From positions 372,001 through 436,000 of the forward strand of contig JAGKQI010000053.1 of assembly GCA_018806915.1 (NCBI GenBank): a stretch of DNA of 64,000 nucleotides. The letters are read 5' to 3'. Below the pieces are notes generated by a model. It was not told the DNA's origin, did not search any database, and saw nothing but the letters and a program-made list of their open reading frames with translations. Numbering within the stretch: position 1 is the first letter of the stretch; each line of letters opens with the position of its first letter. The stretch is from Phytophthora colocasiae (lineage: Eukaryota; Oomycota; Peronosporomycetes; Peronosporales; Peronosporaceae). Shown one piece after another: positions 1 to 64,000 of this stretch. A program made the position numbers and the translations under genes.

Positions 1-118
1 TGTTGCTGCAACAACCCCCACTGGCTCCGTATTCTCACCGGTTTTCTTTTTCAGGAGGCAGATTGGTTGATTTGGTAGCCGCAGGAACGTCAGGTGCGCT
101 ACCTGCTTCGGGAAATAG

Positions 119-1276
119 TCAGGCTTCAAGTGTAGATGTAATAGGCACCACCGGGATCACATCCACAAGCTCATAGTCCCCACGGAAATACAAGTTCAGC
201 AGTAGCCGACGGATGTAGTCATTCGCAACAGTAAATTTCTCGTGAAAATATACGTTCCCACTGCGTCGAGTAGTCACGGTTCCAGTTCGCAGGTCCATCA
301 ACTTGTATCCAGTCGTAGTAGTACTATAGCCCAGGAAAATTGTCAGCACAGACCGCGGGTCCAGCTTTGCTCGCGTTGTACGGGTCTCAGGAGGTACGTA
401 CGCATGTACCAAGCAACCCCAAGTTCGTAGGTGTCGCAGCACCGGTGCAGTGCCGAACAGCAGTTCATGGGGCGACTTCCCGTTCAACGGAGCTGTCGGA
501 AGGAGGTTCAGTGTGTCTACAATGTGTAGAGTAGCTTCACCCCACAAAAGGCTCGGTAGATTGGTTGCATGAAGTACTGCTCGTAGCCCTGGAAGCACTA
601 TACCATTGGCGCGTTCCACAATCCCGTTCTCTTCCGGGGAGTAAGCATTCGTGGTATTAAATTCAATGCCCTTACTCAAGCAGAACCGTTCCAGGTAGGT
701 GTTCACAAATTCTCCACCTTGATCTGAGTGTACCAACGTTACGGAATCTCCTGCACGCTTGAACTGAGTGTTGAGCCGCAATACCAGTTCTTCGATTAGC
801 TTGGCTGCTTCGTCTTTATGCTTCAGCAGATAACACCACTTGTATCGCGTTGCCTCATCTACTACCAGCATGAACACTATTTCGCCAGTTGCCGTGTCTT
901 GATTGATGCCACAGAGATCAACAGATAGCTTTTCCAGTGGGTTCTTCCGCCGCCGTGGCCCACGCTTGTAGGTGGTACGCTTGAACTTAGCCGATAAGCA
1001 AGGAACACATTCATAGTCCTTCAACGACTGCATGTTAAAGTTAAAGCCAAAGTCGACCTTGTCATTAGCCAACTCCTTGATGAGCTTCATGTTCACGTGT
1101 CCAAGGCGATTATGCAGCAATCCCATCACATCCTTGCGCTCTTCAACAGCACCGACCAATCGCACAGACCGCTTCGCACGCAGGCGGTATAGCAGGTCAT
1201 GATGGTCGAAGCGCAGCTTCAACCCATCCTTGCCACGCAGTGCTCTGGTCTTCATTGAAGACAAGCTTAAAACCAC
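119..1276 (-). pseudogene. copia integrase (GAG-pre-integrase plus rve core)
   Basis: This is a 385-codon open stretch. Near its start it carries the zinc-binding HNRLGHVN motif with a later CVPC pair (GAG-pre-integrase). The integrase core follows with the catalytic acidic residues in SVDLCG, HSDQGGEF and SPEENGIVERANG. After the core come the copia-typical motifs WGEA and FGTAP and the RTWGCLVHAYVP stretch. Integrase would insert the cDNA of the element. The methionine at 1276 is only the first ATG of the open frame. The protein is part of a polyprotein whose upstream part lies in another frame (1197-2282), so a frameshift separates protease from integrase. The domain call is firm; function in this copy is unlikely. 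Confidence 0.88.
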
Positions 1277-2282
1277 AGGCGCGCATGTACACTAGGCTTA
1301 TCAGGTTCACGTGGGCATTAGGAGAGTAGTGGACATTGTCCAGGCGGCGAGGCTCCCACTTGCCTATAACTCCGTTTTCGACACGGAACACCACACTTCC
1401 ACTTGCTTCCATGACTTCTGACTGGCCGCAGGCCATCATCACGTTGCTGGAAGTTCCATGCTTCTCATACGAAAAACAAGTCAAATCTCCGCATAGATTA
1501 ACTTGCGATCCACTATCGAGAAGCCATTCAATTTCATCTGCCTGTAAGACAGGGACATGCTCGTCGTCACCAATTACTGCATTCACTGCGTAATCAGGTG
1601 ACGCTGGTGTTGTAGGAGAGTACGTAGGGCTGCGAACAACGGGGCTCAACGGAGGACTCGTGGGTGAGTACTGTGGCGACGCAGCACGTACAGTAACCCC
1701 ACCAGCTCCTGTGTTTCGGCGACGGAGCTGCTGTTCCATTTGCTCCACTGCTTGTAACCCAAGTACCGAACGCACGTCGTTCCGCGAAATCAATCGATCA
1801 TCATTGCTAATTCCTCCAACAGCGTGCTCTGCATGTTCATCACGAGATGTCATGCACTCTACCACCCTGTCACGCGAGACAGTCGGTTCATGTTGCCGGA
1901 GAATAGCTCCACTCAGAGAGCGCACTTGTTCGTCACCTTGATTGGTTTGGGTTTGACGACGTCCTTGGCTGCACTCAGCATCACCACGCCAGTGGCCCTT
2001 CTCACCACAAGCATTGCACTTCGAGTTCCTTTTCTTTTTCGCAATCCTTTCTGCATTAGACTTGCCAGTGTCTGTAGATGCAGCACTTGAGCCACGGATG
2101 CGACCGTATTTGCCACCACGCTGGCGGCGAGGACCTTTTTCACTATTGCCGTGCTGCTGCACAGCATTTGCTTGGGGTTTACTGGCCAGGCCACGGCTGT
2201 TCGCAGTACTGCTGCTTGATTCACGCATTCGCTGGTTACGTTGCATTTCTGCATTCTCCAGACGGCCGCGTGCGTCGCGCAC
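1197..2282 (-). pseudogene. copia gag C-terminus with zinc knuckle, then protease
   Basis: This 361-codon frame starts in the basic, Ser/Arg-rich end of gag. It carries a CX2CX4H knuckle whose last cysteine is six residues after the histidine (CNACGEKGHWRGDAEC), rather than the usual four. A Ser/Pro-rich linker with a repeated SPTYSPTTP-like motif follows. Next comes the aspartic protease with the catalytic triplet in LLDSGSQVNL, and a conserved HVNLISL stretch that normally leads into integrase. The frame is shifted relative to both the upstream gag and the downstream integrase. In an intact element these parts would form one polyprotein. Confidence 0.82.
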
Positions 2283-2602
2283 CGTATATTTGTGTAGTCT
2301 GGATCACGGCGTAGCTTCTCCGTAACTTCATCTGCAATCGTTGGGTAGACTGCGTGAGCCTTGGTCAGCATAACCTTAGCTAGTCGTGAGTCTGAGATGG
2401 AGTCATTATTTTCCGCTAGTTCGCGCTGCATCTTCAGTAGGTCGGCGATGTAGTCTCGCACGGGCTCGTCTGGGTGAAGCATTCGCCCGTAGATTCGTTC
2501 CCAAATCAGCACTGTGTTAACCCCTCGCCCTTGGCCGAAATCCTCAGCTAACACCCGCCATAGCTCGACAGGGTCAGCCAGGTTAACCACATCCTGGTAA
2601 CG
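2271..2602 (-). pseudogene. copia gag middle part (UBN2-like), cut by element A
   Basis: The minus strand encodes an alpha-helical gag segment with typical copia features (ELWRVLAEDFGQG, then DEPVRDYIADLLKMQREL and a segment rich in ADEVTEKL-like helices). The frame is open up to 2602, where A begins, and it matches in frame with the gag start at 31623-31869 once A and one copy of the AACG duplication are removed. A one- or two-base shift near 2270-2290 moves the reading frame into the knuckle-protease frame. The product would be the capsid-forming structural protein. Confidence 0.8.
2599..2602. repeat. target site duplication AACG (left copy; right copy 31623-31626)
   Basis: AACG ends at 2602 just before the LTR start TGTGGTG, and AACG again follows the LTR end CACCACA at 31622. 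The copia gag frame is continuous across the restored site. The two LTRs therefore belong to one insertion of about 29 kb including later insertions. Confidence 0.9.
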
Positions 2603-4224
2603 TGTGGTGAAGCGCGAATAAGAAATCCGAGAAAAGGCAACGTCAGGCCCAGAGAGAGTCGGATCAAGCGACTGGCGAAGCAAGATACCGGCTGATGACC
2701 CCAGATTGCGCGAACGACGGCTGACGAATGGACCCGGGTCAATAATCGTCTTGATCTCTCCGCAAGTGGATGATGGATGACATCTTTATCGAGTGAGACT
2801 AAGCGATCAGAGAGCCCCGCCGTAAGGTCTCACGTAGTGGCTCAGCCCCAGGGAGGCGGAGACCAAAGCAGCGGCAGATCGGGACAGGCACGATCTGCTG
2901 TGGACCGACGACGACCTGATCGTGAGACGCCGCCGAAAAGGGGCCGATATCTAACGATCAGTGTGAATTGCACAAGATCAGTAACGTTACACACTGTGTT
3001 AAGCTGAAGGAGATTCAAGGAGTGCCCGAGGAGACGGCCATGCAGGGATCATCCCGAGAGGAGATTTCCAGTCCGAATAATGGCAGCGGCATCGGTCGCA
3101 CGGGAAGCGACGTTCGAGTTCAAGGAGATCACGATCTAGGATATCGACAACGCGGGGATACGAGATCAAGTAAGAAGGTTGCCGATCAAGACCATCGTTC
3201 CAGATTGCCGATCAAGATCATTGTTCAAGACTACTGTTCAAGATGGCTGACCGCGGATCGACAGATCGACAGATCGGTAGATCAGATCGCGATTAAGGGT
3301 TAGGTAAGATCGAGATCGAAGATCAGAAGAGCAGCTGTATGCCCGGATGTCAGGTGACCGTAGGATAGCAGATGAGGATGGGACTAGTAGACATAGGAAT
3401 AACCGTAAACAGAATCGAATTTGCTCTCTAGTGCGCAAGTGGACTACTTCAGGGACCAAGACAAGGGAAGAGGATAGCATATTGGCCTCCCCTTAGTGTT
3501 CCTACACTTCGCGCACCTAGCTACAGCTAAGACCGGATCCCCGATTTGGCCGGCTTACCTTACGCTAGTGTGAGGATCTCTCGGTATCTCAACAACCCCC
3601 AAGAATCGAATTTGCTCTGGACCTCACTAGTGCCTTCGTCCAAGACTGGAACCGGGAATCACATTGGCCCACCAGCATCAAGAAGGTAAGGAGACGAGAT
3701 CTAGTATAGAGGTTATAACTGGATAATATATTGGCCAGTTTTACCCTATCTAGTGATCTATCCTTTAAGTGCTCATTACGGATCGGAAGGAATTGGCTGC
3801 TTGGCTGGACGATCCCGTCGACTCTCAACCCATCAAGACCCCCGCTATAGGAAGCGGCAAGCATCGTAAAGGAAGGGATCAGATCCCCAACATTGGACCT
3901 TTGGAAGACCTGGATCGAAGACCAGGCGACCGGATCAAGGCTCGAGAACTCGCCTACGACCCGGAGCAACCCCTCCGAGGTAGAGTGAAGTATTCCACGC
4001 TATATCATCACCCCTGCGTCACCCAAGACATTCTTCTCGTCCCAAGACATCTTCAGAAGTCGCCTGGAAGAGCGTAACCCGCCTACCGACGGGTATACAA
4101 GGTGGATACTACACGCAGCAAGATCACGGATCATCGGGGGACCCCCTCCGTTAGTCGGTGTCTGGGCGCAAGTGGTGATCGCGATCCGCCTCAACAAGAT
4201 TTTGGCCAGATCCGCTCTACCACA
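2603..4224 (+). repeat. 5' LTR of element A
   Basis: It runs from TGTGGTGAAGCG to CTACCACA and matches 30187-31622 over its whole length, apart from scattered substitutions and a 191-bp extra segment (3428-3618). Its inner half (after about 3330) also matches the LTR of element B, whereas the outer (U3) half does not. The region 3130-3310 is saturated with GATC. It carries the promoter and polyadenylation functions by family knowledge; no TATA box could be assigned with confidence. Confidence 0.9.
3411..3618. repeat. 174-bp insertion in the LTR flanked by a 17-bp direct repeat
   Basis: A 17-bp sequence beginning AGAATCGAATT occurs at 3411-3427 and again at 3602-3618, with 174 bp between that are absent from the 3' LTR (single copy near 31000). 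The inserted piece has no terminal inverted repeat that I can see and no similarity to the rest of the window. It arose after A inserted. Confidence 0.75.
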
Positions 4225-6201
4225 ATGGTGCGCGTGCCCGGATCTTCTGGTGACTTCGGATATCACCGTGAGTCCCAAGAAGATGTCAAGATAAAAGAAG
4301 AACAAGGGGAAGAAGTGCCTACGAACGTTGGATCGACGGAGGCATTGCTTAAAACGGAAAGATCCACAGATCAGCAGAGTTCTGGGAGGATCTCTACTGA
4401 CAGACACGAGGCAGACCTGGATCGCAACCCAGATCTTGAAGAAAAACCTCGAATTCCTCCCAAGGCCCCTTCGAGGGCCACCGCGGATCTCGATGAGAAT
4501 CGAGATCCGCACACGAGCGATAAGGAATCAGCAAAGTTGAAACCTAATCTGCTCACCAAGTCCACTGTTGCCTCAAGATCGACCAAGAAAAAGAAGATCA
4601 AGAGCACCCGGACGAAACTGAAAGCTCCCGATTCAGAGACAGAAGATGTGATCAACCCAGGATCGACGATCAACAAGGACGCGATCGAGCAGGCCTATTA
4701 CAGGAAGATGCTAAGCGAGACCTTCCGGTGCCAAAATGCGAGGTCCCTCCGGTGCCAAATTCCTGAAATCGCGTATGAAGAAACAAGATACACGATCGGT
4801 GGCTGCAAAACGGGAGGCGAAGACGCCTGATCAGCAAGAAAATCGCCGGATACAGACAGACCAGACCGCGCCGACGACTAATTCCACCGGATCGAGCAAC
4901 AAGTTGGACGACTACTTTCAAATGGCGATGGATCGTTTCTTGAAAGAACGGAATCTCGCGACACCCCGATCGCCGATCAAAGGGGAGTTAGATGTTGAAA
5001 TGGAGTCCGTCACGGCCTCGGATCCGGATGCATGGGAATACGATCCGGACGATATGGGCATACCAAGTTCCGGTGGACAGATGTCGAGCCGAGCAGCGAT
5101 CGCATCCGCGGCGATCGGTCAAGGGTCAAGGAGGATCGTCGATGATCCAGCGGGTCCGAATCTCAGCGATCTCGGATCTAAAAGATTTTGCGGGTAAAGA
5201 TCTGGACGTAGATCGCGCTCGAGCCTGGATCGGTAAGGTCAAGTCGGCGTTCCAGCGCGATCAGGCTACGGAGGAAGAGAAATGCCTCACGTTTGCAGAT
5301 CTGATGGTGGGACCGGCAAAGAACTGGTACAGGCAGCTCAGTCGAACGACGAAAACCAAGTGGGCGGATCTGTTGGACAGTTTCCAGACCCAATATTGTG
5401 GGTTGGGTATGTCGGTAGCGTGGCAATACTATCACGCTCGTAAGCGATCCGAAGAGACTCCTCTCGACTATCTCTACCGGCTCAACGTGGCGGCTTTACG
5501 TGCTAGACTGAAGATCAAGGATGGGAGCCCTAAGGCCCGCCGGGAACATGTAGACCACTACATCGAGACATTGGGAGATCCGGAGTTAGCTGATCGGCTG
5601 ACCCTACTCCGACTGAGTGACGTCGATGAACTGGAGGAAGTACTTCGTGCCCGGGAACGGGCGAAAAGCAGACAGCGTAAATCTGCGTTCGGATCGAAGT
5701 ATAGACAAAAGGCACCGGCCAGTGCCCCGGCAGCACCCACCCGAGCGGTGGTACGGGCGATCCAAACTCAAGATCCGAGCTCGGAATCGGAAGAAATATC
5801 CGGATCGGACGGATCCGATTCTGAAGGCGATCTCCGGAGGATATATCTCGCCGCGTCAGAAGACAAGCAGATCAGCACTGGGGGCGCTCCCCACCAACAG
5901 GATCAGTCGCGATCGCAGGTGAACGCGCAAGATTGAGGCCGGATCACGGATCGCAGGGGTACATCAGATCACGATCGAGGTCGCTGTTCACATTGTGGAT
6001 CGCGGAAGCATACAGATCTGGACTGCTGGAGACGTTTAACCTGTGACAAGTGCGGGAAGAGGGGTCACCCAACGGATCGTTGTCTGTATACCTGCCGTGG
6101 TTGTGGGGAGATCCATGAAGCTGGAGAATGCCCCATGGAAGAATTTTACAACCAGATCCGCAAGTGGTACGACCCGACCCGACATGCCGGATTGTTCCCC
6201 G
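4225..6201 (+). pseudogene. gag of element A (broken)
   Basis: The reading frame is shared with B gag: a charged Lys/Asp/Glu-rich N-terminus, a capsid-like core with the WADLLDSFQTQYCG and DYLYRLNVAALRARL segments, and two cysteine knuckles near the C-terminus (CSHCGSRKHTDLDC and CDKCGKRGHPTDRC) plus a further CRGCG pair. Relative to B, about 0.36 kb is deleted near 4720-4770 with a small duplicated TCCGGTGCCAAA motif at the scar. The frame shifts near 5128, and a CGA codon became TGA at 5934-5936. It stops at 6201, where the first LTR of family C begins. The frame is open upstream to an ATG at 4102 inside the LTR, so the true start is uncertain. Confidence 0.85.
4226..4243 (+). promoter_or_regulatory. 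primer binding site of element A
   Basis: TGGTGCGCGTGCCCGGAT starts one base after the LTR. Its complement has the exact shape of a tRNA 3' end: CCA, discriminator A, a seven-base acceptor strand, a five-base T-stem strand CCGGG, then AT of the T-loop. The same 18 bases follow the 5' LTR of B. I cannot name the tRNA. An ATG (4225) overlaps the site by one base and is in the gag frame. Confidence 0.75.
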
Positions 6202-6652
6202 TGTAATGGGTCTACCTAGACCTATTAGGTGGCGTACACGTGCGCTTACGTATAGGAGGAAGCGTGCAATTAGAATAGACTTAATTTAAGTATACTTATT
6301 TAAATAAGTATAATTAAATCAAATATAACTAAATTAAACTGCAAAATACCGTAAAATGAGAACTGTTATTGAATTTGGCATAAGCCAATTATGGACCTCC
6401 TAAAACTGTTTGTTATCTATTTCTAAAGGGTCTGCCAACGTGTGGTTGGCAGAAACTCTGCTCAGTGATTGGTAGAAATCCGTTACTTTCTACCAATAAT
6501 ATGCACAAATGCACCCAATAATGTGGTTCGCCCATGTATCCATTGGTGTGTACAGCACACCAAGGTCCGAGGCCCATTTCCAACCTCTAACAGTTATCCT
6601 AACTGTTAGAGTTACAAGTGGTACAACCACTTGTACGTGTAACCCCGTTACA
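6202..6652 (-). repeat. LTR 1 of family C (3' LTR of C1)
   Basis: It runs TGTAATGGG to CCGTTACA with terminal inverted TGTAA/TTACA. It is 451 bp against 460 bp for the other two copies; the difference is a 9-bp loss near 6513. It contains several of the short hairpins. The left neighbour is element A gag (GTTCCCCG), which is not repeated to the right of LTR 3. Confidence 0.92.
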
Positions 6653-6753
6653 CCATCCCCCCGTTAAGATTCGACGTATCGGTCTCGATACGTCAATCAA
6701 CAGAACTTGACAAGACCGTCAAGTTCCCGTGAGAAATCCGAGTTCATTTCGCA

Positions 6754-7745
6754 ATGGACTCGCCAACGCCCACGTCTCCGTCCACTTCTGCGGACGCGCA
6801 AGCCTCACCTGCTGCCTCTGCAGCAGGAACAACGACCTCAGCAGTGCCTACTAGCACTGTTGCTTCCAGCGGTTCGACAGAGAAGCTCTCTGTCGCCGTC
6901 TACCATGCTCTTCACAAGGAGAAGCAAGCGAAGAAGACTTCTTCTTCGTTAGCAGGGATCAAACACCCTGCTGGCGTATCGCGAGCGCGTTGCTGCAGCT
7001 CGCGATCGCTACCACTCGTGGTAAGTGTGAACGCCTCCATGATCTGTCCAAGGAAGCGGGGATCGCATGTGCCGTTCCCTTTGGCACACTCTGCCCGTGT
7101 TGCCAACCCTTGGCAACACGTCTCACCGAAAGTGATCTCCTGGGGTACACGGTCGTCGGTGTACCCGATCACATCAAGGAACTTCGTGGTCGTCTCGAGC
7201 CACGCGAAGCTCCGAGTGCTGTGGCTGACCGCAGCACTCCTCGTGCAGGGCTTACCCCTGCAAATTATGGTGGGCTTCGTACGCCCTCACCATTTCCGGA
7301 ACGTCCTCCATCAGGACGTTCCGCGGCTCCCATGTATCTCGATGGGGAGGAAATCCTCTCCAACGAATACGAAAACGAACCCCTTGAGAGTTTGTTCTCT
7401 TATGAGCCACGATCCGCTCCACAATCCAGCGGATCGCTCCACGCGCGTCGCGCAACGGCGGCGGAGGGGGTGGGAACACTCCCTCCGCATGGTCAACGCT
7501 ATGACCATGACGATCGTGCCCTGCACGATCGAGTTGCTGCGCTGGAGCAGACACAGAGCGCTGAGGTAGCTGCTCTGAAGCAGGAGGTTCGTGTCCTCCG
7601 TGCTGAGGTCTGCGAGGCAGCTCAGACTGCCTCGAACCTCTCGTCCGGTCTTGGGACGAGAGTGAACCGATTGATCGACCGTGTCGACGGTCTCGAGAAG
7701 GCCTTCCAGGCCTCTCGCACTCCTCAGTCGGACTACCAACCCTAG
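6754..7745 (+). pseudogene. antisense ORF of C1 (Ser/Pro/Ala-rich head, coiled coil)
   Basis: On the strand opposite to pol, an ATG 102 bp inside the 3' LTR opens a Ser/Thr/Ala/Pro-rich frame. It continues, after a frame break near 6950-7010, into a 252-codon frame ending at 7745. The C-terminal part (7516-7720) has heptad-like runs such as RVAALEQTQSAEVAALKQEV and then LIDRVDGLEKAF, which look like coiled coil. The last 490 bp overlap, antisense, the chromodomain and the Pro-rich linker of pol. C1 lacks 11 bp near 7010 that C2 has. I do not recognise the protein. It may be a real antisense gene, or partly an open shadow of pol; the upstream 500 bp do not overlap pol and support the first view. 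Confidence 0.5.
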
Positions 7746-10700
7746 GTAGTCCGTGCTGCACGTACGGCTTCAACCGCCCGACGTAGAAGGTCGGGTGGAG
7801 CCTCATGCTGGACGGTATGTCCAGCCGGTACGCGTTACCATGCCGTTCAAGTACTTTGAACGGCCCAATGAATCTTGGAGCAAGCTTGCTTGCTCCAAAG
7901 TCAGACACTGCATGTCTAAGTAGGTTTTGTGTAGCTAACAAAACTAATGAACCCTTTTCATTTGTGTTGCCTCTACCAACAGTATCAGCGTTCAGCTTCT
8001 GTCGATCGGCAGAAGCTGCGATAGCATCCTGGACAAACCGTATGACGGCTTGTCTTCGCTGGACAAAGTCTAGCGCACCCGAGCTGAATCCTTTCAGCTT
8101 GTCGCCCTTGTCAGCAGCAGGCCCTGCCTGCTCGCTATCATCTCTCATGTCTGTGCCCGGCACAGACATCGCGCGCTCGTTCCTGCTCGAACGAGACGTC
8201 GCACGCGTCACCGCAGCTGATAGTGTGCTGCTATCAGTTGCATTCTGCGGTTGTTCGGACGCAACCGTAGATCCTCCCCCACTTAAGGAGGAAGCTACCC
8301 TGCCGAGCATGCTCGGCAATCGTGGATGCCTCATGGCGTTCACGTAGAACGGTGTATGCCCTGTCGAGGCATGCACCGAGTTGTTGATGGCAAACTCTGC
8401 CATCGGCAAGCACTCGCTCCAGTGCGGGAACGAGTGAGCGTAGCTCTTCAACGTGTCACCCAGTACACGGTTGACACGTTCGGTCTGTCCGTCCGTCTGC
8501 GGATGATCCGCAGTCGACATTGATAATTGTGAACCAAGAAGTGTAAACACTTCTTGCCAGAACCGCGCTGTGAAGCGTGGATCACGGTCCGACACAATGT
8601 CGAGCGGCATGCCATGCGGTGTTTGAACACCATGTCAACAAACAGTCGCGCAGTCTGCGCGGCTGTAACAGTAGCCGGGACGGCAGCAAGATGAACCATC
8701 TTGCTGAATCTGTCCACAAAGACAACGATGCCCGTCCTCCGCTTGCTGTCAGGCGGAAGACCGAAGACAAAGTCCATGGACATGGACTCACAAACACTCC
8801 GACGGAGTCGGTAGTGATTGAAGAGGAGCCTGCGAGAACTGCGCAGGCATCACGCGTTGATAAACCTCGCAAGCATGTACGTACTTGCGCACCCACTTGT
8901 ACTGGTGGTGCCAGTAGAAGTCACGCGTGAGAAGAGTGTATGTCTTCTCACGACCCGGATGCCCTGCCGTGGGGGCTTCGTGATACTCGAACATGATCCT
9001 CAACCGGAGGTCATGATCATTCGGAACGACAATGCGATCCGCATTGTCGTCTACTGCACTGTACAACATTAGGCCTTCGGGTACACGATAGCGGTGTACA
9101 CGAGCTCGAAGATGAGGGGTTAGCTTCCGACGTGCCCCGTCGGAAGGTGCTGCGAGGAACTCCAGCAGCCCCTTCGCGTCTGCATCCCTTGCATACGCGT
9201 TCTTCACGTCGTCAATCAACGTTGACGACGGCACACTTGTCCTCACGACGCCAACAGCGTTGGCGTCGACCGTCTCCGCATAGTCAGGTCGACGCGATAA
9301 CGCGTCGGCCACTACATTGAGTCTTCCGGGTTCGTACTCCACCCGGAAGTTGTACTCCGCGAAGAAGGACAACCATCTCGCCATACGTTGCGAGATGTGC
9401 GGCGACTTAATCGCCGTACGCAATGACGCGTGGTCTGTATAGACCACGAACGGTCTACTCCCAAGTAGATACACTCGGAACTTTGCGAGTGCATACTTCA
9501 TGGCAAGGAGCTCCTTGTCATGTACGGGATAGTTACGCTCAGCTGGCTTCAGCTGACGCGATTGATAATAAACTACACGATCACGCTCTTCGTGATCGTG
9601 TTGCATCAATGCACATCCGATTGCAAAGTCGGATGCATCGCACACTACGTGGAATGGACGATCTTGGTCCGCCACGGCCAAGATCGGCGCTTCAGTCAAG
9701 CCCTGCTTGACTGCACCGAATGCCTCCTCGCACTCGGTCGTCCAAATCCATTCAGCTTCTTTCTTAAGAAGCTGTGACAACGTCCGAATCTTGCCCGCAT
9801 AGTTGTCCACGTACTTGCACAAGTACGTGGCAAGCCCAAGGAACTGCCTCAGTTCCTTCACATTGGATGGCGTGGGCCATTCATTGATCACTCTGACCTT
9901 CTCTGGGTCAGGGCGCACGCCGTCTTTCCCCACGAGACACCCCAGCACGGGTATCTCGCTCGCCCCGAAGATACACTTCTTCAGGTTCGCATAGAGCTTA
10001 TGTTTCCTCATAAGCTCTAGCAGCTTCCGGAGATGCACCTTGTGTATCTCAATGTCCGTCTTCCCGTTCCCAGACCGGCTGTGGACGAACACGTCGTCGA
10101 AGTAGCTCGGTGCGAAGTCGCGCACCGAGCGCAATAGATGTGTCACGCATCTATTGAACGTCGCAGGGGCGTTCTTAAGCCCCTGTGGCATGGCGAGCCA
10201 CTCCCAAAGCATACCGCTTGGAGTGCTTACCGCTGTGAGAGGGATGTCCCTCTCACGCATGAGGATCTGATAGAATCCATCACGCAGATCTAGAGCACTG
10301 AAGATAGTGCTCAAGGCCATCGAATCGATGATAGCATCTTTTCGCGGTATCGGCGTCTGCGCCGGTATCGTCGCATCGTTCAACTTGTTGTACGCATGAA
10401 CGATGCGCCAGCCGCCCTGTGGTTTCTTAACACAGAACGTTGGGGCACTGTGCGGGGACTTTGACTCCCGCACTTGACCTGCAAGACGACGACTTTCAAA
10501 GAAGTCGTCGATCGCTTGCACTTGTTCACGCGGCAGTGACCACTGCCATGTAACACAGTACTTCGTGCTCGGCACGAGATCAATCTCGTGCTGTACGCCC
10601 TTGTCCTTCGGAAGCTCCGAAGGAATCTCGTCCGGGAGTACATCCTTGTACTCCCGCAGAATCTCGTAATAGGGACTCGACTTCAACGAGTCCCAACTCT

Positions 10701-11979
10701 GCTCCTCGAAGCGTTGCTTCTTGGTCTTCGCACTGAGGGAGTCATCACCCTCAGTGATCCCATCGACGACGAGCTGCTTCAGCTCTTCGGCCTCGCGCTC
10801 CACTCTCTCGATATCCGAGAGAATGCAAATTTGTTCGATGCGTCCATCATACAAGTCTCGCGCGAAGCGCTTCCAACTCATCGTTGGAAGTGCGGTCAAC
10901 GCCGACGCACTCGTCGGCGGATTCTCCAACCGCATCCTCTGGTACTGTAACCCAGTACCAGTACGTGTCAAGACGTTCAACGTCTCGACACTCGGTGTCT
11001 GCACTGCAGATACACCCGTCTCAGTCCCGGACTGAGACTCGCGCAGCTCCCTGAGCTTGCGCCGCGAAGGTCTACCGTGGAGCCCGGCTCCAGGTGCTCC
11101 ACGTCCAAGGCATCGCACCTTGGACGGGACGTTATCGCAATCGTCAGCGAATTTCTTCCGCTGACTCGCACTATCAAGCCCTGCTTGAGTGCCGCTCATC
11201 GCGTGCAGCGCTGCTGCACGTGAGCACGCAGGTTGTTCGGGTGCTGGGCGTTTGCAACCGCCAGCACCTCCTGCCGCGCAGTCGGTTCCCTGAACCGCTG
11301 CGCCTCCATCCGCTCCCGGAGCGGATGAAGCAACCGCATCGTCGACTCCCGGAGTCGACGTGCTCTCGCTAGCTTCCTGCGCTAGCAAATGTTCGCTTGT
11401 ACACATATCGTCAGCTCCCAGAGCTGACGCACGATCGCTAGTTCCCGGAACTAGCAGCGAACGTTCGCTTGTACACGCATCATCAGCTCCCGGAGCTGAT
11501 GCACGATCGCTAGTTCCCAGAACTAGCAGCGACGCGCCAGTGGCGTCAGCTCCCAGAGCTGACGCACGCCTTTCGGTTCCCCGAGTATTATTTGCTTCGT
11601 CAACTCCCAGAGTTGACGCGACGTCGTCGGCGCGACCCTTGGGGGCTTGAAGTACCTCCAAGGATACCGGTAATACCGGTATTTTACCTTCTCTCAGGTG
11701 AATGCGATTCACCTGACCATCACTCATGTGACAAACATCATTCAGATGTTTATGCGTCAGGTGATTCACATTCACCTGACCATCACTCATGTGACCTCGA
11801 CCCTTCGGCTCAGATTTCTGAGTCGACACACATTTTCTCCCAACGACTCTCGGAGTCGTTGATGGTCGCCGGCAGCGATCGGAGGCAGCGGCGGCCGCTG
11901 CTGCCTCAACTGGGGATCCACATGCACCGGCCGGTGCATGTGCAGCACTGTTTTGGGGCCATCGCTCTCTGTCGCGCAT
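7252..11979 (-). pseudogene. pol of C1: linker, RT, RNase H, integrase, chromodomain
   Basis: The long frame 8788-11979 (1063 codons) holds a repeat-rich linker, the RT with catalytic SYFDDVFVHS, and one RNase H domain (VVCDASDFAIGCALMQHD). It runs up to the zinc-binding head of integrase (HEAPTAGHPGREKTY, CEVYQR). The frame 7252-8610 continues with integrase (VSDRDPRF, TDGQTERVNR), a Pro-rich linker and a C-terminal chromodomain (IVERIVAHKR, then RIRWRGFPPHRDTWEP). Two small insertions relative to C2, CG near 8618 and one base near 8790, push the integrase core out of frame between them, so the copy is broken. In an intact element this polyprotein makes and integrates the cDNA, with the chromodomain steering it to marked chromatin. 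Confidence 0.9.
11370..11610 (-). repeat. in-frame tandem repeats in the C1 PR-RT linker
   Basis: The linker between protease and RT carries diverged repeats of about 20 residues built on LLVPGTSDRASALGADD. At DNA level they are strings of palindromes such as CTAGTTCC/GGAACTAG and GTCAGCTC/GAGCTGAC. The same block lies at 21276-21516 in C2. C2 also has an additional diverged unit near 20770-20930. Confidence 0.7.
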
Positions 11980-12491
11980 GTGTTGTTGAAGCGTACGAGC
12001 GTACGCTTCTCCCAGTTGATCACCGGGTCATGCCGTGCAAGCCACGGCATGCCTAATACCAAGTCGAACTTATCGTCTAGATCCAAGACGATAAGATCTT
12101 CTACAAACGTCCTTCGTTTGTAAGAAAAGCGCACACGGACTACGCGCTTCTCAGTCCTCACGGTGGCACCTGTTGCCAACCGCACCTCCAACACGCCGCG
12201 AGGCGTGTCGGCCTCTTCGAAGTCAAGCCTTCGAAGACTTCCCTGTCGAACAAAGTTGTTCGACGCGCCCGAGTCCACTAGGGCACGAAGAGAGTTCACT
12301 CTCTTCGACATCACGTTCACGATGACAAGGTTTGGCTTGTCATCTTGCAGCTTACAGCGAGAAACCTTCTCGCTGGGGGCAGCAGTCCTCATCGTCGCGT
12401 GTCCAAGCTCGACACGCGAGACTGCATCACCAGTAGGACGCCCCGCGTCTACTGGTCCTTGGCGTTTTTTGAACGCCCGCCCGCTGTGCAC
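11787..12491 (-). CDS. protease frame of C1 (retropepsin)
   Basis: The catalytic triplet is in RALVDSGASNNFVRQG, followed by the flap-like and core strands and the family signature LVLGMPWLARHDPVINW. The frame overlaps the end of gag (12449-12491) and is in the -1 frame to it, consistent with frameshift expression. In C1 two extra bases near 11948 (TTTTGG versus ACAG in C2) cut it from the pol linker. The protease domain itself is intact. It would cleave the Gag-Pol polyprotein. Confidence 0.85.
   Translation of the reverse strand: MHSGRAFKKRQGPVDAGRPTGDAVSRVELGHATMRTAAPSEKVSRCKLQDDKPNLVIVNVMSKRVNSLRALVDSGASNNFVRQGSLRRLDFEEADTPRGVLEVRLATGATVRTEKRVVRVRFSYKRRTFVEDLIVLDLDDKFDLVLGMPWLARHDPVINWEKRTLVRFNNTCATESDGPKTVLHMHRPVHVDPQLRQQRPPLPPIAAGDHQRLRESLGENVCRLRNLSRRVEVT
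12430..12470 (-). promoter_or_regulatory. -1 ribosomal frameshift signal, gag to PR (C1)
   Basis: On the minus strand the gag codons TCA AAA AAC (12464-12470 is A AAA AAC, a canonical slippery heptamer) are followed after eight bases by a stem: CCAGTAG-ACGC pairs with GCGT-(C)-CTACTGG around a GGG loop (12430-12455). The gag stop TAG lies in the stem. The protease frame is -1 to gag. Confidence 0.8.
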
Positions 12492-13345
12492 TTGCGTGCA
12501 TAGTGACCGATGTTACCACACAGGTAACATCGAACCTTGACGTTCTTACGCTGCTGTTGACCAGCAGTCGTAGCACTCGAGAGGTCGATAGGTTCCGGAC
12601 CTCCCGTCTTCACAACAGGACGCGCCGGCTTCGGCGCGTTCGCATGGAGTTTAGCTTGACGCCGGCTAAACTCCTCTTGCATTGCAAGGCTGATCGCCTC
12701 CTCGAGAGTATTCGGATACTCTCGAAAGAGATATGTTTTGACGGGACCATCTCTTAGTCCCTTCATGAACGTGACGACCTTGGTCGCCTCGTCGATCGGG
12801 TTGGCCACTATGTTCGATACCAAGTATCGAGCACGCTGGGCAAAGGTGTGAACATCATCCTTGCCCTGTTGCAGATCGAGAAACTCCGCTCTCGATCTGA
12901 ACTCGTTCTTCGGAGGTTCAAACGCAAGCTTGAGTTCCTCTTTGAACACCTCGTACGTGCCGAAGCACGTAGAATCCGAGAGTCGGCGCCCATAGGCCCA
13001 ACTCCTCGCACGTCCGCCAAGACATGACATGGCGAACGCGACCTTCGACATCGGATCGACGATACGTCGAGCCGCAACGGCTGTGTCGAGTTCGACAAGC
13101 CACCGAAGGAGGGTCTCGTCCTCCTTCCCCGTGTAGGTACTCACGTGGAGTTTCAACGACTCCACTCGTGGCTTCGGAGAAGCCACCGAGGCAGCAACAT
13201 CTCGTTGCTCCTTAACAATGTACCCCAGAGCAACACCGTGTTGCTCTGTCGGCGATAGCGTACGAAGCATCGTCGCTACCGCTGCCTCTCCAATGACTTG
13301 CGAGTCTTTGGAGAGCCTCCCACTCTGGGTCCGACAGGTGGGCAC
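12449..13345 (-). pseudogene. gag of C1
   Basis: The Retrotrans_gag core (TLLRWLVELDTAVAARR, then AFAMSCLGGRARSWA and DLQQGKDDVHTFAQRARYLV) is followed by a single CCHC knuckle CYLCGNIGHYARKC near the C-terminus. This part is open. The N-terminus differs from C2: two bases are missing near 13306 and there are further changes near 13370, so the proper start is out of frame and a TAG appears. The likely original start is the one seen in C2 at 23339. The product would be capsid plus nucleocapsid. Confidence 0.85.
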
Positions 13346-13480
13346 AGTCCGTGCGCGTCACGGACATGTGTAGTCCCAGTGGATCCCTGATCCATTGGGG
13401 GGTTCTCGACCCCGCGTTCGTATGACTCCATACGAACGAACTGCAGTCGGTCGTGGGACGGACTACAATGTGCTACCAGG

Positions 13481-13940
13481 TGTAATGGGTCTACCTAGAC
13501 CTATTAGGTGGCGTACACGTGCGCTTACGTGTATGAGGAAGCGTGCAATTAGAATAGACTTAATTTAAGTATACTTATTTAAAGAAGTATAATTAAATCA
13601 AATATAACTAAATTAAACTGCAAAATACCGTAAAATGAGAACTGTTATTGAATTTGGCATAAGCCAATTATGGACCTCCTAAAACTGTTTGTTATCTATT
13701 TCTAAAGGGTCTGCCAACGTGTGGTTGGCAGAAACTCTGCTCAATGATTGGTAGAAATCCGTTACTTTCTACCAATAATATGCACAAATGCACACGAACC
13801 ACCCAATAATGTGGTTCGCCCATGTATCCTTTGGTGTGTACAGCACACCAAGGTCTGAGGCCCATTTCCAACCTCTAACAGTTATCCTAACTGTTAGAGT
13901 TACAAGTGGTACAACCACTTGTACGTGTAACCCCGTTACA
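13481..13940 (-). repeat. LTR 2 of family C, shared by C1 and C2
   Basis: This 460-bp LTR serves as 5' LTR of C1 (PBS-like TGGTAGCAC on its left) and as 3' LTR of C2 (polypurine tract on its right at 13941-13952). There are no foreign flanks between C1 and C2, which is the product expected from recombination between two neighbouring insertions. Confidence 0.92.
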
Positions 13941-14041
13941 CCATCCCCCCGTTAAGATTCGACGTATCGGTCTCGATACGTCAATCAACAGAACTTGACA
14001 AGACCGTCAAGTTCCCGCGAGAAATCCGAGTTCATTTCGCA

Positions 14042-15044
14042 ATGGACTCGCCAACGCCCACGTCTCCGTCCGCTTCTGCGGACGCGCAAGCCTCACCTGC
14101 TGTTTCTGCAGCAGGAACAATAACCTCAGCAGTGCCTACTAGCACTGCTGCTTCCAGCGGTCCAACAGAGAAGCTCTCTGTCACCGTCTACCATGCTCTC
14201 CACAAGGAGAAGCAAGCGAAGAAGACTTCTTCTTCGCTAGCAGGGATCGAACACCCTGCTGGCGTATCGCGAGCGCGTTGCTGCAACTCGCGATCGCTAC
14301 TACACTTACACCACTCGTGGTAAGTGTGAGCGCCTCCATGATCAGTCCATGGAAGCGGGAATCCCATGTGCCGTTCCCTTTGGCACACCCTGTCCGTGTT
14401 GCCAACCCTTGGCAACACGTCTCACCGAAAGTGATCTCCTGGGGTACACGGTCGTCCGTGTACCCGATCACATCAAGGAACTCCGTGGTCGTATTGTGCC
14501 ACGCGAAGCTCCGAGTGCTGTGGCTGACCGCAGCACTCCTCGTGCAGGGCTTACCCCTGCAAATTATGGTGGGCTTCGTACGCCCTCACCATTTCCGGAA
14601 CGTCCTCCATCAGGACGTTCCGCGGCTCCCATGTATCTCGATGGGGAGGAAATCCTCTCCAACGAATACGAAAACGAACCCCTTGAGAGTTTGTTCTCTT
14701 ATGAGCCACGATCCGCTCCACAATCCAGCGGATCGCTCCACGCGCGTCGCGCAACGGCGGCGGAGGGGGTGGGAACACTCCCTCCGCATGGTCAACGCTA
14801 TGACCATGACGATCGTGCCCTGCACGATCGAGTTGCTGCGCTGGAGCAGACACAGAGCGCTGAGGTAGCTGCTCTGAAGCAGGAGGTTCGTGTCCTCCGT
14901 GCTGAGGTCTGCGAGGCAGCTCAGACTGCCTCGAACCTCTCGTCCGGTCTTGGGACGAGAGTGAACCGATTGATCGACCGTGTCGACGGTCTCGAGAAGG
15001 CCTTCCAGGCCTCTCGCACTCCTCAGTCGGACTACCAACCCTAG
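14042..15044 (+). pseudogene. antisense ORF of C2
   Basis: This is the counterpart of 6754-7745. The ATG at 14042 is again 102 bp inside the LTR, with the same Ser/Pro/Ala-rich start. Here an 11-bp stretch (near 14304) absent from C1 keeps the middle of the protein in frame with the coiled-coil part (up to 15044), but a stop TAG near 14242 still separates the head. A CAG|G just after this stop could be a splice acceptor, which would join the two parts; this is speculative. The end overlaps the pol chromodomain in antisense. Confidence 0.5.
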
Positions 15045-17732
15045 GTAGTCCGTGCTGCACGTACGGCTTCAACCGCCCGACGTAGAAGGTCGGGTGGAGC
15101 CTCATGCTGGACGGTATGTCCAGCCGGTACGCGTTACCATGCCGTTCAAGTACTTTGAACGGCCCAATGAATCTTGGAGCAAGCTTGCTTGCTCCAAAGT
15201 CAGACACTGCATGTCTAAGTAGGTTTTGTGTAGCTAACAAAACTAATGAACCCTTTTCGAATTCATTTGTGTTGCCTCTACCAACAGTATCAGCGTTCAG
15301 CTTCTGTCGATCGGCAGAAGCTGCGATAGCATCCTGGACAAACCGTATGACGGCTTGTCTTCGCTGGACAAAGTCTAGCGCACCCGAGCTGAATCCTTTC
15401 AGCTTGTCGCCCTTGTCAGCAGCAGGCCCTGCCTGCTCGCTATCATCTCTCATGTCTGTGCCCGGCACAGACATCGCGCGCTCGTTCCTGCTCGAACGAG
15501 ACGTCGCACGCGTCACCGCAGCTGATAGTGTGCTGCTATCAGTTGCATTCTGCGGTTGTTCGGACGCAACCGTAGATCCTCCCCCACTTAAGGAGGAAGC
15601 TACCCTGCCGAGCATGCTCGGCAATCGTGGATGCCTCATGGCGTTCACGTAGAACGGTGTATGCCCTGTCGAGGCATGCACCGAGTTGTTGATGGCAAAC
15701 TCTGCCATCGGCAAGCACTCGCTCCAGTGCGGGAACGAGTGAGCGTAGCTCTTCAACGTGTCACCCAGTACACGGTTGACACGTTCGGTCTGTCCGTCCG
15801 TCTGCGGATGATCCGCAGTCGACATTGATAACTGTGAACCAAGAAGTGTAAACACTTCTTGCCAGAACCGCGCTGTGAAGCGTGGATCACGGTCCGACAC
15901 AATGTCGAGCGGCATGCCATGGTGTTTGAACACCATGTCAACAAACAGTCGCGCAGTCTGCGCGGCTGTAACAGTAGCCGGGACGGCAGCAAGATGAACC
16001 ATCTTGCTGAATCTGTCCACAAAGACAACGATGCCCGTCCTCCGCTTGCTGTCAGGCGGAAGACCGAAGACAAAGTCCATGGACATGGACTGCCAACACT
16101 CCGACGGAGTCGGTAGTGATTGAAGAGGAGCCTGCGAGAACTGCGCAGGCATCACGCGTTGATAAACCTCGCAAGCATGTACGTACTTGCGCACCCACTT
16201 GTACTGGTGGTGCCAGTAGAAGTCACGCGTGAGAAGAGTGTATGTCTTCTCACGACCCGGATGCCCTGCCGTGGGGGCTTCGTGATACTCGAACATGATC
16301 CTCAACCGGAGGTCATGATCATTCGGAACGACAATGCGATCCGCATTGTCGTCTACTGCACTGTACAACATTAGGCCTTCGGGTACACGATAGCGGTGTA
16401 CACGAGCTCGAAGATGAGGGGTTAGCTTCCGACGTGCCCCGTCGGAAGGTGCTGCGAGGAACTCCAGCAGCCCCTTCGCGTCTGCATCCCTTGCATACGC
16501 GTTCTTCACGTCGTCAATCAACGTTGACGACGGCACACTTGTCCTCACGACGCCAACAGCGTTGGCGTCGACCGTCTCCGCATAGTCAGGTCGACGCGAT
16601 AACGCGTCGGCCACTACATTGAGTCTTCCGGGTTCGTACTCCACCCGGAAGTTGTACTCCGCGAAGAAGGACAACCATCTCGCCATACGTTGCGAGATGT
16701 GCGGCGACTTAATCGCCGTACGCAATGATGCGTGGTCTGTATAGACCACGAACGGTCTACTCCCAAGTAGATACACTCGGAACTTTGCGAGTGCATACTT
16801 CATGGCAAGGAGCTCCTTGTCATGTACGGGATAGTTACGCTCAGCTGGCTTCAGCTGACGCGATTGATAGTAGACTACACGATCACGCTCTTCGTGATCG
16901 TGTTGCATCAATGCACATCCGATTGCAAAGTCGGATGCATCGCACACTACGTGGAATGGACGATCTTGGTCCGCCACGGCCAAGATCGGCGCTTCAGTCA
17001 AGCCCTGCTTGACTGCACCGAATGCCTCCTCGCACTCGGTCGTCCAAATCCATTCAGCTTCTTTCTTAAGAAGCTGTGACAACGTCCGAATCTTGCCCGC
17101 ATAGTTGTCCACGTACTTGCACAAGTACGTGGCAAGCCCAAGGAACTGCCTCAGTTCCTTCACATTGGATGGCGTGGGCCATTCATTGATCACTCTGACC
17201 TTCTCTGGGTCAGGGCGCACGCCGTCTTTCCCCACGAGACACCCCAGCACGGGTATCTCGCTCGCCCCGAAGATACACTTCTTCAGGTTCGCATAGAGCT
17301 TATGTTTCCTCATAAGCTCTAGCAGCTTCCGGAGATGCACCTTGTGTATCTCAATGTCCGTCTTCCCGTTCTCAGACCGGCTGTGGACGAACACGTCGTC
17401 GAAGTAGCTCGGTGCGAAGTCGCGCACCGAGCGCAATAGATGTGTCACGCATCTATTGAACGTTGCAGGGGCATTCTTAAGCCCCTGTGGCATTACGAGC
17501 CACTCCCAAAGCATACCGCTTGGAGTGCTTACCGCTGTGAGAGGGATGTCCCTCTCACGCATGAGGATCTGATAGAATCCATCACGCAGATCTAGAGCAC
17601 TGAAGATAGTGCTCAAGGCCATCGAATCGATGATAACATCTTTTCGCGGTATCGGCGTCTGCGCCGGTATCGTCACATCGTTCAACTTGTTGTATGCATG
17701 AACGATGCGCCAGCCGCCCTGTGGTTTCTTAA
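14551..17732 (-). pseudogene. pol of C2, distal part: RT, RNase H, integrase, chromodomain
   Basis: One open frame of about 1060 codons runs from the RT fingers (GGWRIVHAYNKLND), through SYFDDVFVHS and the single RNase H, to a complete integrase (HEAPTAGHPGREKTY head; MDFVFG, SDRDPRF and QTERVNR core). It ends in the Pro-rich linker and chromodomain. The two small insertions that break C1 are absent. The frame begins artificially inside the piggyBac terminal repeat at 17763; the genuine upstream part resumes at 20206. Confidence 0.9.
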
Positions 17733-17751
17733 CCCCCCCAGCCCGAAGCCT

Positions 17752-17795
17752 TGTATTAGCCACGATAAGAAAAGCGTCTTATCGTGTCTAATACA
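17752..17795. repeat. subterminal hairpin of the piggyBac element
   Basis: TGTATTAGCCACGATAAG (17752-17769) pairs with CTTATCGTGTCTAATACA (17778-17795), 17 of 18 bases, loop of eight. The 15-mer TATCGTGTCTAATAC recurs at 19407-19421 and looser copies lie near 18484 and 18829. Subterminal repeats are often transposase sites. Confidence 0.65.
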
Positions 17796-18206
17796 GGATA
17801 AGGAATTTAGACTTGGTTTTTGTAAGGATGCATACAAAGTTCCTGTCAACTAGGGGAAGGTGATGTGTGTGCAGACGGGGGATCATGTGCAGAAAAGCTG
17901 GGCACGTGTACATGGGACGGATTTTAAAAATATTAGCTGAGAGAGGTAACGGGAAGCGCGCCAAGTACCTCCATTAGAACGTAAAGGTTTTTGGTACGCC
18001 AGACCAGACGGTTGGCTGTCATTCGAGATTTTGCGGGGAGAGAGTGATGTCGGCGTTTCGCCGTCGGTGGTCGGAGCTGCTCAAGGAAGGATGAAAGCGA
18101 CCGCGGGAGCTCGAGGCCGAGCACACGTGTTGCCACCCTCTGGACGAGCTCGACAAAGGTATTCTGCAGCGTTTAAAGCTGAATGTGCTGATTTCTGACC
18201 ACTATT

Positions 18207-19675
18207 GTGTTTATGCAGCCGATTCGGAGCGCCAGGAAGCAGAGAAGGCAACAGAGCAGCCCTCAAACAGGCAAACTCGTGGTGGAAGTGACGGTAATGC
18301 GTGTGATTTATGTTGTCACGCGTCCAAATACTAACAATACCGATATTCTAGATGTCGGACAACGCCTGGCATCGACTCATTCAACGAATTACTCTACCGA
18401 GCTGGGACACCGAGGACAAGAGTCGGCTGGTTTCGAAGACCAAGGTATAATTTTCATTCCTACTTATCAAGTACGATACATGTTAACATATTTCTTGTAT
18501 CGTGTACGGCACCATCGGTTAGCCCTGCCGTTCTTCTCCTATCGCAACGCCACAAGCACCGGTAAGCAATGGTACGCGCGCTATTGATTACGTGATGTTG
18601 TGTTTGCTTAGCTGTGGTTACAGGTAACCTTACGCAAGAGCAACGCAACTTGGATGCAGCCTTTGCAGAAGTTGCTTCCGACGATGATACGGAGACACGA
18701 ATGGGCCCCACATCACCTCATATATCGAACAGTGATAGTGGTAGCGACTCCGCTATTGCAAGCGCAGAAGAGTCTGCTGAAGACTTCGAGTCTGTAGAAT
18801 CCCACGTCAACAGGTTTGATATCGTGTCTGATACAAGTTTAGTGTACACGATAACAATTTCTAACCTGTATTATATCAGCAGATATCAACGTCACAAAGG
18901 CTGGTAGCTTGTTGCCAGACTACACCGCGCTAGAGTCGGAGGGAGAGAACGATGACGGGTTCAGTAATAAACAAGACGTGGAGTTTGGAACTCAGCTGCC
19001 TTTTTCCTATATGGAAGGCCCATTCGAGGCCCGCCAACCACATGCAATGCAAGACGACTACCCGGACCTTTTTGATGGTTTATACGGTCCCAGTGAGGAA
19101 GCTTTGGCCGCCGCCACTAGCCCCGTGAATGCACTGTTCTACTTCATGATACCGCGTCTGTGGGAAGATATTGCTACTACCATGATACCGGATACAAACC
19201 ACCCCCTATCATGGCTTTCGGCGAAGCTATGTTACCGTCGAGAGCGTCGTTCAACCGTATGCGAGTGTATATGAAGGACAAGCCGCACAAATACGGTACT
19301 AAGCTGTTTATGCTGTGCTGTTCGTACACTGCTTACTGCATTCGGAAGGTACACGGGCGTGTCTGCTGACACGCTCGTTTTTTTTTTTTTGACAACTAAA
19401 GTCTGTTATCGTGTCTAATACTGATACGTGTTCCTGCTATCTTGTATGGTACAGGTTTGAAGCTTACTTAGGTAAAGCAGGAACAATAAATGGCGTATCA
19501 CTGCGTGAAGAGAGAACTGGTCCTGTGGCGGTAGTGCGCAATCTGCGTGCGGCTTTTGGAAACCAGCGGCCTAACACAATGCGACTCATCGTCATGGATC
19601 GCTTCTATACTTCCATCCCGCTAGCATTGGAGCTACTTATAGCGTTGGGACCGTGGTGACAGGTCTGGACACTCA
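18207..19675 (+). pseudogene. piggyBac-like transposase, exon-like pieces
   Basis: Coding pieces in different frames form a recognisable transposase. An acidic N-terminal region leads to SPVNALFYFMIPRLWEDIA (to about 19170), then FGEAMLPSRASFNRMRVYM and a KPHKYGTKLFMLCCSYTAYCIRK stretch (19212-19348). Last comes FEAYLGKAG with VVRNLRAAFGNQRP and LIVMDRFYTSIPLALELL (19450-19650), which contains one expected catalytic Asp. A GT-AG intron at about 19349-19449 would join the last two pieces; another may lie near 18813-18882. The remaining catalytic region and the Cys-rich tail were not found, so the copy looks truncated and inactive. Confidence 0.75.
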
Positions 19676-20205
19676 AGTTGTGCCTGACAAGAACAAGAAG
19701 AAGATAGTGCGCGTGCGGGTGACGGTCGGTGGGGAAGTGTCTGACAACGATGGGACGCCACGACGCCGTCGAGTGGATGCAGATGCCAGCAATCCCTGAA
19801 TGCTGGCGGGAAGGTGGTCACGCCATCAACGATTGCTGGAAGCGTAGAGATTTTGACTTGGTTTGAATATACGCATTGAGCACTGATTTGTGAGTCTAAA
19901 TATCGACAAAAATAGCCATGTCTCTTTCACATGAGCGCATGGTCTCTATTTCTACTGACATTTCTCTCGCCGCTCTGGACATGATAGATCGCACATACCC
20001 TGTATAATGTCCATTCACCGCACATGATAAGTACATCGGGACACGATAGCAACGCTGCCCACATCAAGGGGTGGGGGTTCGCATGAGTTTTGTAACCGGA
20101 CAGGATAAGTTTTATCTTTGATTTAGTAGCAAAACCCTACCCCTTCTATACACGATAGTTCAGTCGATGGGGCGCAATTTTTTTCCTTCGGGCTTGTGGG
20201 GTTAA

Positions 20206-21519
20206 CACAGAACGTTGGGGCACTGTGCGGGGACTTTGATTCCCGCACTTGACCTGCAAGGCGACGACTTTCAAAGAAGTCGTCGATCGCTTGAACTTGT
20301 TCACACGGCAGTGGCCACTGCCGTGTAACACAGTACTTCGTGCCCGGCACGAGATCAATCTCGTGCTGTACGCCCTTGTCCTTCGGAAGCTCCGAAGGAA
20401 TCTCGTCCGGGAGTACATCCTTGTACTCCCGCAGAATCTCGTAATAGGGACTCGACTTCAACGAGTCCCAACTCTGCTCCTCGAAGCGCTGCTTCTTAGT
20501 CTTCGCACTGAGGGAGTCATCACCCTCAGTGATCCCATCGACGACGAGCTGCTTCAGCTCTTCGGCTTCGCGATCCACTCTCTCGATATCCGAGAGAATG
20601 CAAATTTGTTCGATGCGTCCATCGTACAAGTCCCGCGCGAAGCGCTTCCAACTCATCGTTGGAAGTGCGGTCAACGCCGACGCACACGTCGGCGGATTCT
20701 CCAACCGCATCCTCTGGTACTGTAACCCAGTACCAGTACGTGTCAAGACGTTCAACGTCTCGACACTCGGTGTCTGCCCTGCAGAAACACCCTCCTCAGT
20801 CAGGACTGAGACTCACACAGCTCACTGAGCTGGTGCCGCGCGCTCTGATACTGTACCGCAGTATCAGTTCGTGTCAAGACGTCCAACGCCTTGACACTCG
20901 GTGTCTATACCGCAGACACACCCTCCACAGTCACGGACTGGGACTCGCAAAGCTCCCTGAGCTTGCGCCGCGAAGGTCTGCCATGGAGCTCAGCTCCAGG
21001 CGCTCCACGTCCAAGGCATCCCACCTTGGACGGGACTTTATCGCAATCGTCAGCGAATTTCTTCCGCTGACTCGCACTATCAAGCCCTGCTTGAGTGCCG
21101 CTCATCGCGTGCAGCGCTGCTGCACGTGAGCACGCAGGTTGTTCGGGTGCTGGGCGTTTGCAACCGCCAGCACCTCCTGCCGCGCAGTCGGTTCCCTGAA
21201 CCGCTGCGCCTCCATCCGCTCCCGGAGCGGATGAAGCAACCGCATCGTCGACTCCCGGAGTCGACGTGCTCTCGCTAGCTTCCTGCGCTAGCAAATGTTC
21301 GCTTGTACACATATCGTCAGCTCCCAGAGCTGACGCACGATCGCTAGTTCCCGGAACTAGCAGCGAACGTTCGCTTGTACACGCATCATCAGCTCCCGGA
21401 GCTGATGCACGATCGCTAGTTCCCAGAACTAGCAGCGACGCGCCAGTGGCGTCAGCTCCCAGAGCTGACGCACGCCTTTCGGTTCCCCGAGTATTATTTG
21501 CTTCGTCAATTCCCAGAGT
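20206..21519 (-). pseudogene. pol of C2, proximal part: linker and RT start
   Basis: This is the continuation of the C2 pol after the piggyBac insertion. It holds the RT entry (PYYEILREYKDVLPDEIPSE and CEQVQAIDDFFESRRLAGQ) and, upstream, the Ala/Ser/Gly-rich linker with repeats. The frame changes near 20755-20905, where C2 carries an extra diverged copy of a roughly 150-bp unit. It ends at a TGA at 21518-21520 where C1 has a serine codon. Confidence 0.8.
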
Positions 21520-22395
21520 TCACGCGACGTCGTCGGCGCGACCCTTGGGGGCTTGAAGTACCTCCAAGGATACCGGTAATACCGGTATTTTACCTTCTCT
21601 CAGGTGAATGCGATTCACCTGACCATCACTCATGTGACAAACATCATTCAGATGTTTATGCGTCAGGTGATTCACATTCACCTGACCATCACTCATGTGA
21701 CCTCGACCCTTCGGCTCAGATTTCTGAGTCGACACACATTTTCTCCCAACGACTCTCGGAGTCGTTGATGGTCGCCGGCAGCGATCGGAGGCAGCGGCGG
21801 CCGCTGCTGCCTCAACTGGGGATCCACATGCACCGGCCGGTGCATGTGCAGCACTGACAGGGCCATCGCTCTCTGTCGCGCATGTGTTGTTGAAGCGTAC
21901 GAGCGTACGCTTCTCCCAGTTGATCACCGGGTCATGCCGTGCAAGCCACGGCATGCCTAATACCAAGTCGAACTTATCGTCTAGATCCAAGACGATAAGA
22001 TCTTCTACAAACGTCCTTCGTTTGTAAGAAAAGCGCACACGGACTACGCGCTTCTCAGTCCTCACGGTGGCACCTGTTGCCAACCGCACCTCCAACACGC
22101 CGCGAGGCGTGTCGGCCTCTTCGAAGTCAAGCCTTCGAAGACTTCCCTGTCGAACAAAGTTGTTCGACGCGCCCGAGTCCACTAGGGCACGAAGAGAGTT
22201 CACTCTCTTCGACATCACGTTCACGATGACAAGGTTTGGCTTGTCATCTTGCAGCTTACAGCGAGAAACCTTCTCGCTGGGGGCAGCAGTCCTCATCGTC
22301 GCGTGTCCAAGCTCGACACGCGAGACTGCATCACCAGTAGGACGCCCCGCGTCTACTGGTCCTTGGCGTTTTTTGAACGCCCGCCCGCTGTGCAC
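21520..22395 (-). CDS. protease frame of C2 with linker
   Basis: Retropepsin with RALVDSGASNNF and LVLGMPWLARHDPVINW, continuing without a break into the Ala-rich linker that contains two copies of a HMSDGQVN motif. It overlaps gag by 43 bp in the -1 frame. It ends at the TGA that replaced TCA; two substitutions there also destroy a palindrome that is perfect in C1 (11599-11617). Confidence 0.85.
   Translation of the reverse strand: MHSGRAFKKRQGPVDAGRPTGDAVSRVELGHATMRTAAPSEKVSRCKLQDDKPNLVIVNVMSKRVNSLRALVDSGASNNFVRQGSLRRLDFEEADTPRGVLEVRLATGATVRTEKRVVRVRFSYKRRTFVEDLIVLDLDDKFDLVLGMPWLARHDPVINWEKRTLVRFNNTCATESDGPVSAAHAPAGACGSPVEAAAAAAASDRCRRPSTTPRVVGRKCVSTQKSEPKGRGHMSDGQVNVNHLTHKHLNDVCHMSDGQVNRIHLREGKIPVLPVSLEVLQAPKGRADDVA
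22334..22374 (-). promoter_or_regulatory. -1 ribosomal frameshift signal, gag to PR (C2)
   Basis: The arrangement is identical to C1: A AAA AAC at 22368-22374 (minus strand), eight-base spacer, 11-bp stem with one bulged C and a GGG loop at 22334-22359. The gag stop is inside the stem. Confidence 0.8.
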
Positions 22396-23339
22396 TTGCG
22401 TGCATAGTGACCGATGTTACCACACAGGTAACATCGAACCTTGACGTTCTTACGCTGCTGTTGACCAGCAGTCGTAGCACTCGAGAGGTCGATAGGTTCC
22501 GGACCTCCCGTCTTCACAACAGGACGCGCCGGCTTCGGCGCGTTCGCATGGAGTTTAGCTTGACGCCGGCTAAACTCCTCTTGCATTGCAAGGCTGATCG
22601 CCTCCTCGAGAGTATTCGGATACTCTCGAAAGAGATATGTTTTGACGGGACCATCTCTTAGTCCCTTCATGAACGTGACGACCTTGGTCGCCTCGTCGAT
22701 CGGGTTGGCCACTATGTTCGATACCAAGTATCGAGCACGCTGGGCAAAGGTGTGAACATCATCCTTGCCCTGTTGCAGATCGAGAAACTCCGCTCTCGAT
22801 CTGAACTCGTTCTTCGGAGGTTCAAACGCAAGCTTGAGTTCCTCTTTGAACACCTCGTACGTGCCGAAGCACGTAGAATCCGAGAGTCGGCGCCCATAGG
22901 CCCAACTCCTCGCACGTCCGCCAAGACATGACATGGCGAACGCGACCTTCGACATCGGATCGACGATACGTCGAGCCGCAACGGCTGTGTCGAGTTCGAC
23001 AAGCCACCGAAGGAGGGTCTCGTCCTCCTTCCCCGTGTAGGTACTCACGTGGAGTTTCAACGACTCCACTCGTGGCTTCGGAGAAGCCACCGAGGCAGCA
23101 ACATCTCGTTGCTCCTTAACAATGTACCCCAGAGCAACACCGTGTTGCTCTGTCGGCGATAGCGTACGAAGCATCGTCGCTACCGCTGCCTCTCCAATGA
23201 CTTGCGAGAGTCTTTGGAGAGCCTCCCACTCTGGGTCCGACAGGTGGGCACAGTCCGTGCGCGTCACGGACATGTGTGGGGTCCCAGTGGATCCCTGATC
23301 CATTGGGGGGTTCTCGACCCCGCGTTCGTATGACTCCAT
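22353..23339 (-). CDS. gag of C2 (complete)
   Basis: This is a 328-residue protein starting at the ATG at 23339, about 50 bp inside the 5' LTR. It has a short acidic head (SDPEWEALQRLSQVIGEAAV), the capsid core (LLRWLVELDTAVAARRIVDP through DLQQGKDDVHTFAQRARYLV) and one CCHC knuckle CYLCGNIGHYARKC at residues about 304-317. The length is typical of a small chromovirus gag. The last 43 bp overlap the protease. This is the best-preserved gag of family C in the window and defines the start that C1 has lost. Confidence 0.88.
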   Translation of the reverse strand: MESYERGVENPPMDQGSTGTPHMSVTRTDCAHLSDPEWEALQRLSQVIGEAAVATMLRTLSPTEQHGVALGYIVKEQRDVAASVASPKPRVESLKLHVSTYTGKEDETLLRWLVELDTAVAARRIVDPMSKVAFAMSCLGGRARSWAYGRRLSDSTCFGTYEVFKEELKLAFEPPKNEFRSRAEFLDLQQGKDDVHTFAQRARYLVSNIVANPIDEATKVVTFMKGLRDGPVKTYLFREYPNTLEEAISLAMQEEFSRRQAKLHANAPKPARPVVKTGGPEPIDLSSATTAGQQQRKNVKVRCYLCGNIGHYARKCTAGGRSKNAKDQ

Positions 23340-23388
23340 ACGAACGAACTGCAGTCGGTCGTGGGACGGACTACAATGTGCTACCAGG

Positions 23389-23848
23389 TGTAATGGGTCT
23401 ACCTAGACCTATTAGGTGGCGTACACGTGCGCTTACGTGTATGAGGAAGCGTGCAATTAGAATAGACTTAATTTAAGTATACTTATTTAAAGAAGTATAA
23501 TTAAATCAAATATAACTAAATTAAACTGCAAAATACCGTAAAATGAGAACTGTTATTGAATTTGGCATAAGCCAATTATGGACCTCCTAAAACTGTTTGT
23601 TATCTATTTCTAAAGGGTCTGCCAACGTGTGGTTGGCAGAAACTCTGCTCAATGATTGGTAGAAATCCGTTACTTTCTACCAATAATATGCACAAATGCA
23701 CAGGAACCACCCAATAATGTGGTTCGCCCATGTATCCTTTGGTGTGTACAGCACACCAAGGTCTGAGGCCCATTTCCAACCTCTAACAGTTATCCTAACT
23801 GTTAGAGTTACAAGTGGTACAACCACTTGTACGTGTAACCCCGTTACA
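23389..23848 (-). repeat. LTR 3 of family C (5' LTR of C2)
   Basis: It is 460 bp, TGTAATGGG to CCGTTACA. To its left the minus strand reads TGGTAGCAC (PBS-like). To its right element A resumes at the protease (AAGATCAATCATG), about 310 bp further on, by comparison with B, than where A was left at 6201. Confidence 0.92.
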
Positions 23849-26746
23849 AAGATCAATCATGAAAGAGCGATCTTGCTCCTGGACACTGGCGCCGAGGTAT
23901 CCATCTTGGATACCGCCTTTGCTCGTAAGGTTGGGTGCCACTTTGACACTAGTCAGAGACAGGAGTGTGTCGGGATCGGGGATAATGTGTACACCACCGA
24001 AGGGAGAACGAGGATCAAGATCACGCTTGCGGGATACTTGGTATACTTTTTCGATATTTGGATCGGGGATCTATCCGGACAAGACGCCATCTTAGGTATG
24101 GATTTCATGATCCCAGCTGGGGTCCGGATGGATCTAGCGAAGGGGTCGATGTGCTTACCTAACGAAGTGGGGATCCCGCTTAGTGGTCGCAAGAGATTAT
24201 ACGGGGAGAAGGTGAGATCGGTGAAATTGAAGGAAGATCTACATATCCCAGTTGGGGGATCTGAAGAGACTGCATCGAGAGTGAAATTATCGGCGACGGA
24301 GAAATTGTGGGTGACCAGAGGCGACCGATGTGTACCTACCGTGGTACCCGGTCGAACTCGGTACTTGGTGATCACGAATTTGAGCGAGAAGATTTTACGA
24401 TTGGATCACAGATTACATGTCGGAATGGTACTTGATCAAGAAAAAGTTCCTCGATCCCCCGGGTTTGTGTCGGTCGGATCCCGGCGCTAAATGGAGTGGC
24501 AGAATCTAGCTCTAGAAGCGACTGTGGACGCAAGACCGGAACCTCAAGAATCCGTGGAGATCCCCTTGCCGTCGGTCGAACGGCCGACCTACGTTACGCC
24601 GCGATCTATACTCCGTCGAGGTGGGACGGCCAAGACCGATCTTGATCCTGCACCGATATCGACATTGGAATCTCGATCACCATCAACCGACGCAGCCGAA
24701 GTCAAGGTCACTTTTCTCGAACCCAAACAGGATCCCATGGACACCCCAACGATTATGATCAGTTCCGACAGGACCCCGAGTGGCGAAGCTGGGGGCGGTG
24801 AGACTGAGACGAATGAGAGCTTGCCAGATCAGGCCCCAGATCGGACAGATCGGACATGCGAAGAAGAGATCGGGGTAAAAACAGAAAATCTAGATTTTAA
24901 AATCGAGATCGGACGTGTATCCGTCCCCATGGTTAAAGACACCCCGATCCTGACAGCCAAGGACGATAGACTTCGTGATCAATCAACGGATGAACTGGAT
25001 CCGACATCTCCTAAAGGGATCGAGAACGCCGATCAGACCCACTTACACGAAAGTGGCGATTTTTCGGCCGAAGATCTAGTCGATAATCTCGCGGTAGTAC
25101 CAGAAATCCAGATCTCCACCACTGAAGAAGTCAGGATTGAAGATCTGCAAGTAGGGAATCCGGCATCGGCTACCCGGAGGAGATCGAGAAACTTCGACAG
25201 ATTATTTGGAAGAGGCGACATCTCCTGATCGGGAAAGGAAACGCACTTCCACCAGCGGCCAAGGGTGTTATATGCGATATCGACGTGGGGGATGCGAAGC
25301 CGATCGCACAACGAGTCCGAAAGGTGGCGCCACAGTTCCGCGAGAAAGTATCGGATCTTATCAAAGGACTCCTAGCTGCCAAGATCATCCGACCATCGAC
25401 CTCGCCATGGGCATCGCCGATCGTGGTGATCATCAAGAAGAACGGTGTAGATATCCGACTATGCATCGATTATCGGCTGGTGAACGGTCTCACAAGGCTG
25501 ATGATCTACCCGATGCCCCTGATCAATGACCTGCTGGAAGATCTTGACAAGGTTCTGTGGTACTGTTCATTAGACATGGCGAGTGGATTCTGGGTCGTGT
25601 CAATGACCGATCGAGCTCGCGCGATCTCAGCTTTCATCACTCCATTTGGCCTTTTCGAGTGGAATCGTATGCCGTTCGGGCTGAAGAACGCCCCTCAGAT
25701 CTATCAACGCCTTGTGGACAACTCTCTATATGGATTTTTGAAGATCTCCCAGTCAGGAAATACGGAAGACTCTGCAGATGTGTTTGAATCAGGGATCCCG
25801 GAGGATCCTGGTCGCCCATCGGTTCTAGGTCGGAGATCATACATCGACGATATCCTGATCACGGCTGGATCATGGGACCAGATGTGCGATCGGGTGGAAG
25901 ACTTATTGGAGGCCTGTGATAAGTGGAATCTCTCGATCAGTGTGGCAAAGAGCTTCTGGGGCATGGATAAGGTGGAATATCTCGGACACAAAGTGTCGAT
26001 CGACGGATTAGAGGCGAACCCGAAAGACCTGAAGTCTCTGACGGATCTACCATTCCCTGGATCACTCCGATCCATGCAATCGTTCCTGGGAAGTTTGAAT
26101 TACTATAGCCGGTTCATCGAGGATTATGCGATCTATGCATCGGTCCTATATGAACTACGGGAGGTGGAGTTCGCAGAACTGAAGAAGCGACCCGATCTAC
26201 GAAAGATCATGGATAGCACGGACCCGATCACTCGAGATCTCGTTGCGCTTAAGTTGAATCAGGATGGATCACCAGACACCTCGACTCAAAAGGGGGATAG
26301 TACACCGGATCCCGACTTGGGGGCGATGCCTCCCCCCTGTTCAAGCGAGATCGAAGCCAATCTGGCCCCAAAAGCTGGCGACGAGAGGTGGGGTAGGGCA
26401 CACAGGGCGTTTACAGCCTTGAAAACCAAGATCGCGTCGACCCCGATCCTTCGTCACTTCGACATGACGAAGTTACCCGTGGTGATCGTGTATGCTAGTG
26501 ACTGGGCGATTTCCGCCGCACTAATGCAGGAACACGACCAGATCTACCACCCGGTCGCGTTTGCCAGCCGAACCTTGAAGACGAACGAGCTAAACTATAA
26601 TGTTGCCGAAAAGGAGGTGTTGGCTCTACTTCGGATCTTGGATCTACACTACACCCTGCTGGTGGGACGCCGGATCAAGGTCCTAACTCGACACTCCACG
26701 CTTGCCTGGCTGTTCAGGTCTGCCGGCCTCCAAGGACGTCTGGGAC
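23849..26746 (+). pseudogene. PR-RT-RNase H of element A
   Basis: The protease (LLLDTGAEVSIL) opens the stretch and is followed by a long acidic linker. The RT follows (LCIDYRLVNGLTRLM, then catalytic RRSYIDDILITAG) and then the gypsy-type RNase H (PVVIVYASDWAISAAL). Compared with B, the frame is cut by a TAC-to-TAA stop at 24488-24490 and by a one-base loss near 25170; from 25285 it is open again for about 490 codons. At about 26746 the sequence jumps from the end of RNase H straight to the last part of integrase. Residues still present are nearly identical to B, so the decay is recent. Confidence 0.9.
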
Positions 26747-27118
26747 CATATCTTCCCAGTGGTCCATGTCTCTAAGCTAAAGCTGGTACGGAATTTTCCG
26801 GATCGACCGCGGATCGAGTTGACGGTGGATGAAGCAGATCGGCTCGATTTCGATGAGATCCTCCTTCCGGAGGACAGTTGGGTCCCAGATCTGGATGCCG
26901 ATGAGTACGAGGTCGAACGTATCTCGGACATGCGAAGCGGGAAACGAACTCGCTACGGCCGGATCTATCGTGAATTCCTGGTGCGCTGGGTCGGTTATGA
27001 TGAGCCAACTTGGGTCGACGAAGCTGATCTTAACTGTGGAGCCATACTGAGCGCGTTCCTACGTGATCATGCTAACCGAAATCGGTTTGGCGTGATGCAG
27101 TCGCACGAAGAGGTGTAG
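26747..27118 (+). pseudogene. integrase C-terminus and chromodomain remnant of element A
   Basis: After the 2.0-kb deletion the frame carries the end of integrase (FPVVHVSKLKLVRNFPDRPRI) and a chromodomain-like tail (YREFLVRWVGYDEPTWVDE), stopping at 27118. It is nearly identical to the corresponding parts of B and E. The second RNase H and the DDE core are absent. Confidence 0.85.
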
Positions 27119-27487
27119 ACGCGGAGAGGGCGACGTGACCGGGCCATAACGCCGAGATCGCGGATGCAGATCTGGATGTCTATCTGGATCGGATGCGGAG
27201 ATTTTATATTTTTCGTGGAGATTTTATATTTTTCTTGTATATGCATGTGAAACCGGAGTGATTGGAAGGAAGGTGTGGAGATTTCGAAGATGTTAAATGG
27301 AGATCGGAACTATAGAGCAAGTATGGAGAAAAACGCGGATCCTTGGAGTTGGAAAATTACGTGGAATTGAAAGGAAGTTACATTGGCGTCGGGATCGCGT
27401 GGTGAGACACCGGATCGGGATGAAGAACATGTAGCCGATCGACCCCAGGCTTGGATGATAACGCTCGGACTGACCGGGATCGCGAGA
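27119..27487. other. convergent 3' ends of pol and antisense ORF in A
   Basis: No coding sign. The segment lies between the pol stop (plus) and the aORF stop (minus). It has an AT-rich patch with a tandem GAGATTTTATATTTTTC-like unit near 27199-27240, the place where both transcripts would need to end. The same arrangement and patch occur in E (36400-36774), and a weaker one in B (54962-55313). Confidence 0.6.
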
Positions 27488-30058
27488 TCAAGGGGTTCCA
27501 GGAGGCATAGGCGGAGCAGGTGGATTAAACCTGTTCTCGAGCCGAGGGATCTGCCGAGACGGGTGGTCGGCCGGTCGATCGCGGTAATGGTTGCGCCAAA
27601 GGTTCTCTTGATCGCATTTCGCCAACGCAGAGATCAGATCGGTGGGATCCGGTCGGTTCAGAGTCGACTGGGCCAGGTTGGCCATTCGGGAGGCCGATCC
27701 GGGATACCAGTATACCCGGTCGCGGATGGTGGGGAAGTGCAGGAAGTAGGGATCGAGCAGAAGATCGATGTCCGCCCACATCGCACACATCATAGGCAGG
27801 AATCGCCCCAACAGCTGCCGCTAACGTTCCCCAGTGCGGCTACGCCGTTGCCGACGTTCGAGGTAGTACCGATGAAGATCAGGGTCGGCTTCATACATCG
27901 CCTTCGTGATCTCGAGATAATGGGTCGATTCCCAGTAGGCCTGCAGGTGGTCTGACTCGTAAGTGGCGTAGGCATCCGCGATCTGCCCCAGCGGAGTTCC
28001 AGCACGACGATGTAGACCGAGATCGAAGGTGAGGGGGGCCGGTCGGTTGCGGAGCGCCTCCCAAGGTCGGGTAGCAAGTAGGGCCCGCACGTTGGGCCCA
28101 GTGATCAGGTTGGCTAACCAACCGACCCCAGCTCGGGGGGGGTCGGTTAGCCGGAGATCTCCCTGGGTAGAGGAATCCGAAGGGGGGGGGGGGGGTAGCA
28201 GCAACCTCTTGGACAGCGTGGAGAGAATCATACCGACGATCGCCAACGTTCCGACGAAGAGCGGATCCCACAGGAAGACATCACCAGCCGCGAACTGCCG
28301 GACATTCGCATACCCGGGAATAGACGAGCTGATCGCGAACAGAGGAGGGTTCAGCTGGGGGCGCGGCGAGCCACCAGGAGAGCCGCCACCCGGAGATCCC
28401 CCACCAGGGGGGCTCCCGCCGGCTGGACTACCCCTCGGAGATCCCTGAGGAGAAGTGATCGGGGTTTGTGGAGAACCACCCCCCGGAGGTGTCGGCTGCG
28501 CCGGAGGCGTCTGAGGAGCAGGCCCCCCTTGATCACCGGACGCCGGAGGAGGATTCCCATGCCGGCGGTGCCACGACAGTGATCGGAGTGTCATAATCCG
28601 AAGAGCGTCGTCGGATCCAGCGCCAGAATCCTCTTCGTCGTCGTCATGCTCCGGATCGGGTTTGCGTTTAGACCGATTCGAGCCGCCCTTCTTCGGGGGA
28701 GGTGTTTCCACGGTCACTTGCGAGGTGGCCTGGGTGCGATCTGTTTCCTCCGCATCCGGCCCAGTCGGGATCGCGGGTTCAGAACCCAGATCGAAGGGGT
28801 CTGGGCCTTCCTCGCTCTTCTCTTCGGGCTCGGTCGCCTGGGCCTGGCCACCAGGTTGGTCTCCAGCGGGAACGTCGGGTGTGGTCGCATCGTGATCGGT
28901 CGGGGGAGGCTCCGTCCGCGAAGCCTTGTGCGGGGGCGATGTAGCGAGATGGGGGCGGACTGAGAGCGCGTTTGACCCCCCGTTCATCTTGAGCGGCGCG
29001 GAGCCGAGAAACCATTTGATTTACGTCAGGACGTTGGTAGTCGCCCATACGTCATCTTCTGCCTGATCGTAGTTATCCTGCAATGCTTGAAGTCTCGCTT
29101 CTAACTCCTGCACTTCGGCATGTGTACCGATCAGATCATCCTCTACGACGAACAGAATATGAGTGATCGTGATCAGGTGGAGAGAGATCTAGACTACATG
29201 CGTACCTAGACGAGTGGACCGCTATCGCTCGGTGCTGAGATCCGTCTGCGCTCGGTCGCGATCGGCGAGCGCTTGGTCGCGTTCCACGAGTAGGCGATCC
29301 CGCTCCGAGGTGACACGGTTCAGTTCAGAGTTAGCGTGGACGAGTTGATCGATGGTCCGGTCGCGTTCGGCACCAATGTTGGTCAGGGAAGAGGTCGCTC
29401 GGGCGAAGTCCGCCAAGGCTCGATCTCGCTCAGCCAGGGCCAATCGGGTGGGAGCCCCGGTCGAAGGCGTGGGGCTGGAATCCAGTTGGAGATGCGCAAG
29501 ATCAGCCGAGATCCGGTTGTAGCTGGCCTTGGCGGTGACGGAGTCTTGCTTCGCCTCAGCCAGATCGCAAGCATGGATCCGGGCTTCCGCCTAGAGATCT
29601 TGGATCTCGTTAGTAGCTTGTTCCATCTCGTCAGTCAAACGATCCCGGTCCTCTGTGGCTCGATCTAGGTCCGCCTGGGCAGAGTTGAGACGCCGCGCGA
29701 ACTCGTCGCGTTCCGATCGGAGCTGGTGAATCGGCACGCGCAATCCGCCGAGATCAGAGGCTTCCTCCCAGGCGTGCGATCTCGTCCTGTTGATCCGCCC
29801 GGAACCGCTCCATGGCGTCAACATGAGCCCGAAGCTCCATGACGTCACGACTCAACTGATCACGTTCGTGCACCAGGCGATCCCGCCCTGGGTCGCCCGG
29901 CAAGGGCCCGGTCTCGTCGGGCGCGCTGGGTCTGGAACCGGACCTGACGAACGTCACGAGATGTCGGAGTGGGGAGATGGCGGACCGTCAGGAGATCTTG
30001 GGGAGTCGGGAAGTGTGGGCAGATAATCGCTCCCGGGATCACTTCCTTGTTGACTCAT
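27488..30058 (-). pseudogene. antisense ORF (aORF) of element A, unknown protein
   Basis: On the strand opposite to pol, an ATG at 30058 lies 129 bp inside the 3' LTR. In order it encodes a Ser/Pro/Asp-rich head (MSQQGSDPGS), coiled-coil segments rich in ERDQ/DRDR heptads (about 29222-29957), an acidic and Pro/Gly-rich middle (28360-28960), and a conserved C-terminal domain (27488-28350). The last contains LTFDLGLHRRAGTPL, HYLEITKAMYEADPDLHRYY and LLDPYFLHFP. The frame is broken several times, for example near 27815 and at 29594. The C-terminal domain aligns with the one in B at roughly half identical residues. I do not recognise it; it is not gag, protease, RT, RNase H or integrase. Confidence 0.7.
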
Positions 30059-30173
30059 GGAGGCCGGAGAAAGTCGGGTGATGGTGGTCGAGGTGCTGTT
30101 GGGGTAACTTGTGCCTTGGACAGAAGATTGGAGAGAATGAGACCTGAAGTGGACCGAGACGGACCAACTTGCA

Positions 30174-31622
30174 GGCTGGGGGCGGATGTGGTGAAGCGCG
30201 AATAAGAAATCCGAGAAAAGGCAACGTCAGGCCCAGAGAGAGTCGGATCAAGCGTCTGGCGAAGCAAGATACCGGCTGATGGCCCCAGATTGCGCGAACG
30301 ACGGCTGACGAATGGACCCGGGTCAATAATCGTCTTGATCTCTCCGCAAGTGGATAATGGATGGCGTCTTGGTCGAGTGAGACTAAGCGATCAGAGAGCC
30401 CCGCCGTAAGGTCTCACGTAGTGGCTCAGCCCCAGGGAGGCGGAGACCAAAGCAGCGGCAGATCGGGACAGGCACGATCTGCTGTGGACCGACGACGACC
30501 TGATCGTGAGACGCCGCCGAAAAGGGGGCCGATATCCAACGATCAGTGTGAATCGCACAAGATCAGTGACGCTACACACCGTGTTAAGCCGAAGGAGATT
30601 CGAAGAGTACCCAAGGAAGCAGTCATGCGGAGGTCATCCCAAGAGGTGATTTCTGGTTCGAACAATGGCGGCAGCATCAGTCGCACGGGGGAGCGATGCT
30701 CAAGTGCAGGGAGATCGCGATCTTAAAATATCGGTGGTGCGGAGATACGAGATAAAGTGAGAAGATTGCCGATCAGGACCATTGTTCAAGCTGGCCGATC
30801 AAGGCTACGGTCAAGGCTACTGTTCAGAGCAGCTGATCAAGACTGCCAATCGAGATCGAGATCGGTGATCGAGATCGCGATCAAGGGTTAGGTGGGATCG
30901 AGATCGAGGATCGGAGGAGCAGTTGTGTAGCCGGATGTCAGGTGATCGTAGGATAGCAGATGAGGATGGGACTAGTAGACATAGGAATAACCATAAACAG
31001 AATCGAATTTGCTCTGGACCTCACTAGTGCCTTCGTCCAAGACTGGAACCGGGAATTACATTGGCCCACCAGCATCAAGAAGGTAAGGAGAAGAGATCTA
31101 GTATAGAGGTTATAACTGGATAATACATTGGCCAGTTTTACCCTATCTAGTGATCTATCCTTTACGTGCGAACTACGGATCGGAAGGAATTGGCTGCTTG
31201 GCCTGACGATCTCGTCGACTCTCAACCCATCAAGACACCCGCTATAGGAAGCGGCAAGCATCGCAAAGGAAGGGATCAGATCCCCAACATTGGACCTTTG
31301 GAAGACCTGGATCGAAGACCAGGCGACCGGATCAAGGCTCGAGAACTCGCCCACGACCCGGATCAACCCCTCCGAGGTAGAGTGAAGTATTCCCACGCTA
31401 TCTCATCACCCCTGCGTCACCCAAGACATTCTTCTCGTCCCAAGACAACTTCAGAAGTCGCCTGGAAGAGCGTAACCCGCCTACCGACGGGTACACAAGG
31501 TAAACACTACACGCAGCAAGATCACGGATCATCGGGGGACCCCCTCCGTTAGTCGGTGTCTGGGCGCGAGTGGCGATCGCGATCGGCCTCAACCAGATTT
31601 TGGCCAGATCCGCTCCACCACA
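30174..31622 (+). repeat. polypurine tract and 3' LTR of element A
   Basis: The tract AGGCTGGGGGCGGA lies directly before the LTR, which runs from 30187 (TGTGGTG) to 31622 (CACCACA), 1436 bp. It lacks the 174-bp insertion of the 5' LTR and otherwise differs by scattered bases. It is followed by the AACG duplication and copia gag. The antisense ORF starts just outside its inner edge, so this LTR may act as a bidirectional promoter. Confidence 0.9.
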
Positions 31623-32266
31623 AACGTATAAGGGTTTCATCAGAGATGGCCGAGACAAAGAGGCCATTTGCTTTGCGATATCTGCTATTTCAACAGTCCT
31701 TCACGTTAGAAGACCAGTTGTCGTTGAAGAGTTCCTTGCCCAGGACAAGCTGGGCCATGGTTGAGACGTTTAGACCTGTAAGCACTCGCAGGAGCCAAGC
31801 AGGGTAATCCTCCGGCTTGGACAGCTTTTTGTCCACCTGCAGGGTCACTACGGCTGCTACTCGATTCATTTTGTCCTCAGGTTCAGTGTCAGCTTTTCTG
31901 CGGCTCGCGGAGCTACTTCAAAAGGTGTCTTCTCGGCGAACTGGGGGAGAAGGCGACCGTTCTTTCAATGAGCGAACGGTCAGTTGCCAGTTTGCTGTCT
32001 CCTTCTCTTCTACAGGTTTGGCCAATGAGCGTTGCCCATGATTCCGCCAATGAAAATACAGAATCTTTCACTGTCACAGGTACCCGAGAGTGATGGTCAC
32101 CAATCGTCGGATTGGAACTTTCAGTCAAATCTCCTTTCTCATCAGAGTCGGCGCAATTTGATCCCGAGGGCACCGCTCCTGTTGCAGTCTGGTTGTCTCC
32201 TTTGCATCGCTGCTCCGCACCACTGGAACGTTTGTTGTCTTGGCTTGCTTCTGTTGTTGGGCTTGT
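31623..32266 (-). pseudogene. copia gag start and leader (right fragment)
   Basis: This is the continuation of the copia element from 2602. The gag ATG is at 31869-31867 on the minus strand, followed by a typical copia gag N-terminus (LSKPEDYPAWLLRVLTGL). One in-frame TGA lies at 31690-31692. The frame then reaches the AACG site, where it joins 2602. Upstream (31870-32266) is non-coding leader. At 32208-32225 the minus strand reads TGGTGCGGAGCAGCGATG, a possible primer site one base after a CA that could end the copia 5' LTR; if so, only about 40 bp of that LTR are present before element E. That last point is weak. Confidence 0.8.
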
Positions 32267-33708
32267 AGTGGAGCGGATCTGGCCAAAATCTGGTTGAGGC
32301 CGATCGCGATCGCCACTTGCGCCCAGACACCGACTAACGGAGGGGGTCCCCCGATGATCCGTGATCTTGCTGCGTGTAGTGTTCACCTTGTGTACCCGTC
32401 GGTAGGCGGGTTACGCTCTTCCAGGTGACTTCTGAAGATGTCTTGGGACGAGAAGAATGTCTTGGGTGACGCAGGGGTGATGAGATAGCGTGGGAATACT
32501 TCACTCTACCTCGGAGGGGTTGATCCGGGTCGTGGGCGAGTTCTCGAGCCTTGATCCGGTCGCCTGGTCTTCGATCCAGGTCTTCCAAAGGTCCAATGTT
32601 GGGGATCTGATCCCTTCCTTTGCGATGCTTGCCGCTTCCTATAGCGGGTGTCTTGATGGGTTGAGAGTCGACGAGATCGTCAGGCCAAGCAGCCAATTCC
32701 TTCCGATCCGTAGTTCGCACGTAAAGGATAGATCACTAGATAGGGTAAAACTGGCCAATGTATTATCCAGTTATAACCTCTATACTAGATCTCTTCTCCT
32801 TACCTTCTTGATGCTGGTGGGCCAATGTAATTCCCGGTTCCAGTCTTGGATGAAGGCACTTGTGAGGTCCAGAGCAAATTCGATTCTGTTTATGGTTATT
32901 CCTATGTCTACTAGTCCCATCCTCATCTGCTATCCTACGATCACCTGACATCCGGCTACACAACTGCTCCTCCGATCCTCGATCTCGATCCCACCTAACC
33001 CTTGATCGCGATCTCGATCACCGATCTCGATCTCGATTGGCAGTCTTGATCAGCTGCTCTGAACAGTAGCCTTGACCGTAGCCTTGATCGGCCAGCTTGA
33101 ACAATGGTCCTGATCGGCAATCTTCTCACTTTATCTCGTATCTCCGCACCACCGATATTTTAAGATCGCGATCTCCCTGCACTTGAGCATCGCTCCCCCG
33201 TGCGACTGATGCTGCCGCCATTGTTCGAACCAGAAATCACCTCTTGGGATGACCTCCGCATGACTGCTTCCTTGGGTACTCTTCGAATCTCCTTCGGCTT
33301 AACACGGTGTGTAGCGTCACTGATCTTGTGCGATTCACACTGATCGTTGGATATCGGCCCCCTTTTCGGCGGCGTCTCACGATCAGGTCGTCGTCGGTCC
33401 ACAGCAGATCGTGCCTGTCCCGATCTGCCGCTGCTTTGGTCTCCGCCTCCCTGGGGCTGAGCCACTACGTGAGACCTTACGGCGGGGCTCTCTGATCGCT
33501 TAGTCTCACTCGACCAAGACGCCATCCATTATCCACTTGCGGAGAGATCAAGACGATTATTGACCCGGGTCCATTCGTCAGCCGTCATTCGCGCAATCTG
33601 GGGTCATCAACCGGTATCTTGCCACGCCAGAGGCCCCTGTCGCTTGATCCGACTCTCTCTGGGCCTGACGTTGCCTTTTCTCGGATTTCTTATTCGCGCT
33701 TCACCACA
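32267..33708 (-). repeat. 3' LTR of element E
   Basis: Reverse complement of the A-type LTR: it starts TGTAGTGGAGC (one change from the TGTGGTGGAGC seen in the D LTR) and ends TTCACCACA at 33708. It carries a small insertion near 33620-33640 relative to A. The polypurine tract, read on the minus strand, adjoins at 33709-33721. Confidence 0.9.
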
Positions 33709-33833
33709 TCCGCCCCCAGCCTGCAAGTTGGTCCGTCTCGGTCCACTTCAGGTCTAATTCTCCAATCTTCTGTCCAAGGCACAAGTAACCCAACTGCACC
33801 TCGACCACCATCACCCGAGTTTCTCCGGCCTCC

Positions 33834-36399
33834 ATGAGTCAACAAGGAAGTGATCCTGGGAGCGATTATCTGCCCACACCTCCTGACTCCCCAAGATCTC
33901 CTGACGGTCCACCATCTCCCCACTCCGACATCTCGCGACGTTCGTCAGGTCCGGTTCCAGACCCAGCGCGCCCGACGAGACCGGGCCCTTGCCGGGCGAC
34001 CCAGGGCGGGATCGCCTGGTGCACGAACGTGATCAGTTGAGCCGTGACGTCATGGAGCTTCGGGCTCATGTTGACGCCATGGAGCGGTTCCGGGCGGATC
34101 AACAGGACGAGATCGCACGCCTGGGAGGAAGCCTCTGATCTCGGCGGATTGCGCGTGCCGATTCACCAGCTCCGATCGGAACGCGACGAGTTCGCGCGGC
34201 GTCTCAACTCTGCCCAGGCGGACCTAGATCGAGCCACAGAGGACCGGGATCGTTTGACTGACGAGATGGAACAAGCTACTAACGAGATCCAAGATCTCTA
34301 GGCGGAAGCCCGGATCCATGCTTGCGATCTGGCTGAGGCGAAGCAAGACTCCGTCACCGCCAAGGCCAGCTACAACCGGATCTCGGCTGATCTTGCGCAT
34401 CTCCAACTGGATTCCAGCCCCACGCCTTCGACCGGGGCTCCCACCCGATTGGCCCTGGCTGAGCGAGATCGAGCCTTGGCGGACTTCGCCCGAGCGACCT
34501 CTTCCTGACCAACATTGGTGCCGAACGCGACCGGACCATCGATCAACTCGTCCACGCTAACTCTGAACTGAACCGTGTCACCTCGGAGCGGGATCGCCTA
34601 CTCGTGGAACGCGACCAAGCGCTCGCCGATCGCGACCGAGCGCAGACGGATCTCAGCACCGAGCGATAGCGGTCCACTCGTCTAGGTACGCATGTAGTCT
34701 AGATCTCTCTCCACCTGATCACGATCACTCATATTCTGTTCGTCGTAGAGGATGATCTGATCGGTACACATGCCGAAGTGCAGGAGTTAGAAGCGAGACT
34801 TCAAGCATTGCAGGATAACTACGATCAGGCAGAAGATGACGTATGGGCGACTACCAACGTCCTGACGTAAATCAAATGGTTTCTCGGCTCCGCGCCGCTC
34901 AAGATGAACGGGGGGTCAAACGCGCTCTCAGTCCGCCCCCATCTCGCTACATCGCCCCCGCACAAGGCTTCGCGGACGGAGCCTCCCCCGACCGATCACG
35001 ATGCGACCACACCCGACGTTCCCGCTGGAGACCAACCTGGTGGCCAGGCCCAGGCGACCGAGCCCGAAGAGAAGAGCGAGGAAGGCCCAGACCCCTTCGA
35101 TCTGGGTTCTGAACCCGCGATCCCGACTGGGCCGGATGCGGAGGAAACAGATCGCACCCAGGCCACCTCGCAAGTGACCGTGGAAACACCTCCCCCGAAG
35201 AAGGGCGGCTCGAATCGGTCTAAACGCAAACCCGATCCGGAGCATGACGACGACGAAGAGGATTCTGGCGCTGGATCCGACGACGCTCTTCGGATTATGA
35301 CACTCCGATCACTGTCGTGGCACCGCCGGCATGGGAATCCTCCTCCGGCGTCCGGTGATCAAGGGGGGCCTGCTCCTCAGACGCCTCCGGCGCAGCCGAC
35401 ACCTCCGGGGGGTGGTTCTCCACAAACCCCGATCACTTCTCCTCAGGGATCTCCGAGGGGTAGTCCAGCCGGCGGGAGCCCCCCTGGTGGGGGATCTCCG
35501 GGTGGCGGCTCTCCTGGTGGCTCGCCGCGCCCCCAGCTGAACCCTCCTCTGTTCGCGATCAGCTCGTCTATTCCCGGGTATGCGAATGTCCGGCAGTTCG
35601 CGGCTGGTGATGTCTTCCTGTGGGATCCGCTCTTCGTCGGAACGTTGGCGATCGTCGGTATGATTCTCTCCACGCTGTCCAAGAGGTTGCTGCTACCCCC
35701 CCCCCCCCCTTCGGATTCCTCTACCCAGGGAGATCTCCGGCTAACCGACCCCCCCGAGCTGGGGTCGGTTGGTTAGCCAACCTGATCACTGGGCCCAACG
35801 TGCGGGCCCTACTTGCTACCCGACCTTGGGAGGCGCTCCGCAACCGACCGGCCCCCCTCACCTTCGATCTCGGTCTACATCGTCGTGCTGGAACTCCGCT
35901 GGGGCAGATCGCGGATGCCTACGCCACTTACGAGTCAGACCACCTGCAGGCCTACTGGGAATCGACCCATTATCTCGAGATCACGAAGGCGATGTATGAA
36001 GCCGACCCTGATCTTCATCGGTACTACCTCGAGCGTCGGCAACGTCGTAGCCGCACCGGAGAACGTTGGCGGCAACTGTTGGAGCGATTCCTGCCCATGA
36101 TGCGTGCGATGTGGGCGGACATCGATCTTCTGCTCGATCCCTACTTCCTGCACTTCCCCACTATCCGTGATCGGGTATACTGGTATCCCGGATCGGTCTC
36201 CCGAATGGCCAACCTGGCCCAGCCGACTCTGAACCGACCGGAGCCCACCGATCTGATCTCCGCGTTGGCAGAATGCGATCAAGAGGACCTTTGGCGTAAC
36301 CATTACCGCGATCGGCCGGCAGATCACCCGTCTCGGCAGATCCCACGGCTCGAAAACAAGTTTAACCCGCCGGCTCCTACACCTCCTGGGGCTCCTTGA
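33834..36399 (+). pseudogene. antisense ORF (aORF) of element E
   Basis: This is the inverted counterpart of 27488-30058, with the same start (MSQQGSDPGS), coiled coils, acidic/Pro-Gly-rich middle and C-terminal domain. In this copy the C-terminal domain is open from about 35770 to the stop at 36397-36399. It includes HYLEITKAMYEADPDLHRYY, MWADIDLLLDPYFLHF and RVYWYPGSVSRMANLAQP. Frame breaks occur near 34040, 34300, 34505 and in the C-run near 35696-35709. No known family was recognised. The ATG is 125 bp inside the LTR. Confidence 0.7.
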
Positions 36400-36774
36400 T
36401 CTCGCGATCTCGGCCAGTCCGGAGGTGATCAGCCGAACCTGGAGTCGATCAGTACGTCTACAGATTCTTCATCACGATCCGGTGCCTCACCGCGCGATCC
36501 CGATTCCAGCTTAACTTCCGTTCAATCCCACGTAATTTTCTCCAACTTCAAAGATCAGCGTTCATCTCCATACTTGCTCCACAGTTTCGATCCCACTTAG
36601 CATCCTCGAAATCTCCATATCTTCCTTCCAATCACTCCGGTTTCACATGCATATACAAGAAAAATATAAAATCTCCACGAAAAATATAAAATCTCCACAT
36701 CCGATCCAGATAGACATCCAGATCAGCATCCGCGATCTCGGCGTTATGGCCCGGTCACGTCGCCCTCTCCGCGT
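36400..36774. other. intergenic segment between aORF and pol of element E
   Basis: Convergent, non-coding and AT-rich in the middle (36655-36700), with two AAAATATAAAATCTCCAC-like units. It mirrors 27119-27487 of A. Confidence 0.6.
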
Positions 36775-38190
36775 CTACACCTCTTCGTGCGACTGCATCA
36801 CGCCAAACCGATTTCGGTTAGCATGATCACGTAGGAACGCGCTCAGTATGGCTCCACAGTTAAGATCAGCTTCGTCGACCCAAGTTGGCTCATCATAACC
36901 GACCCAGCGCACCAGGAATTCACGATAGATCCGGCCGTAGCGAGTCCGTTTCCCACTTCGCATGTCCGAGATCCGTTCGACCTCGTACTCATCGGCATCC
37001 AGATCTGGGACCCAACTGTCCTCCGGAAGGAGGATCTCATCGAAATCCAGCCGATCTGCTTCATCCACAGTCAACTCGATCCGCGGTCGATCCGGAAAAT
37101 TCCGCACCAGCTTTAGCTTAGAAACATGGACCACTGGGAAGATATGGTAATTAGATCCCGCGATCTCCAGCTTGATCGTGAATTCGTTGAGCTTCTCTGC
37201 AACACGGAACGGGCCGTGCCAAAGGTGAGCGAGTTTACGTGCATACCCTTCCTTCACACGATCTAGGTATAGCCAAACTCGTGATCCAGCTTCGATCTGA
37301 TGCGGATCGACATCCTCATTGTGCCGATCAGCTCGGTCTGCGATCGCCTCTCGCAGCTTAGCGTTGACCTGTTCTCTCGACTGCTGGTAGTATCTCTGAA
37401 CGCGATATCTCCACCGTCTTGGATCACGGTCATGGCGCCTGGTCGACCCGATCGGGATCGTCGCTTCCAACGTCGATCTCGGATCCCATCCGTGTACCAA
37501 ATAGTGAGGAGTGTCTCCCCGAACCCGATCGTGAGCCGTGTTAATAGCGAAAGTTAATCTCTCCGCGTATTCATCCCAGTCCTTTTGATCGAGATCTTGA
37601 ACATACATCTTGATCGCCCTAGTGGCTGTTTGCACCATCCGTTCCGCAGTCCCATTGGCCTGTGGTCGGTAGGCCATCGCCGCCCGTTGTCGCTGCCCCA
37701 GGATCCTATTGAACGATCTGAAGAAGTCGGACATGAAGCCCGGTTCTCGATCGTGCCTGATCATCTCGCTAGCACCAAATCTGCGGAACACGCATTCTTC
37801 ATAAGATTCCGCGACGGTCTGGGCCGATCGGGAGGAACTAGCCTTTGCGATCACATATCCCGTGAACAGATCTACCCAGATCAGTAGTTCAGTGTTGCCT
37901 TTGTTGGATCTGGGCAGAGAGGGTATGTGATCCATCGCTATGATCTGGAATGGGTATGTCGCTTGCAGATTCCCAGGCGACTCGCCCCGGATCGTGGGTC
38001 TCCCCTTTCCGGTCTCACAGTCTACACACTCGCCTACGTATCGCTGCACGCTCCGATATAATCCCCTCCAGTGGAAATGATCTCGGATCCGCTGATAAGT
38101 GCGTCCGATCCCCTGATGTCCCCCTTCCAGAGTCGTATGGTAGTGGTGGAGGACATCCTGCTGTAGCGTTTCTGGAACTACAAGTCTCAT
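36775..38190 (-). CDS. integrase with chromodomain of element E
   Basis: This 471-residue frame has the zinc-binding HHCC head (HHYHTTLEGGHQGIG with CVDC at residues about 55-58). The DDE core has D87 (AMDHIPSLP), D147 (RHDREPGF) and E183 (QANGTAERM), giving D-59-D-35-E. The C-terminal part is basic, followed by a chromodomain-like end (FLVRWVGYDEPTWVDE). The methionine at 38190 is convenient rather than proven: the frame is continuous with the RNase H upstream except for one TGA (38215-38217). It is nearly identical to the integrase of B. Confidence 0.9.
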   Translation of the reverse strand: MRLVVPETLQQDVLHHYHTTLEGGHQGIGRTYQRIRDHFHWRGLYRSVQRYVGECVDCETGKGRPTIRGESPGNLQATYPFQIIAMDHIPSLPRSNKGNTELLIWVDLFTGYVIAKASSSRSAQTVAESYEECVFRRFGASEMIRHDREPGFMSDFFRSFNRILGQRQRAAMAYRPQANGTAERMVQTATRAIKMYVQDLDQKDWDEYAERLTFAINTAHDRVRGDTPHYLVHGWDPRSTLEATIPIGSTRRHDRDPRRWRYRVQRYYQQSREQVNAKLREAIADRADRHNEDVDPHQIEAGSRVWLYLDRVKEGYARKLAHLWHGPFRVAEKLNEFTIKLEIAGSNYHIFPVVHVSKLKLVRNFPDRPRIELTVDEADRLDFDEILLPEDSWVPDLDADEYEVERISDMRSGKRTRYGRIYREFLVRWVGYDEPTWVDEADLNCGAILSAFLRDHANRNRFGVMQSHEEV

Positions 38191-38214
38191 CAGGCGATCG
38201 CGATCACCACTTGA

Positions 38215-39177
38215 TCACGGCCCTGGTGGACAGTAAAACAGCAGATCTTGTTCATCTACCTCGTACTCGGAGGCGATCTTGGCGTAGGATCCGGATTCGG
38301 CTCGAGTAAGATCCGCGATCTGCCCAGCCAGGTACTTCTTTAGTCCTGCGATCCAGACCTCCTCGTCCTGGGCTCGCCTGATCCGATCAACCCGCATCTC
38401 CCGGATTAGTTCCTCTCGCAGGACAGCGGCACCAGGTCGCGCTCGGGCTGCACGCGTGGCTACAGCCGACACTTGCACAGTTCGATCTTCAACTCGAGGG
38501 GCCAACACCTCATCAAGTCGATTCAAGGTGATCAGATCGCATCGATCTGCCTCATCGTGGACCTCGATCCCGCTTCCTCGTTGCAGCGCGGCACTCGCCA
38601 GGCTATCTGCACTCCCATTCCAGTCTCTCTTCACATGGACAAGCTCGTGATCTCCCCAATTCCGCAAATGATCCAGCACTTTCTGTTTCAGTAACGTCAA
38701 TCCTGGCGCCTTACAGTCGATCTCGCCCCGGACTTGTCGGATCACTAGGTTCGAATCGCCACAAATGACCAAACGGCGGCGTTCTAACTGTGCGATCATG
38801 CCAAAACCTAGCAAGAGTCCACGGTATTCCGCTTCATTGACAGTAAGACTCTCCGCATAGTCTGATCTAGCCTTGATCACTTTCCACTCCGGCAAACTCC
38901 ACACGATCGCGCCGAAAGCGCCTCCTCCTCGTTTCACGCGTGCCAATCCGTCGAAACTTATAACCCACAGCTCCTCATCCGGGTCTACGGTGGGGATCGG
39001 CATCTGGATCCGACGTTTTGGTTCCTTTCGAGGCGCGATCGCGATCAGGGCTTCATCGATCTCCGATCTGGGCGTTATGTTAGCTGCGATCGCCCCCAGT
39101 ATTTCATCCTCTCCCTTCGTACACTTCGTGATCTCGAGTGTCCATGGGGATAGAAGAGCAGACCATTGTCCCAGACG
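38215..39177 (-). pseudogene. second (archaeal-type) RNase H of element E
   Basis: Downstream of the gypsy RNase H is a complete second RNase H with the acidic DEDD-type residues in ISFDGLARVKRGGGAFGA, TVNEAEYRGLLLGFG, VICGDSNLVIRQVRGE and DWNGSADSLASAAL. It ends at an in-frame TGA just before integrase. The right end at 39177 is where F is inserted; the frame resumes at 45471-45684 with the gypsy RNase H once F and one AGACG are removed. Second RNases H of this kind are known, to my memory, from plant and oomycete gypsy elements. Confidence 0.85.
39173..39177. repeat. target site duplication AGACG of F (right copy 45466-45470)
   Basis: AGACG precedes the 5' LTR and follows the 3' LTR of F; E pol reads through without F and one copy. 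Confidence 0.93.
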
Positions 39178-39687
39178 TGTGACGGAATGCTGTCGATAGC
39201 ACTCCGTCAGCATTGAAGTGCAAGTTGATGCACTGTAGTGCAATCTACATATCTCTACATGTACCCACTTTGTGATTGGCTAAAACTAGATTCTGGTAAT
39301 ATGCCATTGTGGTTTACGCCATTCAGCTGAGACATTGAGAGAGTCTCATTGGCTGAAATTCGAGAAGGTTCTCGAAGCTTGATTATGGGACGCCCAGGAG
39401 TCAAGTCAACATTGCTACGTGGAAGTTTATAGGAAAATCATTGGTAGATAGCCAAATCAGAAGATAGGAAAAGATAGGCTCTAGGATACACTCTACTGGA
39501 TTTTTGAGAGAGCTCTGTGAGCCACCAGTTAGCTTAGGACCGTAAGAGCCTTCCTCATTTCAATTCACTTTTCAATTTACCAACAACCTCTCAGTGGCCC
39601 ACCAACTGGTCACGCCTCCCTGGGTCTTCGCTCCGCCGTCCAAGTCCGGCCTCCGCTTCCTCGCCCCCGCGCGCCTACTGTGTTACA
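39178..39687 (+). repeat. 5' LTR of F
   Basis: It runs TGTGACGGAATGC to CTGTGTTACA. The first 33 bp contain an inverted repeat (GACGGAATGCTG/CAGCATT-like, around GATAGCACTCC). Confidence 0.95.
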
Positions 39688-40121
39688 TAGTAGCGCTTGT
39701 CGGGTCAAGCTTCGCTCCATCGTCCAAGGTCGGGTCTCTCGTGGGCGGCATAGCCAGAAGCGAGTAGATCCTTGGCTATTAGCACCAGCCAATTGCTGGG
39801 GAAGTGCTAGGCCTAAAGGGGTCCCTTTTGGGTTGTCTTTGGGAGAGTTCGTGCCCATCACAGGTCAGGGAATCAACTTTGAAAGGTTGGTATATCTCTG
39901 CCTAGTGCACGTAACTCTTTGGTCGCTACTAGAAGCCGGTTCAGTGCTTGGAACGCTCTTAAGTGCAGCTTTTATTTCCATCGCTCCCCGGTAGCTTCCA
40001 ATTTACCCTTTCTTTTGGTGTTTGGGTCGGTACAAGCCGAACCACTCCCATTTTCTCCTTCTTTTCATTGGGTTTTTGGGTTTTATTGGATTGAGTTCGT
40101 GCTACGAAAAGTCCACTCGAA
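39688..40121 (+). other. leader of F with possible primer site
   Basis: 434 bp without a supported gene. Directly after the LTR it reads TAGTAGCGCTTGTCGGG; this is one base from TGGTAGCGC, the start of an initiator-Met type primer site, but the expected TGG is absent, so the primer is uncertain. Confidence 0.45.
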
Positions 40122-43100
40122 ATGTCATCTACACGTGGTAGATCGAGTGAGCGCGACTCTCCAAACCCGCGTCCACGTAGAACGCCTCGAACGACTGCCA
40201 GGACGGCTCCTAATTTACTCCAGGGCCAACCGCAGGCAACAGCCAGGACGGCACCTGATTCACACCAGGGCCAACCGCAGGCAACCGCTAGGACGGCTCC
40301 TATTTCACAGAGCCAACCGCAAGCAACGGCTAGGACGGCTTCTGATCCACAGGGCCAACCGCAACCAACGGCTAGGACGACTCCTGATCCACAGGGTCAA
40401 CCGCAAGCTACGAATATGTCGTCGGGACAAGCAGGCGCAGCATCAGACACGATGTCGATGCAACAGCTGTTAGTTTACTTAACGCAGCAGCAACAGTCAT
40501 ACCAAGCCCAGATGCAAACCCAGCTGCAAGCACAGATGCAGCAGGCCAACGCAAGATTCGAATATCTAGTTGCGTCCAGGGGTGAGCAGAGAAAGAAGGA
40601 TCCGCCTATGTATGAAGGCAAATACGGCGAAGATATTGAGTTATGGATCTTCGCCACCGAGCAGTATTACGCAAGCCGACGCGGGTTGATGGAGGCAGAT
40701 ACATCGGATTTTGTGACGATGATCTCCAGCAACTTAGGCAAGTCAGTGCTGAATTGGTATCGCGCGTTTATCGCAGAGTGTGAGGGTACGAACGTACAGC
40801 CCACATGGTCGCTCTTCAAGGGAAGACTTCGCACTCGTTTCAGGCCGAAGGACTTCGAATATGATCTTCGCGAGAGGATGTTTCGTCTCAAACAGAATGA
40901 GACCATCCATGATTACGTCTCCAAGTTTCAAGACTTGCTATCACAGACAGAGTTGTCTATCAGCGAGATGGAGAAGCGTTTCTTCTTTCAGAACGGTTTG
41001 CGAGAGGAGACAGCGAGGAAGATCAAGGAAGAGAGTCCTTCAACACTGCAAGATGCCATTGAGATTGCGTCGAATTTTGAGTTTGCGCACTACTCGGGAA
41101 AACCCTCTAGAGCTCCTGCGAAAGGTTCGCAAGGATCGTCAAGCTCGGGGCATCGTGCGTCTAAGTCGAAGCAGAATTCAAAGAGCTCCGACAAGAAGAA
41201 AGGCAAGAGCGATTATTGGAAAAAGACAGCTACGTGCAGAAACTGTGGCAAGTTTGGCCACATTTCTCCAGATTGTACTCAGCCAAAACGTACTGAAGCC
41301 AATCGGTACATGCAGGGCGCAGTGTATGCGATCCTAGAGGCTGAAGCTCGAGCATTCAAGACGGATGACCAAGAGAGGCCCGTCTCGATATTCATCGACA
41401 ACGGCAGTAGCCTGAATGGCGTAACTGAGGAGTTGGTGAAGAAGCTTGAGTTGGATGTCACTGAAGGTGACATGATGCAAGTTGATCTCGGTTATGATCA
41501 AGTTGTGCATCGTCCACGTCGGACTGTAGAGATGTCTCTGCAGTTACCAGGGTTTCCTTTGACAACGGGAACATTCCAAGTCATGCCAGTTCCTGAAGGA
41601 AAGGATGTTGTTTTGGGCATGATGTGGCTGCGGGAGCAGAACCCTGATATCGACTGGAATACTGGACAGATTGCACCTCGCATCAAGGTGGAGAACACGC
41701 AGACTGTGAAGTTGAGACTGCCGAAGACTCGTCCAGCCCGTTGGGTGGCAGGACAACGCCGCGCCAGAGTTGCGCAGGCCCGTGAGATCTTCAATTACTA
41801 TCGGCAGCATGGCCACAACGGCCAATTTGGGCGAACGAAGATTATTTCGTCCAAACAGTTCCAGCAGATGTTGCGTAGGGACAAGGATATTGAGGCAGTG
41901 TTTGTCATCAATCCGCATGATTCGGAGAAGGCTGAACGCTTCAAGAGTCAAGGATGGGACGCTCTCAAGGATAATCCGGCGTATGAGACGCTACTGAAGT
42001 ATGCGGATACGGTTTTCCGTACGGAACTTCCGAATGAGACACCGCCAGTACGGGAAGGAATTGAGCACGAGATTTTGCTCAAACCCGGTACTAAACCGAT
42101 TTCGGTCAAACAATGGCGCCAAAGTTCTGATCAGAGGAAAACGATTCAGGAATGGACCAAAGAGATGGTTCAGGCTGGCATCATTCGACCGAGTACGTCA
42201 GCATTTTGTGCACCGACTTTCTGTGTGAAGAAACCAGTCGGATGGCGTATTGTGCACGATTATCGTCTATTGAACTTGGCGACGATTTTACCAGCTATTC
42301 CTATGCCTCGCAAGGAAGATACCTTTGATGCGATGGCCGGTAGCTATTGGTATTCGTGCATGGACTTACTTTGGGGTTATTACCAAGTGAAGTTACGAGA
42401 AGCAGATATACCTTTCACTGCTTTCTCGACCCCAGATGGTCTATTTGAATATCTCGTCACACCCATGGGGCTCAGTGGTAGCCCAGGAACCTTTAATCGA
42501 CTGCTGCAAAAGGTTTTCATGGATTTGAGTGATGTGGCGAAGATTTACTTCGATGATATCTACGTATACACGAAGGGTGAAGATGTGAACGACCACATCG
42601 CAGCACTGGACAGGGTATTGAAGCGATGTGAAGAGCAGAAGCTCTACATCAAACTGTCCAAATGCCAATTTTGTGTGGATGAGATTCCATGCTTAGGCGA
42701 CTTTGTCGGACGCAAGGGCGTTCGTATGGACCCAGATAAGGTGAAGATTATCGCCGAGTGGCCAGTCCCCAAGACCAAGAAGCAAATGGAGAGCTTCCTG
42801 GGGACAACGGTTTATGTTTCGAGATTTTGCAAGGATTTCGCGCAGTTTGCAGGTCCTTTGCATGAATGTATCAAGGGAAAACGTTCTCGTGATGCTATCG
42901 AACTCGATGAGAACCAATTACGCTGTTTTGACGAGCTTAAGAAGCGCTTGTCATCACCTCCGGTTCTCAGTCTTCCTGATTTCTCCAAACCTTTCGGAAT
43001 TCGGATGGACGCCTCAAATTTCGCAATTGGGGGAGTCTTATTTCAAAAGGAGGGAGGGTTGGAACATCCAATAGCCTATACGGGCAGAAAGATGAAGCCA

Positions 43101-44927
43101 GCAGAACTAAATTATCCAGTTCGCGAACAGGAACTACTCGCTATTATGCATGCGTTGAAGACATGGCGCGTGTATCTTCTCGACAAACCATTCCTGGTGG
43201 AAACAGATCACAAGAGCATTGAGATGATTCTCACGCAGAAGACGACGAATCGACGCATTGCGCGGTGGTTCAACGAACTTGCGGAGTTTCAGCCTCTGTT
43301 CAAGTGGATTCCAGGAGAGACAAATGTAGTCGCAGATGCGATGTCGAGAAATCCTGAGTTCGAGCATAAGGCAGCTCAAGTGAGCCTGAAGGAACTTCTT
43401 GATACGGCTCAAAACCGTGAAATTGTGGCTACCATGGTCGAGAACAATATGACCGTGGCACAATCCGCAGTGAAAATGTACTCGTGGAACAAGGACTTGC
43501 AAGGACTTGTCAAGAAGCTAAAGCTTGGAGACAAGGTTCCGCATTACTCGCTAGATCATGGCGTGCTGTATTATCAGACGCGTGAAGATGAGAGTCCTAG
43601 ATTGTACATTCCCGATGACGAAGATCTGAAGAATCGAGTCATTTGTGAGAACCACGATGCAGTAACGGCAGGCCACCCAGGGTATTACAAGACCTATGTC
43701 GCAGTACGTGAGAAGTACTATTGGCCGAAGATGATGAAGTATATCCAGCGCTATGTGAACACTTGTGAAATGTGTCAGCGCAACAAAGCGAGGCAGGTGA
43801 AGCCTCCGGGATTACTTCAACCGCTGGAGATACCACGAGGTAGATGGGTCGACATTTCAATGGATTTCATTGTGTCTCTACCTCCCAGCAAGGATGGTTT
43901 GAATGCCATCATGGTCATTGTGGATCGATTGACCAAGCGTGCAAAGTTTATTGCTACGCAGACGACAGACAGCGCAGAGGATATTGCGAATGTTTTCATG
44001 AAGAGTTATGTAAGAGATCATGGCCTTCCGAAGACGATTGTGTCTGATCGTGACTCCAAATTTACGTCTAAGTTTTGGCAGGCTGTTATCACTGCTATGG
44101 GAACGCAGCATAACCTGTCATCGGCATTTAGGCCGCAGACGGATGGACAAACGGAACGTACAAACCGTTTTATCGGAGATTATCTCCGAGGTGTTATCAA
44201 CCCAGCCCAGAATGATTGGGATGAGTTTCTTCATTTGGCAGAGTTCGCCTATAATCGGCGATTGCATGCTACGATTGGCATGTCACCATTTGAAGCGGAT
44301 CTAGGATATATTCCATATATGCCCGACGATATCGCGGCAGATCCGGAGTTTAAGAAGTTGGAGAAAGCAGCAAAAGAGTTTCTACTCCGACAGGAAGCCT
44401 TCCTCAAGGTCGCGCAAGACCGTATGAGTGAAGCACAGGAGCGCATGAAGCATTATTACGACAGGAACAGACTTGTCCAAGACTTCAAAATTGGCGACAT
44501 GGTGCTACTAGATGGAAAGAATTTGGATATCCGTCATAAGGGGTACGCACAGTCGAAGAAGTTAGCTCCGAGGTTCATTGGACCATTCCCGGTCCAGAAG
44601 AAGGTATCTCGAGACTCGTATGAGTTGGGATTATCGAAGAACCTGAAGTTGCATCCAGTTTTCCATACATCACTGTTGAAGCCGTACCGCAAAGACCCGA
44701 AGCGCAGGCAAAAGGTGAACAAGGTTGTGTTAGCCGATGGAACTGAAGGGCAACTGGTCGAAGCCGTGATTAACCACCGTAAGTACAAGGGGAAGCCGCA
44801 GTACAAGGTTTGGTGGTTAGGCGAGACCAAGAAGGAGGCCACATGGGAACCTGTTGAGAATCTGAAACAGATCCCTGGTCTCATCGACCTCTATTGGAAG
44901 TCCAAGAAGAGAGAGAATCCTTTCTAG
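40122..44927 (+). CDS. Gag-Pol polyprotein of F
   Basis: 1601 residues in one frame. N-terminal basic Pro/Gln/Thr repeats (about 20-98) are followed by a Gln-rich helix, then the capsid core (about 165-300). A CCHC knuckle follows (CRNCGKFGHISPDC, 372-385), then the aspartic protease with DNG at 426-428 (FIDNGSSLNG) in place of the usual DSG/DTG. The RT has YFDD at 809-812 and is followed by gypsy RNase H (MDASNFAIGG). Integrase has an HHCC head (HPGYYKTY, CEMCQRNK) and D1248, D1309, E1345 (D-60-D-35-E), and the protein ends in a chromodomain-like tail (YKVWWLGETKKEATWEPVENL). No frameshift is needed between gag and pol. The ATG at 40122 is the first long-frame start after the leader. Confidence 0.95.
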   Translation: MSSTRGRSSERDSPNPRPRRTPRTTARTAPNLLQGQPQATARTAPDSHQGQPQATARTAPISQSQPQATARTASDPQGQPQPTARTTPDPQGQPQATNMSSGQAGAASDTMSMQQLLVYLTQQQQSYQAQMQTQLQAQMQQANARFEYLVASRGEQRKKDPPMYEGKYGEDIELWIFATEQYYASRRGLMEADTSDFVTMISSNLGKSVLNWYRAFIAECEGTNVQPTWSLFKGRLRTRFRPKDFEYDLRERMFRLKQNETIHDYVSKFQDLLSQTELSISEMEKRFFFQNGLREETARKIKEESPSTLQDAIEIASNFEFAHYSGKPSRAPAKGSQGSSSSGHRASKSKQNSKSSDKKKGKSDYWKKTATCRNCGKFGHISPDCTQPKRTEANRYMQGAVYAILEAEARAFKTDDQERPVSIFIDNGSSLNGVTEELVKKLELDVTEGDMMQVDLGYDQVVHRPRRTVEMSLQLPGFPLTTGTFQVMPVPEGKDVVLGMMWLREQNPDIDWNTGQIAPRIKVENTQTVKLRLPKTRPARWVAGQRRARVAQAREIFNYYRQHGHNGQFGRTKIISSKQFQQMLRRDKDIEAVFVINPHDSEKAERFKSQGWDALKDNPAYETLLKYADTVFRTELPNETPPVREGIEHEILLKPGTKPISVKQWRQSSDQRKTIQEWTKEMVQAGIIRPSTSAFCAPTFCVKKPVGWRIVHDYRLLNLATILPAIPMPRKEDTFDAMAGSYWYSCMDLLWGYYQVKLREADIPFTAFSTPDGLFEYLVTPMGLSGSPGTFNRLLQKVFMDLSDVAKIYFDDIYVYTKGEDVNDHIAALDRVLKRCEEQKLYIKLSKCQFCVDEIPCLGDFVGRKGVRMDPDKVKIIAEWPVPKTKKQMESFLGTTVYVSRFCKDFAQFAGPLHECIKGKRSRDAIELDENQLRCFDELKKRLSSPPVLSLPDFSKPFGIRMDASNFAIGGVLFQKEGGLEHPIAYTGRKMKPAELNYPVREQELLAIMHALKTWRVYLLDKPFLVETDHKSIEMILTQKTTNRRIARWFNELAEFQPLFKWIPGETNVVADAMSRNPEFEHKAAQVSLKELLDTAQNREIVATMVENNMTVAQSAVKMYSWNKDLQGLVKKLKLGDKVPHYSLDHGVLYYQTREDESPRLYIPDDEDLKNRVICENHDAVTAGHPGYYKTYVAVREKYYWPKMMKYIQRYVNTCEMCQRNKARQVKPPGLLQPLEIPRGRWVDISMDFIVSLPPSKDGLNAIMVIVDRLTKRAKFIATQTTDSAEDIANVFMKSYVRDHGLPKTIVSDRDSKFTSKFWQAVITAMGTQHNLSSAFRPQTDGQTERTNRFIGDYLRGVINPAQNDWDEFLHLAEFAYNRRLHATIGMSPFEADLGYIPYMPDDIAADPEFKKLEKAAKEFLLRQEAFLKVAQDRMSEAQERMKHYYDRNRLVQDFKIGDMVLLDGKNLDIRHKGYAQSKKLAPRFIGPFPVQKKVSRDSYELGLSKNLKLHPVFHTSLLKPYRKDPKRRQKVNKVVLADGTEGQLVEAVINHRKYKGKPQYKVWWLGETKKEATWEPVENLKQIPGLIDLYWKSKKRENPF
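40180..40415 (+). repeat. in-frame tandem repeats in F gag
   Basis: Six to seven diverged copies of a 14-16 residue unit (GQPQATARTAPD-like; DNA unit about 42-48 bp) form a basic, disordered head ahead of the capsid. Confidence 0.8.
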
Positions 44928-45465
44928 GGGGAGGCTCTTTCTCGAAGGGAGGTCATGTGACGGAATGCTGTCGATAGCACTCCGTCAGCATTGAAGTGCA
45001 AGTTGATGCACTGTAGTGCAATCTACATATCTCTACATGTACCCACTTTGTGATTGGCTAAAACTAGATTCTGGTAATATGCCATTGTGGTTTACGCCAT
45101 TCAGCTGAGACATTGAGAGAGTCTCATTGGCTGAAATTCGAGAAGGTTCTCGAAGCTTGATTATGGGACGCCCAGGAGTCAAGTCAACATTGCTACGTGG
45201 AAGTTTATAGGAAAATCATTGGTAGATAGCCAAATCAGAAGATAGGAAAAGATAGGCTCTAGGATACACTCTACTGGATTTTTGAGAGAGCTCTGTGAGC
45301 CACCAGTTAGCTTAGGACCGTAAGAGCCTTCCTCATTTCAATTCACTTTTCAATTTACCAACAACCTCTCAGTGGCCCACCAACTGGTCACGCCTCCCTG
45401 GGTCTTCGCTCCGCCGTCCAAGTCCGGCCTCCGCTTCCTCGCCCCCGCGCGCCTACTGTGTTACA
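44928..45465 (+). repeat. polypurine tract and 3' LTR of F
   Basis: Between the pol stop and 44955 lies GGGGGAGGC and then GAAGGGAGGTCA, the second directly abutting the LTR (44956-45465). The LTR matches the 5' LTR base for base on visual comparison. Confidence 0.93.
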
Positions 45466-45684
45466 AGACGTCCTTGGAGGCCGGCAGACTTGAACAGCCA
45501 GGCGAGCGTGGAGTGTCGGGTTAGGACCTTGATCCGACGTCCCACCAACAAGGTGTAGTGTAGATCCAAGATCCGAAGTAGAGCCAACACCTCCTTTTCG
45601 GCAACATTATAATTCAGCTCGTTAGTCTTCAAGGTTCGGCTGGCAAACGCGACCGGATGGTAGATCTGGTCGTGTTCCTGCATC
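45466..45684 (-). pseudogene. gypsy RNase H piece of element E
   Basis: Minus-strand frame with the end of the RT-linked RNase H (MQEHDQIYHPVAFASRTLK through LTRHSTLAWLFKSAGLQG). It is cut on the left by F and on the right by B at the methionine-glutamine codons. The upstream sequence of this frame (54 bp) appears at 59392-59445 on the plus strand. Confidence 0.88.
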
Positions 45685-47028
45685 TGTGGTGAAGCGGACG
45701 AAGATTTTTCCCGGAGAGGCGATATCAGCTACGAACCCGAATAGAGTCGGAACGACCGACAGGGGGGACCTGTGATCCCCAGATCTGGGTCGAATCAGAC
45801 GAAGTTACGAGGGGTCCCGCCGGGGAACAGGCAACAGAGACACCGGTGGAGGAGCAAGTGGAGCGGTGTTCGTGGGTGATCCGAATCCTGCCGGAGGAAG
45901 AATGGGGAAATCAAGGATGTTCTCGCGCGATCAACGATGACGGGGTCCCAAGTGAGCACGATCGGCTTACCCTGGCGCCCCGAAGCCTCTAACAGCACGA
46001 TCCTACTTCCCCGGGCGGCGACGAAGCGGGATCACGCAGGATCACGCAATGATCCTCTCCGGTATGAGTACGAGATCAGCTCCGGATCAAGGTCAGCCCC
46101 AGGCGCGGCGCAGACTCTTCTGGTGGCCTGATCCGGATTCTTTGAAGGATTACCAAGCGGGATCAGGCAGCGATCAAGCCTCGGTTAGGTGCGAGATCAA
46201 GCTTCGGTTAAGTGCGAGATCAAGCTTCGGTTAAGTGCGAGATCAAGCTTCGGTTAAGTGCGAGATCAAGCTTCGGTTAAGTACGGAATCGGCTCAAGAT
46301 CAGGGTTAGGGGAACCAAGCTAGGGATCAGCTCTGTAGCCAGTGTCATGTGATCGTAGGATAGTAAATCAGGATGGGATTAGTAGGCATAGGAATAACCA
46401 TAAACAGAATCGAATTTGCCCTGAACCACTCAAGTGTCTTCGCTACGCCTGGAACCGGGAACTACATTGGCCCTACAAGCGTCAGGAAGGTAAGGATACG
46501 TGACCTAGCATAGAGGTTAAGTCTGGATAATATATTGGCCAGCTTTGCCCTATCTAGTGAACTATCCTTTAAGTGCATACATCGGATCGGAAGGAATTGG
46601 TTGTTTAGCCTAAGGATCCCGTCGAATCTCGCCCCCTCAAGATCCCCGCTATCGGAAGCGGCAAGCAACGTAAAGGAAGGGACCGAATCCCTAATACTGG
46701 ACTATTGGAAGACCTGGATCAAGAACCAGGCACCCGGATCAAGGCTCGAGAACTCGCCTACGACCGGGATCAAGTACCCCGAGGTGGAGTGAAGAACTTC
46801 CACGCCGCCTCAAACCCCTGCGTCACCCAAGACCTTCTTCTCGTCCCAAGACATCTTCAGAAGTTACCTGGAAGAGCGTAACCCGCCTACCGACGGGTAC
46901 ACAAGGTGAACACTACACGCAACAAGATCACGGATCATCGGGGGACCCCCTCCGTTAGTCGGTGTCTGGGCGCAAGTGGCGATCGCGATCGGCCTCAACT
47001 AGATTTTGGCCAGATCCGCTCCACCACA
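45685..47028 (+). repeat. 5' LTR of B
   Basis: 1344 bp, TGTGGTGAAGCGG to CTCCACCACA. The inner part (after about 46320) matches A-type LTRs closely; the outer part does not. It contains an ATG at 46906 from which the gag frame is open through the end of the LTR. Confidence 0.9.
46172..46286 (+). repeat. five 23-bp tandem repeats in the B LTR
   Basis: The unit is GATCAAGCTTCGGTTAAGTGCGA, with small variation in the first and last copies. The same five copies occur at 58737-58851 in the 3' LTR and inverted at 60356-60470 in D. They lie in U3 and could bind a transcription factor; A and E lack them. Confidence 0.85.
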
Positions 47029-49370
47029 ATGGTGCGCGTGCCCGGATCTTCTGGTGACTTCGGATATCACCGTGAGTCCCAAGAAGATGTCAAGATTAAA
47101 GAAGAACAAGGGGAAGAAGTGCCTACGAATGTTGGATCGACGGAGGCATCGCTTAAAACGGAAAGATCCACAGATCAGCAGAGTTCTGGGAGGATCTCTA
47201 CTGACAGGCACGAGGCAGACCTGGATCGCAATACAGATCTTGAAGAAAAACCTCGAATTCCTCCCAAGGCCCCTTCGAGGGCCACCGCGGATCTCGATGA
47301 GAATCGAGATCCGCACACGAGCGATAAGGAATCAGCAAAGCTGAAACCTAATCTGCTCACCAAGTCTACTGTTGCCTCAAGATCGACCAAGAAAAAGAAG
47401 ATCAAGAGCACCCGGACGAAATTGAAAGCTCCAGACTCAGAGCCAGAAGATATGATCAGCCCAGGATCGACGATCACCAAGGACGCGATCGAGCAGGCCT
47501 ACTACAGGAAGAGGCTAAGCGAGACCTTGCTTAACGATCCTGTTCTTACGATCATACAAGTCCGCCAGATCGGTAACCTCACCGGCCTAGTGTCGAAGCC
47601 CCGGACTAGCTCGGACCGCCTGAACGCGGTGAAGATTCTACTTGATCTGCTCCAAGAGGCTGGTTTAGTGGCTGGAGAATTCGACCCAAACTCTCTATTT
47701 GATTTGGAACTGCAAGCGATTCAATCTGCGACCCATGATCTATTCGATTCCCTCAAGATCTTGGTCGGCGAGCGCCCACTGACGCCCGACCCAGGCTATC
47801 AGACTGGGTCGTCATGCTACGCGTCAGCGACCTCGGAACCAGACTCCGACAGCCCGAGAAGGCTGCAACGCATGTCGTTGGGCCCTTCCGGTGCGAAGTT
47901 CCTGAAATCGCGTATGAAGAAACAAGATGCACGATCGGTGGCTGCGAAACTGGAGGCCAAAACGCCTGATCAGCAAGAAAATCGCCGGATCCGGACAGAC
48001 CAGACCGTGCCGACAACTAATTCCACTGGATCGAGCAACAAGTTGGACGACTACTTCCAAATGGCGATGGATCGTTTCTTAAAGGAACGGAGTCTCGCGA
48101 CACCCCGATCGCCGATAAAAGGGGAGTTGGATGTTGATATGGAGTCTGTTACCGCCTCAGATCCCGATGCATGGGAATACGATCCAGACGAACTGGGCAT
48201 ACCGAGTTCCGGTGGGCAGATGTCGAGCCGAGCAGCGATCGCATCCGCGGCGATCGGTCAAGGAGGATCGTCGATGATCCAGCGGGTCCGGATCTCAGCG
48301 ATATCGGATCTCAAAGATTTCGCGGGTAAAGATCTGGACGAAGATCGCGCTCGGGCCTGGATCGGTAAGGTCAAGTCAGCGTTCCAGCGTGATCAGGCTA
48401 CGGAAGAAGAGAAATGCCTCAGAAATGCCTCACGTTTGCTGATCTGATGGTGGGACCGGCAAAGAACTGGTATAGGCAGCTCAGCCGAACGACGAAAACC
48501 AAGTGGGCAGATCTGTTGGACAGTTTCCAGACCCAGTATTGTGGGTTGGGTATGTCGGTCGCGTGGCAATACTATCACGCTCGCAAACGATCGGAAGAGA
48601 CTCCTCTCGATTATCTCTACCGGCTCAACGTGGCGGCTTTACGTGCTAGACTGAAGATCAAGGACGGGAGCCCTAAGGCCCGCCGAGAACATGTGGACCA
48701 CTACATAGAGACATTGGGAGATCCGGAGTTAGCTGATCGGCTGACCCTACTCCGACTGAGTGACGTCGATGAGCTGGAGGAGGTACTTCGTGCCCGGGAA
48801 CGGGCGAAAAGCAGACAGCGTAAATCTGCGTTCGGATCGAAGTATAGACAAAAAGCACCGGCCAGTGCCCCAGCAGCACCCACCCGAGCGGTGGTACGGG
48901 CGATCCAAACCCAAGATCCGAGCTCGGAATCAGAGGAAATATCCGGATCGGACGGATCCGATTCTGAAGGCGATCTCCGGAGGATATATCTTGCCGCGTC
49001 GGAAGACAAGCAGATCGGTACTGGGGGCGTTCCCCACCAACCGGATCAGTCGCGATCGCAGGTGAACGCGCAAGATCGAGGCCGGATCACGGATCGCAGG
49101 GGTACTTCAGATCATGATCGAGGTCGCTGTTCACACTGTGGATCGCGGAAGCATACGGATCTAGACTGCTGGAGACGTCTAACCTGTGATAAGTGCGGGA
49201 AGAGGGGTCACCCAACGGATCGCTGTCTGTATACCTGCCGTGGTTGTGGGGGGATCCATGAAGCTGGGGAATGCCCCATGGAAGAATTTTACAACCAGAT
49301 CCGCAAGTGGTACGATCCGACTCGACACGCTGGGTTGTTCCCCGAGAAGGTGGAGAAGATGTTAAGCTAG
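47029..49370 (+). pseudogene. gag of B (single 11-bp duplication)
   Basis: About 780 codons: a highly charged N-terminus (KIKEEQGEEVPTNVG), basic KKKKIKSTRTK, a capsid-like core (WADLLDSFQTQYCG, DYLYRLNVAALRARLKIKDG), an acidic GSDGSDSEGD stretch, then two knuckles (CSHCGSRKHTDLDC, CDKCGKRGHPTDRC) and further cysteines (CRGCGGIHEAGEC). The frame is broken only by a tandem duplication of AGAAATGCCTC (48411-48432), which A lacks. The start may be the ATG at 47029 or the one inside the LTR at 46906. It overlaps pol by 100 bp, with pol in the -1 frame; I see no canonical slippery heptamer there. Confidence 0.85.
47030..47047 (+). promoter_or_regulatory. primer binding site of B
   Basis: Identical 18-mer to that of A (TGGTGCGCGTGCCCGGAT), one base inside the LTR, overlapping the ATG at 47029 that is in frame with gag. 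Confidence 0.75.
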
Positions 49371-52300
49371 GACGCTCGCCGGTTTGGAAACCGGTACGAG
49401 CCGAGCGTTCTGAGTACTGCATCTATGCATATGTGAACAAGAAATCGAGAGATCAAGATAGGGAGAATTCGGATCTGCGCGGTAATACATGTAAGTTGCA
49501 TTCGTATACTGCTAAGATCGCGAGTCTTCCCCGTGTCGATGAGTTCTCGCGATCTGGTGCGGAAGTAGTTTTGGACCTCAAGGAAGGAGAATCCAGGGGG
49601 TATTGGAAATACCACGCACCAGGAAAATGGTTCCGCCAAGCCAAGATCTCAGGCAAGATCAATCATGAAAGAGCGATCTTGCTCCTGGACACTGGCGCCG
49701 AGGTATCCATCTTGGATACCACCTTTGCTCGTAAGGTTGGGTGCCACTTTGACACTAGTCAGAGACAGGAGTGTGTTGGGATCGGTGATAATGTGTACAC
49801 CACCGAGGGAAGAACGAGGATCAAGATCACGCTTGCGGGATACTTGGTCTACTTTTTCGATATTTGGATCGGGGATCTATCCGGACAAGACGCCATCTTA
49901 GGTATGGATTTCATGATCCCAGCTGGGGTCCGGATGGATCTGGCGAAGGGATCGATGTGCTTACCTAATGAAGTGGGGATCCCACTTAGTGGTCGCAAGA
50001 GATTATACGGGGAAAAGGTAAGATCGGTAAAGTTGGAGGAAGATCTACATATCCCAGTTGGGGGATCTGAAGAGACCGCATCAAGAGTGAAATTATCGGC
50101 GACGGAGAAATTGTGGGTGACCAGAGGCGACCAATGGGTACCCACCGTGGTAAATGGACCCGGCCGAACTCGGTACTTAGTGATCACGAATTTGAGCGAG
50201 AAGATCTTACGATTGGATCACAGATTACATGTCGGAATGGTACTTGATCAAGAAAAAGTGCCTCGATTCCCCGGGTTTGTGTCGGTCGGATCCCGGCGCT
50301 ACATGGAGTGGCAGAACCTGGCTCTAGAAGCGACTGTGGACGCAAGGCCGGAACCTCAGGAATCCGTAGAGATCCCCTTACCGTCGGTCGAACGGCCGAC
50401 CTATGTTACGCCGCGATCCATACTCCGCCGAGGTGGGGCAACCAAGACCGATCCTGATCCTGCACCAATATCGACATTGGAACCTCGATCACCAACCGAT
50501 ACGGCCGAAGTCAAGGTCGCATTCATCGATCCCCGACCGGATCCCATGGATACCCCACCGATCACGATCAGTTCCGACAAGGCCCCGAGTGGCGAAGCTG
50601 GGGGCGGTGAGACTGAGACGAATGAGAGCTTGCCAGATCAGGCCCCAGGTCGGACAGATCGGACATGTGAAGAGGAAATCGAGGTAAAAACAGAAAAACC
50701 AGATTTTCAAATCGAGATCCAACATGTATCCGACGCCGATGTCGTCCCCACGGTTAAGGACACCCCGATCCTGACGGCCAAGGACGATAGATCCCCCGAT
50801 CCATCAACGAACGAACCTGATCCGACATCTCCGGAAGGGATCGAGAACGCCGATCAGACCTACTTACACGAAAGTGGCGATTTTTCGGCCGAAGATCTAG
50901 CCGATAATCTCGCAGTAGTACCGGAGATCCAGATTTCCACCACCGAAGAAGTCAGGATTGAAGATCTACAAGTAGGGAATCCGGGATCGGCTACCCCGGA
51001 AGAGATCGAGAAACTTCGACAGATTATTTGGAAGAAGCGACATCTCCTGATCGGAAAGGGAAACGCACTTCCTCCAGCGGCCAAGGGTGTTATATGCGAT
51101 ATCGACGTGGGTGATGCAAAGCCGATCGCACAACGAGTCCGAAAGGTGGCGCCACAGTTCCGCGAGAAAGTATCGGATCTTATCAAAGGACTCCTAGCTG
51201 CCAAGATCATCCGACCATCGACCTCGCCATGGGCATCGCCGATCGTGGTGATCATCAAGAAGAACGGTGTAGATATCCGACTATGCATCGATTATCGGTT
51301 GGTGAACGGTCTCACAAGGCTGATGATCTACCCGATGCCCCTGATCAATGACCTGCTGGAAGATCTTGACAAGGTTCTGTGGTACTGTTCATTAGACATG
51401 GCGAGTGGATTCTGGGTCGTGTCAATGACCGATCGAGCTCGCGCGATCTCAGCTTTCATCACTCCATTTGGCCTTTTCGAGTGGAATCGTATGCCGTTCG
51501 GGCTGAAGAACGCCCCTCAGATCTATCAACGCCTTGTGGACAACTCTCTATATGGATTTTTGAAGATCTCCCAGTCAGGAAATACGGAAGACTCTGCAGA
51601 TGTGTTTGAATCAGGGATCCCGGAGGATCCTGGTCGCCCATCGGTTCTAGGTCGGAGATCATACATCGACGATATCTTGATCACGGCTGGAACATGGGAT
51701 CAAATGTGCGATCGGGTGGAAGACCTATTGGAGGCCTGTGATAAGTGGAATCTCTCGATCAGTGTGGCGAAGAGCTTCTGGGGCATGGATAAGGTGGAAT
51801 ATCTCGGACACAAAGTGTCAATCGACGGATTGGAGGCAAACCCGAAAGACCTGAAGTCTCTGACGGATCTACCATTCCCTGGATCACTCCGATCCATGCA
51901 ATCGTTCCTGGGAAGTTTGAATTACTATAGCCGGTTCATCGAGGATTATGCGATCTATGCATCGGTCCTATATGAACTACGGGAGGTGGAGTTCGCAGAA
52001 CTGAAGAAGCGACCCGATCTACGAAAGATCATGGATAGCACGGACCCGATCACTCGAGATCTCGTTGCGCTTAAGTTGAATCAGGATGGATCACCAGACA
52101 CCTCGACTCAAAAGGGGGATAGTACACCGGATCCCGACTTGGGGGCGATGCCTCCCCCCTGTTCAAGCGAGATCGAAGCCAATCTGGCCCCAAAAGCTGG
52201 CGACGAGAGGTGGGGTAGGGCACACAGGGCGTTTACAGCCTTGAAAACCAAGATCGCGTCGACCCCGATCCTTCGTCACTTCGACATGACGAAGTTACCC

Positions 52301-53521
52301 GTGGTGATCGTGTATGCTAGTGACTGGGCGATTTCCGCCGCACTAATGCAGGAACACGACCAGATCTACCACCCGGTCGCGTTTGCCAGCCGAACCTTGA
52401 AGACGAACGAGCTAAACTATAATGTTGCCGAAAAGGAGGTGTTGGCTCTACTTCGGATCTTGGATCTACACTACACCCTGTTGGTGGGACGTCGGATCAA
52501 GGTCCTAACCAGACACTCCACGCTTGCCTGGCTGTTCAAGTCCGCCGGCCTCCAAGGGCGCCTAGGACAATGGTCTGCACTTCTATCCCCATGGACACTC
52601 GAGATCACGAAGTGTACGAAGGGAGAGGATGAGATACTGGGGGCGATCGCAGCTAATATAACGCCTAGATTGGAGATCGACGAAGCCCTGATCGCGATCG
52701 CGCCACAGAAGGAACCAAGACGTAAGATCCAGGTGCCGATTCCCACCGTAGATCCAGGTGAGGAGCTGTGGGTAGTAAATTTCGACGGTTCGGCACGCGT
52801 GAAACGAGGAGGAGGCGCTTTCAGCGCGATCGTGTGGAGTTTGCCGGAGTGGAAAGTGATCAAGGCTAGATCAGACTATGCGGAGAGTCTTACTGTCAAT
52901 GAAGCGGAATACCGTGGACTCTTGCTAGGTTTTGGCATGATCGCACAGTTAGAACGCCGCCGTTTGGTCATTTGTGGCGATTCGAACCTAGTGATCCGAC
53001 AAGTCCGGGGCGAGATCGACTGTAAGGCGCCAGGATTGACGTTACTGAAACAGAAAGTGCTGGATCATTTGCGGAATTGGGGAGATCACGAGCTTGTCCA
53101 TGTGAAGAGAGACTGGAATGGGAGTGCAGATAGCCTGGCGAGTGCCGCGCTGCAACGAGGAAGCGGGATCGAGGTCCACGATGAGGCAGATCGATGCGAT
53201 CTGATCACCTTGAATCGACTTGATGAGGTGTTGATTCCTCGAGTTGAAGATCGAACTGTGCAAGTGTCGGCTGTAGCCACGCGTGCAGCCCGAGCGCGAC
53301 CTGGTGCCGCTGTCCTGCGAGAGGAACTAATCCGGGAGATGCGGGTTGATCGGATCAGGCGAGCCCAGAACGAGGAGGTCTGGATCGCAGGACTAAAGAA
53401 GTACCTGGCTGGGCAGATCGCGGATCTTACTCGAGCCGAATCCGGATCCTACGCCAAGATCGCCTCCGAGTACGAGGTAGATGAACAAGATCTGCTGTTT
53501 TACTGTCCACCAGGGCCGTGA
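49271..53521 (+). CDS. PR-RT-RNase H-second RNase H of B
   Basis: 1416 codons. The protease DTG lies at about residue 140 (LLLDTGAEVSIL) and an acidic linker fills 330-590. RT starts near 605, and the catalytic YIDD is at 798-801. A segment of about 30 residues (SQSGNTEDSADVFESGIPED...) is inserted just before the catalytic strand. The gypsy RNase H is at about 1005-1100 (VYASDWAISAAL) and an archaeal-type RNase H at about 1165-1310 (VNFDGSARVKRGGG, NEAEYRGL, CGDSNLVI, DWNGSADSLA). The frame ends in TGA (53519-53521), in frame with integrase 24 bases later. It overlaps gag in the -1 frame and is probably made as Gag-Pol. Confidence 0.9.
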   Translation: MPHGRILQPDPQVVRSDSTRWVVPREGGEDVKLGRSPVWKPVRAERSEYCIYAYVNKKSRDQDRENSDLRGNTCKLHSYTAKIASLPRVDEFSRSGAEVVLDLKEGESRGYWKYHAPGKWFRQAKISGKINHERAILLLDTGAEVSILDTTFARKVGCHFDTSQRQECVGIGDNVYTTEGRTRIKITLAGYLVYFFDIWIGDLSGQDAILGMDFMIPAGVRMDLAKGSMCLPNEVGIPLSGRKRLYGEKVRSVKLEEDLHIPVGGSEETASRVKLSATEKLWVTRGDQWVPTVVNGPGRTRYLVITNLSEKILRLDHRLHVGMVLDQEKVPRFPGFVSVGSRRYMEWQNLALEATVDARPEPQESVEIPLPSVERPTYVTPRSILRRGGATKTDPDPAPISTLEPRSPTDTAEVKVAFIDPRPDPMDTPPITISSDKAPSGEAGGGETETNESLPDQAPGRTDRTCEEEIEVKTEKPDFQIEIQHVSDADVVPTVKDTPILTAKDDRSPDPSTNEPDPTSPEGIENADQTYLHESGDFSAEDLADNLAVVPEIQISTTEEVRIEDLQVGNPGSATPEEIEKLRQIIWKKRHLLIGKGNALPPAAKGVICDIDVGDAKPIAQRVRKVAPQFREKVSDLIKGLLAAKIIRPSTSPWASPIVVIIKKNGVDIRLCIDYRLVNGLTRLMIYPMPLINDLLEDLDKVLWYCSLDMASGFWVVSMTDRARAISAFITPFGLFEWNRMPFGLKNAPQIYQRLVDNSLYGFLKISQSGNTEDSADVFESGIPEDPGRPSVLGRRSYIDDILITAGTWDQMCDRVEDLLEACDKWNLSISVAKSFWGMDKVEYLGHKVSIDGLEANPKDLKSLTDLPFPGSLRSMQSFLGSLNYYSRFIEDYAIYASVLYELREVEFAELKKRPDLRKIMDSTDPITRDLVALKLNQDGSPDTSTQKGDSTPDPDLGAMPPPCSSEIEANLAPKAGDERWGRAHRAFTALKTKIASTPILRHFDMTKLPVVIVYASDWAISAALMQEHDQIYHPVAFASRTLKTNELNYNVAEKEVLALLRILDLHYTLLVGRRIKVLTRHSTLAWLFKSAGLQGRLGQWSALLSPWTLEITKCTKGEDEILGAIAANITPRLEIDEALIAIAPQKEPRRKIQVPIPTVDPGEELWVVNFDGSARVKRGGGAFSAIVWSLPEWKVIKARSDYAESLTVNEAEYRGLLLGFGMIAQLERRRLVICGDSNLVIRQVRGEIDCKAPGLTLLKQKVLDHLRNWGDHELVHVKRDWNGSADSLASAALQRGSGIEVHDEADRCDLITLNRLDEVLIPRVEDRTVQVSAVATRAARARPGAAVLREELIREMRVDRIRRAQNEEVWIAGLKKYLAGQIADLTRAESGSYAKIASEYEVDEQDLLFYCPPGP

Positions 53522-53545
53522 TCAAGTGGTGATCGCGATCGCCTG

Positions 53546-54961
53546 ATGAGACTTGTAGTTCCAGAAACGCTACAGCAGGATGTCCTCCACCACTACCATA
53601 CGACTCTGGAAGGGGGACATCAGGGGATCGGACGCACTTATCAGCGGATCCGAGATCATTTCCACTGGAGGGGATTATATCGGAGCGTGCAGCGATACGT
53701 AGGCGAGTGTGTAGACTGTGAGACTGGAAAGGGGAGACCCACGATCCGGGGCGAGTCGCCGGGGAATCTGCAAGCGACATACCCATTCCAGATCATAGCG
53801 ATGGATCACATACCCTCTCTGCCCAGATCCAACAAAGGCAACACCGAACTACTGATCTGGGTCGATCTGTTCACGGGATATGTGATCGCAAAGGCCAGTT
53901 CCTCCCGATCGGCCCAGACCGTCGCGGAATCTTATGAAGAATGCGTGTTCCGCAGATTTGGTGCTAGCGAGATGATCAGGCACGATCGAGAACCGGGCTT
54001 CATGTCCGACTTCTTCAGATCGTTCAATAGGATCCTGGGGCAGCGACAACGGGCAACGATGGCCTACCGACCACAGGCCAATGGGACTGCGGAACGGATG
54101 GTGCAAACAGCCACTAGGGCGATCAAGATGTATGTTCAAGATCTCGATCAAAAGGACTGGGATGAATACGCGGAGAGATTAACTTTCGCTATTAACACGG
54201 CTCACGATCGGGTTCGGGGAGACACTCCTCACTATTTGGTACACGGATGGGATCCGAGATCGACGTTGGAAGCGACGATCCCGATCGGGTCGACCAGGCG
54301 CCATGACCGTGATCCAAGACGGTGGAGATATCGCGTTCAGAGATACTACCAGCAGTCGAGAGAACAGGTCAACGCTAAGCTGCGAGAGGCGATCGCAGAC
54401 CGAGCTGATCGGCACAATGAGGATGTCGATCCGCATCAGATCGAAGCTGGATCACGAGTTTGGCTATACCTAGATCGTGTGAAGGAAGGGTATGCACGTA
54501 AACTCGCTCACCTTTGGCACGGCCCGTTCCGTGTTGCAGAAAAGCTCAATGAATTCACGATCAAGCTGGAGATCGCGGGATCTGATTACCATATCTTCCC
54601 GGTGGTCCATGTTTCTAAGCTAAAGCTGGTACGGAATTTCCCGGATCGACCGCGGATCGAGTTGACGGCAGATGAAGCAGATCGGCTCGATTTCGATGAG
54701 ATCCTCCTCCCGGAGGACAGTTGGGTCCCAGATCTGGATGCCGATGAGTACGAAGTCGAACGGATCTCGGACATGCGAAGTGGGAAACGAACTCGCTACG
54801 GCCGGATCTATCGTGAATTCCTGGTGCACTGGGTCGGTTATGATGAGCCAACTTGGGTCGACGAAGCTGACCTTAACTGTGGGGCCATATTGAGCGCGTT
54901 CCTACGTGACCACGCTAATCGGAACCGGTTCGGCGTGATGCAGTCGCATGAAGAAGTGTAA
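53546..54961 (+). CDS. integrase with chromodomain of B
   Basis: 471 residues with the same layout as the E copy: HHCC head (H-rich 15-25, CVDC 55-58) and D87, D147, E183. It ends with FPVVHVSKLKLV and a chromodomain-like tail (YREFLVHWVGYDEPTWVDE). It lies in the same frame as the upstream polyprotein, from which only the TGA at 53519 separates it, so it may be reached by readthrough or be cut off by a point mutation. The ATG at 53546 may not be a real start. Integrase inserts the cDNA; the chromodomain would guide target choice. Confidence 0.9.
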   Translation: MRLVVPETLQQDVLHHYHTTLEGGHQGIGRTYQRIRDHFHWRGLYRSVQRYVGECVDCETGKGRPTIRGESPGNLQATYPFQIIAMDHIPSLPRSNKGNTELLIWVDLFTGYVIAKASSSRSAQTVAESYEECVFRRFGASEMIRHDREPGFMSDFFRSFNRILGQRQRATMAYRPQANGTAERMVQTATRAIKMYVQDLDQKDWDEYAERLTFAINTAHDRVRGDTPHYLVHGWDPRSTLEATIPIGSTRRHDRDPRRWRYRVQRYYQQSREQVNAKLREAIADRADRHNEDVDPHQIEAGSRVWLYLDRVKEGYARKLAHLWHGPFRVAEKLNEFTIKLEIAGSDYHIFPVVHVSKLKLVRNFPDRPRIELTADEADRLDFDEILLPEDSWVPDLDADEYEVERISDMRSGKRTRYGRIYREFLVHWVGYDEPTWVDEADLNCGAILSAFLRDHANRNRFGVMQSHEEV

Positions 54962-55313
54962 GGGAAGTCAGGCGAGGCGACAGGGTTGCCTCGCCGTGAT
55001 CGAGGAAGCTGATGTGGAGGAGAATCCAGATCAGAACGAGAGTTTTATATTTGTGTATATACATGTGTGTAGGGAATTTGACGTTGGAAGATGGTGATCC
55101 GGGATGTCGAGATGGAGATGAAAGGGGATCACATTCCTAAAATGATAGAGTACGATGGAATGACTGTGGGAATGGAGATTACGGATCACGAGTGGAGATT
55201 ATGAGAATTACGAATGGAGATGGAAGAATGTAGAACGGCCCTGGAGGGGGTTCCGAATCCGAACTCGGGGAGAAGCCCCGAGCCTTGCTGCAGGTGATCG
55301 GAGTTCGCACGAC
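54962..55313. other. intergenic segment between pol and aORF of B
   Basis: No coding sign. Both genes end here in convergent fashion. It contains an AT-rich GTTTTATATTTGTGTATATAC stretch near 55040 and purine-rich repeats of GGAGAT around 55100-55230. Confidence 0.6.
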
Positions 55314-58117
55314 TTACGGAGAAGCGGCCCCAGCGGGAGGAGGATTGAACTTGCCGATAAGGCGGGGAATCCTGGTAGCGGGATGGTTGACCGGGTCTTG
55401 CCGATACTGGTTACGCCACGGATCCGCCTCGTCACACTCCTCCAGAGCCTCGATCAGGTTCGCCGGCTCTGGGACGTTCGCGTTGGGATCCGCCAGGTTG
55501 GCACGCCGAGAGACCACGCCGGGATACCAACGAACCACATCCACCGACGGAATGGGGAGGTGAAGGAAGAACGGATCCAACAGGATGTCGAGATCGAACC
55601 ACTGGTCGCGCATTATGGCGGGGAAGGAGGCGAGGAACTGGCGCCAAGCAGACCCAGCCCGACTCCGCCTGGCCTTGCGAGCAACGTAATACCGCTGCAG
55701 TTCAAGATCCGCATCCGGCATGGCAGAGGTGATCTCGAAGTTATGGGTGGCCTCCCAAAATGCCTGACGGTGCCGTTCCTCCAGGACGCGATAGGTGGCG
55801 GCCACGGCCGCGAGGGGTGTTCCCTCCCTCTCATGCAGATCGAGGTCGAACGTAAGGGGACCCGGGTTCGCGAAGTCGTTCCACGGCTCCAGAGCCAGCA
55901 GATCAAGCACGTTCACGCCCGTGATCAACTCGTGGAGGTATTCGGTGCGGGGGGTCGGTGCAGGCCCAGCCTGTATCTGGGAAGGGAACAGCCAACCCGA
56001 AGGGATCAACAACCGTTTGCCCAGAGAACTGGCGATCAGACCCACGATCGAATACTGCCCGATCACCTGCGGATCCCACGGCACGATGTCAGCGGCCGCG
56101 AAGGTACGCTGCCGATCGTACCCTGGAATGAAGGAGGCGACCGGGAACAGGGGTGGTCGGAGCCCGAGGGGCGGGGAACCGCCGGGAGGAGGTGGCGGCG
56201 GTGACGGGGAACCCGGAGGTGATCCCGGAGACGGCGGGCCTGATCCATCCGGAGATGGGCTTGAGCCGTCCGGAGACCCCGATCCACGAGTGCCAGAAGG
56301 TCCGCCTCTCGGAACCTGACTGGACTCGCGCCGGTGCGTCGAGATAGACCGTTGGCGGCCCATGTGTAGAATCTCGTCCTCCTCGGAGTCCTCCGCCTCG
56401 TTGGAACGTTCCGATTCGGCCTCAGAACTAGTTCCATTGCTGGATTCTGGACTCTCGTCCTCTTCGGACGGCGATGAGAATGGGTGCTGGGGATCGTAGT
56501 CGGAGTCTTCCTCTTCCTCATCCGGCGAATCACCCTCGGCGGGGAGCGATCCGGACTGATCCGTCGGTGCTGGGGTCGGATCAGGGGCTAGAGTGTCAGT
56601 TTCCCCCCCTCCGGCTTGCCCAGAAGCTTGATCCGCCAACAGATCCAGCGGACTCGCCGTTGATCCTGCCGGGGTCGGGACCACCGTGGGTGTGACAGGC
56701 TGGGTTGACCCGGGAGCTTCGGTAGCTGCAGGTTTTAGATCACGGGGAGCTGAGGAGCTCCGAGCTGGACGCTTGCGTGAGGAAAGGAACGGCCGGGGAA
56801 GCGGAGGCGCTTCGAGATCTTTTGGTGGCACGAGCCGCCCGTCGATCCGCGATCCACGAGGACAACCGAGCAGAGGAATCCTCGGCGTGATGCAGCTGTT
56901 GTTCGGCTTCGGCATAATCAGCGTCCAGCTCTTGATGAGCCTGTCGAAGCTCCGCGTTCTGTCGCTGGAGTTGGTCGAGTTCCTGTGTCGCCGCATCCCG
57001 GGCGGAACGGGCCACGTCAAGGTCTGCGAGGACAGATAAACGATCTTGGGTGGCATCGTCCAGGTCGACCTGGATTCGATCACGGTCTACCGTTACTCGA
57101 TTGAGATCTTGCACCGCCTGATCCCGGCGGGCCTAATCCAGGTCTGCGACGGCCTGATCCCGCTCGGCAATGGCGGCACGATGCTGGACGGAGAGCTGGT
57201 CCCGGTCGTGCTGGATTATTTCCAGATTTCCCAAGGCGTCTGCCAGATCTTGCTTCAGGCTGGATACGGCGGCGGCATCGGCGGTTGCACCCAAAGGCGG
57301 GGCGCGAGAATCCGGTGCGGATACGTCCTCCAAGGCGAGGTGTGCCCGAGCCAGTTCAGCCTGGTGATCCTCTGCCTCGCGTTCCAGGTACGCGACCCGT
57401 CAACTCCAACCTCAACCGAGCCTCCTCTGCCGTCGGGCGAGTCAACTCCAACCTCAACCGAGCCTCCTCTGCCGTCGGGCGAGTCTGATCAGCGGGCATG
57501 GCCATAGCCGCTTGTGGACCTTGGGAGGAATCGTTCCTCTGCCAGCGATCAAGGCTACGCTGAGTGAGGGTCAGGTCATGACGCACAGCGGCGAGCTCCC
57601 GTTCGCGATCCTGAAGCTCATCCCGGAGTTCAATCTCCGTCTCCCCGGCTATGCGAAGTTCGGCCAGCCGGAAGTCGAGATCCTCGAGCGCAGAGTCTAG
57701 CCGCGCCTGGATCCGGGCCAGTCGCTGCTCAGACTCCCGTCGTTCGGCGTCGTGCTGGGCCCGCTGATCCTGCAAGGCGGCGATCGCGTCCCCACCGATA
57801 GCATCTCCGGTTCCCGATCGCAGATGAGCGATTTCGGCGTTCAGCCGCAAGATCTCCTCCGCTTGGTCGTCCCGGAAGCGCTCCATATCCTCCATGTCGG
57901 ATCGCAACCGGCGAACGGTGTCGTCCAGGTGGTCCCGATCGCGACTCAAGGTTTCGCGCATCCGTTGGCTGTGGGCCAGCCTCGCTTGCAAGGTGACCAG
58001 CTCGGGGTTTACCCCGGGGGTTGAGAAGCGGGAGGCCGTGGATCGGGCGGATCGGATCGAGTGCTCGCTCGAGGGCGTTCTCGGCGTCAAAGGGGGCGAG
58101 GGAGGCGGATCGGACAT
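55314..58117 (-). pseudogene. antisense ORF (aORF) of B, unknown protein
   Basis: Reads toward pol from an ATG at 58117, 105 bp inside the 3' LTR. Order: Ser/Pro head (MSDPPPSPPLTPRTPSSEHS); coiled coil (57550-58000, RDHLDDTVRRLRSDMEDMER and so on); a 42-bp in-frame tandem duplication (57395-57480); a second coiled coil (56880-57330); an acidic/Ser-rich and Pro-rich middle (56150-56650); and a conserved C-terminal domain (55314-56150) with LTFDLDLHEREGTPL, HNFEITSAMPDADLELQRYY and ILLDPFFLHLP. Frame changes occur near 57370 and between 56740 and 56800, and a TAG lies at 57133-57135. All are shared with D except for extra changes in D. The last frame is open for 589 codons. No known family was recognised. 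Confidence 0.72.
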
Positions 58118-58209
58118 CGTGAGGGAGTGGTGGCACTTGAACGACTTGTGTTCCAGGTGGTGAATGTGGAAATAAACCCGAAGTGAGCTGCGGCAGCTCA
58201 ACTTACGTG

Positions 58210-59391
58210 CTGGGGGCGGATGTGGTGAAGCGGACGAAGATTTTTCCCGGAGAGGCGATATCAGCCACGAACCCGAATAGAGTCGGAACGAGCGACAGGG
58301 GGACCTGTGATACCCAGATCTGGGTCGAATCAGACGAAGGTACGAGGGGTCCCGCCGGGGAACAGGCAACGGAGACACCGGCGGAGGAGCAAGTGGAGCG
58401 GTGTTCGTGGGTGATCCGAATCCTGTCGCGGTGTTCGTGGGTGATCCGAATCCTGCCGGAGGAAGAATGGGGAAATCAAGGATGTTCTCGCGCGATCAAC
58501 GATGACGGGGTCCCAAGTGAGCACGATCGGCTTACCCTGGCGCCCCGAAGCCTCTAACAGCACGATCCTACTTCCCCGGGCGGCGACGAAGCGGGATCAC
58601 GCAGGATCACGCAATGATCCTCTCCGGTATGAGTACGAGATCAGCTCCGGATCAAGGTCAGCCCCAGGCGCGGCGCAGACTCTTCTGGTGGCCTGATCCG
58701 GATTCTTTGAAGGATTACCAAGCGGGATCAGGCAGCGATCAAGCCTCGGTTAGGTGCGAGATCAAGATTCGGTTAAGTGCGAGATCAAGCTTCGGTTAAG
58801 TGCGAGATCAAGCTTCGGTTAAGTGCGAGATCAAGCTTCGGTTAAGTACGGAATCGGCTCAAGATCAGGGTTAGGGGAACCAAGCTAGGGATCAGCTCTG
58901 TAGCCAGTGTCATGTGATCGTAGGATAGTAAATCAGGATGGGATTAGTAGGCATAGGAATAACCATAAACAGAATCGAATTTGCCCTGAACCACTCAAGT
59001 GTCTTCGCTACGCCTGGAACCGGGAACTACATTGACCCTACAAGCGTCAGGAAGGTAAGGATACGTGACCTAGCATAGTGGTTAAGTCTGGATAATATAT
59101 TGGCCAGCTTTGCCCTATCTAGTGAACTATCCTTTAAGTGCATACATCGGATCGGAAGGAATTGGGTGTTTAGCCTAAGGATCCCGTCGAATCTCGCCCC
59201 CTCAAGATCCCCGCTATCGGAAGCGGCAAGCAACGTAAAGGAAGGGACCGAATCCCTAATACTGGACTATTGGAAGACCTGGATCAAGAACCAGGCACCC
59301 GGATCAAGGCTCGAGAACTCGCCTACGACCGGGATCAAGTACCCCGATGTGGAGTGAAGAACTTCCACGCTACCTCAAACCCCTGCGTCAC
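58210..59391 (+). repeat. polypurine tract and truncated 3' LTR of B
   Basis: GCTGGGGGCGGA precedes the LTR start at 58222. The LTR follows the 5' copy, with a 30-bp tandem duplication at about 58399-58458 (absent from the 5' LTR), until CTGCGTCAC at 59391. There it stops about 200 bp short of the expected CACCACA and joins a piece of E RNase H. Confidence 0.9.
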
Positions 59392-59445
59392 TTGCCCGTG
59401 GTGATTGTGTATGCTAGTGACTGGGCGATTTCCGCCGCACTGATG
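59392..59445 (+). pseudogene. 54-bp fragment of E-type RNase H at the palindrome centre
   Basis: It encodes LPVVIVYASDWAISAALM in plus orientation, the residues immediately upstream of those at 45684 on the minus strand. It ends in GATG, the complement of the CATC to the left of B. It is therefore the right-hand flank of the B insertion, carried along in inverted orientation. Confidence 0.85.
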
Positions 59446-60986
59446 TGTGGTGGAGCGGATCTGGCCAAAATCTGGTTGAGGCCGATCGCGATCGCCACTT
59501 GCGCCCAGACACCGACTAACGGAGGGGGTCCCCCGATGATCCGTGATCTTGCTGCATGTAGTGTTCACCTTGTGTACCCGTCGGTAGGCGGGTTACGCTC
59601 TTCCAGGTGACTTCTGAAGGTGTCTTGTAGGTCGGAAGAAAGTCTTGCGTGACGCAGGGGTTTGAGGTAGCGTGGAAGTTCTTCACTCCACCTCGGGGTA
59701 CTTGATCCCGGTCGTAGGCGAGTTCTCGAGCCTTGATCCGGGTGCCTGGTTCTTGATCCAGGTCTTCCAATAGTCCAGTATTAGGGATTCGGTCCCTTCC
59801 TTTACGTTGCTTGCCGCTTCCGATAGCGGGGATCTTGAGGGGGCGAGATTCGACGGGATCCTTAGGCTAAACACCCAATTCCTTCCGATCCGATGTATGC
59901 ACTTAAAGGATAGTTCACTAGATAGGGCAAAGCTGGCCAATATATTGAACGTCGGATGGGATGGCAGACCTCACTGCTACCTCAAGTCGGGGACTGGTAC
60001 AAGAACTACAAACACTGGTGCAATTTCTTCTACTGTGACTTCCAGCTCGGCTTCGAATCATATCCAAGCCAAAATCCGCAGTGGGGCTGCTAAGTCCAGA
60101 GCTGTTAACCATTATCCAGACTTAACCACTATGCTAGGTCACGTATCCTTACCTTCCTGACGCTTGTAGGGCCAATGTAGTTCCCGGTTCCAGGCGTAGC
60201 GAAGACACTTGAGTGGTTCAGGGCAAATTCGATTCTGTTTATGGTTATTCCTATGCCTACTAATCCCATCCTGATTTACTATCCTACGATCACATGACAC
60301 TGGCTACAGAGCTGATCCCTAGCTTGGTTCCCCTAACCCTGATCTTGAGCCGATTCCGTACTTAACCGAAGCTTGATCTCGCACTTAACCGAAGCTTGAT
60401 CTCGCACTTAACCGAAGCTTGATCTCGCACTTAACCGAAGCTTGATCTCGCACCTAACCGAGGCTTGATCGCTGCCTGATCCCGCTTGGTAATCCTTCAA
60501 AGAATCCGGATCAGGCCACCAGAAGAGTCTGCGCCGCGCCTGGGGCTGACCTTGATCCGGAGCTGATCTCGTACTCATACCGGAGAGGATCATTGCGCGA
60601 TCCTGCGTGATCTCGCTTCGTCGCCGCCCGGGGAAGTAGGATCGTGCTGTTAGAGGCTTCGGGGCGCCAGGGTAAGCCGATCGTGCTCACTTGGGACCCC
60701 GTCATCGTTGATCGCGCGAGAACATCCTTGATTTCCCCATTCTTCCTCCGGCAGGATTCGGATCACCCACGAACACCGCGACAGGATTCGGATCACCCAC
60801 GAACACCGCTCCACTTGCTCCTCCGCCGGTGTCTCCGTTGCCTGTTCCCCGGCGGGACCCCTCGTACCTTCGTCTGATTCGACCCAGATCTGGGTATCAC
60901 AGGCCCCCCTGTCGCTCGTTCCGACTCTATTCGGGTTCGTGGCTGATATCGCCTCTCCGGGAAAAATCTTCGTCCGCTTCACCACA
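59446..60986 (-). repeat. 3' LTR of D
   Basis: It runs TGTGGTGGAGCGG to TTCACCACA and is complete at both ends. It is longer than the B 5' LTR because of the insertion at 59947-60110 and the 30-bp duplication. Confidence 0.9.
59947..60110. other. 164-bp unknown insertion in the D LTR
   Basis: Interrupts the LTR between TATATT and ATTATCCAG, with ATT on both sides (59944-59946, 60111-60113). It lacks the GATC richness of its surroundings and has no terminal repeats that I see. Open in one frame for about 55 codons without recognisable features. Confidence 0.6.
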
Positions 60987-61090
60987 TCCGCCCCCAGCAC
61001 GTAAGTTGAGCTGCCGCAGCTCACTTCGGGTTTATTTCCACATTCACCACCTGGAACACAAGTCGTTCAAGTGCCACCACTCCCCTCACG

Positions 61091-63891
61091 ATGTCCGATC
61101 CGCCTCCTCGCCCCCTTTGACGCCGAGAACGCCCTCGAGCGAGCACTCGATCCGATCCGCCCGATCCACGGCCTCCCGCTTTCAACCCCGGGGTAAACCC
61201 CGAGCTGGTCACCTTGCAAGCGAGGCTGGCCCACAGCCAACGGATGCGCGAAACCTTGAGTCGCGATCGGGACCACCTGGACGACACCGTTCGCCGGTTG
61301 CGATCCGACATGGAGGATATGGAGCGCTTCCGGGACGACCAAGCGGAGGAGATCTTGCGGCTGAACGCCGAAATCGCTCATCTGCGATCGGGAACCGGAG
61401 ATGCTATCGGTGGGGACGCGATCGCCGCCTTGCAGGATCAGCGGGCCCAGCACGACGCCGAACCACGGGAGTCTGAGCAGCGACTGGCCCGGATCCAGGC
61501 GCGGCTAGACTCTGCGCTCGAGGATCTCGACTTCCGGCTGGCCAAACTTCGCATAGCCGGGGAGACGGAGATTGAACTCCGGGATGAGCTTCAGGATCGC
61601 GAACGGGAGCTCGCCGCCGTGCGTCATGACCTGACCCTCACTCAGCGTAGCCTTGATCGCTGGCAGAGGAACGATTCCTCCCAAGGTCCACAAGCGGCTA
61701 TGGCCATGCCCGCTGATCAGACTCGCCCGACGGCAGAGGAGGCTCGGTTGAGGTTGGAGTTGACTCGCCCGACGGCAGAGGAGGCTCGGTTGAGGTTGGA
61801 GTTGACGGGTCGCGTACCTGGAACGCGAGGCAGAGGATCACCAGGCTGAACTGGCTCGGGCACACCTCGCCTTGGAGGACGTATCCGCACCGGATTCTCG
61901 CGCCCCGCCTTTGGGTGCAACCGCCGATGCCGCCGCCGTATCCAGCCTGAAGCAAGATCTGGCAGATGCCTTGGGAAATCTGGAAATAATCCAGCACGAC
62001 CGGGACCAGCTCTCCGTCCAGCATCGTGCCGCCATTGCCGAGCGGGATCAGGCCGTCGCAGACCTGGATTAGGCCCGCCGGGATCAGGCGGTGCAAGATC
62101 TCAATCGAGTAACGGTAGACCGTGATCGAATCCAGGTCGACCTGGACGATGCCACCCAAGATCGTTTATCTGTCCTCGCAGACCTTGACGTGGCCCGTTC
62201 CGCCCGGGATGCGGCGACACAGGAACTCGACCAACTCCAGCGACAGAACGCGGAGCTTCGACAGGCTCATCAAGAGCTGGACGCTGATTATGCCGAAGCC
62301 GAACAACAGCTGCATCACGCCGAGGATTCCTCTGCTCGGTTGTCCTCGTGGATCGCGGATCGACGGGCGGCTCGTGCCACCAAAAGATCTCGAAGCGCCT
62401 CCGCTTCCCCGGCCGTTCCTTTCCTCACGCAAGCGTCCAGCTCGGAGCTCCTCAGCTCCCCGTGATCTAAAACCTGCAGCTACCGAAGCTCCCGGGTCAA
62501 CCCAGCCTGTCACACCCACGGTGGTCCCGACCCCGGCAGGATCAACGGCGAGTCCGCTGGATCTGTTGGCGGATCAAGCTTCTGGGCAAGCCGGAGGGGA
62601 GGAAACCGACACTCCAGCCCCTGATCCGACCCCAGCACCGACGGATCAGTCCGGATCGCTCCCCGCCGAGGGTGATTCGCCGGATGAGGAAGAGGAAGAC
62701 TCCGACTACGATCCCCAGCACCCATTCTCATCGCCGTCCGAAGAGGACGAGAGTCCAGAACCCAGCAATGGAACTAGTTCTGAGGCCGAATCGGAACGTT
62801 CCAACGAGGCGGAGGACTCCGAGGAGGACGAGATTCTACACATGGGCCGCCAACGGTCTATCTCGACGCACCGGCGCGAGTCCAGTCAGGTTCCGAGAGG
62901 CGGACCTTCTGGCACTCGTGGATCGGGGTCTCCGGACGGCTCAAGCCCATCTCCGGATGGATCAGGCCCGCCGTCTCCGGGATCACCTCCGGGTTCCCCG
63001 TCACCGCCGCCACCTCCTCCCGGCGGTTCCCCGCCCCTCAGGCTCCGACCACCCCTGTTCCCGGTCGCCTCCTTCATTCCAGGGTACGATCGGCAGCGTA
63101 CCTTCGCGGCCGCTGACATCGTGCCGTGGGATCCGCAGGTGATCGGGCAGTATTCGATCGTGGGTCTGATCGCCAGTTCTCTGGGCAAACGGTTGTTGAT
63201 CCCTTCGGGTTGGCTGTTCCCTTCCCAGATACAGGCCGGGCCTGCACCGACCCCCGGCACCGAATACCTCCACGAGTTGATCACGGGCGTGAACGTGCTT
63301 GATCTGCTGGCTCTGGAGCCGTGGAACGACTTCGCGAACCCGGGTCCCCTTACGTTCGACCTCGATCTGCATGAGAGGGAGGGAACACCCCTCGCGGCCG
63401 TGGCCGCCACCTATCGCGTCCTGGAGGAACGGCACCGTCAGGCATTTTGGGAGGCCACCCATAACTTCGAGATCACCTCTGCCATGCCGGATGCGGATCT
63501 TGAACTGCAGCGGTATTACGTTGCTCGCAAGGCCAGGCGGAGTCGGGCTGGGTCTGCTTGGCGCCAGTTCCTCGCCTCCTTCCCCGCCATAATGCGCGAC
63601 CAGTGGTTCGATCTCGACATCCTGTTGGATCCGTTCTTCCTTCACCTCCCCATTCCGTCGGTGGATGTGGTTCGTTGGTATCCCGGCGTGGTCTCTCGGC
63701 GTGCCAACCTGGCGGATCCCAACGCGAACGTCCCAGAGCCGGCGAACCTGATCGAGGCTCTGGAGGAGTGTGACGAGGCGGATCCGTGGCGTAACCAGTA
63801 TCGGCAAGACCCGGTCAACCATCCCGCTACCAGGATTCCCCGCCTTATCGGCAAGTTCAATCCTCCTCCCGCTGGGGCCGCTTCTCCGTAA
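61091..63891 (+). pseudogene. antisense ORF (aORF) of D
   Basis: Inverted copy of 55314-58117 with the same domains. One C is missing soon after the ATG (near 61107), which breaks the head. The long coiled-coil frame 61214-61849, the TAG at 62069 and the 589-codon C-terminal frame up to 63891 match B. A few residues differ in the C-terminal part. Confidence 0.7.
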
Positions 63892-64000
63892 GTCGTGCGA
63901 ACTCCGATCACCTGCAGCAAGGCTCGGGGCTTCTCCCCGAGTTCGGATTCGGAACCCCCTCCAGGGCCGTTCTTCATTCTTCCATCTCCAGTCGTAATTC

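Follow-up and report, generated by a model that had tools for sequence, protein, structure and literature searches.

The window analysed here is a stretch of 64,000 nucleotides from the 92.5 Mb genome of Phytophthora colocasiae (contig JAGKQI010000053.1). Its minus strand, to which all the features below belong, contains C1 (6201..13940), an LTR retrotransposon that is assigned to Ty3/gypsy by the order gag, protease (PR), reverse transcriptase (RT), RNase H and integrase (IN) between LTRs with TGTAA...TTACA ends, and to the chromodomain-bearing subgroup by a chromodomain at the integrase end (Pfam Chromo, 6.3e-12 in 7252..8634). The 5′ LTR (13480..13940) is common to the neighbouring element, C2, and both this LTR and the 3′ LTR (6201..6652) hold six hairpins with arms of at least 8 bp. 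Between them lie the gag ORF (12449..13357), the aspartic protease ORF (11787..12512), a pol ORF covering the linker, RT, RNase H and the integrase zinc-binding domain (8788..12027) and an ORF for the C-terminal part of the integrase, with SH3 and chromodomain (7252..8634). The PR-RT linker includes internal repeats (11301..11624). C2 is found in two parts, namely C2a, its 3′ part (13941..17733), and C2b, its 5′ part including the outer LTR at 23388-23848 (20202..23848), which carry 35 and 39 hairpins with arms of at least 9 bp, respectively. The preliminary description of this DNA took 6202-23848 to be family C throughout, which is not the case, because 17734-20201 is an insertion, with a single hairpin of arm 8 bp or more. 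Family C has a high copy number and is young-looking: 40 of 40 scored matches, among 914 first-look candidates, were at least 98% identical over 1.4 kb, and the copies are mostly 97-98% identical. Thirty of these 40 were taken as loci, the first being C1 itself and the second C2.

The most conspicuous characteristic of C is its density of short perfect inverted repeats. In the 7,740 bp of C1 there are 134, 100, 77 and 38 of them with loops of up to 10 nt and arms of at least 7, 8, 9 and 10 bp, respectively, while 20 dinucleotide shuffles gave means of 4.7, 1.4, 0.1 and 0.0. A set of 99 non-overlapping hairpins (arm at least 8 bp, loop up to 10) can be drawn from the element. The excess is also observed when the encoded proteins are held constant, as pol has 37 hairpins with arms of at least 9 bp against a mean of 0.45 and a maximum of 2 in 100 synonymous-codon shuffles, and the corresponding numbers are 5 against 0.07 in gag, 11 against 0.24 in PR and 11 against 0.18 in the integrase-chromodomain ORF (the PR and pol frames share 241 bp, so a few hairpins enter both counts). 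By contrast, F has none against a shuffle mean of 0.19 (100 shuffles). Each of the nine blocks that make up the rest of the window, F among them, has at most one hairpin of arm 9 bp or more and between 1 and 4 of arm 8 bp or more, and 15 samples of the genome are near the background level, save one that holds a fragment of C. The excess that had been claimed for C was thus borne out by a scan against both kinds of shuffle, and its absence elsewhere was found in F and in every other block; the A, B and copia elements, which had been named individually, are covered as blocks and not by name. With both controls far below the observed numbers, and with the rest of the same window near background, an origin by chance, base composition or codon bias has a negligible probability and is discarded.

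Hairpins are present in every part of C, coding and non-coding alike (LTR, gag, PR, RT, IN and the 3′ region), as had been proposed. The spacing of one every 40-60 bp that had also been proposed agrees with the mean, which is 57 nt from centre to centre (134 non-overlapping hairpins, arm at least 7 bp, loop up to 12, covering 38% of C1), but the density is uneven: for arms of at least 8 bp it goes from 8.7 per kb in the leader and gag to 18.6 per kb in PR and the linker, and there are 18 hairpin-free stretches of 75 nt or more. All six hairpins singled out at the outset were found, with arms of 11, 11, 10, 10, 12 and 9 bp. For instance, the one given as 9576-9600 with 10-bp arms is in fact at 9575..9601, with an arm of 11 bp and a loop of 5 over RNase H codons; that at 9807..9830 (arm 11, loop 2) lies over the codons for ATYLCKYV, that at 10105..10130 (arm 10, loop 6) over RT codons, and that at 11919..11942 has no loop and an arm of 12 bp, a length that no perfect arm surpasses. 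No preference for codon phase was observed among the hairpins of pol (15, 15 and 15 of 45). It could be argued that small palindromic elements, comparable to those known in some bacterial genes, were inserted into an ordinary retrotransposon, as the hairpins are numerous and alike in size. However, their arm sequences are unrelated by eye, the internal repeats of the linker excepted, and in the conserved RT and RNase H blocks the residues that the arms cover have aligned counterparts in F and in homologues, and we consider this origin very improbable.

The hairpins are also uniform in stability. Most arms are of 8-12 bp and most loops of 1-8 nt, with about -13 kcal/mol per hairpin as RNA, and the spread of a simple pairing energy is lower than in all of 5000 permutations, indicating a narrow stability range. 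Longer arms are AT-richer (rho -0.36 between arm length and arm G+C, p=2.5e-4, n=99), and the outermost pair is G-C in 75% of the hairpins. The arm edges are sharp, as only 22-36 of 99 positions pair from the second flanking base on, where about 25 are expected. In 200-nt windows, folding energies relative to shuffled controls have a mean z of -4.8 in C (10 windows) and -1.8 in F (8 windows), and minimum-energy folds of 400-nt windows recover 734 of 818 hairpin pairs in the sense strand and 766 of 796 in the antisense strand.

The preliminary description offered a structured genomic RNA as one possible object of selection, and the strand signals bear on this point. Among the one-mismatch hairpins of C1, no G-U bias was observed in the sense strand (A-C 12, G-U 7, other 8), nor was there any among mismatches fixed in the family in the part covered by copies (A-C 6, G-U 5, other 3). 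As imperfect stems show no G-U excess over A-C, we doubt that selection acts on the sense RNA alone, a reading that we regard as unsupported. It might be proposed, instead, that selection acts on DNA, the element benefiting, for example in integration or recombination, from hairpins in its single-stranded cDNA or from cruciforms once the copy is double-stranded; this would agree with the absence of the sense G-U bias and with a folding excess that is equal on both strands (z of -4.8 and -5.0). Nevertheless, nothing links the hairpins to any DNA step, and one-sided arm variants counted per copy lean to RNA (98 G-U and 49 A-C cells, these counts being raw for mutation bias and shared descent). 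Additionally, sense positions 428-502 (the end of the LTR and the presumed primer site) and 7269-7287 (the presumed polypurine tract) are free of hairpins, and the first in-frame ATG of gag, at sense position 671, lies within a hairpin-free stretch, which would suit a constraint on RNA or reverse transcription, although three free sites out of three is weak, since 62% of C1 is hairpin-free. Overall, we find selection at the DNA level rather unlikely.

Variation among copies gives an indication of whether the arms are kept. At the sites of pol where synonymous change is possible, shared variants are found at 2 of 159 sites in arms, 39 of 482 in spacers and 4 of 41 in loops (arm against spacer, p=0.001), while singletons in the same set are equally frequent in arms and spacers (20/159 and 59/482, p=0.89). 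As this hairpin set derives from a single copy, it is biased against the detection of variants in arms; when hairpins that are perfect in any copy are used, the depletion of shared variants becomes smaller but persists (7/225 against 34/411, p=0.011), and singletons again show no difference (p=0.80). With the any-copy set the depletion is weaker when all sites of pol are taken together (p=0.042; 14/635 against 48/1177) and is not observed at those that change the protein (7/410 against 14/766). When singletons are counted along the entire 4.4-kb stretch, the one-copy set also gives a deficit in arms (74/1019 against 322/3131, p=0.004), but there is no such deficit with the any-copy set (p=0.63). 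The shared variants that do fall in arms are concentrated at helix ends (5/94, compared with 6/682 in the middle of the arm, p=0.006). In all these counts, sites with fewer than 20 copies were excluded and the numbers of arm variants are small; the tandem-repeat region was left out of the analyses of imperfect stems and helix ends and of one any-copy comparison. Variation among LTR copies is very low.

The preliminary description had proposed a search for compensatory changes across copies. Within the element, the arms of the eight paralogous hairpins of the linker repeats covary: 72 of 72 cells are paired, including two G-U cells at the outermost pair, and 6 of 9 pairs are changed on both sides, while slid controls are 22-54% paired. 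These hairpins are tandem repeats, and exchange from unit to unit can carry whole arms. Outside the repeats, one compensated pair was observed among the copies, in a 7-bp hairpin at 11078; the longer arms (8 bp or more) carry 13 shared variants, none of which belongs to a compensated pair. Several changes were observed in 58 of 2137 copy-hairpins, a count that pools kinds of change and that is confused by paralogous exchange in the repeat region, and with copies so similar the events are few.

The main alternative to selection, also put forward in the preliminary description, is template switching by the reverse transcriptase, that is, quasi-palindrome correction, in which the nascent strand folds back and copies itself, making imperfect repeats perfect. 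Protein selection would then retain only the tolerable products, and the hairpins would be the by-product of a habit of this family's enzyme. The process has a precedent in yeast genes (PMC8604942) and has been proposed for nematomorph mitochondrial genes (PMC6649704). Sharp arm edges and imperfect stems without G-U preference would be expected from it, and the depletion in arms, being at the level of the lineage and not after insertion, suits correction at each cycle of reverse transcription, which would likewise purge such variants. By contrast, inversions of the loop, a by-product of template switching, are few among the 1781 copy-loops, with 4 cases confined to two loops of 2 nt: that at 7875 (TT to AA, in two copies) is one plausible event, while at 10532 a single change from GC, the commoner loop, may account for the cases observed. 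Neither the lack of compensated pairs in the longer arms outside the repeats nor the fall in G+C as arms lengthen favours this mechanism, and F, whose pol is 39% identical to that of C, has no arms of 9 bp or more. We therefore consider template switching unlikely on balance, yet the most credible of the alternatives.

The excess, the sharp edges, the covariation in the repeats, the lineage-level depletion in arms and the narrow stability range are direct observations, and the data suggest that the hairpins are maintained and not drifting. As shared variants are depleted in arms at the lineage level with normal singletons, arm length is traded for G+C, variants are biased to helix ends and loop inversions are few, we incline towards selection for the hairpin structure itself. 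We regard it as probable, though far from assured, that family C has been selected to fold into short stable Watson-Crick hairpins along its full length while keeping its proteins. The arms would have been built by point mutations, mostly synonymous with some conservative amino-acid changes, and purifying selection in the replicating lineage would remove pair-breaking variants in mid-arm and spare the loops. The selected molecule would be the single-stranded element, most likely the genomic RNA and possibly also the first-strand cDNA. More speculatively, the benefit might lie in compaction of the RNA, by which target sites would be concealed from the small RNAs of the host, which in Phytophthora are of 21 and 25 nt (PMC3804510), the stems perhaps being too short for dicing. 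The stronger form of this reading, in which the RNA is a chain of hairpins of fixed stability that shields against small RNAs with undiceable stems, a new strategy of genome architecture that arose within the C lineage of oomycetes once it had separated from a diverged relative in the same genome, seems to us improbable.

Some RNA viruses have ordered RNA structure at the scale of the genome, and C resembles them in a (computed) folding energy far below that of shuffled controls; it differs in being an LTR retrotransposon with discrete, local, perfect hairpins and no G-U excess. In nematomorph mitochondria, conserved coding genes contain perfect inverted repeats with arms of up to 142 bp, nearly all the long repeats having perfect arms, and template switching is named as one possible mechanism (PMC6649704). 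In C, perfect repeats likewise lie in conserved coding sequence with both arms coding, but there are about 100 short hairpins (up to 12 bp) per element, in a nuclear retrotransposon, also in non-coding sequence and with a narrow stability range. In yeast, template switching homogenises short inverted repeats through individual events that are scattered over genes and accompanied by spacer inversions (PMC8604942). Arms of at least 7 bp, short spacers and a location in coding DNA are common to both cases, but in C the array is dense and extends over the full element, and its copies show few inversions of the spacer. Another comparison is Chronos, a group of oomycete Ty3/gypsy elements that have a chromodomain, as C does, and an extra archaeal-type RNase H domain (PMC5348765); the words "hairpin" and "inverted" are absent from the main text of its description. 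Unlike Chronos, the pol ORF of C shows no second RNase H, as Pfam at E 0.001 gives RT_RNaseH families only. Our literature search found no published account of such a hairpin-dense retrotransposon.

If the hairpins are maintained by selection, C would rank with the densest cases known to us in which a structural code overlaps a protein code. It would show that the synonymous sites of a mobile element can be almost as constrained as its amino-acid sites, and it would offer a test bed for the reasons why pervasive local structure evolves in genomes, be it packaging, protection from RNA silencing or the biology of reverse transcription. If, instead, they derive from template-switch correction, a mutational process able to rewrite a genome would be unusually active here.

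Among relatives, no related element was found in the viral contigs scanned, and one diverged relative in the same genome, a single and perhaps decayed copy, largely lacks the trait. In P. cinnamomi, P. sojae, P. cactorum and P. ramorum, the best protein matches have 82-86% identity. Comparisons of proteins give only hints that the trait may be older than the split of Phytophthora species and came with some amino-acid change. Counts of amino-acid replacements, for 21 hand-picked homologues among 120 listed, point in the same direction and are not significant. Feasible sites were counted in 115 of 121 protein records, C itself included. In the 28 homologues of at least 80% identity, hairpins were feasible at 87% of the 18 real sites and 70% of 20 unrealised ones, so that the test is not significant for close homologues (p=0.14). 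The corresponding values are 50% and 59% for the 35 homologues at 74-80% (p=0.26), 15% and 45% for the 10 below 70% (p=0.11), and 23% and 49% for the 41 at 70-74%, where the difference is significant (p=0.013).

By its proteins, family C is an ordinary Ty3/gypsy chromodomain LTR retrotransposon, as Pfam recognises gag, aspartic protease, RT, RNase H, integrase zinc domain, SH3 and chromodomain, and its closest pol homologues (82-86% identity) come from Phytophthora cinnamomi, sojae, cactorum and ramorum. The window holds a stack of nested LTR retrotransposons, including two copies of C on the minus strand, C1 (6201-13940) and C2 (13480-23848). Perfect inverted repeats with a loop of up to 10 are extremely dense in C1: 100 have arms of 8 bp or longer and 77 of 9 bp or longer, compared with 1.4 and 0.1 in dinucleotide shuffles, while the nine remaining blocks of the window, including the comparison element F, contain 1-4 and 0-1, respectively. 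In C pol, 37 hairpins with arms of 9 bp or longer were found against a mean of 0.45 and a maximum of 2 in 100 synonymous-codon shuffles. For arms of 8 bp or longer, the rate in C1 is 12.9 per kb, and every part of the element contributes: the 5′ LTR (13.0 per kb), leader and gag (8.7), PR and linker (18.6), RT to IN zinc domain (12.2), IN-chromo (9.8), 3′ region (13.4) and 3′ LTR (13.3). By contrast, ten random 10-kb samples of the 92.5 Mb genome have 0.30 per kb once C-like sequence is set aside, and five further samples were similar, except for one C LTR fragment. These figures confirm the preliminary description, according to which hairpins fill coding and non-coding parts of C alike and are not evident in F.

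The hairpins of C1 have a narrow range of predicted stability. Their number drops as arms lengthen from 5 to 8 and climbs to another maximum at 9 (39 hairpins), and no arm is longer than 12. When loops of 0-60 were allowed, 100 of the 115 matches with arms of at least 8 had loops of 0-10 (mode 3), and pairing beyond the arms was near chance from the second outside base (22-36 of 99, with about 25 expected). Longer arms are AT-richer (rho -0.36 for arm length against G+C, p=2.5e-4, n=99) and, consequently, the predicted RNA hairpin energy stays at about -12.8 kcal/mol (sd 2.4); none of 5000 permutations gave so small a spread in a simple pairing energy. A G-C pair forms the outer end of the stem in 75% of the hairpins. 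Among 134 hairpins, 45% have this pair with C on the 5′ side and G on the 3′ side, close to double the 24% with the reverse orientation. Hairpins dominate the local folds of both strands (734 of 818 pairs in sense, 766 of 796 in antisense), with mean folding-energy z values of -4.8 and -5.0 (10 windows), compared with -1.8 and -0.5 in F (8 windows), -0.2 at 49262-54588 (7 windows) and -2.2 in the insertion at 17734-20201 (3 windows).

Maintenance was assessed in 30 loci of the C pol region (C1 and C2 included; mostly 97-98% identical in the longest match), comparing each site with C1. At sites of the pol core where a synonymous change is possible, singletons were as frequent in arms (20/159) as in spacers between hairpins (59/482, p=0.89), whereas variants shared by at least two copies were rarer in arms (2/159 versus 39/482, p=0.001; loops 4/41). 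Spacer sites at which no change is silent carried shared variants in 18/909 cases, so that synonymous arm sites seem to be under roughly the same constraint as protein-changing ones. As defining hairpins on a single copy biases this test, it was redone with hairpins perfect in any copy: the difference in shared variants persisted (7/225 versus 34/411, p=0.011; singletons p=0.80), with 14/766 at protein-changing spacer sites. Over the whole 4.4 kb, singletons were also rarer in arms with the one-copy set (74/1019 versus 322/3131, p=0.004), but not with the any-copy set leaving out the repeat region (107/1186 versus 248/2598, p=0.63). Where arms do carry shared variants, these lie preferentially at the ends of the helix (5/94 versus 6/682 in mid-arm).

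The depletion of shared synonymous variants partly supports the earlier suggestion of selection for a structured genomic RNA, but does not single out the sense strand. Selection on sense RNA alone should leave more G-U than A-C among imperfect stems, and no such excess was found in C1 (A-C 12, G-U 7, other 8) or in family-fixed imperfect stems of the part with copies (6, 5 and 3). Among new arm mutations there is a slight tilt to G-U (28:22 versus 96:124 in spacers, p=0.12), as there is among shared ones (7:3 versus 45:45, p=0.32). Thus, selection may act on both RNA strands or on DNA, or the arms may be corrected without selection.

Such correction, in which template switching by RT perfects quasi-palindromes, ranks second. 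It predicts perfect arms and action only during replication of the lineage, and part of the data agree. However, it should also yield loop inversions, and 4 of 1781 copy-loops were inverted, with one plausible event in two copies; compensated variants, also expected, were absent outside repeats in arms of at least 8; and the trade-off between arm length and G+C is no obvious product of copying. At 7875-7898, the loop reads AA for TT in two genomic copies (L015 and L024), a possible inversion by template switching. Several changes were seen in 58 of 2137 copy-hairpins, a count that does not separate kinds of change.

Outside the repeats, one compensated pair was seen, in a 7-bp hairpin at 11078; further paired changes occur within the linker repeats. 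There, eight paralogous hairpins have diverged on both sides with 72 of 72 cells paired (70 Watson-Crick, 2 outermost G-U) and double changes in 6 of 9 pairs, compared with 22-54% pairing in slid controls (arms matched to shifted partners). The number of pair types was not above shuffles (8 versus 9.0), and exchange between repeat units may contribute.

As to function, Phytophthora small RNAs have size peaks of 21 and 25 nt, the second of them mainly TE-derived (PMC3804510), and stems of at least 6 bp occur in 18.6% of all C1 25-mers versus 2.6% in F; one may therefore speculate that the hairpins hide the element from small RNAs or spoil them. The same paper describes inverted repeats as potent small-RNA sources, which would count against evasion if the short C stems were processed.

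Judging from a single, possibly decayed, copy of a relative on contig C28 of the same genome, most of the trait seems to have arisen within the C lineage. The pol of this relative shows 57-60% identity to C across C pol residues 514-1078 and 48% across 373-555 (integrase 39%), and its 5.3 kb coding region has 7 hairpins with arms of at least 8 (1.3 per kb). Ten-pair arms with 0, 1 and 2 mismatches number 1, 5 and 19 (0.07, 1.3 and 11.5 expected), a modest excess of imperfect arms, and 44 mappable C hairpin sites pair in 36% of cells versus 22-27% with slid partners. A protein-homologue test that was not significant hints at the trait being present in closer relatives from other species. Near this hairpin-poor relative lies a piece of family-C LTR (L046:1-652), 94-95% identical, with most hairpins kept. 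Hairpin-paved LTR retrotransposons were undescribed among the titles and abstract openings of the open-licence matches listed, which is no proof of absence; the nearest cases among them are the coding palindromes of nematomorphs (PMC6649704) and the template-switch repeats of yeast (PMC8604942).

The LTR at 13480-13940 is common to C1 and C2, so the order LTR-body-LTR-body-LTR is that of a complex element. C2 is broken by the insertion at 17734-20201, which has TTAA at each junction or at most one base away; its ends are inverted repeats that start with CCCC and contain AGCCCGAAG. It resembles a piggyBac-type DNA transposon. Finally, an antisense ORF of 296 aa (6855-7745, plus strand) overlies the integrase end and the 3′ region of C. 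It has 298 database matches and, of the 120 listed, all that carry a species name are hypothetical or uncharacterized Phytophthora proteins (42-81% identical); the ORF could be a genuine antisense gene, or conservation of the sense strand may have produced it as a by-product.
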